A stretch of 46,058 nt of DNA. Source: a virus. The notes under the pieces are model-generated. The model had not been told where the DNA came from, searched no databases, and saw nothing but the letters and a program-made list of their open reading frames with translations. This document shows positions 1 through 46,058 of this stretch, one piece after another; positions within the stretch are counted from its first letter, which is position 1, and every line of letters starts with the position of its first letter. The stretch covers positions 1 through 46,058 of the IMG/VR virus record IMGVR_UViG_3300028920_000108, one strand, 5' to 3'. The translations under genes were made by a program, and so were the position numbers.

Positions 1-468
1 ACCCGCTTTTTTATACGCGGTAAAAGCGCCGGTCTCCGGGCAGGCTAAAAAGTAACCTACAGCCCCGCGCAAGTCGGACGCGCGCAAGTCGGACGCGCGC
101 AAGTCGGCCCCGGACAGGTTGGCCCACGACAGGTTGGCCCCGGACAGGTCGGCCACGGACAGGTTGGCCCCGGACAGGTTGGCAACGCGCAAGTCGGCCC
201 CGGACAGGGTGGCCCGCAACAGGTTGGCCCCGGACAGGTTGGCCACGGACAGGTTGGCCTTGAACAGGTTGGCCCTGAACAGGTTAGCACCGGACAGGTT
301 GGTCTTGAACAGGTTAGCAGCGGACAGGTTGGCCCCGGACAGGTTGGCCCCGGACAGGTTGGCCCTGAACAGGTTAGCACCGGACAGGTTGGCCCTTACG
401 CCCCCGTCTTCACCCCTGAGCCATTTCACGTGTGATTCCAGCACTTCTTTTAGTTCTTGTAGTTCCAT
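1..468 (-). CDS. Pentapeptide-repeat protein, 3' end outside window
   Basis: The reading frame starts at ATG 468-466 and stays open for 156 codons to the window edge, so the C terminus is missing. Residues 1-20 form a helical leader ([17 protein letters not shown]). About 20 uninterrupted A(N/D)LSx pentapeptides follow, and then a [19 protein letters not shown] stretch like the C-terminal module (DUF5758-type) of phage pentapeptide proteins. Pentapeptide repeats form a right-handed quadrilateral beta helix; some members mimic DNA to protect gyrase, but the target here is unknown. The start lies 2 bases after the stop of the DUF2800 gene, so it is the last gene seen in that minus-strand operon. 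In the second module copy only the leader survives. Domain call is firm, role is not. Confidence 0.88.
73..394. repeat. Degenerate 15-bp tandem repeat encoding pentapeptides
   Basis: The plus strand repeats units such as GGACAGGTTGGCCCC every 15 bases with substitutions (gccacggac, ccctgaac, gcgcaagtc variants). Each unit encodes one pentapeptide of the minus-strand protein. Such arrays can gain or lose units by slippage, so repeat number may vary among relatives. Confidence 0.85.
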
Positions 469-470
469 AG

Positions 471-1583
471 CTAAAATAACTCCTTTGTGTCTTTTTCGCC
501 AACTGCTATTTTATAAAGCGTTGGTTTATCGTACAGGTCGGAAATGTTCTCTTTTCCCGCCAGTCTCTCAACTTGCGCCGGGCTTTTTATCTTTCGCGGC
601 TGATAGAGCTTATCACCCAAAAAGCTAAGGCGCTTTTCAACTTCTTTTTCACTTATCCATTTTCTATGCCCCGAAGTCTCCTTTTTATACACAGAATCAA
701 AGCGCGTCCCGCTATCAATAAGGACACCAATTCTTTGCTCTACCGCGTCGAGAAAAGTTTTTATATATGAAGACATAACAAAAATATCTTCCAAACGCTC
801 GGCGCTTAACTCCTCAGCGCCAACGCCAGCACAGCTTTTAAAGCCCCCATACATCGCATGCATTGCAGGACAGACAACAACAGCCGGGCAAAACTTGCAT
901 TTTTCAGAAACATTGTAGTTGTCGCTGTTTGCACGTATGTATTTAATCCTATTCGGCAGATCGTCGGCTGAGGTTTCAAGCGGCATTGACACCGCCCGGC
1001 GCAGTTCATCCCAATACCCCGGCTGCACAACGTGACCGGTAAAGGTAGTAACACCCGCACCCCCGAAGCCCGAATAACTTAGGACATCGGCAGAAAAGGA
1101 AAGCTGTTCATACGCGCTTTCTGAATAGTCGAAATTACCGGTCTTAAGGTCGATAATGTCTATTATTATTTCGTTCTTACCCTTTACCTTAGTTATGAGC
1201 ATAGTATCGGCCTTAAATACGTTATCAACACCCAAACAGTCAAGGCGCTGTTTTCCCTCAACTACTAACTCACACTTGCCATACTTCCCGCGCTCCCGGA
1301 TGAGTTTTTTAAGATACTTACCGTATTCATTTACCATAAATTTGGCATCGTCATAATACGGCGCGTCCTTTTGTACGTGATCCTTTAGTGCCTGTATGAC
1401 AGTGCATTTTTTCCCGCTTGCTATGGCATTCGCGAGAGTTTCCGCAGCCGCGTGTATTGCTTTACCACGATCGGCAGCCGTCTTAAATGGGTTGTAGCGT
1501 AATTCTCTTGAGAGCCCTTCTTCCAGAGCTACAGAACCGGGACACGCCATAGCGCGCCCGACCATAGATGCAGTTAATTTCAT
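471..1583 (-). CDS. DUF2800-family PD-(D/E)XK nuclease with Fe-S-type cysteines (copy 1)
   Basis: A 370-aa protein of the DUF2800 family, a phage relative of the RecB/AddB/Cas4 nuclease domain. Visible features are ACPGS with C14, a putative metal-binding Asp in KADTMLI (D126), DLKTG at 145-149 (the (D/E)XK core), Q160, and the trio C229-C232-C238 in [12 protein letters not shown]. One early plus three late cysteines is the usual 4Fe-4S clamp of AddB/Cas4-type nucleases. The likely role is DNA end processing in phage recombination or replication, together with the DUF2815 ssDNA-binding protein encoded divergently nearby. It is followed after 2 bases by the pentapeptide gene. The second copy at 37309 differs at 17 of 370 residues and keeps all these residues. 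Confidence 0.85.
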
Positions 1584-1616
1584 TTATTTTATTCTCCTTT
1601 TGATTTTTTATTATTT

Positions 1617-2165
1617 TTAGCGGTTTTTTACTTGTACCGGCATTAGAATATATCGCAGATTTTCCACTAATTCCATAAGCACAGGCGAGAGCGGCCCCTG
1701 CACATATACGTTAAAAGGATCATCCGCGTATGTGAGTACATCTAAATACATAGGATTGATACACACACCGCGCTGCGCGAGTTCATACAACAGCTTACCA
1801 GTGTTTTGACCGTTTATGAGCTTATTTTTACCCGCGTTGCCTGATCCTGTAAATATATTCTCGGGGTCTACCTTTTCAGGGTCTGGCATAATTTTACTAA
1901 AGTCGGGAAAGCTAAATTCATCCGCGCTATGAAAGTTTAAGTCTATTTCAGATGATTTGCTTGATACGACTTTGTAAAACCCGTCCTTTTCACCCGCGAA
2001 ATTTTCACATGTAAACACTACCAAACGGCGCGAGTCTGAAGCGGAAAAGATAGCCCCTTCTTTGTAGATAAATTCAAATACCGGTTTTACTCCCTTTTCG
2101 TCCCGGCATAGATCAAGGATTTTGAAGCCTTTAAACTCGTCTTGCTGCTTGCTGATTTCAATCAT
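1617..2165 (-). CDS. Miniature DnaN/sliding-clamp-like protein (copy 1)
   Basis: A 182-aa protein carrying the landmark motifs of the C-terminal two thirds of bacterial DnaN in the right order. SASDSRRLVV (41-50) matches the ATDGHRLAV strand. FPDFSKIMP (86-94) matches the FPDYRRVLP linker. MYLDVLTYA (139-147) matches the SYVLDVLNAL helix. GPLSPVLM (157-164) plus the terminal YILMPVQV (172-179) match the SPVLI...YVIMPMRL end that builds the partner-binding pocket. Domain I and much of domain II are absent: a normal clamp is about 370 aa. It probably tethers the phage family A polymerase or nucleases to DNA, or occupies the host clamp pocket; which one is inference. It is first in the minus-strand operon with the DUF2800 gene. 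The motif match is by eye. Confidence 0.7.
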   Translation of the reverse strand: MIEISKQQDEFKGFKILDLCRDEKGVKPVFEFIYKEGAIFSASDSRRLVVFTCENFAGEKDGFYKVVSSKSSEIDLNFHSADEFSFPDFSKIMPDPEKVDPENIFTGSGNAGKNKLINGQNTGKLLYELAQRGVCINPMYLDVLTYADDPFNVYVQGPLSPVLMELVENLRYILMPVQVKNR

Positions 2166-2199
2166 TTGTTTTTTCTCCTTAACTTTTTGTTATAAGAAG

Positions 2200-2228
2200 A
2201 CAATATACACGGTTGCCCTATTAGTCAA
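2200..2228 (-). promoter_or_regulatory. Sigma70-like promoter for the clamp-like/DUF2800 operon
   Basis: On the minus strand TTGACT (2228-2223) and TATTGT (2205-2200) are separated by 17 bases and point at the gene starting at 2165. The same elements and spacing recur in copy 2 at 39066-39038. Confidence 0.6.
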
Positions 2229-2253
2229 CCGCTTTTATAAAAATTATAGAAAA

Positions 2254-2280
2254 AAAGTATAATTTTTTATGCTATACTTT
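2254..2280. promoter_or_regulatory. Operator-like inverted repeat between divergent promoters
   Basis: AAAGTATA (2254-2261) and TATACTTT (2273-2280) form an 8-bp inverted repeat with an 11-base centre, between the two divergent promoters. In copy 2 both arms are kept, and a base change also creates the direct palindrome AAAGTATACTTT. A regulator-binding site is a reasonable inference. Confidence 0.4.
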
Positions 2281-2290
2281 ATTTTTATGC

Positions 2291-2319
2291 TTGACCATAA
2301 CGCCCGCTTTGCCTATAGT
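2291..2319 (+). promoter_or_regulatory. Sigma70-like promoter for the plus-strand early operon
   Basis: TTGACC (2291-2296) and TATAGT (2314-2319) are spaced by exactly 17 bases, about 50 bases upstream of the DUF2815 start. The element is identical in copy 2 (39129-39157). Confidence 0.7.
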
Positions 2320-2370
2320 ACTACTATGATGTTACAATCATAAATCAAATTTAATCACAGAGGTGATACA

Positions 2371-2997
2371 ATGAGCAAAAAAACGAGCCGTTTGAGACTG
2401 GACAACGTGAGGGTAGTATATCCGTCATTGGATAAGCCAGCCAGCTTTGCGGGGCAAACAGAAGAGCAAGCAAAGTACGGAATTAAGTTCCTCGTCCCAA
2501 AAGGCGACAAAGCAGTCATTGACAACATAAAGGCTTTTTTAAAAGCAAATGTTGACAACGTGGATAAGTGGTCAAAGACCGCGAAAGCGCAAGTGTACAA
2601 AACCGCTATTGACCAAGACCCGTATAATGATAACTGTGTTATCAAAGACGGCGACAAAATCAATGCGCGCAGACTGGATGAGGAAAAAGAAGCAGTTGCA
2701 GCATACGAGGGTCATATTGTTATCGGCGCTAACCGCAATCAAAAAAAAGGCCCCCCTGTTGTTGTTGATCGTAACAACGAGCCTATAGACAAGGGTCTTA
2801 TCGCGGGCGAAATCGTTTCCGGCTACTGGGTAAACGCGTATGTTGATGCGTATTGTTACAACAAGCCAAAAAACGGGATTACTCTGTCACTGTATGCAGT
2901 ACAAAAAGTAAAAGAAGATGAGGTTTTTGGGCAGCCATCCCCTTTTGACGTAGTTGAGGGAGACGACGAAGAAGAAGACGAGCCTACTTTTGGCTAG
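2371..2997 (+). CDS. DUF2815 ssDNA-binding protein (copy 1)
   Basis: A 208-aa protein of the DUF2815 family, phage proteins considered single-stranded-DNA-binding or recombination-associated and typically encoded next to DUF2800 and family A DNA polymerase genes. The N terminus (LRLDNVRVVYPSLDKP), the PASFAGQTEEQAKYGIKFLV stretch and the very acidic tail (EGDDEEEDEPTFG) are characteristic. An acidic tail is common in SSB-like proteins that recruit partners. It has a GAGGTGAT ribosome site and its own promoter at 2291, and is followed by a hairpin. Copy 2 differs at 9 of 208 residues. Confidence 0.82.
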   Translation: MSKKTSRLRLDNVRVVYPSLDKPASFAGQTEEQAKYGIKFLVPKGDKAVIDNIKAFLKANVDNVDKWSKTAKAQVYKTAIDQDPYNDNCVIKDGDKINARRLDEEKEAVAAYEGHIVIGANRNQKKGPPVVVDRNNEPIDKGLIAGEIVSGYWVNAYVDAYCYNKPKNGITLSLYAVQKVKEDEVFGQPSPFDVVEGDDEEEDEPTFG

Positions 2998-3006
2998 GCA
3001 CACCAC

Positions 3007-3033
3007 GCCGCCCTTATGGGCGGCTAACTTTTT
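3007..3033 (+). terminator. Hairpin after the DUF2815 gene
   Basis: GCCGCCC (3007-3013), loop TTAT, GGGCGGC (3018-3024), then TAACTTTTT. It probably partially terminates transcription after the abundant DUF2815 message. The same hairpin with a 5-base loop occurs in copy 2 at 39845. Confidence 0.65.
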
Positions 3034-3047
3034 AAGGCGGGGCATGA

Positions 3048-3242
3048 GTGAAACTAAAAAAGATTTTCATACTTTTCGGCGCAGTGTTGCTTGCCTCTTT
3101 TGTCGTACACATATACTGCGCCGTTTCGTTATTTCTTTTGGGGCAAGACTGGCGGACGCTACTGCTGCCATTTTTAGGCGCGCTTTTTACCGGCGTTTTA
3201 GTGATAACGTTTTGTGATTTTATAACGCGTATGAAAGCATAA
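3048..3242 (+). CDS. Small two-helix membrane protein (copy 1)
   Basis: A 64-aa protein with GTG start at 3048. It has two hydrophobic segments, about residues 5-30 (IFILFGAVLLASFVVHIYCA) and 36-58 (LLLPFLGALFTGVLVITFCD), joined by a short loop, with a basic N terminus. Function unrecognised; a small inner-membrane protein is all that can be said. The protein is 100% identical to the one at 40152 and the DNA differs at only three positions, although its neighbours differ: here it precedes an 82-aa gene, in copy 2 it follows a 93-aa gene. An alternative frame starting at ATG 3044 gives a non-hydrophobic sequence and is rejected. Confidence 0.7.
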   Translation: MKLKKIFILFGAVLLASFVVHIYCAVSLFLLGQDWRTLLLPFLGALFTGVLVITFCDFITRMKA

Positions 3243-3283
3243 TCACAAAATTTAGCAAAAATAATAATAGGAGAATAAAAAAA

Positions 3284-3532
3284 ATGTTTAAAATAGACAA
3301 GGATAAGCCACAACCATTAAAGACAGACGAAAAAGCACCGGAGTTATTAGAAATAATAATAAAAGACAAAGAAACAGGCGAGGAGTTTATGAGAGAGGTC
3401 GTTCTTCAAAAACACTTTTCAACTGGTTCTGTTGGTTACTATGTCGGCGGCAAAATGACAAATCCTCAAAGTGGGGAACGTTACCAAGTTTCATGTAATA
3501 TCGCTTTAATAGGTTCAAAACCTAAAAAATAG
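3284..3532 (+). CDS. Hypothetical 82-aa protein
   Basis: Unrecognised. The protein is charged and soluble, with an acidic-basic N-terminal half (EIIIKDKETGEEFMREVV) and a beta-like C-terminal half (GSVGYYVGGKMTNPQSGE). It has an AGGAG site 8 bases before ATG 3284. It has no counterpart in copy 2, where this slot holds only a short remnant (40358-40453), so it belongs to the variable accessory part of the early operon. Confidence 0.6.
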   Translation: MFKIDKDKPQPLKTDEKAPELLEIIIKDKETGEEFMREVVLQKHFSTGSVGYYVGGKMTNPQSGERYQVSCNIALIGSKPKK

Positions 3533-3589
3533 CACATCACATAATTTAGTGAAAGTGAATTATTAATGTAAAAAGAGAGGACAAAACAA

Positions 3590-3769
3590 ATGATTGAATT
3601 TAACGATGGCGATTGTACAGGTTGCGGGCAGTGTGTTGAGTATTGCACAGGGGCCGCGTTTATACCAGAACCGGGATACGGGGTGCGCTTTATCGAGGCT
3701 AAATGCCTGCTCTGTGATAGATGTGAAGTATCTGATATATGTCCGGGTGACGCGGTAAAACAAAAGTAA
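3590..3769 (+). CDS. 2[4Fe-4S] ferredoxin-like protein (copy 1)
   Basis: A 59-aa protein with two complete cysteine motifs: C9-x2-C12-x2-C15-x3-C19 (CTGCGQCVEYC) and C39-x2-C42-x2-C45-x5-C51-P (CLLCDRCEVSDICP). Length, spacing and the internal pseudo-repeat match small bacterial-type ferredoxins that carry one or two electrons at low potential. It has a good AGAGAGG site and sits between a hypothetical gene and the 83-aa/SNF2 pair. All eight cysteines are kept in copy 2, where only three residues change (A22V, E36D, L41Q) while several codons change silently, which indicates selection on the protein. The redox partner is not identified; possibilities are a phage or host reductase, or supply of Fe-S to nucleases such as DUF2800. 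Confidence 0.8.
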   Translation: MIEFNDGDCTGCGQCVEYCTGAAFIPEPGYGVRFIEAKCLLCDRCEVSDICPGDAVKQK

Positions 3770-3788
3770 AAAAGGAGGAGTAAAACGA

Positions 3789-4040
3789 ATGAAGACACAG
3801 AAAAGAAAAAAGGTGCTGCGCCACTTGGAACTTACAGCAGATGAATCAAAGACCTTAAGTCGCCAAATATGCGAGATTAAAAAGGCGCTTCGTCCCCGCG
3901 TTCGGGCGACAAACGCAGAAGTCCTCTCAAGGCTTGTTATGTACGCCCTTCATAACGAAGAGGTCCTTCATAATGTATATACTGACATCATAGAGGACGC
4001 AAAAGAAGAGATACAACAGCGGGCAAGGGGGCAGGAGTGA
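3789..4040 (+). CDS. Hypothetical basic 83-aa protein upstream of SNF2 helicase (copy 1)
   Basis: Predicted all-helical, with a basic N terminus (MKTQKRKKVLRHLEL) and an acidic C-terminal helix (DIIEDAKEEIQQRARG). The middle (RVRATNAEVLSRLVMYAL) resembles the helical part of ribbon-helix-helix-type DNA binders, but this is not secure. It has a strong AGGAGG site, and its stop overlaps the GTG start of the SNF2 gene, indicating translational coupling and a probable shared function. The homologue at 40671 differs at four residues. Confidence 0.65.
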   Translation: MKTQKRKKVLRHLELTADESKTLSRQICEIKKALRPRVRATNAEVLSRLVMYALHNEEVLHNVYTDIIEDAKEEIQQRARGQE

Positions 4041-5401
4041 AACCGACCTTGCGAGCCGATCAACAAAAAGGAGTAGAATTCTTACAGGGCGTATTTGAGA
4101 AACATAAAGGCGCGCTGTGTGCTGATATTATGGGGCTTGGTAAGACTGCGCAAGCTATACACCTTATAAAGATGCGAGCAAGTTTTGATATGCCTGTATG
4201 TATCGCCGCCCCCGCTTATTTAGTGTATAACTGGCTTGACGAGCTTGAACTCTGGGGGTGCAAAAGTGACGTGTGCGTTATTGACAGTAAAAAGCAAGTG
4301 CTTCATGACGCCGAAATTTATATAGGCTCATACAACATGCTTGCAAGTGACGCGATACACAAGCAGCTATTAAAAAAGACGTTTTCTCTTTTGTGTTGTG
4401 ATGAGGCGCACACTTTCCGAACGTGGAACTCTATACGGTCAAGGCGGTTGCTTGGAACCTTCCAGAATAAGAAAAGTAATCTTTTGTACCGGTCAAAAAA
4501 TGCGTTGTTACTCACAGGAACCCCTATTGTCAACAGTGTTGAGGACATCTACAATATAGTAGTCCGCATAGCTCCGGAAGTTTTACGGAAGTATGATAAA
4601 ATGTCGTTTCTTGCTGGATTTGCGGGGTTCTTGCAATACTCGCCGTATGGGGTAAAGCCTGTAGGCGTGAAAAATGAAAAGCAGTTACACAAAATCTTAT
4701 CGAGTGTCATGCTTCGCCGATCAGAAATTCCCGGCATAAAAGAGGTCACCCCGGCGCGCATACCGTTGCAGCTTAAAGGGGCAAAGCTAAAAAAGTTCAT
4801 GAAAGAGGAAAATGACTTTTTACAGCGGTACAGCATAGAAGTTGAGGACATCTTAAAGGGGCAGGATAGTAACACCCCGGCAGCGTGTGAATTTGCGGCA
4901 CTTAGGACACAAACGGCGCTGCATAAAATTCCGCTCATACTTCCGGCGATAGTTGATGCGTATGAGTGCGGAATTAGGCCGGTAGTCTATTGCTGGCATA
5001 AAGCAGTTCAAGAGGCGCTGTTTACCGAGCTCGACAGAAAATGTAAAGGTGCAGATATTGCGATAGTAAACGGCACACAAAGCCCTAAGTGCCGGGCGGG
5101 TATTGTTAAAAAATACCAAGCGGGTGAAATTGATATACTTTTGCCAACTATCGGCGCACTTAAAGAAGGCGTGAATCTGACAGAAGGGCGGTTGGTTATT
5201 TTTGTTGAGTTACCGTATACGCCCGCGGAAGTTGATCAAGTTATCGCCCGGTTTAATAGGACAGGTCAAAAGGGGTTAGTAGTTGCAAAAATGTTTTATT
5301 TTAAGGACGGAATTGATGCGTATATCATGCGATTACTCGACAGGAAGCGTGACGTTATACAAAAAAGTTTAAGAGATACGCAGTTTAAAAAGGAGGCGTG
5401 A
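4037..5401 (+). CDS. SNF2-family DEAH helicase (copy 1)
   Basis: 454 aa, GTG start overlapping the previous stop. Motifs in order: Q-like TLRADQQKG at the N terminus, Walker A IMGLGKT (31-37), CCDEAH (Walker B, 120-125), LLLTGTP (motif III, 157-163) and ARFNRTGQKG (motif VI, 404-413). This is the minimal SNF2 ATPase core with both RecA lobes and no accessory chromatin domains, typical of phage SNF2 proteins. It translocates on double-stranded DNA using ATP; in phages it is thought to help remodel replication or recombination intermediates. Copy 2 at 40919 is the same length, with all motifs conserved. Confidence 0.9.
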   Translation: MKPTLRADQQKGVEFLQGVFEKHKGALCADIMGLGKTAQAIHLIKMRASFDMPVCIAAPAYLVYNWLDELELWGCKSDVCVIDSKKQVLHDAEIYIGSYNMLASDAIHKQLLKKTFSLLCCDEAHTFRTWNSIRSRRLLGTFQNKKSNLLYRSKNALLLTGTPIVNSVEDIYNIVVRIAPEVLRKYDKMSFLAGFAGFLQYSPYGVKPVGVKNEKQLHKILSSVMLRRSEIPGIKEVTPARIPLQLKGAKLKKFMKEENDFLQRYSIEVEDILKGQDSNTPAACEFAALRTQTALHKIPLILPAIVDAYECGIRPVVYCWHKAVQEALFTELDRKCKGADIAIVNGTQSPKCRAGIVKKYQAGEIDILLPTIGALKEGVNLTEGRLVIFVELPYTPAEVDQVIARFNRTGQKGLVVAKMFYFKDGIDAYIMRLLDRKRDVIQKSLRDTQFKKEA

Positions 5402-5404
5402 AAG

Positions 5405-5584
5405 ATGGAAAAAATAATACAGATACAGACAGATTTAACTCCAGAAGAAACAAACGAACAGGGGGTTGTTATAAAATACAGTGTTATGATAACCGCGCTT
5501 ACTAATTACGGTAGAGTGCTGCAAAAGACATATGCAGGAAACTGGAACGAAGTAGAAACAAAATCTTTTAAAAAGAAGGCGTAA
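5405..5584 (+). CDS. Conserved 59-aa hypothetical protein (copy 1)
   Basis: A small ORF starting 3 bases after the SNF2 stop, preceded by AAAGGAGG. It has a short acidic N terminus then a beta-type sequence (GVVIKYSVMITALTNYGRV). Not recognised. The copy at 42287 has the same length and differs only at three internal residues and the last two or three, so it is a real gene rather than a chance frame. Confidence 0.7.
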   Translation: MEKIIQIQTDLTPEETNEQGVVIKYSVMITALTNYGRVLQKTYAGNWNEVETKSFKKKA

Positions 5585-5615
5585 CCAATGGAAAGATTTA
5601 TGGTAGGGGGAGGAA

Positions 5616-5876
5616 ATGCTTGAAAGAACTAACCAACCGGAAGAAAAAAACATCGTCTCACACCCGTCACATTATACCGATGTTGTGCCGGGTATAGAGT
5701 GCATTGAGGTTACACGCCACTTTAATTTTTGCCGTGGGAACGCCATAAAATATATTTGGCGCGCGGGGCGTAAAGACCCGTCAAAAGAAATTGAAGACCT
5801 TAGAAAAGCGCGGGAGTATATCGATATTGAAATCGGTCGACTTGAGCAAGAACGATATGAAAGGGAGGAAGAATAA
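5616..5876 (+). CDS. DUF3310 protein (nucleotide kinase-like phage protein)
   Basis: 86 aa. The motif HPSHYTD near the N terminus, followed by IECIEVTRHFNFCRGNAIKY and IWRAGRKDPSKEIEDLRKA, is diagnostic of DUF3310, a small widespread phage family often annotated as nucleotide kinase-like; its biochemical activity is not established. It has a GGGGGAGGA ribosome site. The gene is absent from copy 2, where the 59-aa ORF is followed directly by the MazG-like gene. Confidence 0.85.
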   Translation: MLERTNQPEEKNIVSHPSHYTDVVPGIECIEVTRHFNFCRGNAIKYIWRAGRKDPSKEIEDLRKAREYIDIEIGRLEQERYEREEE

Positions 5877-5878
5877 AA

Positions 5879-6142
5879 ATGGAAATACAAGAAATCGCAA
5901 TAAGAGCAAAGAAAATAATAGAACACTACGGGCCTATACACCAACGCAACAAATTATTAGAAGAGCTTGACGAACTTGAAAACGCAATAGAAAAAGAGGA
6001 CAGCCAAAACATAACAGAAGAGTCGGCGGATTGCTTTTTAGTACTGCTCCAACTTTATTTGATTGATGATAACATGAGACGTGTGACAAGATATAAGGCT
6101 GACAGGACAATTGCGCAAATGACGGAGGAAGGCGAAAAATGA
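5879..6142 (+). CDS. MazG-like nucleotide pyrophosphohydrolase (copy 1)
   Basis: 87 aa, all-helical. EELDELENAIEKE (about 23-35) and ITEESADCFLVLLQL (about 42-56) form the EExxE...ExxxD metal-binding pattern of MazG/dUTPase-like enzymes, and the tail KADRTIAQM is also typical. It probably hydrolyses NTP or dNTP to the monophosphate. Starts 2 bases after the DUF3310 stop. Compared with copy 2, the first half is strongly diverged while the second half is nearly identical, suggesting recombination inside the gene. Confidence 0.72.
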   Translation: MEIQEIAIRAKKIIEHYGPIHQRNKLLEELDELENAIEKEDSQNITEESADCFLVLLQLYLIDDNMRRVTRYKADRTIAQMTEEGEK

Positions 6143-6321
6143 AAGAATGGAAACGGGAAAACTGTACTAGTTGTAACAGTGACTTGTCGGGCGTATCCGG
6201 TAGATCGCAAAGCGGCGGCGTAATTTTTAAAATCTGCCCGCGATGCGGGGGAGTGAACTTTTTCGACGCTTTAAGCGAAAAATTGGTCTCAAATGATACC
6301 AAAATGAGCGAAAAAGATTAA
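6139..6321 (+). CDS. Small zinc-ribbon protein
   Basis: 60 aa; ATG overlaps the MazG-like stop (ATGA). CTSC at 9-12 and CPRCGG at 33-38 form a zinc-ribbon knuckle pair, and the polar tail is short. Zinc ribbons of this size usually contact nucleic acid or another protein; the role is unknown. In copy 2 only the last 22 codons remain (44427-44495), after two methyltransferase genes. Confidence 0.65.
   Translation: MKEWKRENCTSCNSDLSGVSGRSQSGGVIFKICPRCGGVNFFDALSEKLVSNDTKMSEKD
6283..6302. promoter_or_regulatory. Imperfect TTGGTATCA palindrome inside the zinc-ribbon gene
   Basis: TTGGTCTCA (6283-6291), AA, TGATACCAA (6294-6302): 9-base arms with one mismatch. The same word recurs at 19917, 34691 and 44457. 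Confidence 0.35.
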
Positions 6322-6351
6322 AATTAGAATAAGAAAGGAGAATACGGAAAG

Positions 6352-6705
6352 ATGAAAATTTGGCAATACAAACAGATAGACCCGACGGACTCCGAATGGG
6401 ATGCTTACGAGATCATAGAGTGGTATGGGCCGAATGATGACGATTACAAATACGTATCGACTCATGTAGTAAATGAATCAGACGCCCGCTTAATGACAAC
6501 AGCGCCGGAAATGCTTGATTGCTTGATTAACGCTATAAAAACACAAAAAGAATGGGTGAACGTCTGTAATTCGTTAACCGAGAAAGCCGGGGTGGATAAT
6601 CAAGAACCTAAAAGCTGGAAAAAAGAAGTTAATCAAGAAATCTTGAAGACTATCGAAAAAGCAACCGGAAAAACTATTGAAGAGGTGTTGAAAGATGAAA
6701 GCTGA
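6352..6705 (+). CDS. Hypothetical 117-aa protein (copy 1)
   Basis: Unrecognised. The N-terminal half is aromatic and beta-like (MKIWQYKQIDPTDSEWDAYE, then IIEWYGPNDDDYKYVS), followed by a segment like MTTAPEMLDCLINAIKTQK, a pattern common in small phage proteins of unknown role. The C-terminal third is charged and helical (ILKTIEKATGKTIEEVLK). It has an AAAGGAG site and its end overlaps the ParB-like start by 11 bases. The copy at 44814 is the same length and about 92% identical. Confidence 0.65.
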   Translation: MKIWQYKQIDPTDSEWDAYEIIEWYGPNDDDYKYVSTHVVNESDARLMTTAPEMLDCLINAIKTQKEWVNVCNSLTEKAGVDNQEPKSWKKEVNQEILKTIEKATGKTIEEVLKDES

Positions 6706-7324
6706 ACTCATAGACATAAAACTTGTAAAAATACACCCGGAGCTAGACGAGCACTTTAAACGGGATGAAACCACTGTTGAGAACCTTAGAAAATCGATGG
6801 AAAAAAGGGGCTTCGACAAGAAACACCCGCTTATTATCTGGGAAGAGACCGGGTATTTAGTAGACGGACACACCCGCCGGGAAGCGGCAAGACGCGCGGG
6901 GATAAGCTACGCTCCCGCCATATTTGAAAGTTTCGCCTCTATAGAGGACGTGAAAGCCTATATGGACAGGACACAGTACCACCGCCGGAACTTGTCACAG
7001 CGCGACCGGGTGGAATTACTGCAAAGAGACGCGGCTTATGAGGCAGCAAAAAACAAAAAGCAGTACATAGTTGATCACATGGGGATAAGTCCAGCCAGCG
7101 CCGCGCGGATTATGGCAATCCTTCGGGATCCTGAAAAGCTTCGGGCGCTTATGGCGGGTGAAGCCATATCAAGCGGTAAACGGGCCAAAAAGAAAGAAGA
7201 TATACAAGACCCTTCAGAGGGCGAAAAAAGCCCCGTAGAGGCGCTCTCGGAGGCTCTCAGAGCCTATCAGGAGGCAACGGGGGAGAAGCTGACACCGCGG
7301 AAGATTAAGGAATTGCTTAGATAG
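6695..7324 (+). CDS. ParB/Srx-like N-terminal domain protein (copy 1)
   Basis: 209 aa. The N-terminal ParB-type fold is shown by IKLVKIHPELDEHF, the KHPLIIWE strand and DGHTRREAARRAGI (57-70), the GxxRxxA box. A helix-turn-helix-like central part follows (KQYIVDHMGISPASAARIMA), then a basic linker and a C-terminal helical domain (GEKLTPRKIKELLR). Phage stand-alone ParB proteins act as DNA-binding regulators, nucleases or CTP-dependent clamps; which applies is not clear. It is last in the early operon, followed by a strong terminator. Copy 2 at 45157 is the same length. Confidence 0.82.
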   Translation: MKAELIDIKLVKIHPELDEHFKRDETTVENLRKSMEKRGFDKKHPLIIWEETGYLVDGHTRREAARRAGISYAPAIFESFASIEDVKAYMDRTQYHRRNLSQRDRVELLQRDAAYEAAKNKKQYIVDHMGISPASAARIMAILRDPEKLRALMAGEAISSGKRAKKKEDIQDPSEGEKSPVEALSEALRAYQEATGEKLTPRKIKELLR

Positions 7325-7351
7325 CCGGGAGAAACCCCGGCTTATTTTTTT
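7323..7351 (+). terminator. Rho-independent terminator of the early operon (copy 1)
   Basis: AGCCGGG (7323-7329), loop AGAAAC, CCCGGCT (7336-7342), then TATTTTTTTA. It lies immediately after the ParB-like stop and between convergent genes. It is conserved at 45785. Confidence 0.88.
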
Positions 7352-7353
7352 AT

Positions 7354-7854
7354 TTAATACTCTCTGTAAAGGTACTCAGGCGGGCTTATTCTCTTATCAT
7401 ATCGAGAAATTTCGTTCCTAACCTCGATAAAAGGAATGTCGCGATTTAAGTAATCAGCGATAGCCGGGTTGTCGTCCATCCCGCACTTTAAGCAAGAATA
7501 CCAATCTATAATGCGGGTTAGCTGCCGAAAACCACACTCTCTGCATTCATAAAGACAAAGATCGTCCTCATTGGCAAAGCCGAGTTCTGTTAATAAAAAG
7601 CAGCCCTCCTTGTCTTGTTCGAAGAGCTTGAACTTATCAATCCGCTCATTATGAGCGCCCTTAACTTCAATGTAGTTATCTAATTCATACAAATAAAAAT
7701 CCGGGACGTACAGACGCCCATCAGATAGTTTTATGGTATGCGGCTCGTATAGCCACTTAAACCCGAGAAAATCAAGATAATAAGCCGCTTGCGCCTCAAG
7801 GCGTGAGCGAAACATAACACCTTTATATGGCGTTTCTTTGGCGATTATTTCCAT
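7354..7854 (-). CDS. PD-(D/E)XK nuclease with C-terminal zinc ribbon (copy 1)
   Basis: 166 aa. FRSRLEAQAAYYLDFLGFKW (about 16-35) supplies the early Glu. YVPDFYL (about 49-55) and YIEVKG (about 61-66) complete the PD...ExK catalytic core of the TnsA/T7 endonuclease I-like nuclease group. The second half contains CRECGF and CLKCG, a four-cysteine zinc ribbon. It probably cuts or processes phage DNA. It starts directly after the PrimPol-SF3 stop (TAAATG), so it is co-translated with the primase-helicase. The truncated homologue at the right end of the window confirms that the gene belongs to the conserved module. Confidence 0.8.
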   Translation of the reverse strand: MEIIAKETPYKGVMFRSRLEAQAAYYLDFLGFKWLYEPHTIKLSDGRLYVPDFYLYELDNYIEVKGAHNERIDKFKLFEQDKEGCFLLTELGFANEDDLCLYECRECGFRQLTRIIDWYSCLKCGMDDNPAIADYLNRDIPFIEVRNEISRYDKRISPPEYLYREY

Positions 7855-10188
7855 TTAAAATACTCCTCCCTCTGATTGATCAAGCGCGTTCTCACGAATG
7901 CGCAATAGATAAATATCCCTATCGCGGTTTTTCGGGTCTTCTGCCGTTGGGATATCATGCTGTACCAAAAGCAATTTCAAACTCTTCTTACGAAATCTCA
8001 AATTATTCGTATAGCCCCGGTAGTCCTCCAAAAGTGACATAATCGAATCGGCGTCTTTGGGATCCTCGACCTGTTCACACCGATCTTCAAACCACTGGAC
8101 AAAGGTGTCCTCATCATCTAAATATTCACGGCTTGCCGCGTCCACAATAGAGCAAGACGGCAAAACCCGCCCGCTTTCAGACCACATTTTCGCGCCCGCG
8201 ATAAGCCAGTTTAACACTCCGCTTGACTCAAGTTTTAATTTATCCGTTAACTCTCTATCCTGTTGTGCTTCGGGAACGGAAAAAGAAAACGGAATGAGCT
8301 TTATACGGTCGCGCGTGGCCTTATCTACATGTGTAATTATAGGCTTGTGATTCGTAATAAGCACAGGTTTAAACGTCGGTACAAACTTAAATTTAGATCG
8401 GTGCTTACGTTCACATTCGGTCACGTCCCCGCCGGTAAGCACCTTTACCAGTGACATATTAAGCCGCGCATTTTGCTCTGATTCGTTGGCGACTATAAAC
8501 CGTTTGCCGGGAAAGTCAGATAGGGCGAAGCGGTTAGTATTGCCCTCACGGCTTGCAAGGTCTTGCGTAAAACATACCCCGGCGTAGTCCCCGAGAATGT
8601 GCATCATGACGTTTATCAGCGTGCTCTTACCGTTTGCCCCCGTTCCGTAAAATATCGGAAAAATACGGTCGCCTGTTGTACCTTTTAACGCGCTACCGAG
8701 AAAACATTGAACCCACTGTATAAGCTCTGCGTTGCCTTCAAATATTTGATCAAGAAATTTTTCCCAAATAGGACACAATGCTTCTGGTTTATAGTCTGTA
8801 TTACATGAATATGTTGAATAGTGGGCGTAATCAAACGGTATGGGCTTAAATGTATCAAGGTCAAACGCGGTATTTTTAAAGTTTATAAGGCTATGCCGCG
8901 AATTCATCATAGGAAAGCGCCCGGCGGTGTCCTCTTCTGCGGCGGCAAATCCCTTTTTATCCTTTAAGAAATCAAGCGCGGCGGTTATATAATTAGCATT
9001 TAGCATCGAGTTTTGTTGCTGGACACAGCGGCCGTATACTTTTTCCCGACCTTTTTCTGTAAGCTGCGCGGAGGATAGTTTTTCAGTTTCTAAAGGATAT
9101 TTGTCCTTAATAATACGCGACACCGTGGAAAGCGGTTTTACAATATTATCGATCCAGCGTTTCCCGTTAAAAACGAACCACGAGGCCGAATTTATGTTGT
9201 ATATTATACGCCCGCTTGGCAGATACCGCGCGACCCGTTCGCTTAAGCCCTCTTGATTTGGCGGGAATACTTCAATATTTTCATGTTGTTTCCTGATAGA
9301 ATCACGCCATTCAATTATTTTATCGGCTTCTTTTTCAAAATCCCTATCGCCGGTGTAGGATAAACGCGGGAACTCTAATAGGACTTTCTCCTTTATTACA
9401 GATTTTGTATGTCCTTGGCAGAATAAAGAGCAGATAAGTGTTTTTAAGTGGTCGTGCCGCCCGCCCTCTTCGACCGGCGGGAGCTCCTCAATTGCTTTTT
9501 TGTATTGCGGCGAGTTCTCCCAACGGTGATTTATACGAACATTTTCGACCGCGTATCTGTTTGTATAATCTGCGTGTACAATCTCATAATGCAGCCCTTT
9601 ATGCGGCTTGTTTTTTCTTACCGCTGTATACGGGAGTCGCATCCACCGCCCCGGATTGTTTATTGATGTATCTGAGTGATAGTATTTTATAAGCGTTTCC
9701 ATTGTGTCGCGCCAAAGGTCAAAATCGTCTGTCTCAGTAATGAACCAGTATACATGGTGACCTTTTTTGTCTTGACGGGAGGCGATAACTGTAGGCTCAA
9801 GTGGGAAATCTTCGGGGAGGGGCCCGTTGTCTATGTCAATCCATACAGCATTAGGGGCGCTGACGTTGTTATCACATATAGAATAATCTACGGTTGGACT
9901 GTATTCTTCCAATTCTTTAATCTCATAAATCGCGTTGCCCTGTTCATCCGTACCTATTTTATGCGATAGTGAGAAAACGGTATTAGGAATATAGTATACA
10001 TTCTTATTCTGATCGTTAGCCTTTAATAGTATGTCTCTTGCCACGTCAAAAGAGGGCGCGAGCTTCGCGAAAAACCCATCTTTTTTGCCCGGTAGCGTGT
10101 AGACAAACGGCGCGCCGGACAGTAATTGCCGGTAAAATTCCGATACTTTTTCCTGTTGTTGATGTAATATATGCGATTTTTCTGCCAT
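7855..10188 (-). CDS. PrimPol-SF3 primase-helicase (D5/VapE-type replication protein)
   Basis: 777 aa, a fusion of two replication activities. The N-terminal archaeo-eukaryotic primase domain shows WIDID (116-120, catalytic hDhD), SRQDKKGHHVYW (137-148) and DTSINNPGRWMRLP (173-186). A D5_N-like linker follows. The superfamily 3 helicase domain has Walker A GTGANGKST (515-523), FIVANESE (564-571), sensor-like PVLITNHKP (608-616) and RDRIKLIPF (626-634). It should prime and unwind at the phage origin. Only one copy is visible, since copy 2 runs off the right end before reaching it. The upstream non-coding region holds repeats that could be its binding sites. Confidence 0.92.
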   Translation of the reverse strand: MAEKSHILHQQQEKVSEFYRQLLSGAPFVYTLPGKKDGFFAKLAPSFDVARDILLKANDQNKNVYYIPNTVFSLSHKIGTDEQGNAIYEIKELEEYSPTVDYSICDNNVSAPNAVWIDIDNGPLPEDFPLEPTVIASRQDKKGHHVYWFITETDDFDLWRDTMETLIKYYHSDTSINNPGRWMRLPYTAVRKNKPHKGLHYEIVHADYTNRYAVENVRINHRWENSPQYKKAIEELPPVEEGGRHDHLKTLICSLFCQGHTKSVIKEKVLLEFPRLSYTGDRDFEKEADKIIEWRDSIRKQHENIEVFPPNQEGLSERVARYLPSGRIIYNINSASWFVFNGKRWIDNIVKPLSTVSRIIKDKYPLETEKLSSAQLTEKGREKVYGRCVQQQNSMLNANYITAALDFLKDKKGFAAAEEDTAGRFPMMNSRHSLINFKNTAFDLDTFKPIPFDYAHYSTYSCNTDYKPEALCPIWEKFLDQIFEGNAELIQWVQCFLGSALKGTTGDRIFPIFYGTGANGKSTLINVMMHILGDYAGVCFTQDLASREGNTNRFALSDFPGKRFIVANESEQNARLNMSLVKVLTGGDVTECERKHRSKFKFVPTFKPVLITNHKPIITHVDKATRDRIKLIPFSFSVPEAQQDRELTDKLKLESSGVLNWLIAGAKMWSESGRVLPSCSIVDAASREYLDDEDTFVQWFEDRCEQVEDPKDADSIMSLLEDYRGYTNNLRFRKKSLKLLLVQHDIPTAEDPKNRDRDIYLLRIRENALDQSEGGVF

Positions 10189-10216
10189 AGATACCTCGAG
10201 TACTGCAATATTTTCT

Positions 10217-10397
10217 CACAAAAGACACTTTTATTTTTACTTTGTCAATGTATTTTTTTCTGTGTTTTGTGAAAAACTGGTTTAAACTTTCCACAAAACA
10301 CAAAATCCACAAAATAACCTATTACTATCTATAGAGAATATTTTTTTTTCCTTAGAGAAAAAAGCAGTCAAAGCGTGGTTTTTGTGTTTTGTGGAAA
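10217..10397. repeat. CACAAAA/TTTTGTG repeats, possible replication origin
   Basis: The word recurs at 10217-10223, 10260-10275 (reverse), 10288-10305, 10308-10314 and 10380-10397. The 18-base element at 10288-10305 (TTTCCACAAAACACAAAA) is repeated exactly inverted at 10380-10397, flanking an AT-rich stretch. This is iteron-like and lies directly upstream of the primase-helicase gene. Confidence 0.5.
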
Positions 10398-10667
10398 AAC
10401 GCGGGAAGGCGGGAGTACCAACCCGCCCGGACGGGCTTACAATAACTATGCCGATTTTGGGGTATTTTTCGCAGGCTGCCGGAGGGGGCGGAAACGCCAC
10501 TTAATCCAGCGCTAACCTAATTATATAAGGATTTAAGGTAGATAAACTTAATTAAATAAAGTGGAAAGTTTCTTTTGCTTAATAAAATTAGGTTTAGCAG
10601 GCTTTCTCCTTAAATAAATAACGTCCGGCTTACACGCGGGGGGTTCCTTGATAAAAAAATTAAAAAA

Positions 10668-10721
10668 TATAACAAAAAAGTTATAAAAACGCTTGACAAA
10701 GTATAACAATATAGTTATATT
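10668..10721 (+). promoter_or_regulatory. Strong promoter with two operator-like palindromes
   Basis: TTGACA (10693-10698) and TATATT (10716-10721) are spaced by 17 bases. Two identical palindromes TATAAC-N6-GTTATA lie at 10668-10685 and 10702-10719, centres 34 bases apart; the second spans the spacer and -10 box and the first lies upstream of -35. This is the layout of a repressible phage promoter. Confidence 0.72.
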
Positions 10722-10753
10722 ATATACATAACAAAGACAAGGAGAAACGAAAG

Positions 10754-10954
10754 ATGAAAACAACAAAGGAAATGAAAAAGTCAATAGCAGAATATTTTGC
10801 GAGCTTACCAAACAGAGAAAAAAGCCCTTCATGTTGCCTTGATAAAATTGGCCGTAAATACGTGCATTTTTACAGCTTGTGCGAAGGCGCAAAAAATTAC
10901 AGGTACTCAATAGAGTATGTATACAATAACATGATAGCAGATATGTATATGTAG
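10754..10954 (+). CDS. Hypothetical 66-aa early protein
   Basis: Transcribed from the strong promoter at 10693, with an AAGGAG site 8 bases upstream of ATG. The protein is basic at the N terminus (MKTTKEMKKSIAEYF) and rich in Tyr in the second half (KYVHFYSLCEGAKNYRYS). Not recognised. Its position behind a strong, apparently regulated promoter suggests an early takeover or regulatory peptide, which is inference only. Confidence 0.55.
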   Translation: MKTTKEMKKSIAEYFASLPNREKSPSCCLDKIGRKYVHFYSLCEGAKNYRYSIEYVYNNMIADMYM

Positions 10955-10963
10955 TTACCAAAA

Positions 10964-10983
10964 GCCGGGGTCTCTACCCCGGC
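10964..10983 (+). terminator. GC-rich hairpin after the 66-aa gene
   Basis: GCCGGGG (10964-10970), loop TCTCTA, CCCCGGC (10977-10983). No T-run follows, so it is more likely an attenuator or mRNA-stabilising hairpin than a full terminator. Confidence 0.4.
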
Positions 10984-10995
10984 AAAGGAAATATT

Positions 10996-11229
10996 ATGAT
11001 CAATAATTATGTCGATTATGTAAGCACCGAGAAGGAGCTTAAAGATTTTTTAAGAAGAGAGATACAGGATTATACAGCCGATGCCGGGAGTCCTGAGAAG
11101 TTGTCAAAAGACTTAGGTAAATCAAAAATGGCGGTGAGGATGGCATTACAGCGAAACAGTTTGAGCGGGCTTAAGGCGCTGTACCTCGAATGTCGTAAAA
11201 AATTACAGAATCCGCTTGACAAAAGCTGA
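10996..11229 (+). CDS. Small HTH-like protein (77 aa)
   Basis: A helical protein with a probable helix-turn-helix in SPEKLSKDLGKSKMAVRMAL, followed by QRNSLSGLKALYLECRKKL. The core GKSKMAVRMALQRNSL aligns with GQTKGSIYKTAQRGNI in the protein encoded at 34725-34910, so the two are probably paralogous small DNA-binding proteins. It lies downstream of the operator-bearing promoter, so it could be the regulator acting there; that is inference. It is followed by a very strong terminator. Confidence 0.55.
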   Translation: MINNYVDYVSTEKELKDFLRREIQDYTADAGSPEKLSKDLGKSKMAVRMALQRNSLSGLKALYLECRKKLQNPLDKS

Positions 11230-11300
11230 ATAGGCAGTATATTGAATAATACTCCTTGGCTTAAGTAGTTGTGACAGTCTTTCTGATCGTTCTGGAATAG

Positions 11301-11339
11301 CCCCTCTTTACTGGTAAGGGAGTAAAGAGGGGTTTTTTT
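11301..11339 (+). terminator. Strong rho-independent terminator
   Basis: CCCCTCTTTACT (11301-11312), loop GGTAAGGG, AGTAAAGAGGGG (11321-11332), then seven T. A perfect 12-bp stem ends the small plus-strand operon just before the convergent small-terminase gene. Confidence 0.93.
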
Positions 11340-11895
11340 ATCGTTCTTCGGACTCTAATTTCTCACGGTCTCTTTTTAACATCCGGTTATTGTCAGGGAT
11401 ATTGTAAATCACCACGTCACCACGCTCAATACCTTCATGTTCGATAACTGTTTTAGGATTCCAGCGCCCTTTCCGTTGTGTTGATAGGATATACTCAGCA
11501 GCCCGGACATCCGGCGGCAGCTCTTCTTCGACCACGGTTTTTTGGATAGGCTCGCCTTTGCTTTTAAAGGCTAACTCCTTTTTAATTCTCATTCCGGTAG
11601 CACGCTCATAGAGGGAGTCAATAACCTCCTCATTTTTATACTCTCTCCCGGCCTCTCTGGCGGCTTTGAGATCGTCTTTAAATTTTTGATCTATGTTACC
11701 CCAGTCATAGATCGTTTTTCTGTCCGTTTGTGTGAGTTCCGCTATCTCTTCGAGCGTGTAGCCGAGAGATGCTTGATGTACTATGATTTTCTTTACTTTA
11801 TCCTTAGCGAGTTTAGTTGCCTCTTTCTTTATGTCCCGTGCTCTGGAAACCCTCTTTTTTACCGGCGGCTTTTTTACTGCTTTTTTAATAGCCAT
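11338..11895 (-). CDS. terS: Terminase small subunit
   Basis: 185 aa. A Lys-rich N terminus is followed by a helix-turn-helix (YTLEEIAELTQTDRKTIYDW, about 51-70), then KFKDDLKAAREAGREYKNEE and a C-terminal part with RAAEYILSTQRKGRWNPKT, the usual small-terminase arrangement (DNA-binding head, oligomerisation region, tail for TerL). It should recognise the packaging site. It lies on the opposite strand and 21 kb from terL, which is unusual. The start overlaps the stop of the upstream 61-aa gene (TAATG). Confidence 0.75.
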   Translation of the reverse strand: MAIKKAVKKPPVKKRVSRARDIKKEATKLAKDKVKKIIVHQASLGYTLEEIAELTQTDRKTIYDWGNIDQKFKDDLKAAREAGREYKNEEVIDSLYERATGMRIKKELAFKSKGEPIQKTVVEEELPPDVRAAEYILSTQRKGRWNPKTVIEHEGIERGDVVIYNIPDNNRMLKRDREKLESEER

Positions 11896-12080
11896 TACTC
11901 GCCCCCTAACATTTTTTTAATAGCGGCTTCTCGCTTATCCAGCGATTCAAGCGCGTTTAAGAGTTTATCTTTATCGACGAGTCCCGCGTTGACATCCGCC
12001 GCGACAATCTGCGCAACCGCGGCAGACGAGCGCAGGAAATCCGCGAGGATGCCTATTTCCTCAGTTTGTAGTGTTTTCAT
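11895..12080 (-). CDS. Hypothetical 61-aa protein upstream of terS
   Basis: A short, helical, Ala- and Leu-rich protein (EIGILADFLRSSAAVAQIVA, then DKDKLLNALESLDKREAAIK). Unrecognised. Its TAATG overlap with terS shows co-translation. A GGGGGC site precedes ATG 12080. It may be a partner of the small terminase or only a co-transcribed accessory gene. Confidence 0.55.
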   Translation of the reverse strand: MKTLQTEEIGILADFLRSSAAVAQIVAADVNAGLVDKDKLLNALESLDKREAAIKKMLGGE

Positions 12081-12110
12081 TATGCCCCCTTACTTTTTCA
12101 ATAAAATTAC

Positions 12111-12139
12111 TTGACATATCATAATATACTGTTTACCTT
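12111..12139 (+). promoter_or_regulatory. Candidate late promoter upstream of the virion block
   Basis: TTGACA (12111-12116) with TACCTT (12134-12139) at 17-base spacing; an AT-rich TAATATACT lies inside the spacer. The -35 is perfect and the -10 poor, which would suit an activator-dependent late promoter. Confidence 0.4.
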
Positions 12140-12175
12140 ACAAGTGTCTATTCATTTTTTTACCCCGGGGTAACA

Positions 12176-13312
12176 ATGAGCCAAGAATTAACGCTCGATA
12201 GAGCAGCAGTCAAGGGCAAGGTTGAAAAGACCCCCGAAGGCTACTTGAAAATTGATGCCGTTGTCACCCGCCCGGGGGTGTTTACCTATATGGTGGACGG
12301 CAAGTCCCACCGCCGCTATTGCCCGCCAGAAGTCGTTTACGATTCCGCCGCTCTTGATACCCTGAAACTAAAGCCTGTTGTCGCGGGTCACCCGTACACC
12401 GAGCCCGGTCAAATGATACACGCCGACAATTTTCGTAAACTCGCAGCAGGGTGGACAGGTGAAAATGTAAGGCGTCACGAGGGCGATATAATGGCATCAT
12501 TTTTAGTAACTGCTTCTGACGCTATTAAGCGGGTTGAGAGTAAAGAGCTAAAAGAACTCTCCTGCGGGTATCTTACAGAAATTGACTGGACCCCCGGCAC
12601 AACGCCAGAGGGCGAGAAGTACGACAGTAAACAAACTAAACGAATCTATAATCATTTATCTCTTGAAAAGTCCGGGCGTGTTGGTAACGCCATTATTGCG
12701 CTTGATAGCGGTCTGGACGCGGACGGAGTATCGTATGAAATTACGAATGATAACGATATTACAACAGAGGTACAATCTATGGCAACGATAACACGCGGGG
12801 GCGTGTCCTATGAAGTCCCCGAAAGTTTTGTCCCGGTGTATCAGGGCATGCAATCCGCCCTTGATGCCGCCGAGACCAAAGAGAAGGAATTATCCGCGAA
12901 AGTATCAGAACTTCAAGCAACAGCCGACAATCTGATTGCGGATAACGGAAAGCTCAAAACCGAGCTTGACAGCGCAAGCGGCGCAGATGAAGAGGCAATC
13001 AAAACGCAAGCTAAGGAATTAGCGGCGCTGTATGCAGTTGCTTCCGAGACTGGACTTGATGCAAAGGATTATGAGGAAAAAAGCGCGGCTGAAATCAAGC
13101 GGGCGATTTGTGAGAAAAAGCAGCCCGAGGTCAGTCTTGACGGCAAAGATGAGGCGTATATAAACGCAGCGTTTGATTATGTCTCAAAGCTAAAGGCCAA
13201 AGGCAAGACAGCAACAACGATAGTCGTGCCATCGCTTGATAAAGCTGAGGACAAAGCAGAAGCCGCCAGAAGCGGAATGATTAACCGGCTTACCGGTAGG
13301 GAGGACAAATAA
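12176..13312 (+). CDS. DUF2213 prohead protease/scaffold-like protein
   Basis: 378 aa. The N-terminal about 200 residues match DUF2213 (VVTRPGVFTY, then KPVVAGHPYT and ELKELSCGYLTEIDW), a family regarded as capsid maturation protease-like. A coiled-coil stretch follows, about 230-290 (ALDAAETKEKELSAKVSELQ and onward), and then a lysine-rich helical tail, the form expected of a scaffold part fused to a protease. It is first in the long late operon and directly upstream of the cement and major capsid genes, in keeping with head assembly. Confidence 0.8.
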   Translation: MSQELTLDRAAVKGKVEKTPEGYLKIDAVVTRPGVFTYMVDGKSHRRYCPPEVVYDSAALDTLKLKPVVAGHPYTEPGQMIHADNFRKLAAGWTGENVRRHEGDIMASFLVTASDAIKRVESKELKELSCGYLTEIDWTPGTTPEGEKYDSKQTKRIYNHLSLEKSGRVGNAIIALDSGLDADGVSYEITNDNDITTEVQSMATITRGGVSYEVPESFVPVYQGMQSALDAAETKEKELSAKVSELQATADNLIADNGKLKTELDSASGADEEAIKTQAKELAALYAVASETGLDAKDYEEKSAAEIKRAICEKKQPEVSLDGKDEAYINAAFDYVSKLKAKGKTATTIVVPSLDKAEDKAEAARSGMINRLTGREDK

Positions 13313-13314
13313 GT

Positions 13315-14070
13315 ATGGCTTATACAAACGATTTTGATCTATACCAGCCGGGACAGCATGTTGATTCTGGCAACAAGCGCGCGGAGTCTTACAGCAACGT
13401 AGACGCGAGCGCGCTTCAATTCGGGCGTGGTGTTGCACTTGACCGCTCGCCTAATGCTGATAAGGCAGTACGAAATTTTTATCAGGAAATTGCTACTGTT
13501 ACATACGACGCGGATTTTGTAACGTCAAATAGTATTGCGTTTTCTGTGAACGGCGCGGCGATTACGCCGGTTGTGTTTGACACGGATCAAGCAACAACAA
13601 AAGCGGCTCTTGTTGCCGCAATTGATGCGCTTACAGGCGTATCTTGCGTTGCTGGCGCCGGACGCGTTATTGTTGTAACTCGTCGGGTTCTCCCAGCAGA
13701 GGACAGCGCGGACATCGCGATTGAAACGGAAGTAACCCTTGGCGGTTCGCAGGCTTCTGCATCGACTGTCTATTCCACGGATCAAGTGTTCGGCGGAATC
13801 TGTATGCTAAAACAAAACGAGGATGGCGAAATTGCACAGTATGAAGTCAACTCATACGGCACACAAGGCGTCTTTGCGGGCGAGCTTGTGACAGGTCAAG
13901 ACCCAGCAATCGGGGGTTCCGTGTATGTTGTTTCTACGGGCGCTAACCGTGGTAAGTTTACCACTGTTGACGATGCAACCACTGAGGCCGTAAGCGGCGC
14001 AGTTTTCAAGGGGTACGCGGTTACTATCAATAGTAAACTGCTTGCGCCGATTGAATTTAACAGACCGTAA
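13315..14070 (+). CDS. Capsid cement/decoration protein (DUF2190-like)
   Basis: 251 aa, beta-rich with many Ala, Thr, Val and Gly and almost no long helices. The N terminus (YQPGQHVDSGNKRAES, then ALQFGRGVALD) and the segment GDSVYV-like GGSVYVVSTGANRGKFT resemble structural cement proteins of related myoviruses. The position between the protease-like gene and the major capsid gene is the usual one for this protein, which stabilises the expanded shell. Start ATG is 3 bases after the previous stop. Confidence 0.68.
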   Translation: MAYTNDFDLYQPGQHVDSGNKRAESYSNVDASALQFGRGVALDRSPNADKAVRNFYQEIATVTYDADFVTSNSIAFSVNGAAITPVVFDTDQATTKAALVAAIDALTGVSCVAGAGRVIVVTRRVLPAEDSADIAIETEVTLGGSQASASTVYSTDQVFGGICMLKQNEDGEIAQYEVNSYGTQGVFAGELVTGQDPAIGGSVYVVSTGANRGKFTTVDDATTEAVSGAVFKGYAVTINSKLLAPIEFNRP

Positions 14071-14087
14071 GCGAGGTATACAAAAAA

Positions 14088-15041
14088 ATGTCAAAAACAT
14101 TTAATAAATTATTAAACTCTGATCTTGTCGCCGAGCTTGACGCGTCAAACACTATGTTTTTAGAGACAGAGCTTGAACGCGTCGAGACAGAGATCTATGA
14201 CGCGCAGTTTGCAGAAATGCAATATATGGATATTCTGCCTATGGACGTGTCAAACGATCCGGGCGCAGAATCGATTACATACCGTACAGCAACTAAAACA
14301 GGCCGCGCGAAGCTTATCAATTCATACAGTGATGACCTTCCGAATGTGTCAAAATTTTTGGAAAAAGTTACTCGTCCTGTGTACACCGTTGGCGATGCGT
14401 ATGAATATGGTTGGGACGACATCGACAAAGCCGCGCGCAATGGCTGGAATCTGCCGTCTGATATGGGTATAACAGCCCGCGAAGCCGTAGAACGCGAGAT
14501 CGATAACGTTATGCTTCTCGGTGATTCCGCTCGTGGCATTGAGGGCTTTTTCAACCTCTCAGGCGCGCAGTCTTACACCGTGCCTAATAACGGTACAGGA
14601 GCAAGTAAATTATGGTCTGCTAAAACTGCTGATCAGATAATAGATGATATTAACATGATGATTGCACAAGTACCAGAACAGACCGGCGGTGTTGAGATGG
14701 TTACTGATATTTGTCTCCCTATAGAGCAGTATCAGTATATCGCGAGCACTCCGCGCGCGTCAAACTCTGATACTACTATTTTGCAGTTTATCCTTGGCGT
14801 GCATCCTGGCCTTACCGTCCGTCAGGCGGTAAAACTTGGCGGCATTTTGGGCAGTGGTAACGGCGAGCGTATGATCGGATACAGACGCGACCGCCGCAAG
14901 GTAAAAGGTGACATTACGTATGCTTTCAGACAGCTCCCAGCACAGGAAGTGAACCTTGCGTTCAAAGTTCCTTGTGTTTCTAAGATCGGCGGCGTTGTTG
15001 CTCAATATCCAATGTCTATCATTTACGCTGACGGTATTTAA
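14088..15041 (+). CDS. Major capsid protein (DUF2184-like, HK97 fold)
   Basis: 317 aa. ETELERVETEIYDAQFAEMQ near the N terminus, YEYGWDDIDKAARNG, EREIDNVMLLGDS with GIEGFFNLSG, and the C-terminal AFRQLPAQEVNLAFKVP are recognisable features of the DUF2184 major capsid family, which adopts the HK97 fold. It forms the icosahedral shell and is usually the most abundant virion protein. A GC-rich hairpin follows the stop, probably lowering expression of the downstream genes. Confidence 0.85.
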   Translation: MSKTFNKLLNSDLVAELDASNTMFLETELERVETEIYDAQFAEMQYMDILPMDVSNDPGAESITYRTATKTGRAKLINSYSDDLPNVSKFLEKVTRPVYTVGDAYEYGWDDIDKAARNGWNLPSDMGITAREAVEREIDNVMLLGDSARGIEGFFNLSGAQSYTVPNNGTGASKLWSAKTADQIIDDINMMIAQVPEQTGGVEMVTDICLPIEQYQYIASTPRASNSDTTILQFILGVHPGLTVRQAVKLGGILGSGNGERMIGYRRDRRKVKGDITYAFRQLPAQEVNLAFKVPCVSKIGGVVAQYPMSIIYADGI

Positions 15042-15081
15042 GAGATATTATTCAAACCACCTTCAACTTCTCCGTATGCCT

Positions 15082-15112
15082 CGGCGGGCTCGTCCCCGCC
15101 GGGGACTTTTTA
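15082..15112 (+). terminator. Hairpin after the capsid gene (attenuator)
   Basis: CGGCGGG (15082-15088), loop CTCGTC, CCCGCCG (15095-15101), then GGGACTTTTT. It lies 40 bases after the capsid stop inside the late operon, suggesting partial termination that leaves capsid mRNA in excess. Confidence 0.65.
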
Positions 15113-15128
15113 AAAAAGGATGCGAAGC

Positions 15129-15503
15129 ATGAGTAAAACGATAACAGTAAAGTACAACGGAAACAAAGTACCAGTATTTGCTAAAAAAGCAGTATACCCG
15201 GGCGTGAATGAAATTGACGCGGCTCAATTTACCGCTCATATAAACACACCTACCGGACAGGCAGAACTTAAGCGTGGCGAGTGGGAAATTATAACCGACA
15301 AGACAGGCTCTGATAAGATTGAAGAAAAAACCTTCTTTGATTTTCCGGTTGCCAAACAAAAGGAACTTATCTTGGAAACCATGGATCTTGCTTACTTGTC
15401 TGACATCCGTGACGCCAAGGAAGTTTCGAAGTCTGTTAAGGGCGCGGCTATCGACCGTATAGCAGAGCTTGAAAGAGAGTTTTCCGCCGAAGAGGAAGAA
15501 TAA
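15129..15503 (+). CDS. Hypothetical head-region protein (124 aa)
   Basis: ATG 15129 is chosen over the in-frame ATG at 15120 because the AAAAGGA site ends 8 bases before it. The N-terminal half is beta-like (ITVKYNGNKVPVFAKK); the C-terminal half is helical and acidic (IAELEREFSAEEEE). No family recognised. The position between capsid and DUF4054 genes suggests a head-assembly or connector accessory protein. Confidence 0.6.
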   Translation: MSKTITVKYNGNKVPVFAKKAVYPGVNEIDAAQFTAHINTPTGQAELKRGEWEIITDKTGSDKIEEKTFFDFPVAKQKELILETMDLAYLSDIRDAKEVSKSVKGAAIDRIAELEREFSAEEEE

Positions 15504-15505
15504 CA

Positions 15506-15847
15506 ATGACCGCCCTCGCCTATTTTAACATGTTCCCAGAGTTTACGGCGCTTTCAGATGATACAAAAAACGCGCTTATCTCACAGGCATCGGCGTGTCT
15601 TGATACGTCCTTATTTTGTGTCGAGTCTGGGTATGTTATCGCGTTATACGCGGCGCACATGGCAACACTAACGTCAGTCCGCGCGGTAAACGGGGGCGGG
15701 CCTATTACGTCGATTCGAGAGGGTGACCTATCCATCTCTTTTGGTACCTTTAAAAGTAATAGTTCACTTGGGCAGACTTCTTACGGTAACGTCTTGTTGC
15801 AGCTTATGAAATCTGCAGGCGCCGGAATCGCTATGGATGTTATTTGA
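15506..15847 (+). CDS. DUF4054 head-tail connector protein
   Basis: 113 aa. FNMFPEFTALSDDTKNALIS, a central helix (YVIALYAAHMATL) and the Gly/Ser-rich C-terminal loop (SNSSLGQTSYGNVLLQLM) match the DUF4054 family, the adaptor fold (gp6/gp15-like) that docks under the portal. It is two bases after the previous stop and overlaps the next gene's possible earlier start. Confidence 0.8.
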   Translation: MTALAYFNMFPEFTALSDDTKNALISQASACLDTSLFCVESGYVIALYAAHMATLTSVRAVNGGGPITSIREGDLSISFGTFKSNSSLGQTSYGNVLLQLMKSAGAGIAMDVI

Positions 15848-15848
15848 T

Positions 15849-16304
15849 ATGTCAAAACGGGTTGTCATAAAAGATAGGGGTTGGAAAGAGATAAAAAAAC
15901 GCTTTCCAGAGCTTGACGGTGCGGGCGTGAAAGTTGGCGTTACCGCCGATGCCGGAAGTTATACCGGGGGTGTATCTTTGGCGCTTGTTGCGGCGGTGCT
16001 GCACTATGGCCGTGACGGGTCTGTTAAGAAATGGCCGTTTATACGAAACGGCATAGCGAAAGGAAAAAGCAAACTGGATAAACTACGAATCGAACTTATT
16101 AAGCAGTATATCACGGACGGGGTCTCACTTGATACCCTGCTTAACAAGCTCGGGCTCTTGGGAAAGTCCTTGATACAAAAAGAGATTAAGACTGTGACAA
16201 GCCCGGCATTATCGGAAACAACAATGCTTAGGAAAAAATCAACTAAGCCGCTTATCGATTCCGGGCAGTTGTTAAACAGCATTGACTATGAGGTCAAGAA
16301 ATAA
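15849..16304 (+). CDS. Tail completion/HK97 gp10- or Mu gpG-like protein
   Basis: 151 aa from ATG 15849, chosen over ATG 15837, which lies inside the previous gene. The middle (VGVTADAGSY, AAVLHYGRDGSVKKWPF) and the end (PLIDSGQLLNSIDYEV) are typical of virion morphogenesis and tail-completion proteins, which seal the neck or join head and tail. It overlaps the next ATG by one base. Confidence 0.72.
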   Translation: MSKRVVIKDRGWKEIKKRFPELDGAGVKVGVTADAGSYTGGVSLALVAAVLHYGRDGSVKKWPFIRNGIAKGKSKLDKLRIELIKQYITDGVSLDTLLNKLGLLGKSLIQKEIKTVTSPALSETTMLRKKSTKPLIDSGQLLNSIDYEVKK

Positions 16305-16591
16305 TGGCTAATAGAATAACAAAAATACCTATAATAGATACTGACTGGACGCTTATTTTATCCAACGCGAATGGGGGGTTTTTCCGTAATTTGAATTATG
16401 AAGAGAGTGACATTTTTATTCGTATAGTAGATACAGGCGATACCGCCCCTGCCGCGTCCTCCGCAATAGCTGATACAGACTTACTTCTTTTTGACAGTTT
16501 TTGTGATACAAAGTTAGAGCTTGGCGGTGACCCGGTCGATGTATACGCTCGCATGGCTGAGGGGACTGGCTCAATTGCGAGGCTCGCATGA
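16304..16591 (+). CDS. Hypothetical small structural protein (95 aa)
   Basis: A short acidic, beta-like protein (IIDTDWTLILSNANGGFFRN, then LFDSFCDTKLELGGDPVDVY). It resembles small virion proteins of unknown fold seen next to tail-completion and fibre genes. Its stop overlaps the start of the fibre gene (GCATGAG), so the two are co-translated and it may sit at the base of the fibre; that is inference. Confidence 0.55.
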   Translation: MANRITKIPIIDTDWTLILSNANGGFFRNLNYEESDIFIRIVDTGDTAPAASSAIADTDLLLFDSFCDTKLELGGDPVDVYARMAEGTGSIARLA

Positions 16592-18723
16592 GTGATAAAA
16601 TAAAAAAGATAGGGTATTCGCTACCCGGCGGTAGCGGCTCGGGTGATATGACTCAAGCTGTTTATGACCCTGCCGGTAAAGCTGAACAAGTTCTGACTAT
16701 TTCCGATTTGTCAGAAATTACAAACGTTGTAACCACAACCGAAAGCACATTGCAAGATTACATTGATAATGTATGGTCCTCAGGTGATATAGCAATAGGT
16801 GACGTTGTAATTATAGATACTTCTGGAACTCCTGAACATTACATGCTTACAGCTAACGATGGCGGCACAGCAACAGACTACTCACTAATAACAGCAACCT
16901 CACACTCCGAGTTATCAGATATTGAACTTGCGGCATCAGGAGTAACAAACGGTCATATTGATGACCAAGCGCAGACGATTGCAGGGGCTAAGACGTTTAG
17001 TGACAAGCTATCCTCAAATACGACGCTAACTATTCCAATTGAAATTGATTCAACCCAAAATCAAGCGTACATAAGGCTTGATACAACCGGCGCAAGCAAT
17101 GTTTTATTTGGTAACTACTTAGGTAATACTTTCTTCCAAAGTCCAGCGGGTAAAGAAATTCAATTTTGGACAAATAATGGCGCAAACAAATCGTTAACAT
17201 TGGCAGACGACGGAAGCGCTATATTCATACCAGAAACTGATTCAACAACGGCTTTCCAACTAAAAGATGCTTCTGGAAATGCTGATTTTAATTATGATTC
17301 AACAAATGGTAGGATTGGTTTGGGTACTATAAATCCACAAACCGCATTGCATCTATACAGTACCTCAAACACCTTCGCAAGATTTGAAAGCTCCCTTTAT
17401 TCGGCAGGCTTCACTTTTGTTTCAGGTGCGACCACAAAAGGTATATTAATTTATGATTATATAAACGACTGTATAAATCTTTCACATTCAGAAAGTGGAA
17501 TAGCAGGACTTTCACAAGTCAACATAAAAGAAGGTAATTTAGGAATAGGAACAGCAACCCCAGCAAACAAGTTGCATATTATCGGGGGTAGCGGAGCGAT
17601 ACGACTTGAAACAGCTACGGCAGATAGCACTAATAAATACGGTCGCATATTGGTTGGGCATTACCTTAATGCAGAAGAGCCTTTTTTAGCCTTTTCGGGG
17701 GGCTCTCTAAATGGTAATAACATCGCGTTTATAGGCGGCACGTCGTCTACTTATAATACTGCAACTCAAGTAAGATTTTATACTGCTTCGAATTATACCA
17801 CATTAACCGGAACTGAAAGAATGCGTCTTGACGGCTCTGGGCGGTTAGGCATTGGCACAGATACCGCGCTTTCACGGCTTGACGTTTCTGACGGTGGATT
17901 AGGTGTAACAATTGGAGCTGATTCACTTTCTACGACAAGAACAGACACAACAAATAAAAATGCAAGAATAGGGTTTGCACACTATACAAACGCAGAAGAG
18001 CCATTTACTGGTTTAGTAGGTATTTCAAACAGTACAGATAATATCCTTTATGTCGGCGGTGGCTCGTCAATACAAAACTCTGCAACTTCGATAAGGTTTT
18101 ATACTTACGCAACTAACGCACAGACAACTGGGACTGAAAGAATGCGGATTGATGGGGATGGGGATGTAGGAATTGGCACACCAAGTCCGACAAGCCCATC
18201 GTCCTTTTCAAGATTTTTAAATATACACGGTACAACAGACGCATCATTAGAATTGTCGGGAAGTAGTTTAACTGAAAGCTGGACTGTAGGCGCCACCGCA
18301 AATGGTTTCCAGATAAGAGATGATGGAACAGAAAAATTCACAATAGATACGTCTGGTGACGCTTGGTTTATAGGTGATGTTTCAGCTTTATCATTCACAG
18401 ATAGAACGCCCTACCCTGAAAGTACAGAGCTCGCTATAGAGGCTGTAAAAAGTGTTCAAAGGATACCTAAGGGTTATGACAAAAATAATAAAGAAAAACA
18501 ACTTGACCATGACAAATTGCACCCATTTTTACGAGGAAGCGGTAAAAACCCGGGCAGGGATATGTCTGCTAATATTTCTTGTAACACGGAAATTATTAAA
18601 TACTTGCTTGATGTAATAGATGGATTAAACAAAGACATTGATCTATTATATAGACAAAAAGGCGAAGTCAGGCCGTCGCAACAACACAAGCCAAAAAACT
18701 TTTTTAAAAGGATTTTTGGATGA
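16588..18723 (+). CDS. Long tail fibre with internal repeats
   Basis: 711 aa. The N-terminal part (SGDMTQAVYDPAGKAEQVL) is like virion-attachment domains of phage fibres. The shaft contains repeat units of about 105 aa, marked by GIGT near residues 317, 420 and 527 and AEEPF near 364 and 470, with TGTERMRLDG/RIDG just before the later GIGT motifs. Low-charge Gly/Ser/Thr-rich beta sequence fits a trimeric fibre. The C-terminal about 110 residues are charged and helical (AIEAVKSVQRIPKG, LLDVIDGLNKDIDLLYRQK) and could be a trimerisation or chaperone domain. No clear S74 SDxRLK motif is seen. It probably binds the host receptor. Confidence 0.8.
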   Translation: MSDKIKKIGYSLPGGSGSGDMTQAVYDPAGKAEQVLTISDLSEITNVVTTTESTLQDYIDNVWSSGDIAIGDVVIIDTSGTPEHYMLTANDGGTATDYSLITATSHSELSDIELAASGVTNGHIDDQAQTIAGAKTFSDKLSSNTTLTIPIEIDSTQNQAYIRLDTTGASNVLFGNYLGNTFFQSPAGKEIQFWTNNGANKSLTLADDGSAIFIPETDSTTAFQLKDASGNADFNYDSTNGRIGLGTINPQTALHLYSTSNTFARFESSLYSAGFTFVSGATTKGILIYDYINDCINLSHSESGIAGLSQVNIKEGNLGIGTATPANKLHIIGGSGAIRLETATADSTNKYGRILVGHYLNAEEPFLAFSGGSLNGNNIAFIGGTSSTYNTATQVRFYTASNYTTLTGTERMRLDGSGRLGIGTDTALSRLDVSDGGLGVTIGADSLSTTRTDTTNKNARIGFAHYTNAEEPFTGLVGISNSTDNILYVGGGSSIQNSATSIRFYTYATNAQTTGTERMRIDGDGDVGIGTPSPTSPSSFSRFLNIHGTTDASLELSGSSLTESWTVGATANGFQIRDDGTEKFTIDTSGDAWFIGDVSALSFTDRTPYPESTELAIEAVKSVQRIPKGYDKNNKEKQLDHDKLHPFLRGSGKNPGRDMSANISCNTEIIKYLLDVIDGLNKDIDLLYRQKGEVRPSQQHKPKNFFKRIFG

Positions 18724-18890
18724 ATTACAACATACAACTAAATCAAGGTGAATTACAGCTTGTTGTAAATGCGTTGTTGGAAGTACCGGCGAAGCACTCA
18801 TATGCAGTTATAGGTACGATAAAACAGCAAGCGGAAGAGCAGGAAAACGCGCAAAGAGAAAAAGTTGAAGAAATAAAAAATAAAAAATGA
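18720..18890 (+). CDS. Small conserved phage protein, 56 aa
   Basis: ATG 18720 overlaps the fibre stop (ATGA). The sequence begins MNYNIQLNQGELQLVVNALL, then EVPAKHSYAVIGTIKQQAEE and a lysine- and glutamate-rich tail. This pattern (short beta strand, helix with a (L/V)P turn, VIxxIxxQ) recurs in tiny proteins near fibre and lysis genes of many phages; no function is known. Probably a fibre accessory or simply co-translated. Confidence 0.6.
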   Translation: MNYNIQLNQGELQLVVNALLEVPAKHSYAVIGTIKQQAEEQENAQREKVEEIKNKK

Positions 18891-18899
18891 GGCGGATAA

Positions 18900-19190
18900 A
18901 TGGTAAGTATGTGGGCAACTATTATAGGTCTATCACTAACGCTAACTGGCGCGGTTGTCACTGTGACAGCGTTTATTATAACCATGAAAGGCGATATTAA
19001 AGCAAATATGACAGCCGTAGATACGCTTGAAGATATGCACTGCCGTGACCTTGATAACGTTAAACAGGCTATGCAGGTGCGTAATGAGTTTAATGACGGT
19101 GTCTACAAAGAAATAAAAGAAGAGCTTAAATCTTTACATGAGCTTATGATGCAGCTTATACAGAAAATGCCGAAGCGTAGCGAGGACTAA
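18900..19190 (+). CDS. Membrane-anchored coiled-coil protein (holin-like candidate)
   Basis: 96 aa with one strong N-terminal membrane segment (IIGLSLTLTGAVVTVTAFII, about 8-27) and a long charged helix afterwards (DLDNVKQAMQVRNEF, KEIKEELKSLHELMMQLIQK). This topology is common in haemolysin XhlA-like and class III-like holin partners. The stop overlaps the endolysin start (TAATG), tying it to lysis. It could be a holin, an antiholin or a lysis regulator. Confidence 0.6.
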   Translation: MVSMWATIIGLSLTLTGAVVTVTAFIITMKGDIKANMTAVDTLEDMHCRDLDNVKQAMQVRNEFNDGVYKEIKEELKSLHELMMQLIQKMPKRSED

Positions 19191-19684
19191 TGAAACAAAG
19201 TGATTTTACAGGACTACTTGATTTTTCATACAACGAGAAAAGCGTATTCGGAGAACATATTTGGCATAATGATTTAACGCTTGCTGGGACTGATTTTCGA
19301 AGCATGCGGCTACTACAGGACTTGCGATTTGCTGTTGATAAACCTATAGTCCTTCATGTAGCGTATCATCCGACAGGGCATTCAAGTAATTCAATGCACT
19401 ATCAAAAGGTGGGAACGGCTATAGATTTTCATTTTAAGTCTGACGATTTTATAGGCGATATAAAAAAGGTGCTTTCATTCCTCGAAAATCGGGGGCTTGC
19501 TAATGAATGCGGCCTCGGTATTTACCCGGATTGGAAACCAGCGCCGGGGTTTCATATAGACAGACGCGGACTTGTCGGCAGACCTGCTGCTAAATGGGGC
19601 GCTATACGCAATGACAAAGGAAAGCAAGATTATTTTGATTTTGACACCGTGCTCATGTACGCGCATGGTGGGGGGCTAAGGTGA
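19190..19684 (+). CDS. Endolysin, peptidase M15-type
   Basis: 164 aa with the zinc-ligand pattern of M15 D,D- or L,D-peptidases: H70 and D79 in SMHYQKVGTAID (68-79) and H122 in GFHID (120-124); the downstream part is Gly- and Arg-rich. No signal peptide, so it should depend on a holin for access to peptidoglycan. The stop overlaps the GTG of the next gene. Confidence 0.8.
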   Translation: MKQSDFTGLLDFSYNEKSVFGEHIWHNDLTLAGTDFRSMRLLQDLRFAVDKPIVLHVAYHPTGHSSNSMHYQKVGTAIDFHFKSDDFIGDIKKVLSFLENRGLANECGLGIYPDWKPAPGFHIDRRGLVGRPAAKWGAIRNDKGKQDYFDFDTVLMYAHGGGLR

Positions 19685-19860
19685 GAACATGGGGGCGCAA
19701 GGCACTTATTTATTTGGTAACGTTTGCGGGTCTTATCCCAGTTGGGTTTTATATGGCTACGGAAAACTATAGCACGCTGACCCGGAATATCGTCATACTG
19801 TCAATCGGGTTTTTTGCCGGTAACGCAGTTGAGCATATTGCAGGAGCGTTTAAGAAATGA
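19681..19860 (+). CDS. Small two-helix membrane protein, probable holin
   Basis: 59 aa, GTG start overlapping the endolysin stop (GTGA). Two hydrophobic segments, about residues 8-25 (ALIYLVTFAGLIPVGFYM) and 37-54 (IVILSIGFFAGNAVEHIA), joined by a short polar loop, with a basic N terminus (RTWGRK) and C terminus (KK). Size, topology and position between endolysin and spanin fit a class II-like holin. Its stop overlaps the next start (ATGA). Confidence 0.65.
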   Translation: MRTWGRKALIYLVTFAGLIPVGFYMATENYSTLTRNIVILSIGFFAGNAVEHIAGAFKK

Positions 19861-20228
19861 AAAAAGCACTTGTTATAATAATTTTAATACTACTTTCAAG
19901 CTGCAAAACTGCTCAATTGGTATCACATGATACCAAAACGCGCGAAAATACTGCCGTTGTGCGGGAAATACAGACAGACACTACGCGCACAACCATACGA
20001 ACCGAGTATGACGAGGGCGGCGCGATTGTTGCCGAAGAGGTGACAACAGAAGAGGAAAAGACAGTAACAGATACAAAAACAAAAACTGAGACAAAAGAAA
20101 CTGTGCAGATACAAGAAAAAACCCCCGAAAAGAAAAGCCCTGTGCAGGGTGTACTTGAAATATTGTTTGTAATCGCCATTATCGCAGGTGTGCTTTTTTT
20201 AATCTGGCGTAAGGTCTGGCCAATATGA
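19857..20228 (+). CDS. Putative unimolecular spanin (lipoprotein with C-terminal TM)
   Basis: 123 aa. The N-terminal signal ends in a lipobox LSSC (C16 would be lipidated). Residues about 17-95 are a Thr-, Glu- and Lys-rich extended periplasmic region, followed by a C-terminal membrane segment (about 98-117, LEILFVIAIIAGVLFLIW) and a basic tail. A lipid anchor in the outer membrane plus a membrane helix in the inner membrane is the definition of a u-spanin, as in phage T1 gp11 (131 aa). It would fuse the two membranes in the last lysis step. It overlaps both neighbours (ATGA), closing a four-gene lysis cassette. Confidence 0.75.
   Translation: MKKALVIIILILLSSCKTAQLVSHDTKTRENTAVVREIQTDTTRTTIRTEYDEGGAIVAEEVTTEEEKTVTDTKTKTETKETVQIQEKTPEKKSPVQGVLEILFVIAIIAGVLFLIWRKVWPI
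19917..19936. promoter_or_regulatory. TTGGTATCA palindrome inside the spanin gene
   Basis: TTGGTATCA (19917-19925), CA, TGATACCAA (19928-19936): perfect 9-base arms. Related sites at 6283, 34691 and 44457. Confidence 0.35.
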
Positions 20229-20557
20229 GCTTTTTTAATGTGGTATGCACACGGCGAAGGGTTGCCCCCGGTTACCGTGATACAACAACAGGCAAGTGGG
20301 TGGACGGGGCCTCAACAGATACCGAGATACAAGTAAGCATCCAGCCTATAAGTGGGAAGGAGCTTTTATCTCTTCCCGAAGGGCGGAGAGAGCGAGACAA
20401 TATAAAAGGGTATACGTCTGCAGAAATCCGGGAACTTGACCCCGAAAGCGGAAACGGGGATTATATTATATTTGAGGGCAAGACATACAAGGTTGTTAAT
20501 TCGCGGCCGAGAACATATTTACTCCCCCACTATCATTTTGAGGCAATGAAAGAATGA
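20225..20557 (+). CDS. Head-closure/neck protein (putative)
   Basis: 110 aa, beta-rich: a DTEIQVSIQPISGKELL strand pair, then GDYIIFEGKTYKVVNSRPRT, typical of the small barrel of head-tail stopper proteins (gp16/gp13-like). It is followed by the LIC_12616-type neck protein and the sheath gene, consistent with a neck position. ATG overlaps the spanin stop (ATGA). Confidence 0.6.
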   Translation: MSFFNVVCTRRRVAPGYRDTTTGKWVDGASTDTEIQVSIQPISGKELLSLPEGRRERDNIKGYTSAEIRELDPESGNGDYIIFEGKTYKVVNSRPRTYLLPHYHFEAMKE

Positions 20558-21036
20558 CATACGAAGAGGCGCAAGCAAAAGTTTTTTCTGTGCTGACCGC
20601 AACCGGTGTTGTTGCTGCCGGCCACATTATGCCGGAAAACGACAATAGCCCGCGCCCTTCGGCTTCGGCGGTATACTTGACGTATGATTTTATTATGACC
20701 CCGGACGGGACACCAATATATACAGACCCGGATAATGCGGGGGTAAGAACGATTAAGCAGCGGTATATATTAGAGACTGATATAAACGCATATAATACGG
20801 GGGCAAGAACGGCTTTAAAAACTCTTTGGGAAAAGTTAAAAACTGATACTATAAAGTTACTTTTGATAGAAAACGGCTTAGGGCTTTTTCTTAACCCCGT
20901 TTTTCAGGATTTGACGGAATTACAAGACAGCAAATTTCAAGAACGCGGTCTTTTACAATTTAGTATGCACGCGATAAATGAACAAACGGAAACTATAAGC
21001 TATATTGACACTGCTGAGATAACATACGACATATAA
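20554..21036 (+). CDS. LIC_12616-family neck/tail-terminator-like protein
   Basis: 160 aa. MTYEEAQAKVFSVL, the strand VYLTYDFIMTPDGTPI, QRYILETDINAYNTGARTAL and DLTELQDSKFQERGLLQFSM match a family first named from a Leptospira prophage protein. Members sit just before the sheath gene and probably form the tail-terminator ring. Overlaps the preceding gene (ATGA). Confidence 0.72.
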   Translation: MTYEEAQAKVFSVLTATGVVAAGHIMPENDNSPRPSASAVYLTYDFIMTPDGTPIYTDPDNAGVRTIKQRYILETDINAYNTGARTALKTLWEKLKTDTIKLLLIENGLGLFLNPVFQDLTELQDSKFQERGLLQFSMHAINEQTETISYIDTAEITYDI

Positions 21037-21051
21037 AACGAGGTTTATAAC

Positions 21052-22080
21052 ATGGCAGAAAAAAAGACGATATTTGTAACGGTCACACTCGGCACGCCGA
21101 CCGTATCGAAGGCGGGCTTCGGGACGCCTTTAATAGTAATAGCAGCCGAAGACACGGTATTTTCAGACCGCGTAAAAAGCTATGCATCACTTGAGGAGGG
21201 GTCCGCGGATTTTGCGAGCGGTACGATCGGCTATGAAGCACTCCGGGCGGCGTTTGAACAGCCTAATCCGCCGACAGTTGTAAAAGTCGGGCGAGAAGAG
21301 GCAGCGGACGCAAACTTTACCGCGACGCTTAACGCGATAAAGGCCGAGGATAACGACTGGTATTTCCTTACAATGACAAGCCGTGACGGCGCAGCGCAGC
21401 AGCTCGCAGCAGCGTGGGCGGAGACAGAAAATAAATTTTTTGCGTATGCTGAGGATGACAAGGCCGTACCAGTACAGACCGCAATTGAGGCCCTTGGCTA
21501 TACAAGGTCATTCGGCGGCTACCATTCGACGGCAGACGGAACAACAAGTGATCTTTTCGCAGATATACGTTTTGTCGCGCGCATGGCGACCACTACGCCG
21601 GGCGAAACAACGTGGTCAGAAAAGAACGTTGTCGGGGTCACTGCCGATACATTTACCAGTGCTGAAATCACTGCTCTTGAAGCGGTTAACTCGTGGTATT
21701 TTATAGACACGCCGGGCGGGACGCTGCCGTATGAGGGTAAGACCGCAAGCGGTGAGTGGGCGGATGTTATACGTTTTGCCGACTGGCTTAAGGCAGAAGT
21801 TGAGTATAACATATTACTGCTTAAACTTACCAAAAGCCGGCAGAATAGCAAAGTGCCGTACACCTCGGCGGGTATTGCAATGTATGAGGCCGAAATCAGA
21901 AAGGCTTTCCAGCAGGGTATCACCAACGGCGGACTTGCAGATTACAGTGTGACAATGCCGAAAATAGGCGATGTGTCAACAGCAGATAAAACAGCGCGGG
22001 CGCTTCGCAATATTGATGCAGTCGGCGCGCTTGCCGGGGCAATCCTGTATAGCTATATTGACATTACTTTGGAGGCGTAA
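21052..22080 (+). CDS. Tail sheath protein (DUF3383)
   Basis: 342 aa. The N terminus (VTVTLGTPTVSKAGFGTPLI) and EALRAAFEQPNPPTVVKVGR are DUF3383 hallmarks, as is a C-terminal region with YEAEIRKAFQQGITNGGL. DUF3383 proteins form the contractile sheath. A GAGGT site precedes ATG. This gene is the main evidence that the virion is a myovirus. Confidence 0.9.
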   Translation: MAEKKTIFVTVTLGTPTVSKAGFGTPLIVIAAEDTVFSDRVKSYASLEEGSADFASGTIGYEALRAAFEQPNPPTVVKVGREEAADANFTATLNAIKAEDNDWYFLTMTSRDGAAQQLAAAWAETENKFFAYAEDDKAVPVQTAIEALGYTRSFGGYHSTADGTTSDLFADIRFVARMATTTPGETTWSEKNVVGVTADTFTSAEITALEAVNSWYFIDTPGGTLPYEGKTASGEWADVIRFADWLKAEVEYNILLLKLTKSRQNSKVPYTSAGIAMYEAEIRKAFQQGITNGGLADYSVTMPKIGDVSTADKTARALRNIDAVGALAGAILYSYIDITLEA

Positions 22081-22082
22081 CA

Positions 22083-22514
22083 ATGACTTTTGACATAGAT
22101 CAATTTAACGTAATCATAGCGGGGGCCGCGCCCTCGGATTTGGGCGATGGCGAAGTTTACAAGTTCACCTCAGACGGGGACGATTGGAATTTTTTGACTG
22201 GGGCGGACGGTGTGACATCGCGCTCAAAGACTAATATAAAATCAGGTATGTTTGACATAGTGCTTAAGCGGACATCTCCTGATAACACCCGGTTCTCCGG
22301 CTTAAGAATAACTGACCTCACCACTCCGGGCGGGGAGCCATTTACCGTTCTTGTAAAGGACAACGCAGGGTCAACCGTGTTGCAATCAGACGAGTGCTGT
22401 TTTGTCGGTGTGCCCGAAGCGGGTGAATCAAGTACCGAAGTTTCTACCCGGACTTGGCAGGTTAAAATGATGAATATTGACATAAATCAAATGATCATAG
22501 GCGGCAACGAATGA
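22083..22514 (+). CDS. Tail tube protein (DUF3277)
   Basis: 143 aa; IDQFNVIIAGAAPSDLGDGE, the DVVLKRTSPDN-like DIVLKRTSPDNTRFSGL and CCFVGVPEAGESSTEVSTRT match DUF3277, the inner tube protein that always accompanies DUF3383. It begins 2 bases after the sheath stop, and its stop overlaps the chaperone start (ATGA). Confidence 0.88.
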   Translation: MTFDIDQFNVIIAGAAPSDLGDGEVYKFTSDGDDWNFLTGADGVTSRSKTNIKSGMFDIVLKRTSPDNTRFSGLRITDLTTPGGEPFTVLVKDNAGSTVLQSDECCFVGVPEAGESSTEVSTRTWQVKMMNIDINQMIIGGNE

Positions 22515-23107
22515 CAGACAATTTAAAATCTATCACATTCGAGGGCTACAACGTGGATGTATCTCTTTTCGAGGGTGAGGAGTCTTTTAAAGTGCTGCAC
22601 TTGTTGCAATCAAAAATCTTTCCGGCGCTTGCCTCGGTTTTTTCCGGGGTAGCAACTCCGGGGGATTCGGGGAGCATAAAAGACGCGCAAGTTAATTTAT
22701 CCGCCCTTCGGGAAGGCATAGAAAACCTGTTTAAAAATATAGGGGATGAGGACGAGGCGTTCAAACTCGTCTCCCGAATTTTAAAAGGTGTTACTGTATA
22801 TACCGGGAACGGCGGAAAGATTTTGCATCTTAATAACACCGCGGATTTTAACACCTTTTTTATGGGCCAAATTGAGCTTGCGTATAAGCTATGTTTTGAG
22901 GTACTAAAACTTAACTACCCTTTTTTTCTGGCGAACGCGAGGCTTTCTGGCCTAATGAAAGTAATGGGCACGTTCGGCGAGCGCGCGCAGCAGCAGCAAA
23001 GAGAAGGCGGGAACTCGGAGAAATCGGAGAACTCCCGGAAAGGATCCTCACAAGCTGGCCATACTGGCGGCTCAGTAGTAGCGAGCGTTTTGCAAAGTCA
23101 GACGTAG
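22511..23107 (+). CDS. Tail assembly chaperone, unshifted product
   Basis: 198 aa. The N-terminal 140 residues are a plausible folded domain (EGYNVDVSLFEGEESFKVLH, ENLFKNIGDEDEAFKLVSRI). The C-terminal part is low-complexity Gln/Ser/Gly/Lys, as expected where a second reading frame constrains the DNA. The position between tube and tape-measure genes is that of lambda gpG/gpGT. A U-UUU-UUU heptamer in the correct phase lies at 22921-22927. Confidence 0.75.
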   Translation: MTDNLKSITFEGYNVDVSLFEGEESFKVLHLLQSKIFPALASVFSGVATPGDSGSIKDAQVNLSALREGIENLFKNIGDEDEAFKLVSRILKGVTVYTGNGGKILHLNNTADFNTFFMGQIELAYKLCFEVLKLNYPFFLANARLSGLMKVMGTFGERAQQQQREGGNSEKSENSRKGSSQAGHTGGSVVASVLQSQT

Positions 23108-23211
23108 ACGCGATGACGTATGCTGATATAATGGCATACAATGCAATATTAGATTTTGAAGATTTACACAGCGCGGCGCTGGATGAGTATTTTACCCCCA
23201 AAGAGGCTTAA
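22915..23211 (+). CDS. -1 frame extension of the tail chaperone (gpGT-like)
   Basis: The -1 frame opens right after a stop at 22912-22914 and runs to TAA 23209-23211. It encodes a protein-like sequence including ELPERILTSWPYWRLSSSER and DAMTYADIMAYNAILDFEDL. A -1 slip at the heptamer 22921-22927 would give a fusion of 139 plus 94 = 233 aa. There is no ribosome site or start for this frame except ATG 23113 (32 codons). Fusion by frameshift is therefore favoured. Confidence 0.65.
   Translation, partial: LPFFSGEREAFWPNESNGHVRRARAAAAKRRRELGEIGELPERILTSWPYWRLSSSERFAKSDVDAMTYADIMAYNAILDFEDLHSAALDEYFTPKEA
22921..22927 (+). other. Slippery heptamer for programmed -1 frameshift
   Basis: TTTTTTT read as T-TTT-TTT in the chaperone frame, seven bases after the last -1 frame stop. 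It is the only canonical X-XXY-YYZ site I found in the overlap. Confidence 0.6.
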
Positions 23212-23217
23212 AACTAT

Positions 23218-24774
23218 ATGACAGTGCAGGAACTTACAACCCTTTTAGGCTTTGAAGTTGATGAGACCGCTCTCAATAAATTTGAGAACGGTCTTAAAAA
23301 AGCGGAGAAAGTAGCGCTCGGCGTATCGGGCGCGGTGCTTGGCCTTGGTGTTGCCGCTGTCAAATTTGCCTCTGATTATGATGAATCGCTTAATAAAGTT
23401 AACGTCGCGTTTGGTGATAGCGCCGATACCGTGACCGAGTGGTCAAAGACAACGTTAAAAAGTTTTGGCCTTGCCAGCGGAACGGCGCTTGATGCCGCCG
23501 CGCTTTTCGGTGATATGGGAACGGCTATGAAAGTCCCAGAAGCCGCCGCGGCTGATATGGCGACAACGCTTGTCGGGCTTTCTGCTGATCTCGCGTCGTT
23601 TAAAAACGTATCTCAGGAATACGCGGCGCAGGCTCTTAAAGGCATTTATACGGGTGAGGGAGAGAGCCTTAAAAACCTCGGTGTTGTTATGAATCAGACT
23701 ACACTCGCCGAATTTGCGTTATCTCAGGGAATCACCAAGCGTTTAAAAGATATGTCGCAAGCGGAACTCGTGCAGCTCCGGTATAAATTTGTTATGGATG
23801 CGACTGCAAAGGCGCAAGGGGATTTTGCCCGGACATCCGGCGGAGTCGCAAACCAAACGCGCCTCGCCACGGAAGGATTTAAGGAGGTATCGCGCGCGCT
23901 CGGAACATATCTACTACCCGCGGTAGCCGCAGCGCTTATCAAGTTTAACGGGTTTATAAGCGTGCTTGTTGGGCTTGATGAGCAGACAAAGAAAAACGTC
24001 CTTATAATTGCGGGGCTCGCCGCTGCAATATACCCGGCTATTAAAGCAATACAGATAATAACCGCAGCAGTAAAAATCGCAGCAGCAGCGAAAGCGGGCT
24101 ATTTGATAGCAACAGGGGCGGCCACCGCGTCCGAGGCAACAAGTACCGCCGCGAAGATATTTGCAACAACCATAACAGGTTTTCAAACGGCAGCCACGTG
24201 GGCCTTGACTGCCGCACAATGGGCGCTTAATATCGCGCTGTCTGCTAATCCAATAGCCTTAATAATAATTGGGATTGTTGCCCTTGTAGCCGTTGTTGTG
24301 TTAGCGTACAAGAACTCAGAAACTTTCCGCAATATTTTAAACAGACTTTGGGAAGCGATAAAATCCGGGGCGGCGACTCTTTGGGAATTTGGAAAAGTCG
24401 TTTGGGAAGTCATGCAGCAAGCGGGCGCAGCCGTATATAAGTATCTTATTCAGCCGGTCATGAACGCAATCGGCCTTATAAAAAAAGCAGTCAGCGCGGT
24501 TAAGGGATTCTTTGGCGGGGGCGGCGCGCCTGCAGCCGGAAGCACGGGTCCGGGCGCGGGGCTCGGCTCGTCGGGGCCGGGCGGCGGTTTTTCTGCTCCC
24601 GGGGGCGGCGGAACGCAAAACTATAATGTTGATAGCAGCGTATCAATACAGGTTCCCGCGGGGACTCCTGAACAACAACAACAGTTTATACAGCAAGATG
24701 TCAGAAAAGTCGTGCGAGAAGAAAATCAGCGGGCGTACAGTAAGACACGCCGGAGCGCGGGGAGGGCTGAATAA
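23218..24774 (+). CDS. Tape measure protein
   Basis: 518 aa, short for the family, implying a short tail. The N-terminal part contains a TMP-like core (FASDYDESLNKVNVAFGDSA, TVTEWSKTTLKSFGLASGTA, GEGESLKNLGVVMNQTTLAE). Hydrophobic helices lie at about 260-300 and 335-362 (NPIALIIIGIVALVAVVVLA). A Gly/Pro/Ser linker and a charged C-terminal helix end it. It sets tail length and is injected with DNA. The start follows the chaperone extension by 6 bases. Confidence 0.9.
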   Translation: MTVQELTTLLGFEVDETALNKFENGLKKAEKVALGVSGAVLGLGVAAVKFASDYDESLNKVNVAFGDSADTVTEWSKTTLKSFGLASGTALDAAALFGDMGTAMKVPEAAAADMATTLVGLSADLASFKNVSQEYAAQALKGIYTGEGESLKNLGVVMNQTTLAEFALSQGITKRLKDMSQAELVQLRYKFVMDATAKAQGDFARTSGGVANQTRLATEGFKEVSRALGTYLLPAVAAALIKFNGFISVLVGLDEQTKKNVLIIAGLAAAIYPAIKAIQIITAAVKIAAAAKAGYLIATGAATASEATSTAAKIFATTITGFQTAATWALTAAQWALNIALSANPIALIIIGIVALVAVVVLAYKNSETFRNILNRLWEAIKSGAATLWEFGKVVWEVMQQAGAAVYKYLIQPVMNAIGLIKKAVSAVKGFFGGGGAPAAGSTGPGAGLGSSGPGGGFSAPGGGGTQNYNVDSSVSIQVPAGTPEQQQQFIQQDVRKVVREENQRAYSKTRRSAGRAE

Positions 24775-25256
24775 TGAGCTTAACGACGCTATTTTTCGGG
24801 CAGCGTAAGACTACTTCCTTCGGATTTTTTCAAGCGGACGTTTTAAAGTCTGAAAGAATCGATATGAAAGCAACAGTCACAAAGCACCCGGTAGAACTCG
24901 GATTCGAAATAAGCGACCACATAATTTTACAGCCGTTTCAAATAGCGGCGGAGCTGTACATATCAGAACAGCACGTCTCCGGCGGGGCGGGGTCGCGCGT
25001 GGCTAACGCGTATGAACTTTTAAAACTACAACGCGCAACAAAGCTCCCGTTTTCGTATGTCTCGAATCTGGAAGTGTTTCCATTTTGTTACGCCGAAGAA
25101 ATAAGCGCGCCGCGGTCAAGTATGGACGGGGATAGTATTACGTTTAGCCTTAAGATTCAGCCGGTTGTTGTCCTTCCGCCGCTTGGGGTTCCTTTGCCGG
25201 TGGATATTGTAAGCCCGGTGGCCTTGGCAACGGTGGCCTCATTGGTGACATTATGA
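24774..25256 (+). CDS. Dit-like baseplate protein
   Basis: 160 aa. The motifs HPVELGFEISDHIILQP, SGGAGSRVANAYELLKLQRA, FSYVSNLEVF and the strand DSITFSLKIQPV are those of the Dit-like N-terminal domain found after the tape measure in related myoviruses. It organises the hub at the tail tip. It ends in a Pro/Val-rich tail. Overlaps the preceding stop (ATAATGAG). Confidence 0.72.
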   Translation: MSLTTLFFGQRKTTSFGFFQADVLKSERIDMKATVTKHPVELGFEISDHIILQPFQIAAELYISEQHVSGGAGSRVANAYELLKLQRATKLPFSYVSNLEVFPFCYAEEISAPRSSMDGDSITFSLKIQPVVVLPPLGVPLPVDIVSPVALATVASLVTL

Positions 25257-25591
25257 CAGAAATTACACGTGATACGACAAGCAAAATTCCAGCGTTTCAA
25301 AAGCAGTATACGCTTGATGGGGCTGCATTTATATTGCGCTTAACATATAATAAGCGTGATGACTCATGGTATTTATCTATATTTACGCCGGAAATTGTAA
25401 CAATACTCTCCCCTATCCGGTTAGTAAGTAAAATATTTTTGCTTAGGGGTAAGCGCGCAATACCTAACATACCGTCGGGTGATTTTAAAGTCGTGCAAAA
25501 AAGCTCGGATAACGCGGCAGAGATAACTTTTGATAATTTCGGCACTGAATTTAGGCTCTATTATTATGACGCGGATGAGGTCAGTTACTAA
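25253..25591 (+). CDS. Baseplate plug protein (DUF6983-like)
   Basis: 112 aa. FQKQYTLDGAAFILRLTYNK, DDSWYLSIFTPE and the segment after it (RLVSKIFLLRG) match small baseplate plug proteins that close the tube opening. The ATG overlaps the previous stop, and its stop touches the hub start (TAATG). Confidence 0.68.
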   Translation: MTEITRDTTSKIPAFQKQYTLDGAAFILRLTYNKRDDSWYLSIFTPEIVTILSPIRLVSKIFLLRGKRAIPNIPSGDFKVVQKSSDNAAEITFDNFGTEFRLYYYDADEVSY

Positions 25592-26433
25592 TGTTTAACC
25601 GTGTTTTAAATGTAGCCGTTAACGGCGTTTTAATCGGAGGCTTGCGTATCGACTTTGATTTTTTGCAGAGCACACGGAAAAATACAGATGAGCCTGACAA
25701 CGGGGAAATCAAAATATATAATTTGTCCCCATACACCCGAAAGCTCATAAGTAAAATTGGTAGCGCGGTTACACTTAACGCGGGGCATATTGACAACTTA
25801 GCCGCCCCGATTGTATACGGGACACTGACGAATTACAGAGAAGAGCGGACAGATACGGACATCGCCAGTATTTTAGAGATAGAAGACAAAGGCGGCGTAT
25901 TCGGGCAAAATGCAATTGAGACAACAAAGCGTTCTTTGAGTTTTCCGCCGGGGGTGACGGCTAATAGTGTTATCGCAACAATAGCGTCTCTTTCCGCGCT
26001 ACCCATCGCCTCCGTGCCATTTATTGATTACGTGTTTTTAGATGGTTACTCATTTTCGGGGCTTTTAAAAAGCGCGCTTGATGATATAGTATATAATGTA
26101 CTGCGCCTTGAATGGCATATTACAAACGGGGCGCTTTATGTATTAGGTGATGATATACCGGCGCTCGCTCCGCCGCAGGCAATAACGGCACTTACTGGGC
26201 TTATCGGCGGGGTAGAAACATATTACGAAGAAGAACGGGGCAAGTTAACGCCCGTCAAAAAATATAAATTTAGAACGCTCGTTACTTCTCGGGTGTTTGT
26301 AGGGATGACTGTCCCGGTTGTATCAGTCGCGGAGAAAATAACAGCGGTTACAAAAATAGAATCAATACGAAAATACGGGTCAAACTGGACAAACGAATTT
26401 TATAACGATTACACCGGGCGGGCAATTGCATGA
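25591..26433 (+). CDS. Baseplate hub protein
   Basis: 280 aa, beta-rich. The start (FNRVLNVAVNGVLIGGLRID) with FDFLQSTRKNTDEPDNGEIK, IYNLSPYTRKLI and TLNAGHIDNLAAPIVYGTLT is typical of the hub (gp27/gpD-like) proteins of this phage group. The hub holds the central spike and links tube to wedges. Overlaps the spike gene (ATGA). Confidence 0.75.
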   Translation: MFNRVLNVAVNGVLIGGLRIDFDFLQSTRKNTDEPDNGEIKIYNLSPYTRKLISKIGSAVTLNAGHIDNLAAPIVYGTLTNYREERTDTDIASILEIEDKGGVFGQNAIETTKRSLSFPPGVTANSVIATIASLSALPIASVPFIDYVFLDGYSFSGLLKSALDDIVYNVLRLEWHITNGALYVLGDDIPALAPPQAITALTGLIGGVETYYEEERGKLTPVKKYKFRTLVTSRVFVGMTVPVVSVAEKITAVTKIESIRKYGSNWTNEFYNDYTGRAIA

Positions 26434-27050
26434 GTGAGAATAGCCTAAAAAAAGCGGTTACGGAAAACGTTCAAGCCGCGCTTGAAAATGTGCATACCTG
26501 TATCCCGGCCTCAGTTATTGCGTTTACCGGGACTACGGTCACAGTAAAAGTACTTGTCAATAAATTGTACCGGGACTTAACGAGCGAGAACGCGCCGGAG
26601 CTTTTTAACGTACCAGCGCGGGCTATGCAGACAAAACTTTGGGGTATATCGGGGGACATTACTCCGGGCGATTCCGGTATTTTACTATTTTCAGAGCGCG
26701 ACATAACGATAGTAAAAAAATTAGGCATCGCAGCAACAGCGCCGACAAGCCGGAAATTCGACCTTAATGATAGCATGTTTATTCCGTTTGTGTTTTCCGA
26801 GGCGGTATTGCAGACAAAATATAGGCCGCTGCATACTCTATTATACCGGACGGACGCGGGCTTTGTAAATATTGAGAATGCTTCTCTGTCTCTTGCCGTG
26901 CTTATGCAAACAACGCTTACTGCGCTACAGACGCTTACGGCAACCCTTGCGGCGGAAGGCTCGCTTGCGGGTACTGCATCTTATACGGCGGTAAATGCGC
27001 AACTTCTCGCGCTATCGATACAGTTTGCTGCGCTTTTGGGGGCGACATAA
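26430..27050 (+). CDS. Central spike protein, Gp138 N-terminal (OB) domain
   Basis: 206 aa. Helical N terminus, then an OB-fold-like part (CIPASVIAFTGTTVTVKVLV, NVPARAMQTKLWGISGDITP, GDSGILLFSERDI) characteristic of Gp138_N. The helical C-terminal tail is Ala/Thr/Leu-rich (LMQTTLTALQTLTATLAAEG). It is the membrane-piercing spike or its base. Confidence 0.8.
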   Translation: MSENSLKKAVTENVQAALENVHTCIPASVIAFTGTTVTVKVLVNKLYRDLTSENAPELFNVPARAMQTKLWGISGDITPGDSGILLFSERDITIVKKLGIAATAPTSRKFDLNDSMFIPFVFSEAVLQTKYRPLHTLLYRTDAGFVNIENASLSLAVLMQTTLTALQTLTATLAAEGSLAGTASYTAVNAQLLALSIQFAALLGAT

Positions 27051-27051
27051 T

Positions 27052-27414
27052 ATGATTGACTTTTTACGGGATAACGGGGATATTTCTTTTGACGGCGTGT
27101 GTATCTGCAGTAACAGCGATTACGCGGTACAGGTAAAGCAGCGTTTGACCCTCCGCCTTCAAAGGTTCTTAGGTGAGTGGTTTTTAGATACGACAAAGGG
27201 CATTGACTTTTTCACATACATAAAAGTCAAGAATCCAAATATTGAAGTAATAGATGCGGCGTTGAAAAATGAAGTGCTTAAGGAATCCGCGGTCAAAGAA
27301 ATTGTTATTTGGGAAAGCACAGTCGACGCAAGAGGAAGGATTTTTAAGGTTTTACCGGCAACAAAATTACTTATTGACACCGGCGATATTATAGAATTCG
27401 GGGCGACATTATGA
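27052..27414 (+). CDS. Baseplate wedge protein, gp25/W-like
   Basis: 120 aa from ATG 27052, two bases after the spike stop; an upstream in-frame ATG at 26995 lies inside the spike gene and is not used. Features are the VKQRLTLRLQRFLGEWFLDT helix, GIDFFTYIKVKNPNIEVIDA and a beta C terminus. This is the usual pattern of gp25-like/DUF2634-type wedge proteins. Followed by baseplate J with an ATGA overlap. Confidence 0.75.
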   Translation: MIDFLRDNGDISFDGVCICSNSDYAVQVKQRLTLRLQRFLGEWFLDTTKGIDFFTYIKVKNPNIEVIDAALKNEVLKESAVKEIVIWESTVDARGRIFKVLPATKLLIDTGDIIEFGATL

Positions 27415-28868
27415 GTAGTACAATTACGGAAACCGGCTTTAATGTAGAGTTATACGACGATAAAATCGCTCGCATCCGCTCCACATATCAAGATTATTTC
27501 GGGGCGGAGCTTGACGTATCTGACGAGTCGATTATCGGTATGATTATAGCAATACAAGCGGCGGGCTTACAAGACTTGGATCAACTTATACAATCACTAT
27601 TCTCGCAGTTTGACCCAGATCAGGCGCAGGGTATATTTTTGGATTTTGTCGCATCCTTTACAAACACAGAGCGGTTGCCCGCAGCGCCCACCCGCGCGGT
27701 TGTGTCATGCCGCGGGCTTAATGGTACGCAGATATTGACCGGTACGCAGGAAAAGCGAGTTGCGCAATCAAGCGGTCAAGTACAGTTTATATTGCAAGAT
27801 GACCTTATAATTGATTTTACGGATGCAATTGAGGCGTTTTTCTCCGTTGTCACCGTACAGGATTCGACCGCGTACACAATAACAGTAGACACTACAGATT
27901 ATACATATACATCGGATTCGACCGCGACAGAAAGCGAGATACTCATAGGACTTAGGGACGCGGTAAACGGCGGTTCCCAGAACATAACCGCAGAGCTTTC
28001 CGGTGCTGAGTTGTACGTCTATTCCGACGACTTTACAAATACTTTTTCCTTTGCTGTTAGTACTATAAACGTAAAGATTGAACGGTGCGGTTGCCGGGTG
28101 GAAACTCTCGCAGCGGCTAACGGTCCAACGCCAGCGCCCGCCGGGTCTATTGATACGATAGTAACCCCGGTTACGGGGTGGGTGTCCGTTCGTAATCTTG
28201 TAAACGGCACAACTGGCCGCTTAAGAGAGGATGATGACACCTTACGAGTCAGGCGGCGAGATAATCCGCAGGTCTCGCGCTCTGGTACTGATAAGGGCAT
28301 ACAGCAAGCAATTTTTGATTATGTCGATGGGGTTATAAATGCGCTCGTAACAAGCAACCGCGATGACACAACCGATTCTGACGGCGTTCCCCCTCATAGA
28401 GTGCACGCTATTGTTGAGGGCGGACTTGATCAAGATATTGTTGATACTATTTTTCCAGGGCTCCCTTCTGGAATAAAAACCTACGGCAATACGAGCGGGA
28501 CGACAGTTGATGACGAGGGCGTTACACAAACAGTATATTTTTCCCGCCCTGTTGACCTGTATGTGTGGATAAAAGTAACGATTGATGTAAATACAGATTA
28601 TCCCGGAACAGGCGACACGCTTGTAAAAGAGGGACTCGTAACGCTCGGCGCATCCCTTGCGGATATAGGCGCAGAAGTACGCTATCAAGAGTTATTTCCG
28701 GCGGTGATGTCCGTAGCAGGGGTCGACGAAATAACGTCTTTTACCGTCGCTACAAAAACTGATACATCGACGCCAGATCCCGGAGACTATGCAGAGCAAA
28801 ATATTGAGGTGACCGCCGCGCAGCGGGCGGCGTTTGCAATCACTCGAATTGAGGTAACTACAGTATGA
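27411..28868 (+). CDS. Baseplate J-like wedge protein
   Basis: 485 aa. GYNV-like TGFNVELYDDKIARIRSTYQ, LDVSDESIIGMIIAIQAAGL, the LREDDDTLRVRRRDNPQVSR stretch, PPHRVHAIVEGGLDQDIVDT and the C-terminal VDLYVWIKVTID all match the baseplate J superfamily. It builds the wedges of the contractile baseplate with the gp25-like and DUF2612 proteins. Overlaps the next gene (ATGA). Confidence 0.92.
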   Translation: MSSTITETGFNVELYDDKIARIRSTYQDYFGAELDVSDESIIGMIIAIQAAGLQDLDQLIQSLFSQFDPDQAQGIFLDFVASFTNTERLPAAPTRAVVSCRGLNGTQILTGTQEKRVAQSSGQVQFILQDDLIIDFTDAIEAFFSVVTVQDSTAYTITVDTTDYTYTSDSTATESEILIGLRDAVNGGSQNITAELSGAELYVYSDDFTNTFSFAVSTINVKIERCGCRVETLAAANGPTPAPAGSIDTIVTPVTGWVSVRNLVNGTTGRLREDDDTLRVRRRDNPQVSRSGTDKGIQQAIFDYVDGVINALVTSNRDDTTDSDGVPPHRVHAIVEGGLDQDIVDTIFPGLPSGIKTYGNTSGTTVDDEGVTQTVYFSRPVDLYVWIKVTIDVNTDYPGTGDTLVKEGLVTLGASLADIGAEVRYQELFPAVMSVAGVDEITSFTVATKTDTSTPDPGDYAEQNIEVTAAQRAAFAITRIEVTTV

Positions 28869-29584
28869 TAGTTCCTGAGATAGCGGCGGCTTATACAGCA
28901 CTTTTTAAATCGTTGCTCTTGTATCAATTTAAAGGAGCGGAGAATATAAACAAGCTCCTTGAAATTTTCGGCGATGAACTAAACGACGCCGAGGCGCTCG
29001 CATATAGAGCGGTATCTGCGTACTTCTGGGAAAATGCAGAGGGCGACATATTAGATACGTTAGGCCGGATAGTCGTATTTGACCGGGACGGGCGTTCTGA
29101 TAGCAATTATAAAACATTGCTCCGCCTTAAAGTTGTGCTTAACGTTTCGGGAGGAGAAATACCCGCGTTATTATCCGCAATACGACAGATATTTAATAGC
29201 ACCGAGACTATTTATTATCAAGATTTTGAGGATGATAGGCCAGTTGCTAAAATATTTACTAATGGGGATATAAACCTTACCGAAATATTTGAGGCGGGCA
29301 TATCGGGCGGGTCTGATGTAATCGGGGCAACGGCTAACGCCTTGCAGGATTGGACGACGGATACCGGAGACACGTTAGCAGATAACAATTTTAACGTTAT
29401 CCAGTTTTTTGCCCCGCAAATAGTAGCCGAGGACGCGCTCGGCTTTACGAGGGCGGACGCGCTTGACGAGCGGATTTTATACGATGTTCTCCCGGCTGGC
29501 GTGGGTTTATATTTTTTATCCACATGGGCGACAGAAAACGGCGATTTGATATCCGATAATAACGGAAATATAATAGCTTTTTAA
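28865..29584 (+). CDS. DUF2612 baseplate protein
   Basis: 239 aa. INKLLEIFGDELNDAEALAY, EGDILDTLGRIVVFDRDGRS and YKTLLRLKVVLNVSGGEIPA match DUF2612, the tail-tip partner of baseplate J. The last 100 residues contain two similar segments, ADNNFNVIQFF and SDNNGNIIAF, one internal and one terminal, perhaps a fibre-binding repeat. Confidence 0.82.
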   Translation: MIVPEIAAAYTALFKSLLLYQFKGAENINKLLEIFGDELNDAEALAYRAVSAYFWENAEGDILDTLGRIVVFDRDGRSDSNYKTLLRLKVVLNVSGGEIPALLSAIRQIFNSTETIYYQDFEDDRPVAKIFTNGDINLTEIFEAGISGGSDVIGATANALQDWTTDTGDTLADNNFNVIQFFAPQIVAEDALGFTRADALDERILYDVLPAGVGLYFLSTWATENGDLISDNNGNIIAF

Positions 29585-29596
29585 CGAGGTGATATA

Positions 29597-30517
29597 ATGT
29601 CGATAATTACAATACCCAACCTTCCCGCGATAGCGAGCGGGAATGACTCGATGCTTTTTGGGGTCGATGACTCCGGGGTGACTAAGAAGTTAACCGGGAC
29701 ACAACTATTTGAGTATGTGGCGGATGAGATGGCTTCTGTGTCGACGCAAACAAGCCTTGCAGATAACATGACAATGTTTTTGCGCAATGTGTCGAGCGGG
29801 GCGGATGAAAAAACGACCTTGAACGTGTTAAAAGCGTTCCTTGACGGGGAAATAGGAGACGTAAAACACGTGCATGAAGACTTTCCAAACGCGCCAGCAC
29901 AGCCCGCATGGTGGGCGGCGATGGACGGCTCTCTCATCAGTGACGCAGACAGCCCCTTTAACGGCTACCGCCTGCCAAACGATAACGGCGCTGACGTTGT
30001 TTTGACTGTTACGTGGGCGTCAGGTGTTGCGACAATCCCGGCGACAGATGTAACGGCGCTCGCGGTTGGTGATAGGGTCGCGGGGTCTGGTATTGCAGCC
30101 GGCGCGGTTATTGACGATATAACGGGCACGACAGTCACAATGTCGGACACCTCTTTTTCAGGGTCCAGCGTGTCAACAACGTTTAACAACCCCGGAAGAT
30201 TTTGGCGGGCGGCTGAAACATCTGGTCCGGGTAAAAACGACGCAATGCAAAGAATTACAGGAGTTGCAAAATTTGGATCACATTTTTCGGGCCTAAATGG
30301 TAATCTTGCCAAAACAGTTAATGGTGTATTTAGTCTTAATAATAGTGGGTCTGGCTCTTATAATGGTGTGCCAAGTTCAGGTTCTTATGGCGCACGTGGT
30401 ATTACATTTAATTCAGCAGATTCTATATCACCAAATCCGGCAAAAACAAACGACGAGGAGACCCACCCGGTATACCGTCAATACGTCGGATATATGAAAA
30501 TTAAAAATGTACCATAG
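29597..30517 (+). CDS. Tail collar-like fibre protein
   Basis: 306 aa. The N-terminal half binds the virion (IPNLPAIASGNDSMLFGVDD). The middle has a collar-like segment (AQPAWWAAMDGSLISDADSP, GYRLPNDNG) interrupted by an inserted Val/Thr-rich beta domain, about residues 130-200, with GRFWRA on the far side. The C terminus (YRQYVGYMKIKNV) is typical of collar fibres. It is probably the short receptor-binding fibre; the inserted domain looks acquired. Confidence 0.75.
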   Translation: MSIITIPNLPAIASGNDSMLFGVDDSGVTKKLTGTQLFEYVADEMASVSTQTSLADNMTMFLRNVSSGADEKTTLNVLKAFLDGEIGDVKHVHEDFPNAPAQPAWWAAMDGSLISDADSPFNGYRLPNDNGADVVLTVTWASGVATIPATDVTALAVGDRVAGSGIAAGAVIDDITGTTVTMSDTSFSGSSVSTTFNNPGRFWRAAETSGPGKNDAMQRITGVAKFGSHFSGLNGNLAKTVNGVFSLNNSGSGSYNGVPSSGSYGARGITFNSADSISPNPAKTNDEETHPVYRQYVGYMKIKNVP

Positions 30518-30525
30518 GAAACACT

Positions 30526-31794
30526 ATGAGCGATAGACTAAAACACGAGATCGGGCTTGACGGATGGAACGATGTTTTCACTTCCATCGAGCATGAAAAC
30601 AGCGCCGATATAGTCAGGTATTCGGGGAACGCGGGCGGGCGGCTTGCCGTTCGGCATCTTATCGAGCTATACGGCGAGGGGCTTTCAAACGTTATATGCA
30701 CAGAAATCCCGAGCGACGGGCTAAAAAATGGTATATCTATTTCCGGGGATGAAGATGGCATTTTACACACGGCGCTTGAAAGTCTTCGGGTGTCCACTGA
30801 GTTCCACAACGCGTGGTCAATAGCGCGGGGGCTTGGTGGCTCGGTTATTGTTATGTCACTTGATGACGGCGGGGCGCTGGATGAGCCTGTGAACATAGAC
30901 GGGATAAGCGCAATAACAGACCTCGAAGTATTCGACCGGTCACAGATAAAAATTGATACTACCTGTTTTGACACAGATACCGAGTCCCAATATTTCGGAA
31001 AAGTATACCGGTATCGGGTAACACTCCGGGATGGGCGAGAAACGTATATTCATGCGGACCGCTGTTTGTATTTTGCCGGGGACTTCTTACCTTGGGGAAA
31101 GAAAAAGGATAATGATTATTTTGACGGCTCTGTTATTCAGCGGTGTTATTCATCACTCACAAAATACGGCCCCGGCTTAGAGTACATAAACAAAATTTTA
31201 AAGCGCGTAAGCATTTTAAAATTTGGGATAACTGGCCTTGCCGAAAAAGTCGCAATGGGTAAAAGTGACGAGATCAAACAGCGCCTCCGCATAATGAAAC
31301 AATCGATGTCAACCCTTGACGCGGCGGTATATGACGCGGACGGGGAAACTGTGACAAGCGAAACGCTTAACACGGCGGGACTATCTGACCTTATTAAGAC
31401 GTTTATGATACCGGTATCAACAGAAAGCCGAATCCCTGTAAGTCGGTTATTTTCAAAACTTGTCGGCGGGCTCGGTAACGAGGGCGATTCAGACGAAAGC
31501 CGCTATTATGACCACGTCGGCCTTGAACGCCGCCGCGTGTTAACGCCAGTATATAACAAACTAATTGATTACCTATGCGCGGCTAACGGCATTGATCCCG
31601 GGTCGGTGTCTTGGGAGTTTAACCCGCTTAAGCAAACATCGAAAAAGGAAGAGGCAGAAATCAAAGAGAAACATTACGAGAACATAGTAAAGCTCTATGA
31701 AATGCGCCTTATAAATACAGAAGACGCGGTCAAGGCCATAAATGATTCAGGGTGCTCTATACTATCAAGTATTGATACTAACGAGGAGTTGTAA
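30526..31794 (+). CDS. Portal protein (DUF1073)
   Basis: 422 aa. ARHLIELYG-like VRHLIELYGEGLSNVICTEI, the ISITDLEVFDR-like AITDLEVFDRSQIK, AKVYRYRVTLRDGRET and SRLFSKLVGGLGNEGDSDES match DUF1073 portal proteins of this lineage, some of which are annotated as Acb1-like in databases because of family naming. It forms the dodecameric portal. It lies downstream of the tail genes rather than upstream of the capsid. Confidence 0.85.
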   Translation: MSDRLKHEIGLDGWNDVFTSIEHENSADIVRYSGNAGGRLAVRHLIELYGEGLSNVICTEIPSDGLKNGISISGDEDGILHTALESLRVSTEFHNAWSIARGLGGSVIVMSLDDGGALDEPVNIDGISAITDLEVFDRSQIKIDTTCFDTDTESQYFGKVYRYRVTLRDGRETYIHADRCLYFAGDFLPWGKKKDNDYFDGSVIQRCYSSLTKYGPGLEYINKILKRVSILKFGITGLAEKVAMGKSDEIKQRLRIMKQSMSTLDAAVYDADGETVTSETLNTAGLSDLIKTFMIPVSTESRIPVSRLFSKLVGGLGNEGDSDESRYYDHVGLERRRVLTPVYNKLIDYLCAANGIDPGSVSWEFNPLKQTSKKEEAEIKEKHYENIVKLYEMRLINTEDAVKAINDSGCSILSSIDTNEEL

Positions 31795-31797
31795 TAT

Positions 31798-32919
31798 ATG
31801 CCTCTTCCGAAAGTCCGCAGCGGTGAAAACAAAACTAATTTTGTAAGCCGTTGTATGATAGATAACACTATGATACGAGAATTTCCAGCGTCAAAGCAGC
31901 GCGTCGCCGTGTGCATAAACTTATATGACGAGGCGACAAGGGGGGCTGATGCCAAAGAAAGCGCGTTGCGGCAGGAACTCGCCCGGCAGGGTGTTGATCT
32001 ATCACGCAGGCGGATTAAAAAACCGAAGCCATACAAAGACCCCCGCAAGATTGAGGACACGTATCGCAAGCAGATATTTGCAATGGTTAGGGATATTAAG
32101 GCTAATGTAAAAAACTATATTATCCCTCTTCTGCCCGCGCTTGTCGAGGATTATACGCAAACTATCGCGTCAGTCGGGCTTGACGGGTATGTGGAAGACC
32201 TCGACACGGCTATGACAACCATTCGCGCGGTATCAGATAATAGTGTTAACGGGAAAAGCTTTGAGGAAGTGGCCCGCGAGATAGGCGCGGACATTGAAAG
32301 TTTTTCGCTGGAAGAGCATACAAAGGTTCTGACTTCGGCGTTGGGCGTCGCGCCGGTATCGTCGGAGCCTTGGATAGCAGCCAAAGAATCCGAATTTGTA
32401 AAAGAGAACGCCGCGCTCATAAAAGAGCTACAGGAATCCACGTTAAACGACATAGAAAAGATTGTCCGGGATGGCATACGCTCGGGGCTCCGCGCAAGCG
32501 AGATCGAAAAAGAAATTATACGTAAGATCGGGCTTGATACGCTTAAGCCGTCAACTTTTAAAATGTCGGCAGCAAACCGGGCGCGGCTTATCGCAGTCGA
32601 TCAAACGCTATCCTACTACTCAGAGCTTAACGGCTTACGCCAACAAAATGTCGGTATCGATATGTATATTTGGCAAACAGCAAATGATGAGCGGGTCCGC
32701 GGTACGCCAGCAGATGACGGGGGCTTGTATCCAAGGGCCAAGCCCTCACATTTTGTTATGGACGGAAAGTTGTGCCGTTGGGATGACCCGACTGTGTACA
32801 GTGACGACGGTGGGAAAACATGGAAAAGCCGCGCTTCTATCGGCGGGCCGCTCGTACATGCTGGCCGGCCGATCCGCTGCCGCTGTTACGCGGAACCTTA
32901 TTTTAAGGATTTACTCTGA
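31798..32919 (+). CDS. Minor head protein, Mu gpF/SPP1 gp7-like, with Cys-motif N terminus
   Basis: 373 aa. The N-terminal about 45 residues (NKTNFVSRCMIDNTMIREFP, KQRVAVCINLYDEA) carry the two-cysteine motif common on phage head proteins. The C-terminal part (IWQTANDERVRGTP, HAGRPIRCRCYAEPYF) is the gpF-like minor head domain that helps DNA ejection or assembly. In between is a long helical domain. It is three bases after the portal gene and shares its last base with the terL start. Confidence 0.8.
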   Translation: MPLPKVRSGENKTNFVSRCMIDNTMIREFPASKQRVAVCINLYDEATRGADAKESALRQELARQGVDLSRRRIKKPKPYKDPRKIEDTYRKQIFAMVRDIKANVKNYIIPLLPALVEDYTQTIASVGLDGYVEDLDTAMTTIRAVSDNSVNGKSFEEVAREIGADIESFSLEEHTKVLTSALGVAPVSSEPWIAAKESEFVKENAALIKELQESTLNDIEKIVRDGIRSGLRASEIEKEIIRKIGLDTLKPSTFKMSAANRARLIAVDQTLSYYSELNGLRQQNVGIDMYIWQTANDERVRGTPADDGGLYPRAKPSHFVMDGKLCRWDDPTVYSDDGGKTWKSRASIGGPLVHAGRPIRCRCYAEPYFKDLL

Positions 32920-34343
32920 TGGTTATAGCCCCGCAAAAAGGCGCGCAAGAAGAATTCTTGTCAAGCAACGCAGATATTGCGATTTACGGCGGCGCGGCTG
33001 GCGGTGGAAAAACTGCGGCGCTTATCATGGAGCCGCTTCATTATATAAATGTACCCGGATACAACGCGACATTTTTCCGCCGGACATCGCCAGAGATAAC
33101 CGCGCCGGGTGGTCTCTGGGATGAAGCGATAAAATTTTATTCGCCGCTTGGCGCGCAGATGATACAAACAGCGCCTAAACAGGCCCGCTTTACGCATGCA
33201 AAATGTGACTTCCGGCACTTACAATATGATAGTGACGTGTACAACTGGCAAGGCGCGCAGCTTTGTTGTATCCTCTGGGATGAGTTAACACACTTTTCAA
33301 AAAATCAATTTTTCTACATGTTATCTCGTAACCGCTCGATGTGCGGCGTCCGCCCGTATGTCCGAGCTACGTGCAACCCCGACCCCGACCACTGGCTCGC
33401 TGATTTTATGGAATGGTACATTGATCAAGACACCGGTTTTCCAATACCCGAACGTTCAGGGCGGATGCGTTATTTTGTCCGCGTTGGTGACTCTGTTATG
33501 TGGGCGGGGCAGAAAAAGCCTTTGTTAAAACACATAGAATTAACGGATGATGACCGGGAGGCAGGCATAAACCCGGAAAGCCTTATAAAATCATTTACGT
33601 TTATCAGCGCCTCAATTTATGATAACAGGATTTTGCTCGATAACGACCCCGGATATTTGGCCTCCTTAAAATCATTGCCCGAAGTTGAGAGGCAGCAACT
33701 ACTATACGGCAACTGGAGGATAAAACGGACTAAGGGTGATTTTTTCCGCCGGTACTGGTTTACAACGCTACAACAAGCGCCGCCGGCTTCGCAAGTCAAA
33801 GCAGCGGTACGTGGCTGGGATAGGGCCGCAACCGAGAAGACAGAGAACAATAACCCTGACTGGACGGTGGGAGTTCTTTTATTACAGACGATAGATGACG
33901 AGTATATCATTGCAGATGTCCAGAGGTTTAGAGAGCGCCCAGCAAGGCGAGACCGGTATATTTTAGAGACCGCAAGACAAGATATTGAGAAGTACCCGTT
34001 TGCGCGGCAGATAATAGAGCAAGACCCCGGGCAAGCCGGGGTTGCCGAAAGTGATGCGCTTCTTAAGATGTTTTTAAACAATGGCATCCCGGCAAGCGCC
34101 GAAAAGGTCGGTACTAAAAAATATACTCGCGCGCTGCCGTTTTCGTCTGCCTGTGAAAACGGCTTTGTCTGCATCGTTCGGGGCTCGTGGAATGACAACT
34201 ACATTTTAGAGCTCGAGCAGTTTTCAGACAATGAGCGCGATTACTCGCATGATGACCAAATTGACGCGACAAGTGTAGCCTTTAACCAGCTTAATGGGCG
34301 CTCTGCAAAGACCTACTCCCTTACCGGCATAAACACACTATAA
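32919..34343 (+). CDS. terL: Terminase large subunit
   Basis: 474 aa. Walker A GAAGGGKT (25-32), Walker B CCILWDEL (116-123), then the coupling segment ATCNPDPDHW and the C-terminal RNase H-like nuclease domain with RGWDRA (D301) and DDQIDA (445-450), the acidic metal ligands. This is the motor that packages DNA into the prohead. It is the last gene of the late block; the small subunit is 21 kb away on the opposite strand. Confidence 0.94.
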   Translation: MVIAPQKGAQEEFLSSNADIAIYGGAAGGGKTAALIMEPLHYINVPGYNATFFRRTSPEITAPGGLWDEAIKFYSPLGAQMIQTAPKQARFTHAKCDFRHLQYDSDVYNWQGAQLCCILWDELTHFSKNQFFYMLSRNRSMCGVRPYVRATCNPDPDHWLADFMEWYIDQDTGFPIPERSGRMRYFVRVGDSVMWAGQKKPLLKHIELTDDDREAGINPESLIKSFTFISASIYDNRILLDNDPGYLASLKSLPEVERQQLLYGNWRIKRTKGDFFRRYWFTTLQQAPPASQVKAAVRGWDRAATEKTENNNPDWTVGVLLLQTIDDEYIIADVQRFRERPARRDRYILETARQDIEKYPFARQIIEQDPGQAGVAESDALLKMFLNNGIPASAEKVGTKKYTRALPFSSACENGFVCIVRGSWNDNYILELEQFSDNERDYSHDDQIDATSVAFNQLNGRSAKTYSLTGINTL

Positions 34344-34346
34344 GCG

Positions 34347-34409
34347 CAATGATAGCTGCAAGGTAAACCGCCCAAAAAATGGGGCACATATAATCCCGCG
34401 CTATCATTG
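34347..34409. repeat. Inverted repeat between convergent genes
   Basis: CAATGATAGC (34347-34356) and GCTATCATTG (34400-34409) are exact complements, 43 bases apart, between the terL stop and the stop of the convergent 81-aa gene. No T-run follows. A weak bidirectional structure is possible. Confidence 0.35.
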
Positions 34410-34649
34410 TACGACACCTTTATGGGGCGCGGGCTCGTCTGTATCACCCGAAAGATGCATAAGCGCCCAAATTATTACAGTATCAAGATTTTTCTCTTCC
34501 CGGTCGCATAGCTCTTTTACATGCAAGAAAATGTCTCCTGTTGACCGGGTCGCAATATTTACAACAGACTGTTTAAGCATGACCATATTTTCGGTTATCT
34601 CCTCCGCGCTTTTTCCGATAACCTCGGATATTGTTTTTTGATTGTTCAC
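34404..34649 (-). CDS. Hypothetical 81-aa protein
   Basis: GTG start at 34649 with a perfect AGGAGGG site. A helical, acidic-basic protein (VIGKSAEEITENMVMLKQSV, then KNLDTVIIWALMHLSGDTDE). Not recognised. It is the last gene seen of the small minus-strand group carrying the HTH-like, resolvase-like and polymerase genes. Confidence 0.6.
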   Translation of the reverse strand: MNNQKTISEVIGKSAEEITENMVMLKQSVVNIATRSTGDIFLHVKELCDREEKNLDTVIIWALMHLSGDTDEPAPHKGVVQ

Positions 34650-34690
34650 GTTTCCCTCCTATTATTTTAATTTGTTTAATTTTCACCCCA

Positions 34691-34714
34691 TTTTAGTATC
34701 AAATGATACTAAAA
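34691..34714. promoter_or_regulatory. Perfect palindrome upstream of the 81-aa gene
   Basis: Arms TTTTAGTATCA (34691-34701) and TGATACTAAAA (34704-34714) are exact 11-base complements around AA. It lies 42 bases upstream of the GTG-started gene, where an operator would be, and shares the core TATCA-N2-TGATA with sites at 6283, 19917 and 44457. Confidence 0.5.
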
Positions 34715-34724
34715 TTTGCCTTTT

Positions 34725-34910
34725 TTAGCTGATTACACCGCTTTCAATTAACTTTTTATACGTATTGTACATAGCGTCAATATTGCCCCGCTGCGCAGTT
34801 TTGTAAATGCTGCCTTTTGTCTGGCCTATGGCATCACAGTGTTTTTTATCCGCGTGCGAAAGTAACACCGCGCGTAAATTTTGTTGCAGTAATTCATATT
34901 GTTTGTCCAT
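34725..34910 (-). CDS. Small HTH-like protein (61 aa)
   Basis: Start ATG 34910 is chosen for its GAGGGGGCGG site; a longer frame would overlap the previous gene by 83 bases. The protein contains AIGQTKGSIYKTAQRG, similar to the HTH-like core of the protein at 10996-11229, and DAMYNTYKKLIESGV at the end. A small DNA-binding regulator is likely. It overlaps the resolvase-like gene by 17 bases. Confidence 0.55.
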   Translation of the reverse strand: MDKQYELLQQNLRAVLLSHADKKHCDAIGQTKGSIYKTAQRGNIDAMYNTYKKLIESGVIS

Positions 34911-35319
34911 CGTCCGCCCCCTCTTGCAGTGCGGGCGCGCGGTACAGCGCCCATAATAATGTTGGCAAATTTTCAAGGTTTATGTAACTCCCCGCTTTGT
35001 ACTCTATAGTAAAACAATCCTCTTCGCGACCAAAGACCTCAAAGCTGGCGGTGCGGCAGTGAGAGCGTGTACAAAGGAAACGGAGTACAAAAGACATCCC
35101 CCCGGCGTCTGCGACTTCTTGCAGCGCCTTCTTTTGATGGGGCTCTAATTTTGCCGCTCCTTTTTTTGCTTCTATCGCATAAAAGACACCGCTTGCTAAC
35201 ATGTAACAATCAAACGGCTTTTTCTGCCCGCCGTAGGTGTCCGCTTCGCGGTATACATACGCAGCAGCATGCTTTTTTAATTGCCTTAAAAAATCCCGGA
35301 GTAACTCGCGTTCGGTCAT
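34894..35319 (-). CDS. PD-(D/E)XK resolvase-like nuclease (VRR-NUC/Hjc type)
   Basis: 141 aa. TERELLRDFLRQLKK at the start, PFDCYML (Asp) and YAIEAKKGAAKL (ExK), then KLEPHQKKALQEVADAGG, form the core of small phage nucleases of the VRR-NUC/Holliday-resolvase type. It probably resolves branched DNA before packaging. The ATG overlaps the DNA polymerase stop (ATGA). Confidence 0.75.
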   Translation of the reverse strand: MTERELLRDFLRQLKKHAAAYVYREADTYGGQKKPFDCYMLASGVFYAIEAKKGAAKLEPHQKKALQEVADAGGMSFVLRFLCTRSHCRTASFEVFGREEDCFTIEYKAGSYINLENLPTLLWALYRAPALQEGADDGQTI

Positions 35320-37223
35320 TTATGGTACCTCCTTGAAATCTCGCTTTCTGTTGACAGCGGGAACCCCGGAAGCCACGCGGGGGCGGTGTTTGTCACGCTG
35401 TCAAAAATCTTTTGTTTCTCCTTTACATCCTTGCGCGCTGTTTGGCAGATAATTTCATCATGCACATGAAACGCGGTGTCAAGCCCCCTCTCTTGTAATC
35501 GTAGCATACAATCCGCGAGTATGTCGCGGCACATAGCCTGTACAACGTTTTCAGCGAGTAACCCGCCGTAAAGCTGAACGCGCCTATTTTGTGAGTGATT
35601 AAAAAAAGATACACCGTCCCCGCTTGCTTCAATGTCATGATAGAAAAGCTCACGGCCAGAAGGCAAGCGCACCGCAATGTATCTATTTTTTGCCCTAACT
35701 TGTATGTGTTTTCCTACGTATACTTTGTGATGTTCTTTGCGTCTGGAATAGTATAAAGAAAACGCGCTTTCAAGCTCATACCAAAACGATACGATTTTTC
35801 TATTAGCCCCGCGCCAGTCCTTTATTACGCGTACCATATCGTCTTCTGACAAGCCCAACTTATCCGCGCCGAATTGATACAGCGCCCCCACTGCGCCTTG
35901 ATAGCCAAGAGCAAGCTCCGCGACCTTGCCCACTTTTCTTTCCTTGCTGCCCGGTTCGATGCTCGAAATCGGACGGTTTAAAATTTTGGCGGCTGAGGCC
36001 TCATATATTTTACCGTGGGTTTTAAAAACATCCAGCCGCCACGTTTCACCGGCAAGATAGGCGAGCCCCCGCGCTTCAATCGCGGAAAAGTCACCCATGA
36101 TAAAAGTCTCTCCGGTCGGTGCTTGAATGAGACCGGGGAGTATCTTTTGTGCAGCCCCTAAAAATTCCGCACGGTCTGTCATAGCCGGAACGGCTTTTAT
36201 AAGGTTGTTTATTTCCTTTTCATCCGTCCCGGTTTTTATGAGGTTATGCGGCTGGAAACCCCGGCCCGACCACCGGCCAGTATTAGCACCGAAATAAAAA
36301 AGCGTATAGCGTATACGGCTGTCTTTTGCAGTCATCGAAAGCAGACTTTTAAATTTCTTGACGCTTGACTTACCCAAAAATCGACGAAGTTCACACGCTT
36401 CGGCCACCTCCTTTTTTGGATTCATACCCAAAATTGTGTCAATAGTGTCTTTTCTGGTGTTGTCAACGTGCACACCGTTTTTTGCAAAAAATTCAAGTAA
36501 CTGTTTGGGACTCCTTACATTGACACCTAAGCTTTCCGCCTCTTCCTCTGCTTTTACAGTTAACTCATCTAACTTTTTAATTACAGTCTGCGCGCCCTTA
36601 ACGTCAACGGGTAGCCCCTCAACGTTTAACTTAAAATCTTGTAAGAAGACCGGACGCTCGAGTTTTACATTTTTCATATTTCTCAAAATAGTGTAAATCT
36701 CAAATTCCGCCCACGTATCAACACGGCAATATTCAAACATGGCCTTTTTATCCGCCCCGGTGAGAGGGCGTAATTTTTTTTCTTTTGTCTTGCGATCGGT
36801 GTACGGTTTTGAGTATTTATTGATAAGAGCCTTCCCGCTTGATAACTTTTGGTGCTTTACTTTTAACACCCGCGCCACGTCATCCAGCGACCCCGGCAAC
36901 CCCACACATTTAGCCATAGCGCGTGTGCAATGCCAATTGTCAGCAAGTCGCATACGCTCTGGAAATCCGTGCTGCCCAATACATACGTTACAGACAAGCG
37001 CGTATTCAAAGAGCGAATTATGCGCAATATATACCGCGTCTTCTTTAAAAAATTCTTCTGGTACGGCTTCGCCCGGTTGCCATAACTTGGGCGCTTTCAT
37101 CTCTGGGGTCATCCACGCCATGCAAAAAACACCGGTTGTCTCATGCTCTGAATACACCCACGCGCCCGCGGCATTAAGGTCGCAAAAGGAATATGTTTCA
37201 AAGTCAAAAATTATCTCAGTCAT
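35316..37223 (-). CDS. Family A DNA polymerase
   Basis: 635 aa. The N-terminal 3'-5' exonuclease has DFET (7-10), HNSLFEY (68-74) and CRVDTWAEFEIY (166-177). Polymerase motifs are TGRWSGRGFQPHNL (315-328), motif A MGDFSAIEAR (376-385), motif B RKVGKVAELALGYQG (429-443) and motif C HVHDE (586-590). It is the compact replicative polymerase of the DUF2800/DUF2815-type phages. The ATG overlaps the stop of the 28-aa ORF upstream (ATGA). An equivalent gene probably lies just left of the window, beyond the pentapeptide gene. Confidence 0.95.
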   Translation of the reverse strand: MTEIIFDFETYSFCDLNAAGAWVYSEHETTGVFCMAWMTPEMKAPKLWQPGEAVPEEFFKEDAVYIAHNSLFEYALVCNVCIGQHGFPERMRLADNWHCTRAMAKCVGLPGSLDDVARVLKVKHQKLSSGKALINKYSKPYTDRKTKEKKLRPLTGADKKAMFEYCRVDTWAEFEIYTILRNMKNVKLERPVFLQDFKLNVEGLPVDVKGAQTVIKKLDELTVKAEEEAESLGVNVRSPKQLLEFFAKNGVHVDNTRKDTIDTILGMNPKKEVAEACELRRFLGKSSVKKFKSLLSMTAKDSRIRYTLFYFGANTGRWSGRGFQPHNLIKTGTDEKEINNLIKAVPAMTDRAEFLGAAQKILPGLIQAPTGETFIMGDFSAIEARGLAYLAGETWRLDVFKTHGKIYEASAAKILNRPISSIEPGSKERKVGKVAELALGYQGAVGALYQFGADKLGLSEDDMVRVIKDWRGANRKIVSFWYELESAFSLYYSRRKEHHKVYVGKHIQVRAKNRYIAVRLPSGRELFYHDIEASGDGVSFFNHSQNRRVQLYGGLLAENVVQAMCRDILADCMLRLQERGLDTAFHVHDEIICQTARKDVKEKQKIFDSVTNTAPAWLPGFPLSTESEISRRYHK

Positions 37224-37306
37224 ATCAATACTCTATCGCCTCCGTCTGCACCACTTAACCATTTCACATGTAATTCCAGCACTTCTTTTAGTTCTTGTAG
37301 TTCCAT
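37220..37306 (-). CDS. 28-aa remnant leader of the pentapeptide gene (copy 2)
   Basis: ATG 37306 to TGA 37220. The first 17 codons equal the helical leader of the pentapeptide protein at 1-468 except for one residue; then the repeats are missing, and the frame ends in ATGA overlap with the polymerase gene. It is either a deletion derivative or a short leader peptide that couples translation to the polymerase. Confidence 0.6.
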   Translation of the reverse strand: MELQELKEVLELHVKWLSGADGGDRVLI

Positions 37307-37308
37307 AG

Positions 37309-38421
37309 CTAAAATAACTCCTTTGTGTCTTTTTCGCCAACTGCTATTTTATAAAGCGTTTGTTTATCGTACAGGTCTGAAATGTTCTCTTTTCCCGCTA
37401 ACCTTTCAACTTGCGCCGGGCTTTTGATCTTTCGCGGCTGATAGAGCTTGTCACCCAAAAAGCTGAGGCGCTTTTCAACTTCTTTTTCACTTATCCATTT
37501 TCTATGCCCCGAAGTCTCCTTTTTATACACCGAATCAAATCGCGTTCCGCTATCAATGAGAACACCGATTCTTTGTTCAACCGCGTCAAGAAAGGTTTTC
37601 ATGTACGAGGACATAACAAAAATATCTTCCAAACGCTCCGCGCTTAACTCCTCAGCGCCAACGCCGGCGCAGCTTTTAAAGCCCTCGTACATCGCGTGCA
37701 TTGCAGGGCATACCACAACGGCCGGACAAAACTTGCATTTTTCAGAAACATTGTGGCTGTCACTGTTTGCGCGGATATATTTAATCCTATTCGGCAGATC
37801 GTCGGCTGAGGTTTCAAGCGGCATTGACACCGTCCGGCGCAGGTCATCCCAGTAGCCGGGCTGTACAACATGACCGGTAAAAGTAGCAACAGCCGCGCCG
37901 CCGAAGCCTGAAAAGCTCAAAATATCGGCAGAAAATAAAAGCTGTTCATAGGCGCTTTCAGAGTAATCAAAATTTCCGGTCTTAAGGTCGATAATGTCTA
38001 TTATTATTTCGTTCTTACCCTTTACCTTAGTTATGAGCATAGTATCTGCTTTAAATACGTTATCAACACCCAAACAGTCAAGGCGCTGTTTGCCCTCGAC
38101 TACCAACTCACACTTACCGGACTTCCCACGCTCCCGGATAAGTTTTTTAAGATACTTACCGTATTCGTTTACCATAAATTTGGCGTCATCATAATACGGC
38201 GCGTTCTTTTGTACGTGCTCCTTTAGCGCCTGTATGACCGTGCATTTTTTCCCGCTTGCTATAGCATTCGCGAGAGTTTCTGCAGCCGCGTGTATCGCTT
38301 TACCACGATCGGCAGCCGTCTTAAATGGGTTGTAGCGCAATTCTTTTGATAGGCCCTCTTCTAAAGATACGGAGCCGGGGCACGCCATAGCGCGCCCGAC
38401 CATTGATGCAGTTAATTTCAT
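37309..38421 (-). CDS. DUF2800-family PD-(D/E)XK nuclease (copy 2)
   Basis: 370 aa with 17 substitutions relative to the gene at 471, none in the putative catalytic DLKTG or in the cysteines (C14, C229, C232, C238). Most changes are conservative. It is followed after two bases by the 28-aa remnant and then the DNA polymerase, so in this copy nuclease and polymerase form one operon, the usual arrangement for this replication module. Confidence 0.85.
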   Translation of the reverse strand: MKLTASMVGRAMACPGSVSLEEGLSKELRYNPFKTAADRGKAIHAAAETLANAIASGKKCTVIQALKEHVQKNAPYYDDAKFMVNEYGKYLKKLIRERGKSGKCELVVEGKQRLDCLGVDNVFKADTMLITKVKGKNEIIIDIIDLKTGNFDYSESAYEQLLFSADILSFSGFGGAAVATFTGHVVQPGYWDDLRRTVSMPLETSADDLPNRIKYIRANSDSHNVSEKCKFCPAVVVCPAMHAMYEGFKSCAGVGAEELSAERLEDIFVMSSYMKTFLDAVEQRIGVLIDSGTRFDSVYKKETSGHRKWISEKEVEKRLSFLGDKLYQPRKIKSPAQVERLAGKENISDLYDKQTLYKIAVGEKDTKELF

Positions 38422-38454
38422 TTATTTTATTCTCCTTTTGATTTTTTATTATTT

Positions 38455-39003
38455 TTAGCAGCTTTTTACTTGTACTGGCATTAGAATATACCGCAGATTT
38501 TCCGCTAATTCCATAAGCACCGGCGAGAGCGGGCCGGTTACGCACACTTGGAAAAGATCGTCCGCGTATGTGAGTACATCCAAATACATAGTATTAATGC
38601 AGACACCGCGCTGCGCGAGTTCATACAACAGCCTACCAGTGTTTTGACCGTTTACGAGCTTATTTCTACCCGCGTTGCCTGATCCTGTAAATATATTCTC
38701 GGGGTCTACCTTTTCAGGGTCTGGCATAATTTTACTAAAATCAGGAAATTCAAATTCATCCGCGCTGTGAAAATTTAGGGCTATTTCGGATGCCTTACTT
38801 GATACAACTTTGTAAAACCCGTCCGTTTCACCCGCGAAATTTTCGCACGTAAGCACTGCCAAACGGCGCGAGTCCGAAGCGGCAAAGGTTACCCCCTCTT
38901 TGTAAATAAATTCAAATACCGGTTTTACTCCCTTTTTGTCTCGGCATAGATCAAGGATTTTAAAGCCCTTAAACTCGTCTTGCTGTTTGCTAATTTCAAT
39001 CAT
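38455..39003 (-). CDS. Miniature DnaN/sliding-clamp-like protein (copy 2)
   Basis: 182 aa. The motif AASDSRRLAV (41-50) is even closer to the DnaN consensus than in copy 1, and FPDFSKIMP, YLDVLTYA, GPLSPVLM and YILMPVQV are all unchanged. Substitutions fall mostly outside these. Two diverged copies with intact motifs and the same unusual short length argue that the truncation is the functional form rather than decay. Operon order with the DUF2800 gene is preserved. Confidence 0.7.
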   Translation of the reverse strand: MIEISKQQDEFKGFKILDLCRDKKGVKPVFEFIYKEGVTFAASDSRRLAVLTCENFAGETDGFYKVVSSKASEIALNFHSADEFEFPDFSKIMPDPEKVDPENIFTGSGNAGRNKLVNGQNTGRLLYELAQRGVCINTMYLDVLTYADDLFQVCVTGPLSPVLMELAENLRYILMPVQVKSC

Positions 39004-39037
39004 TTTCGTACGCTCCTTAACTTTTTGTTATAAGAAG

Positions 39038-39066
39038 ACAATATACACGGTTGCCTCATTAGTCAA
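39038..39066 (-). promoter_or_regulatory. Sigma70-like promoter, minus strand (copy 2)
   Basis: TTGACT (39066-39061) and TATTGT (39043-39038), 17-base spacing; same as copy 1 despite changes in the spacer. Confidence 0.6.
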
Positions 39067-39091
39067 CCACTTTTATAAAAATTATAGAAAA

Positions 39092-39118
39092 AAAGTATAC
39101 TTTTTTATGCTATACTTT
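39092..39118. promoter_or_regulatory. Operator-like inverted repeat (copy 2)
   Basis: AAAGTATA (39092-39099) and TATACTTT (39111-39118); here the left arm is itself part of the perfect palindrome AAAGTATACTTT (39092-39103). Confidence 0.4.
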
Positions 39119-39128
39119 ATTTTTATGC

Positions 39129-39157
39129 TTGACCATAACGCCCGCTTTGCCTATAGT
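39129..39157 (+). promoter_or_regulatory. Sigma70-like promoter, plus strand (copy 2)
   Basis: TTGACC (39129-39134), 17 bases, TATAGT (39152-39157); identical to copy 1. Confidence 0.7.
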
Positions 39158-39208
39158 ACTACTATGATGTTACAATCATAAATCAAATTTAATCACAGAG
39201 GTGATGCA

Positions 39209-39835
39209 ATGAGCAAAAAAACAAGCCGTTTGAGACTTGACAACGTAAGGGTAGTATATCCGTCGCTTGACAAGCCAGCCAGTTTTGCGGGGCAAACAGA
39301 AGAGCAGGCGAAATACGGGATTAAGTTCCTCATCCCAAAAAGCGACAAGGCAGTCATTGACAGCATAAAGGCTTTTTTAAAAGCAAATGTTGACAACGTG
39401 GATAAGTGGTCAAAGACCGCGAAAGCGCAAGTGTACAAAACCGCTATCGATCAAGACCCGTATAATGATAATTGCGTTATAAAGGATGGCGACAAGATCA
39501 ACGCGCGCAGACTGGACGAAGAAAAAGAAGCGGTTGCAGCGTTTGAAGGTCATATTGTAATTGGCGCTAACCGTAATCAAAAAATGGGGCCGCCTATTGT
39601 TGTAGACCGTAACAACGATCCAATTGACAAAGGCCTTATCGCGGGTGAAATCGTTTCCGGATACTGGGTTAATGCGTATGTCGATGCGTATTGTTACAGT
39701 AAACCAAAAAACGGGATTACTCTGTCACTGTATGCCGTTCAAAAAGTAAAAGAGGACGAGGTTTTCGGGCAGTCATCACCTTTTGACGTAGTTGAGGGGG
39801 ACGACGAGGAAGAAGACGAGCCTACTTTTGGTTAG
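39209..39835 (+). CDS. DUF2815 ssDNA-binding protein (copy 2)
   Basis: 208 aa, nine substitutions against the gene at 2371 (for example LVPKGDK to LIPKSDK and KKGPPVVV to KMGPPIVV), with the acidic tail unchanged. Many third-position changes show purifying selection. Promoter, ribosome site and following hairpin are conserved. Confidence 0.82.
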   Translation: MSKKTSRLRLDNVRVVYPSLDKPASFAGQTEEQAKYGIKFLIPKSDKAVIDSIKAFLKANVDNVDKWSKTAKAQVYKTAIDQDPYNDNCVIKDGDKINARRLDEEKEAVAAFEGHIVIGANRNQKMGPPIVVDRNNDPIDKGLIAGEIVSGYWVNAYVDAYCYSKPKNGITLSLYAVQKVKEDEVFGQSSPFDVVEGDDEEEDEPTFG

Positions 39836-39844
39836 GCACAACAC

Positions 39845-39872
39845 GCCGCCCTTGTGGGGCGGCTAACTTTTT
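39845..39872 (+). terminator. Hairpin after the DUF2815 gene (copy 2)
   Basis: GCCGCCC (39845-39851), loop TTGTG, GGGCGGC (39857-39863), then TAACTTTTT. Confidence 0.65.
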
Positions 39873-39873
39873 A

Positions 39874-40155
39874 ATGGAGAAAAGAATGCATTTTTTATCT
39901 TGGGTAACGAAAAAAGAAGAAAGCGACGGGGTAGCGATAAAAGACGGCTGGCTATTTCTTGCGGATAAGGCACTCCGGGTGTCCTCCATAGATGCTATCT
40001 CAAAACATGAGAACAGACAAGAAGAATTCCTCGTCGGCATAACCGTAGGTGGTGTTTGGCATACCGTCTACAGATCCGATTCAAGAGATACACGGGATAA
40101 GAATTTTGAATTATTGCGGGATTTGCTTGTAAAGGAGAGCAATAGAAACGAATGA
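39874..40155 (+). CDS. Hypothetical 93-aa protein, copy 2 only
   Basis: Unrecognised. The pattern of short strands (GVAIKDGWLFLADKALRVSS, FLVGITVGGVWHTVYRSDSR) followed by a C-terminal helix (DKNFELLRDLLVKESN) recalls a small PH-like fold, but this is a guess. It has a TGGAGA site. It takes the slot that in copy 1 directly precedes the membrane peptide, and its last codons overlap the membrane-peptide ATG. Confidence 0.55.
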   Translation: MEKRMHFLSWVTKKEESDGVAIKDGWLFLADKALRVSSIDAISKHENRQEEFLVGITVGGVWHTVYRSDSRDTRDKNFELLRDLLVKESNRNE

Positions 40156-40346
40156 AACTAAAAAAGATTTTTATACTTTTCGGCGCGGTGTTGCTTGCCT
40201 CTTTTGTCGTACACATATACTGCGCCGTTTCGTTATTTCTTTTGGGGCAAGACTGGCGGACGCTACTGCTGCCATTTTTAGGCGCGCTTTTTACCGGCGT
40301 TTTAGTGATAACGTTTTGTGATTTTATAACGCGTATGAAAGCATAA
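40152..40346 (+). CDS. Small two-helix membrane protein (copy 2)
   Basis: 64 aa, identical in protein to that at 3048. Here it starts with ATG and overlaps the 93-aa gene (ATGA). Only three base differences in the gene, far fewer than in neighbouring genes, imply recent exchange or strong constraint. Two hydrophobic segments; function unknown. Confidence 0.72.
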   Translation: MKLKKIFILFGAVLLASFVVHIYCAVSLFLLGQDWRTLLLPFLGALFTGVLVITFCDFITRMKA

Positions 40347-40357
40347 TCACAAACTAT

Positions 40358-40453
40358 GTGAAAAGTATTGAGCTTAGAGAATATATTGACCGTGGGGCTA
40401 TGAGAAATTATTATCTTATGCAAGAACTAATCGAAAGTGAATTATTAATGTAA
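40358..40453 (+). CDS. Possible 31-aa peptide
   Basis: GTG 40358 to TAA 40451-40453. Its 3' end (GTGAATTATTAATGTAA) is also found in copy 1 at 3555-3571, after the 82-aa gene, but the upstream part is not. No ribosome site is clear; it may be the decayed end of a gene. Confidence 0.25.
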   Translation: MKSIELREYIDRGAMRNYYLMQELIESELLM

Positions 40454-40471
40454 AAAGAGAGGACAAAACAA

Positions 40472-40651
40472 ATGATTGAATTTAACGATGGCGATTGTAC
40501 AGGTTGCGGGCAGTGTGTTGAGTATTGCACAGGGGTCGCATTTATACCAGAGCCGGGGTATGGCGTGCGCTTTATCGATGCTAAATGCCTCCAGTGTGAT
40601 AGATGCGAAGTATCAGATATATGTCCGGGTGATGCGGTAAAACAAAAATAA
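40472..40651 (+). CDS. 2[4Fe-4S] ferredoxin-like protein (copy 2)
   Basis: 59 aa; cysteines at 9, 12, 15, 19 and 39, 42, 45, 51 as in copy 1. Only A22V, E36D and L41Q differ, while several codons are silently changed, so the protein is under selection. The same neighbours follow (83-aa protein, SNF2). Residues between the two cluster motifs are also preserved (FIPEPGYGVRFI). The upstream leader with AGAGAGG is identical in both copies. Confidence 0.8.
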   Translation: MIEFNDGDCTGCGQCVEYCTGVAFIPEPGYGVRFIDAKCLQCDRCEVSDICPGDAVKQK

Positions 40652-40670
40652 AAAAGGAGGAGCGAAACGA

Positions 40671-40922
40671 ATGAAACCACAAAAAAGGAAAAAAGTTCTC
40701 CGGCACTTGGAACTTACAGCAGATGAATCAAAGACCTTAAGCCGCCAAATATGCGAGATTAAAAAAGCACTTCGTCCGCGCGTTCGGGCAACAAATGCAG
40801 AAGTACTTTCCCGGCTCGTTATGTACGCGCTGCACAATGAAGCGGTCTTACATGATGTATATACTGACATCATAGAGGATGCGAAAGAAGAGATACAACA
40901 GCGGGCAAGGGGGCAAGAGTGA
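40671..40922 (+). CDS. Hypothetical basic 83-aa protein (copy 2)
   Basis: Homologue of the protein at 3789 with four changes (T3P, E60A, N63D among them). AGGAGG site, and overlap with the GTG of the SNF2 gene, as in copy 1. Function unknown; coupling to the helicase is conserved. Confidence 0.65.
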   Translation: MKPQKRKKVLRHLELTADESKTLSRQICEIKKALRPRVRATNAEVLSRLVMYALHNEAVLHDVYTDIIEDAKEEIQQRARGQE

Positions 40923-42283
40923 AACCGACCTTGCGAGCCGACCAACAAAAAGGAGTAGAATTTTTACAGGGCGTATTTGAAAAACACAAAGGCGCGTTAT
41001 GCGCTGACATAATGGGGCTGGGGAAAACCGCGCAAGCTATACGCCTGATAAAGATGCGGGCAAGTTTTGATATGCCTGTATGTATCGCCGCTCCCGCCTA
41101 CTTGGTGTATAACTGGCTTGATGAGCTTGAACTATGGGGCTGCAAAAGTGAGGTGTGCGTTATCGACAGTAAAAAGCAAGTACTTCATGATGCCGATATT
41201 TACATAGGCTCATACAACATGCTTGCAAGTGATGACATACACAAGCAGTTGTTAAAAAAGACCTTCTCTCTTCTGTGCTGTGACGAGGCGCATACGTTTA
41301 GGACGTGGAATAGCATCCGCTCGCGCCGGTTGCTTGGGACATTCCAAAACAAGAAAAGCAATCTTTTGTACAGGTCAAAAAATGCGTTGTTACTTACCGG
41401 AACCCCGATAGTAAATAGTGTTGAGGACATCTACAATATAGTGGTCCGTATCGCTCCGCAGGTGCTTAAAAAATATGACCGTATGGCATTCTTGGCAGCG
41501 TTTGCGGGATTTTTACAGTACTCGCCGTATGGGGTTAAACCTGTCGGCGTAAAAAATGAAAAGCAGTTACACAAGCTATTATCAAGTGTCATGCTTCGCC
41601 GCTCAGAAATTCCAGGCATAAAAGAGGTTATTCCGGCGCGGATTCCTTTACAGCTTAAGGGGTCAAAATTAAAGAAGTTCATGAAAGAGGAAAATGACTT
41701 TTTACAGCGGTACAGCATAGAAGTTGAGGACATCCTAAAGGGGCAAGACAGCAACACCCCGGCGGCTTGTGAATTTGCGGCACTCCGGACACAAACGGCG
41801 CTGCATAAAATCCCGCTCCTACTACCGGCAATAATTGACGCCTATGAATGTGGTTTACGACCTGTCGTCTACTGCTGGCATAAAGCAGTTCAAGAGGCGC
41901 TGTTTACCGAGCTTGACAGACGGTGCAAGGGGGCAAACATTGCTATAGTAAACGGCGCGCAGCGCCCGAAGTGCCGGGCGAGTATCGTCAAAAAATATCA
42001 AGCGGGTGAAATTGATATATTACTGCCGACTATTGGGGCGCTTAAAGAGGGCGTTAATCTCACAGAGGGGCGGTTGGTTATTTTTGTTGAGTTACCGTAT
42101 ACGCCCGCGGAAGTTGATCAAGTTATCGCCCGGTTTAATAGGACAGGTCAAAAGGGGTTAGTAGTTGCAAAAATGTTTTATTTTAAAGACGGGATAGACG
42201 CATATATTATGCGACTGCTTGACAGAAAGCGAGATGTTATACAAAAAAGTTTAAGAGATACTCGGTTTAAAGGGGAGGCGTAA
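40919..42283 (+). CDS. SNF2-family DEAH helicase (copy 2)
   Basis: 454 aa with the same motifs and positions as the protein at 4037 (IMGLGKT, DEAH, LLLTGTP, ARFNRTGQKG). Substitutions are scattered, but a stretch of more than 100 bases around motif VI is identical in DNA, whereas the rest has frequent silent differences, again a mosaic pattern. GTG start. Confidence 0.9.
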   Translation: MKPTLRADQQKGVEFLQGVFEKHKGALCADIMGLGKTAQAIRLIKMRASFDMPVCIAAPAYLVYNWLDELELWGCKSEVCVIDSKKQVLHDADIYIGSYNMLASDDIHKQLLKKTFSLLCCDEAHTFRTWNSIRSRRLLGTFQNKKSNLLYRSKNALLLTGTPIVNSVEDIYNIVVRIAPQVLKKYDRMAFLAAFAGFLQYSPYGVKPVGVKNEKQLHKLLSSVMLRRSEIPGIKEVIPARIPLQLKGSKLKKFMKEENDFLQRYSIEVEDILKGQDSNTPAACEFAALRTQTALHKIPLLLPAIIDAYECGLRPVVYCWHKAVQEALFTELDRRCKGANIAIVNGAQRPKCRASIVKKYQAGEIDILLPTIGALKEGVNLTEGRLVIFVELPYTPAEVDQVIARFNRTGQKGLVVAKMFYFKDGIDAYIMRLLDRKRDVIQKSLRDTRFKGEA

Positions 42284-42286
42284 AAG

Positions 42287-42466
42287 ATGGAAAAAATAAT
42301 ACAGATACAGACAGATTTAACTCCAGAAGAAGTAAACGGACAGGGGGTTGTTATAAAATACAGTGTTATGATAACCGCGCTTACTAATTACGGTAGAGTG
42401 CTGCAAAAGACATACGCAGGAAACTGGAACGAAGTAGAAACAAAATCTTTTAAAAAGGAGGTGTGA
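42287..42466 (+). CDS. Conserved 59-aa hypothetical protein (copy 2)
   Basis: Homologue of 5405-5584 with T16V, E18G and a changed C terminus (KKEV). It follows the SNF2 stop by 3 bases. In this copy it is followed directly by the MazG-like gene because DUF3310 is missing. Function unknown. Confidence 0.7.
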   Translation: MEKIIQIQTDLTPEEVNGQGVVIKYSVMITALTNYGRVLQKTYAGNWNEVETKSFKKEV

Positions 42467-42469
42467 AAG

Positions 42470-42733
42470 ATGGAAATACAAGAGATTGCAGAAAAGGCAA
42501 TTGATATAATGCGTCATTATGGACCTATTCATCAGCATAATAAATTTATTGAAGAAATTCAAGAGCTGCACCAAGCACTTGGCACAACAAATTATCAGAA
42601 CATAACGGAAGAGTCGGCGGATTGCCTTTTAGTGCTGCTCCAATTTTATTTGATTGATGATAATATGAGGCGTGTAGTAAGGTACAAGGCTGACAGGACA
42701 ATTGCGCAAATGATGGAGGAATGCGAAAAATGA
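42470..42733 (+). CDS. MazG-like nucleotide pyrophosphohydrolase (copy 2)
   Basis: 87 aa. The metal-binding pattern EEIQELHQAL ... ITEESADCLLVLLQF is kept. Residues 8-40 differ widely from the gene at 5879, while residues 42-87 are almost the same, locating an exchange point near the middle. The stop overlaps the methyltransferase start (ATGA at 42730). Confidence 0.72.
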   Translation: MEIQEIAEKAIDIMRHYGPIHQHNKFIEEIQELHQALGTTNYQNITEESADCLLVLLQFYLIDDNMRRVVRYKADRTIAQMMEECEK

Positions 42734-43530
42734 AGAATAAAATTGATTTACAATACGGCGATTGTATAGAGCTGATGTCTAAAATGAGACCTGAAAGTAT
42801 AGACTTAACGGTAACCAGCCCCCCGTATGACAATTTAAGGACGTATAAAAACAGTTTAACGTGGAATGAAGATATATGGAAAAGAGTTATTGAGTTGCTG
42901 TATAAAGTTACAAAACAGGGGGGTGTCGTTGTATGGGTTGTTGGAGACGCTACAATAAAAGGTAGTGAGACGGGTAATAGCTTTAAACAAGCTTTATATT
43001 TTAAAGATGTCGGTTTTAATTTACATGATACTATGATATATGAAAGTAATAAGCCTCCCTTGACGCATAACAGATATGAACAAAAATTTGAATACATGTT
43101 TATATTTAGTAAAGGAAAGCCTAATGCTTTTAACCCTTTTAAAATACCTTGTATCTATGCTGGGTCGTCGACAGATAGGCCAGAAACGAAAAAAGGCAGC
43201 AGGAGAGAAAACTCCGCGATAAGATCAAAAAAAGGCACGGGAAAAAGAGTTAAAAATGAAAAGATAAAGGGTAATATCTGGAAGTACAAAACCGGCGGCG
43301 GACTTACTACAAAAGACAGAGAAGCTTTTAAACATCCTGCCATTTTTCCAGAACAATTAGCAAACGATCATATAATAAGCTGGTCGAACGAAAATGACAC
43401 GGTTTTCGATCCATTTATGGGTAGCGGGACTACTGGGAAAATGGCAATATTAAACAATAGAAATTTTATTGGTATCGAAAAAGTAAAGGAATATTTTGAT
43501 ATAGCTGAAAAAAGAATAAAGGAAGCGTAA
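42730..43530 (+). CDS. DNA amino-methyltransferase (N4-cytosine/N6-adenine)
   Basis: 266 aa from ATG 42730, chosen over 42721 because it has proper GGAGGA spacing and the ATGA overlap. Catalytic TSPPYD (29-34) precedes the AdoMet-binding FDPFMGSGTTG (226-236), the beta-class order; SPPY favours N4-cytosine but allows N6-adenine. It ends in GIEKVKEYFDIAEKRI, typical of the class. No partner restriction enzyme is seen, so it probably protects phage DNA from host restriction. Absent from copy 1. Confidence 0.88.
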   Translation: MKNKIDLQYGDCIELMSKMRPESIDLTVTSPPYDNLRTYKNSLTWNEDIWKRVIELLYKVTKQGGVVVWVVGDATIKGSETGNSFKQALYFKDVGFNLHDTMIYESNKPPLTHNRYEQKFEYMFIFSKGKPNAFNPFKIPCIYAGSSTDRPETKKGSRRENSAIRSKKGTGKRVKNEKIKGNIWKYKTGGGLTTKDREAFKHPAIFPEQLANDHIISWSNENDTVFDPFMGSGTTGKMAILNNRNFIGIEKVKEYFDIAEKRIKEA

Positions 43531-43533
43531 AAA

Positions 43534-44430
43534 ATGAATGTACTTAGTTTATTTGATGGGATAAGCTGCGGGCGTCTGGCGCTTGACAGGGCCGGTATAA
43601 AAGTCGATAAATACTACGCGAGTGAGATTGATAAATATGCTATGCAGGTCAGTTCTAAAAACTGGCCGGATATTATACAACTCGGGTCTGTAACTGACTG
43701 GAAAAACTGGAATATAGATTTTAGTAGTATTGATTTACTACTTGCCGGTTTCCCGTGTCAAGCGTGGTCGGTTGCGGGGAAACAAAAAGGCGACAACGAC
43801 CCCCGGGGCGCGTTAGTCCACGACTTGATAGATATATGGCAAGAAATAAAAAAGCATAATCCGAAAGTAAAATTTTTATTTGAAAACGTGGAAATGAAAA
43901 AAGAGTTTTTACAGTATGTAAATAATTTGTTTGGCGTCGAACCTATATTTATAAATTCAAGAGTGGTAAGTGGTCAAGATAGAAAAAGGTATTACTGGAC
44001 AAATATAAATGGAGTTACACCGCCAGACGATAAAAATATAAACGCTATTGATTTGTTGGAAACACCGGGGTTTTTTGGAGCTATGCGGGGCCGCCGTATA
44101 AATGAAGATGGTAAAAGAAGTGATTATAATAAACGTATCCCAATAGTTCAATATATCGAATGTAGAAACGATAATAAATCAAATTGTATTACTACTGTAC
44201 AGAAAGACAATGTTATAGTAAACAAGAAAGTAAAAAGACAATGCATAAAAGATATAGAGTATAGATACCTAACGCTTATAGAATGCGAACGGCTGCAGAC
44301 CTTGCCCGATAATTTTACAGCGGGCGTCAGTAATACTCAACGGTATAAATGCTTGGGTAACGGCTGGACTGTCGATGTCATCGCGCATATATTTAAAGGA
44401 TTAATAAAAAAGAGGAAAGCGGAAAAGTGA
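43534..44430 (+). CDS. DNA cytosine-5 methyltransferase (Dnmt3-like/Dcm-type)
   Basis: 298 aa. LSLFDGISCGRLAL (motif I), GFPCQAWS with catalytic C75 (motif IV), FENV (116-119, motif VI), QDRKRYYW (148-155, motif VIII), then YLTLIECERLQTLPDNFTAG and CLGNGWTVDVIAHIF (motifs IX-X). The target-recognition region is short. It forms an operon with the amino-methyltransferase. Its stop overlaps a GTG that begins the zinc-ribbon remnant. Absent from copy 1. Confidence 0.9.
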   Translation: MNVLSLFDGISCGRLALDRAGIKVDKYYASEIDKYAMQVSSKNWPDIIQLGSVTDWKNWNIDFSSIDLLLAGFPCQAWSVAGKQKGDNDPRGALVHDLIDIWQEIKKHNPKVKFLFENVEMKKEFLQYVNNLFGVEPIFINSRVVSGQDRKRYYWTNINGVTPPDDKNINAIDLLETPGFFGAMRGRRINEDGKRSDYNKRIPIVQYIECRNDNKSNCITTVQKDNVIVNKKVKRQCIKDIEYRYLTLIECERLQTLPDNFTAGVSNTQRYKCLGNGWTVDVIAHIFKGLIKKRKAEK

Positions 44431-44495
44431 ACTTTTTCGGCGCTTTAAGCGAAAAATTGGTCTCAAATGATACCAAAACAAGCGAAAATGATTAA
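44427..44495 (+). pseudogene. 3' remnant of the zinc-ribbon gene
   Basis: GTG 44427 to TAA 44495 encodes 22 residues matching the end of the zinc-ribbon protein at 6139-6321 (VNFFGALSEKLVSNDTK). The cysteine part is gone, replaced by the methyltransferase genes. The junction lies at GAACTTTTTCG in both copies. Confidence 0.7.
44457..44476. promoter_or_regulatory. Imperfect TTGGTATCA palindrome in the zinc-ribbon remnant
   Basis: TTGGTCTCA, AA, TGATACCAA; same as 6283-6302 in copy 1. Confidence 0.35.
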
Positions 44496-44520
44496 AATTA
44501 AACTATCAGGAGGGTAAAAA

Positions 44521-44817
44521 ATGAATGACACACCCGTACAAACGAAAACATGCACAAATTGCCGCCGGGCAAAATGCCTGTTAGATTTTTACAAAAACGC
44601 CGCGTATAAAGACGGGTATACGTCACATTGTAAAGAGTGCCGGCGGGCGTATGAGAAAAAACATCGAAAAGAGCACCCCAGAAACCCGCAAAAGGTATCT
44701 GCCTATCATCGAACGTATTATCGTGAGAATAAAGAGGCGATACTTAAAAAACGAAAGGATTGGTACAAACAAAAGCAAGAGAGACTACAAAGCGCAAAGG
44801 AGAATACGGAAAGATGA
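44521..44817 (+). CDS. Cys-rich HNH-associated-type protein, copy 2 only
   Basis: 98 aa. CTNCRRAKCLLDFYKNAAYK and DGYTSHCKECRRAYEKKHRK make the CxxC...CxxC zinc knuckle found at the N terminus of many phage HNH proteins, and a basic helical tail follows. The catalytic HNH motif itself is not visible, so it is either a DNA-binding protein or a truncated endonuclease. AGGAGGG site; the stop overlaps the next ATG (ATGA). Confidence 0.65.
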   Translation: MNDTPVQTKTCTNCRRAKCLLDFYKNAAYKDGYTSHCKECRRAYEKKHRKEHPRNPQKVSAYHRTYYRENKEAILKKRKDWYKQKQERLQSAKENTER

Positions 44818-45167
44818 AAATTTGGCAATACAAACAGATAGACCCGACGGACCCCGAATGGAATGCTTACAAGATCATAGAGTGGTATGGGCCGAATGAT
44901 GACGATTACGAATACGTATCGACTCATGTAGTCAATGAATCGGACGCCCGCTTAATGACAACAGCGCCAGAAATGCTTGATTGCTTGATTAACGCTATAA
45001 AAACACAAAAAGAATGGGTGAACATCTGTAATTCGTTAACCGAGAAAGCCGGGGCGGATAATCAAGAAGCTAAAAGCTGGAAAAAAGAAGTTAATCAAGA
45101 AATCTTGAAGACTATCGAAAAAGCAACCGGAAAAACTATTGAAGAGGTGTTGAAAAATGAAAACTGA
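44814..45167 (+). CDS. Hypothetical 117-aa protein (copy 2)
   Basis: Homologue of 6352-6705. The start at 44814 is taken from that alignment; an in-frame upstream ATG at 44760 lies inside the Cys-rich gene. It keeps AAAGGAGAATACGGAAAG upstream, identical to copy 1, which shows that the exchange point is just upstream. Function unknown. Confidence 0.65.
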   Translation: MKIWQYKQIDPTDPEWNAYKIIEWYGPNDDDYEYVSTHVVNESDARLMTTAPEMLDCLINAIKTQKEWVNICNSLTEKAGADNQEAKSWKKEVNQEILKTIEKATGKTIEEVLKNEN

Positions 45168-45786
45168 ACTCATAGACATAAAACTTGTAAAAGTACACCC
45201 CGAGCTTGACAAGCACTTCAAACGGGATGAGACCACGATTGAAAACCTTAGGAAATCGATGGAAAAAAGGGGCTTTGATAAAAAGCACCCACTTATTATC
45301 TGGGAGGAGACCGGGTATTTAGTAGACGGTCACACCCGCCGGGAGGCTGCAAGGCGCGCCGGGATAAGCTACGCTCCAGCCATATTCGAGAGCTTCGCGT
45401 CTATAGAGGACGTCAAGGCGTACATGGACAGGACACAGTACCACCGCAGGAACTTGTCACAGCGCGACCGGGTGGAATTACTGCAAAGAGACGCGGTGTA
45501 TACAGCAGCAAAAAATAAAAAGCAATATATAGTGGATCACATGGGGGTAAGTCCCGCCAGCGCCGCGCGGATTATGGCGATACTTCGGGATCCTGAAAAG
45601 CTGCGGGCGCTGATGGCAGGCGAGGCCATATCAAGCGGTAAAAAGGCCAAAAAGAAAGAGGGGGTGCAAGAACCATTAGAGAGTGAAAAAAGCCCGGTAG
45701 AAATGCTTTCTGAGGCTCTCAGAGCCTATCAGGAGGCAACGGGGGAGACGTTGACACCCCGGAAGTTGAAAGAGTTGTTGAGATAG
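45157..45786 (+). CDS. ParB/Srx-like N-terminal domain protein (copy 2)
   Basis: 209 aa; DGHTRREAARRAGI (57-70) and the HTH-like part are conserved relative to 6695-7324, with changes concentrated in the C-terminal linker (PSEGEKSPVEAL to LESEKSPVEML). It ends at the conserved terminator. Confidence 0.82.
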   Translation: MKTELIDIKLVKVHPELDKHFKRDETTIENLRKSMEKRGFDKKHPLIIWEETGYLVDGHTRREAARRAGISYAPAIFESFASIEDVKAYMDRTQYHRRNLSQRDRVELLQRDAVYTAAKNKKQYIVDHMGVSPASAARIMAILRDPEKLRALMAGEAISSGKKAKKKEGVQEPLESEKSPVEMLSEALRAYQEATGETLTPRKLKELLR

Positions 45787-45814
45787 CCGGGAGAAACCCC
45801 GGCTTATTTTTTTT
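45785..45814 (+). terminator. Rho-independent terminator (copy 2)
   Basis: AGCCGGG (45785-45791), loop AGAAAC, CCCGGCT (45798-45804), then TATTTTTTTT. Confidence 0.88.
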
Positions 45815-45816
45815 AT

Positions 45817-46058
45817 TTAATACTCTCTGTAAAGGTACTCAGGCGGGCTTATTCGCTTATCATATCGAGAAATTTCGTTCCTAACCTCTATAAAAGGAAT
45901 GTCGCGATTTAAGTAATCAGCAATACCCGGATTGTCGTCCATCCCGCACTTTAAGCAAGAATACCAATCTATAATGCGGGTTAGCTGCCGAAAACCACAC
46001 TCTCTGCATTCATAAAGACAAAGATCGTCCTCATTGGCAAAGCCGAGTTCTGTTAATA
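45817..46058 (-). CDS. PD-(D/E)XK nuclease, copy 2, 5' part outside window
   Basis: TAA complement at 45819-45817; the open frame runs to the window edge, giving the C-terminal 80 or so residues of the protein at 7354-7854, including the CRECGF and CLKCG zinc-ribbon cysteines. The nuclease core lies beyond the window. Collinearity predicts the primase-helicase next. Confidence 0.8.
   Translation of the reverse strand, partial: LTELGFANEDDLCLYECRECGFRQLTRIIDWYSCLKCGMDDNPGIADYLNRDIPFIEVRNEISRYDKRISPPEYLYREY

Follow-up and report, generated by a model that had tools for sequence, protein, structure and literature searches.

A putative half-size relative of the DnaN sliding clamp, encoded twice in a phage replication module

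What could a phage do with a sliding clamp reduced to about half its length? The question is raised by a 182-aa ORF at 1617-2165 on the minus strand of the window (the whole stretch of DNA that was analysed, 46,058 nucleotides of IMG/VR virus record IMGVR_UViG_3300028920_000108). The ORF listing and the sequence place AAGGAG ahead of its ATG. A sequence-only reading had located this gene correctly and had missed that the window carries it twice:

1617-2165, minus strand: half-size DnaN-like protein, copy 1 (P0001), 182 aa, assigned by DnaN profile and pocket tests
38455-39003, minus strand: half-size DnaN-like protein, copy 2 (P0002), 182 aa, 88% amino acid identity to copy 1

Both copies have an intact frame and a ribosome-binding site. 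Between them dS was 0.37 and dN/dS 0.17, indicating that the protein is under purifying selection, and we conclude that the ORF is a genuine gene. The neighbouring duplicated genes were more constrained (dN/dS 0.03-0.08), and dN of the clamp-like gene was 1.4-3 times theirs. This higher dN and the short length would suit a once full-length dnaN gene in decay. Such decay is hardly credible given the low dN/dS at this divergence, the intact frames and ribosome-binding sites, and partner-binding pocket residues that are identical in the two copies.

The second copy belongs to a larger duplication of the early region, in which 399-7595 and 37237-46058 align in blocks sharing 88-98% DNA identity (dS 0.37-0.85). 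The two early regions lie ~37-38 kb apart and flank one set of structural genes. The arrangement resembles a tandem of two related prophages, or a joined pair, and not a terminal repeat. No tRNA was found in the window, nor any kin of it in the genome collection.

The genes around the two copies form a replication module:

471-1583, minus strand: DUF2800 / PD-(D/E)XK nuclease, encoded directly after copy 1 (Pfam E 7e-21; phrog_69 exonuclease)
2371-2997, plus strand: Enc34/Gp2.5-like single-strand DNA binding protein (SSB), divergent from copy 1 (PF10991 E 2e-24)
4037-5401, plus strand: SNF2-type helicase (PF00176 E 3e-26)
7855-10188, minus strand: primase-helicase, D5_N / DUF5906 (Pfam and PHROG matches)
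34894-35319, minus strand: 141-aa ORF with a 4-base overlap with the polymerase stop, nuclease-like by eye (IEAKKG)
35316-37223, minus strand: family A DNA polymerase in the operon of copy 2 (PF00476 E 4e-15; phrog_17 E 7e-90)
37309-38421, minus strand: DUF2800 nuclease downstream of copy 2, 95% identity to the copy 1 nuclease

On the copy 2 side, the clamp-like gene, the DUF2800 nuclease, the family A polymerase and the 141-aa ORF follow one another on the minus strand with tight spacing, an apparent operon headed by the clamp-like gene. The copy 1 side leaves the window past the nuclease and a pentapeptide-repeat ORF. The sequence-only reading had already grouped the gene with a nuclease and a family A polymerase in one module; this holds, with the polymerase adjoining the nuclease in copy 2 only. 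The 141-aa ORF had no Pfam match, and relatives have a VRR-NUC gene at its position in the module order. The SSB, SNF2 helicase and primase-helicase round out a replication module found in many phages. The pentapeptide-repeat ORF lies at 1-468 (minus strand) after the copy 1 nuclease; its copy 2 equivalent at 37224-37306 (minus strand) retains only the first two dozen codons, ahead of the polymerase start. We also observed a 59-aa ferredoxin-like ORF with 4Fe-4S motifs at 3590-3769 (plus strand) within the replication region.

Is the protein related to DnaN at all? Searches of Pfam, PHROG and PDB sequences gave no match above cut-off for either copy, the sole Pfam match listed for copy 2 falling under it. 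The NCBIfam model TIGR00663 (dnaN) matched copy 2 over the model's last 50 positions (E = 0.098 over 18,950 models, 11.6 bits); its curated cut-off of 137.65 bits was reached by neither copy, and copy 1 and a six-frame search of the window had no match. Strong scores from our first DnaN profiles were discounted, because the DnaNs had been picked via the protein's own FPDxxKIMP motif and the support was lost in a control hhalign without those sequences (five DnaNs, not significant).

We therefore rely on 118 bacterial DnaNs from several groups that were picked by TIGR00663 alone, without motif selection. When their HMM was run over 5002 sequences, copy 2 came out on top (E 0.034, compared to 0.78 for the best shuffle) and copy 1 took fifth place. 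Comparison by hhalign aligned residues 34-179 of the two-copy pair with DnaN 163-367 (score 26.3). Single copies scored 30.9 and 29.2, copy 1 aligning over 134-179 only, and all of these scores exceeded the highest of 400 shuffles (24.1). When the ORFs of the retrieved viral loci were searched, 12 genuine clamps came first, followed by copy 2 (E 0.053) and a 210-aa ORF of locus L020 (E 0.054). By profile, the resemblance to DnaN exceeds chance, though only modestly.

The stronger evidence comes from the residues themselves. Four DnaN landmarks had been reported in order within the 182 aa, and the 119-DnaN alignment places them at residues 42-177, where they correspond to the pocket segments of the beta clamp:

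2022-2042, minus strand: ASDSRRL, residues 42-48, matching DnaN ATDGHRL 171-177, pocket subsite I (119-DnaN alignment)
1884-1910, minus strand: FPDFSKIMP, residues 86-94, matching DnaN FPDYRRVLP 241-249, pocket subsite I (119-DnaN alignment)
1743-1760, minus strand: INPMYL, residues 136-141, matching DnaN FNVSYV, with pocket residues N320 and Y323 (119-DnaN alignment)
1635-1652, minus strand: YILMPV, residues 172-177, matching the DnaN C terminus YVVMPM, subsites I and II (119-DnaN alignment and hhalign)

The beta-clamp pocket comprises R152, L155, T172, G174, H175, R176, L177, P242, R246, V247, N320, Y323, V344, V360, M362, P363, M364 and R365 (PMC11139829). All 18 positions were occupied in the 182-aa protein. 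Fifteen of the 18 residues were DnaN-like, defined as occurring in at least 5% of DnaNs at that position, and 8 of 18 were the commonest DnaN residue; the unusual ones include H175 -> R and R365 -> Q. None of 2,540 column-shuffled, re-aligned versions reached the score of 15 (maximum 12), although the pocket includes many top-conserved DnaN positions, some of which any remote relative would retain. Eleven unrelated window proteins scored 0-6, and three half-size clamps of the family phrog_3007 scored 12-17. As judged from the alignment, the pocket test is the best evidence for clamp identity.

An unrelated phage protein with DnaN-like motifs by chance would explain the lack of a profile match over cut-off, the failure of both the phrog_3007 hhalign and the five-DnaN control to reach significance, and an AlphaFold model that was unusable (pLDDT 32.7, from an alignment of just the two copies). 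It would not readily explain why the unselected 118-DnaN tests and the pocket test surpass shuffles, why unrelated window proteins score so low in the latter, or why the matches are collinear and reach the C terminus in both proteins. We regard coincidence as distinctly improbable, and these comparisons suggest that the 182-aa protein is very probably a remote relative of the clamp.

Domain I is absent, and the protein is ~180 residues shorter than DnaN (about 366 aa, three domains). About half of the positions of II-a, II-b and III-a were covered, and III-b almost whole. The TD-to-FPD spacing was 44 residues compared to a median of 71 in DnaN, and the FPD-to-MP spacing 88 compared to 120, which agrees with the earlier description of a missing domain I and shortened spacing. 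The beta dimer interface sets Ile78 and Phe106 of domain I against Ile272 and Leu273 (PMC11139829). The domain III side of this interface falls in a half-covered stretch, where I and F align at 272/273, an uncertain alignment. Because the domain I side (Ile78, Phe106) is gone, a beta-type dimer ring is impossible, and the exclusion of the usual head-to-tail ring by the sequence-only reading stands.

How might such a protein work? As our best explanation, plausible though tentative, we infer that it is a DnaN-derived clamp mimic of half size that forms no beta-type ring and whose pocket binds clamp-binding peptides, those of host partners being likelier. Relative to DnaN, domain I is gone and roughly half of what lies between the two ends of domains II/III has been deleted, while the segments forming the pocket for clamp-binding motifs were retained. 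The protein may then act as a monomer or a non-beta oligomer, with the pocket binding short clamp-binding peptides of replication proteins. Host proteins would be the likelier clients, namely the clamp-loader delta, the host polymerase and other clamp clients, either drawn off the host clamp or recruited onto phage DNA. Beta mutants that form no ring bind delta ~50-fold more tightly than dimeric beta and do not make Pol III processive (PMC11139829). By analogy, a protein with the pocket and without the ring parts would be expected to bind peptides without conferring processivity.

The sequence-only reading had proposed looking for clamp-binding motifs in phage proteins. A canonical motif was found in 0 of the 58 other called window proteins, with 3.9 expected by shuffling (weak evidence: Poisson probability ~0.02, with early genes counted twice). 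This hints at a possible depletion of such motifs in the window, not significant enough alone. Because the phage proteins have no canonical motif, any peptide partners are more likely to be host proteins. The acidic charge of the protein (pI 4.9; DnaN median 5.1) also counts for the best explanation, being DnaN-like and unlike that of positively charged monomeric viral clamps. Counting against it are the lack of a library profile over cut-off, the weakness of copy 1 alone, the H175 -> R and R365 -> Q changes, and a place beside the polymerase that fits a direct role in replication equally well.

Such a direct role would make the protein a dedicated processivity factor of the phage family A polymerase, part of the replisome and binding the polymerase and DNA, either monomeric or assembled into a ring from more than two copies. 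We consider this possible. It would account for the operon shared with polymerase and nuclease, and the acidic overall charge of the protein is that of ring clamps. In addition, a search based on the polymerase gave 80 loci at 31-36% identity, only two of which (L015 and L020, from phages with the same polymerase module) carry clamp-like ORFs. The polymerase has no canonical clamp-binding motif, however, the interface lacks its domain I side, and the window showed no clamp loader gene. A clamp-like ORF was detectable in just 2 of 86 loci with this polymerase, which indicates that the polymerase does not generally depend on one. Capture of host proteins is thus favoured over a polymerase tether only modestly.

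The L020 ORF (L020:3856-4485, plus strand) is a short DnaN-like ORF of 210 aa (hhalign to the 118 DnaNs, P = 1.6e-4) that comes immediately after the genes for the DUF2800 nuclease and the SSB in a polymerase A phage. In L015, a divergent full-length DnaN-like clamp of 411 aa (L015:12345-13577, plus strand) lies behind the SNF2 gene in the same replication module. Other searches brought no nearer kin. No close relative emerged when viral and genome contigs were scanned with either the protein or the two-copy alignment, and a terminase search gave relatives at 42-44% only, none with a clamp-like ORF. A motif pattern search yielded full DnaNs and one phrog_3007-like protein, and an alignment including DnaN fragments was too diverse to serve as a query. 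A 29% tblastn match to Stenotrophomonas phage polymerases was rejected, none of the clamp motifs being common to both.

The sequence-only reading took a clamp this short not to be a described functional type. This proved mistaken, as many phages have annotated beta-clamp-like proteins of half size (170-266 aa). A tblastn search of phage records with E. coli DnaN gave many matches limited to domains II-III. Five such genes that we inspected (170-224 aa) carry the label DNA polymerase III beta subunit or beta clamp and belong to phrog_3007. Examples of this family are found in Escherichia phage rolling (170 aa), Serratia phage Eta (gp10, 179 aa) and Klebsiella phage ZCKp20p (178 aa), and a scan of IMG/VR found relatives encoded in 332 stretches. 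The phrog_3007 profile matched DnaN at 99.5% probability over 129-370, with ~60 residues deleted from the first half of domain III. A predicted model of one member (pLDDT 92.7, pTM 0.88, just two long helices) had E. coli DnaN as its best PDB match (E 5.7e-8, TM 0.68 by query length), and a structure search with this model revealed many short phage beta-like proteins in BFVD. Half-size phage clamps are thus a kind known by annotation, in hundreds of phage sequences; literature searches found no experimental or functional study of them. PHROG labels phrog_3007 a RusA-like (Holliday junction) resolvase (e.g. L095:2983-3519). Because members match the PHROG processivity-factor family and also, for the most part below cut-off, the DNA_pol3_beta Pfam domains, this label appears to be a misannotation.

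Phages repeatedly encode DnaN relatives of about half length in which the pocket is kept and domain I dropped. That all of these, the 182-aa protein included, form a ring-less, pocket-only class capturing host clamp-binding proteins is rather doubtful. If true, DnaN would have been stripped to starve host replication or to supply the phage replisome, and the beta-clamp pocket would serve as a tool in its own right where phage and host compete for replication proteins. Another extreme, a small clamp that builds a ring from more than three copies, is just as conceivable. Archetypal clamp rings are assembled from two or three subunits with six domains in all (PMC9690074), and ring-forming half-size clamps would break that two-or-three-subunit rule. 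Phages of E. coli, Klebsiella and Salmonella carry well-conserved relatives, which offer a practical entry point for tests.

Among known systems, DnaN (TIGR00663) shares with the 182-aa protein the collinear landmarks and all pocket positions of II/III; it differs in having domain I, ~180 more residues and the beta-type dimer interface. Shortened phage clamp relatives likened to it by description are Burkholderia phage AH2 gp20 (209 aa; a published half-size clamp annotation, PMC3483164), Bacillus phage Sam46 gp53 (217 aa; a published short beta-like annotation, PMC8190038) and the proteins of BcepNazgul (237 aa) and Escherichia phage Seurat (246 aa), all of which carry pol III beta or processivity factor as their annotation. 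The herpesvirus factors UL42 and UL44 are ring-less, monomeric or dimeric, positively charged and bind DNA directly (PMC9690074). Likened by description, they are a precedent for ring-less clamps, whereas the 182-aa protein is acidic. Phage Twort Gp168 inhibits the host clamp by binding its DNA channel (PMC11139829) and would be comparable, as a phage protein that targets the function of the host clamp, if the 182-aa protein does capture host partners.

The closest comparison is with phrog_3007, which is likewise phage-encoded, about half the length of DnaN and without domain I, and keeps the pocket and the DnaN C terminus. The 182-aa protein fits its length range (~170-220 aa) and its layout of domain II and C-terminal III. 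The phrog_3007 family HMM nevertheless scored it below shuffles, and hhalign gave a probability of 1.4% (not significant). The spacing is also different, with 44 residues before FPD compared to 66 in phrog_3007 and 88 after it compared to 68. Members of phrog_3007 have a pI of 5.4-9.6, mostly neutral to basic, compared to 4.9, and their signatures DVRYYLNG, ATDGHR and GRFPDxxRVIP stand against GVKPVFEF, ASDSRR and SFPDFSKIMP. The polymerase A / DUF2800 operon is likewise a setting unlike that of phrog_3007. The 182-aa protein looks like an independent or strongly diverged case of the same type of architecture. Judged by these alignments, it is an unusually divergent half-size clamp-like protein whose deletion pattern differs from that of phrog_3007.

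Follow-up and report, generated by a model that had tools for sequence, protein, structure and literature searches.

A putative bacterial-type 2[4Fe-4S] ferredoxin gene within the replication module of a tailed phage

What might a protein of 59 residues with two ferredoxin-like cysteine motifs do among the replication genes of a phage? In this study, we consider this question for an open reading frame (ORF) of IMG/VR virus record IMGVR_UViG_3300028920_000108, the whole of which (46,058 bp) was analysed and is referred to here as the window. The same contig carries genes for head proteins (major head protein and head protease), portal, terminase, tail sheath, tape-measure and baseplate, which indicate a tailed phage, probably with a contractile tail, and bear out the statement of an earlier note on this DNA that the ORF is phage-encoded. 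The structural and methylase genes of the contig point to many different hosts. The positions of the features discussed below are collected in Table 1.

Table 1. Features of the window, with positions counted from its first nucleotide.
Feature	Position	Strand	Remark
Replication module, version A	399..7595
DUF2800 exonuclease, C14 + C229-X2-C232-X5-C238	471..1583	-	about 2 kb from ferredoxin
ssDNA-binding protein (SSB), Enc34_ssDNA-bd family	2371..2997	+	same strand as and upstream of ferredoxin
64-aa ORF	3048..3242	+	two hydrophobic, possibly membrane-spanning stretches (by eye); both versions
82-aa ORF	3284..3532	+	directly upstream of ferredoxin; copy A only
2[4Fe-4S] ferredoxin-like ORF, copy A, 59 aa	3590..3769	+	ATG at 3590, TAA ends at 3769
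Ferredoxin ORF motif 1, C9-X2-C12-X2-C15-X3-C19 (residues 9-19)	3614..3646	+	followed by Thr, not the usual Pro; Fer4_6 match at residues 2-19
Ferredoxin ORF motif 2, C39-X2-C42-X2-C45-X5-C51-P (residues 39-52)	3704..3745	+
83-aa ORF	3789..4040	+	between ferredoxin and helicase; both copies; dN/dS 0.03
SNF2-type helicase	4037..5401	+	start overlaps 83-aa ORF
Replication module, version B	37237..46058		76-99% identical to A by BLAST block; inserted genes differ
Ferredoxin ORF, copy B, 59 aa	40472..40651	+	95% aa identity to copy A; all eight Cys kept

The identity of the ORF can be approached through its motifs and profile matches. A purine-rich, ribosome-binding-like sequence (GAGAGGA) lies 8 nt 5′ of the ATG of copy A. 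The earlier note had placed two complete four-cysteine motifs in a 59-aa protein at 3590-3769, and coordinates, length and motifs all proved exact. A search with Fer4 profiles, which the same note had proposed, put the protein above the Pfam curated cut-offs of three single-cluster 4Fe-4S models, namely Fer4_6 (29.1 bits; cut-off 25), Fer4 (27.7; 21.1) and Fer4_2 (25.0; 24.5), and below those of the dicluster models Fer4_9 (24.3; 27), Fer4_10 (24.0; 25.5) and Fer4_7 (22.0; 27). All 32 NCBIfam families matched were sub-threshold, the best 25 of them being mostly ferredoxins, ferredoxin-like subunits, and Fe-S or glycyl-radical-enzyme activases, and a PHROGs profile search gave no match at E ≤ 0.1. 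Among solved structures, the best sequence match was the polyferredoxin MvhB, with a whole-chain E of 2e-8 that is summed over repeated domains; its best single domain aligned with residues 3-56 at E 0.007. At the level of sequence, the presence of both motifs together with the Fer4 matches agrees with the earlier description of a bacterial-type two-cluster ferredoxin, an assignment that we regard as well supported. By analogy with this family, the 59-aa protein would be expected to carry two [4Fe-4S] clusters and to transfer single electrons at low potential.

Structure prediction for the protein was of low confidence (pLDDT 41.8 with two sequences and 58.3 with four). In a PDB fold search with a low-confidence model, the high-ranking entries included Fe-S ferredoxins and ferredoxin domains, although their E values were no better than 0.3 and their rmsd was 8-10 Å; fold searches with these models returned no match at E ≤ 0.001 in the PDB and none among viral models.

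The replication module occurs in the window in two versions, which, like the second copy of the ferredoxin ORF, the earlier note had overlooked. Version A alone has the 82-aa ORF and a DUF3310 gene, and version B alone has a 93-aa ORF, two DNA methylases and a 98-aa Cys-containing ORF. The methylase genes of version B (N4/N6 and C5 types) occupy window positions 42721-44430, and the N4/N6 gene is lower in GC (0.351). In the eight genes compared, silent divergence between the versions is as low as 0.03 and as high as 0.85, and the ends of the contig share no exact repeat of 16 to 200 bases. On the simplest reading, the contig would represent one turn of a genome of approximately 37 kb followed by 8.8 kb of the module of a second strain; given the variable silent divergence and the differing inserted genes, two strains in one assembly seem a better fit than a true in-genome (mosaic) duplication. 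The left end of the contig is occupied by a 15-bp tandem repeat array (window 66-395), detected as two runs of about 3 and about 19 copies and open on both strands as pentapeptide repeats; at the corresponding place, version B instead runs on towards the DNA polymerase gene.

The two ferredoxin copies differ by 10.5 synonymous and 3.5 non-synonymous changes (dS 0.36, dN 0.025, ratio 0.07). Since the differences are mostly silent and the eight cysteines are unchanged in both alleles, the gene is under selection.

On the plus strand of version A, the genes follow one another in the order SSB, 64-aa ORF, 82-aa ORF, ferredoxin, 83-aa ORF, SNF2 helicase, a 59-aa ORF, DUF3310 and MazG, so that, as had been stated, the ferredoxin does have replication genes around it, those of the ssDNA-binding protein and the SNF2 helicase. 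A 182-aa ORF and the DUF2800 gene lie on the opposite strand. The nuclease had been described as the next-door neighbour of the ferredoxin, which is a loose description in view of their distance of about 2 kb and their opposite strands. Ferredoxin, 83-aa ORF and SNF2 helicase share strand and close spacing and are found together in both versions, whereas other small genes vary; for this staying together, the two versions are a useful natural comparison. A terminator-like hairpin follows the SSB gene at 3007-3024, although such matches are hardly commoner in the region than after shuffling (7 versus a mean of 6.3). The 59-aa ORF that follows the helicase (5405-5584 and 42287-42466) is unlike its neighbours, with one silent and five replacement differences between the versions (dN/dS 1.3); the changes are few and do no more than hint at an exchange in the recent past or at relaxed selection.

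The distribution of the gene was surveyed in 28 viral records (that of the window, 14 from IMG/VR and 13 from a phage collection), several of which may be fragments. Fer4_9 matched in the record of the window alone (both copies, and one overlapping match with an internal stop), and Fer4_6 matched there and, as a weak single-motif match of 13 bits outside the module, in MW202496; in this whole-record mode no Fer4_6 or Fer4_9 match passes the Pfam cut-off, that of the window included. Apart from this weak match, no ferredoxin orthologue was found in the 27 other records, and a protein-level search of IMG/VR returned none. MW202496 is a complete circular phage from Manatee Spring with polA, DUF2800 and SNF2 homologues and a weak SSB in one module. 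The phrog_69 exonuclease profile, searched in eight of the 28 records, matched five, namely those of the window, MW202496, L138, L141 and, weakly, L151; the four other than the window have SNF2 relatives and no ferredoxin. An SNF2 alignment search yielded ten distant loci (24-38% identity), which were included in the record profiling, and IMG/VR searches based on SNF2 and DNA polymerase gave no relative. With the terminase, four contigs were recovered at 42-44%; their records had no Fer4_7 match, and their available stretches gave no replication-module match except for a weak ParB-like one in L126.

Several candidate relatives were rejected on inspection. The ferredoxin ORF had two matches in phage records, both weak, one at E 0.2 to a hydrogenase subunit of a Salmonella record and one at E 0.8. 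Of two genome_contigs loci, L127 is the ferredoxin domain of a 534-aa protein and L128 shares only a GYGVRFIEAK stretch with a protein that has no cysteines there. A plasmid search gave six weak matches (E 0.03-0.05). In the phylum of L127, which may not be that of the phage host, 17 of 198 genomes matched a three-sequence model at E ≤ 1e-5; all 19 places listed lie in open frames of at least 276 residues, which says little on origin.

Pattern searches widened this view. A loose eight-cysteine DNA pattern matched at least 120 stretches, and the 64 that were stop-free among the matches listed were all cysteine-rich by eye, with none resembling a ferredoxin. Two tighter patterns matched 15 stretches, of which a single one, L184:373-558 in IMG/VR, looked like a ferredoxin by eye; since a match requires CX5CP, a Gly following the second Cys and a spacer of limited length, these patterns would pass over other phage ferredoxins. 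The L184 product is a stand-alone 61-aa ferredoxin with 37% identity to the window ORF, the same eight cysteines and the same CX5CPGDA ending, and it passes the Fer4, Fer4_7 and Fer4_9 cut-offs. Its contig (14,080 bp, phage-like) also encodes a Dda-like helicase, an HNH endonuclease and members of phage families whose function is unknown; the ten L184 proteins scanned included no structural phage protein. That the CX5CPGDA form recurs in another phage-like contig suggests that genes this small may be reported too rarely. With a clostridial ferredoxin as the query, 102 phage-labelled records matched at E ≤ 0.1; of the 60 listed, many are fecal scaffolds that lack annotation and may be of bacterial origin. 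In MW495066, a ferredoxin is annotated close to pgi, queG and sufS. The earlier characterization of such a ferredoxin as unusual in phages is therefore fair, yet it has to be qualified by these 102 records and by the ferredoxin family phrog_16249 that already exists in PHROGs.

Taken together, we consider it likely that the ORF is a genuine gene of the phage and encodes a small, soluble ferredoxin with two [4Fe-4S] clusters, which is probably made together with the SSB and the SNF2 helicase and passes electrons to a host enzyme. In such a scheme, the 59-aa protein would fold around its two clusters, would probably be produced along with the ssDNA-binding protein and the helicase, and would carry low-potential electrons from host reductases to a ferredoxin-dependent host enzyme useful in phage DNA synthesis. 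Early expression may be supposed from the gene neighbours, with low confidence. No redox enzyme was found among the other contig proteins scanned, a set short of every small ORF, and the partner thus probably belongs to the host, in line with a report on cyanophage ferredoxins: PMC12220804, citing Campbell 2020, states that these favour the oxidoreductases of the host over those of the phage, as would suit a host partner here. Nor did any domain of an anaerobic ribonucleotide reductase or a radical-SAM protein match in the contig, so that any nucleotide-reducing partner would need to come from the host; the activase of the host anaerobic ribonucleotide reductase is one candidate, albeit a rather doubtful one. 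Against this explanation stand the weak structural models and their fold searches, the dicluster Pfam scores below cut-off, the whole-record Fer4 scores that stay under the cut-offs even for the window, Thr in place of Pro after motif 1, the CX5C spacing of motif 2, the absence of a redox partner among the contig proteins scanned and the lack of an orthologue in 27 records.

Other readings were weighed as well. That the ORF arose by chance or through faulty assembly is hardly credible, even though the contig is odd in having two diverged module copies and the 15-bp tandem array at its left end. The eight-cysteine architecture, sought by regular expression in six-frame translations with open frames of at least 30 residues, is present in two open frames of the actual sequence, as two copies would lead one to expect, and in none of 300 second-order Markov simulations of window 400-46058; this result, the dN/dS of 0.07 and the Pfam cut-offs passed all argue against chance, and even if two strains had been joined in error, both ferredoxin alleles would be real. 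A metabolic passenger recently taken from a host, with no replication role and only an accidental place beside the helicase, is rather unlikely. The missing orthologues in the other 27 viral records would suit a recent or rare gain, and PHROGs assigns a phage ferredoxin family to its auxiliary class; however, the GC and GC3 of the ORF (0.472 and 0.42) resemble those of its neighbours (SNF2, 0.445 and 0.46), the gene is retained in both variants under purifying selection, and no close cellular relative emerged from the genome_contigs, plasmid and L127-phylum searches, which were of limited scope. Alternatively, the protein might bind Fe-S or zinc in a structural or regulatory capacity, for instance as a small factor binding DNA or RNA polymerase, and keep the ferredoxin fold without carrying electrons. 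Its replication-gene setting, the absence of a redox partner among the contig proteins scanned and motif details unlike those of classical clostridial ferredoxins are compatible with such a role, which we nevertheless judge unlikely: zinc ribbons have CX2C pairs, whereas both motifs here are Fe-S-spaced (CX2CX2C...C), and Fer4 cut-offs are passed.

The remaining readings tie the ferredoxin to the phage DNA machinery. As an accessory of the DUF2800 exonuclease, it would donate a cluster, iron or electrons to this enzyme or keep it reduced, rather than feed metabolism. The C14 and CX2CX5C set of DUF2800 is invariant down to the 27%-identical relative in MW202496 (three sequences), and both genes are retained in both module versions. 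PMC3466216 describes the C...CX2CX5C layout as the Fe-S site of Cas4 and AddB nucleases, which the DUF2800 set resembles, and also reports that the related nuclease DUF3799 was solved with zinc at the corresponding site, so that even a cluster in DUF2800 is not certain. Such an accessory role is quite improbable, since the genes are on different strands and 2 kb apart, and since MW202496 has polA, DUF2800 and SNF2 homologues and no ferredoxin beyond its 13-bit single-motif match. The records of L138, L141 and L151 likewise have SNF2 and phrog_69 matches without a ferredoxin, although two of the three may be fragments and the exonuclease match of L151 is weak; given relatives of this kind, the nuclease does not need a ferredoxin in general. 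To our knowledge, moreover, ferredoxins are not usual cluster donors. Very improbable, in our estimate, is a ferredoxin dedicated to replication, co-expressed with the SSB and the SNF2 helicase and tuning the phage DNA machinery (for instance DUF2800, in its redox or cluster state), to which L184 would offer an independent counterpart in an unrelated lineage.

If, as the preferred reading has it, the protein carries two clusters and is made in infection, a bacterial-type low-potential electron carrier would be added to the known phage redox proteins. Such a carrier would also indicate that phage replication is limited by how well some host enzyme is supplied with electrons.

Ferredoxins known from cyanophages are of the plant type, with a [2Fe-2S] cluster, a single CX4CX2C...C set and a chain of about 95 aa. 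The window ORF does not follow this plan; what it shares with them is the trait of a ferredoxin encoded by a phage. Related accounts in the open-licence literature are diverse: in the accessible portions of the respective sources, PMC12220804 describes ferredoxin-like domains in polinton-like viruses, PMC8115048 treats ferredoxin-nitrite reductase, not ferredoxin, in ocean viruses, PMC5082946 concerns host ferredoxin-NADP reductase in cyanophage infection, PMC9973337 refers to a study of a Prochlorococcus phage ferredoxin, and PMC7039249 does not mention phage. The phrase 'phage-encoded ferredoxin' was absent from this literature, and phage, 4Fe-4S ferredoxin and auxiliary genes were not found treated together in it.

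The PHROGs family 16249 ('ferredoxin'), a 208-position profile of the auxiliary metabolic gene class, weakly matches the L184 protein (E 0.007) and matches neither the window ORF nor, in whole-record searches at E ≤ 0.1, the window or the L184 record. Alvin-type and YfhL-type ferredoxins have a long CX7-9CX3C insertion in motif 2, where the window ORF has CX5C, and its score with the NCBIfam YfhL model is 15.2 bits against a cut-off of 86. With the clostridial type (Clostridium pasteurianum), the protein shares a length of 55-60 aa, Fer4 matches and a pair of CX2CX2C...C motifs separated by about 20 residues, and a typed query sequence of the C. pasteurianum ferredoxin aligned with it by BLASTP over 13 residues (E 0.18). 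Clostridial 2[4Fe-4S] ferredoxins have CX3CP in both motifs, whereas the window ORF has CX3C-T in motif 1 and CX5C-P in motif 2. The L184 ferredoxin differs in an inter-motif spacer four residues longer, in Pro after motif 1 and in its gene neighbours. The only solved-structure sequence matches at E ≤ 0.01 are the polyferredoxin MvhB (9sw6) and a subunit of NADH-plastoquinone oxidoreductase (6cfw chain N; whole-chain E 7e-4), chains of 412 and 139 residues, respectively, whereas in the window ORF the domain stands alone.
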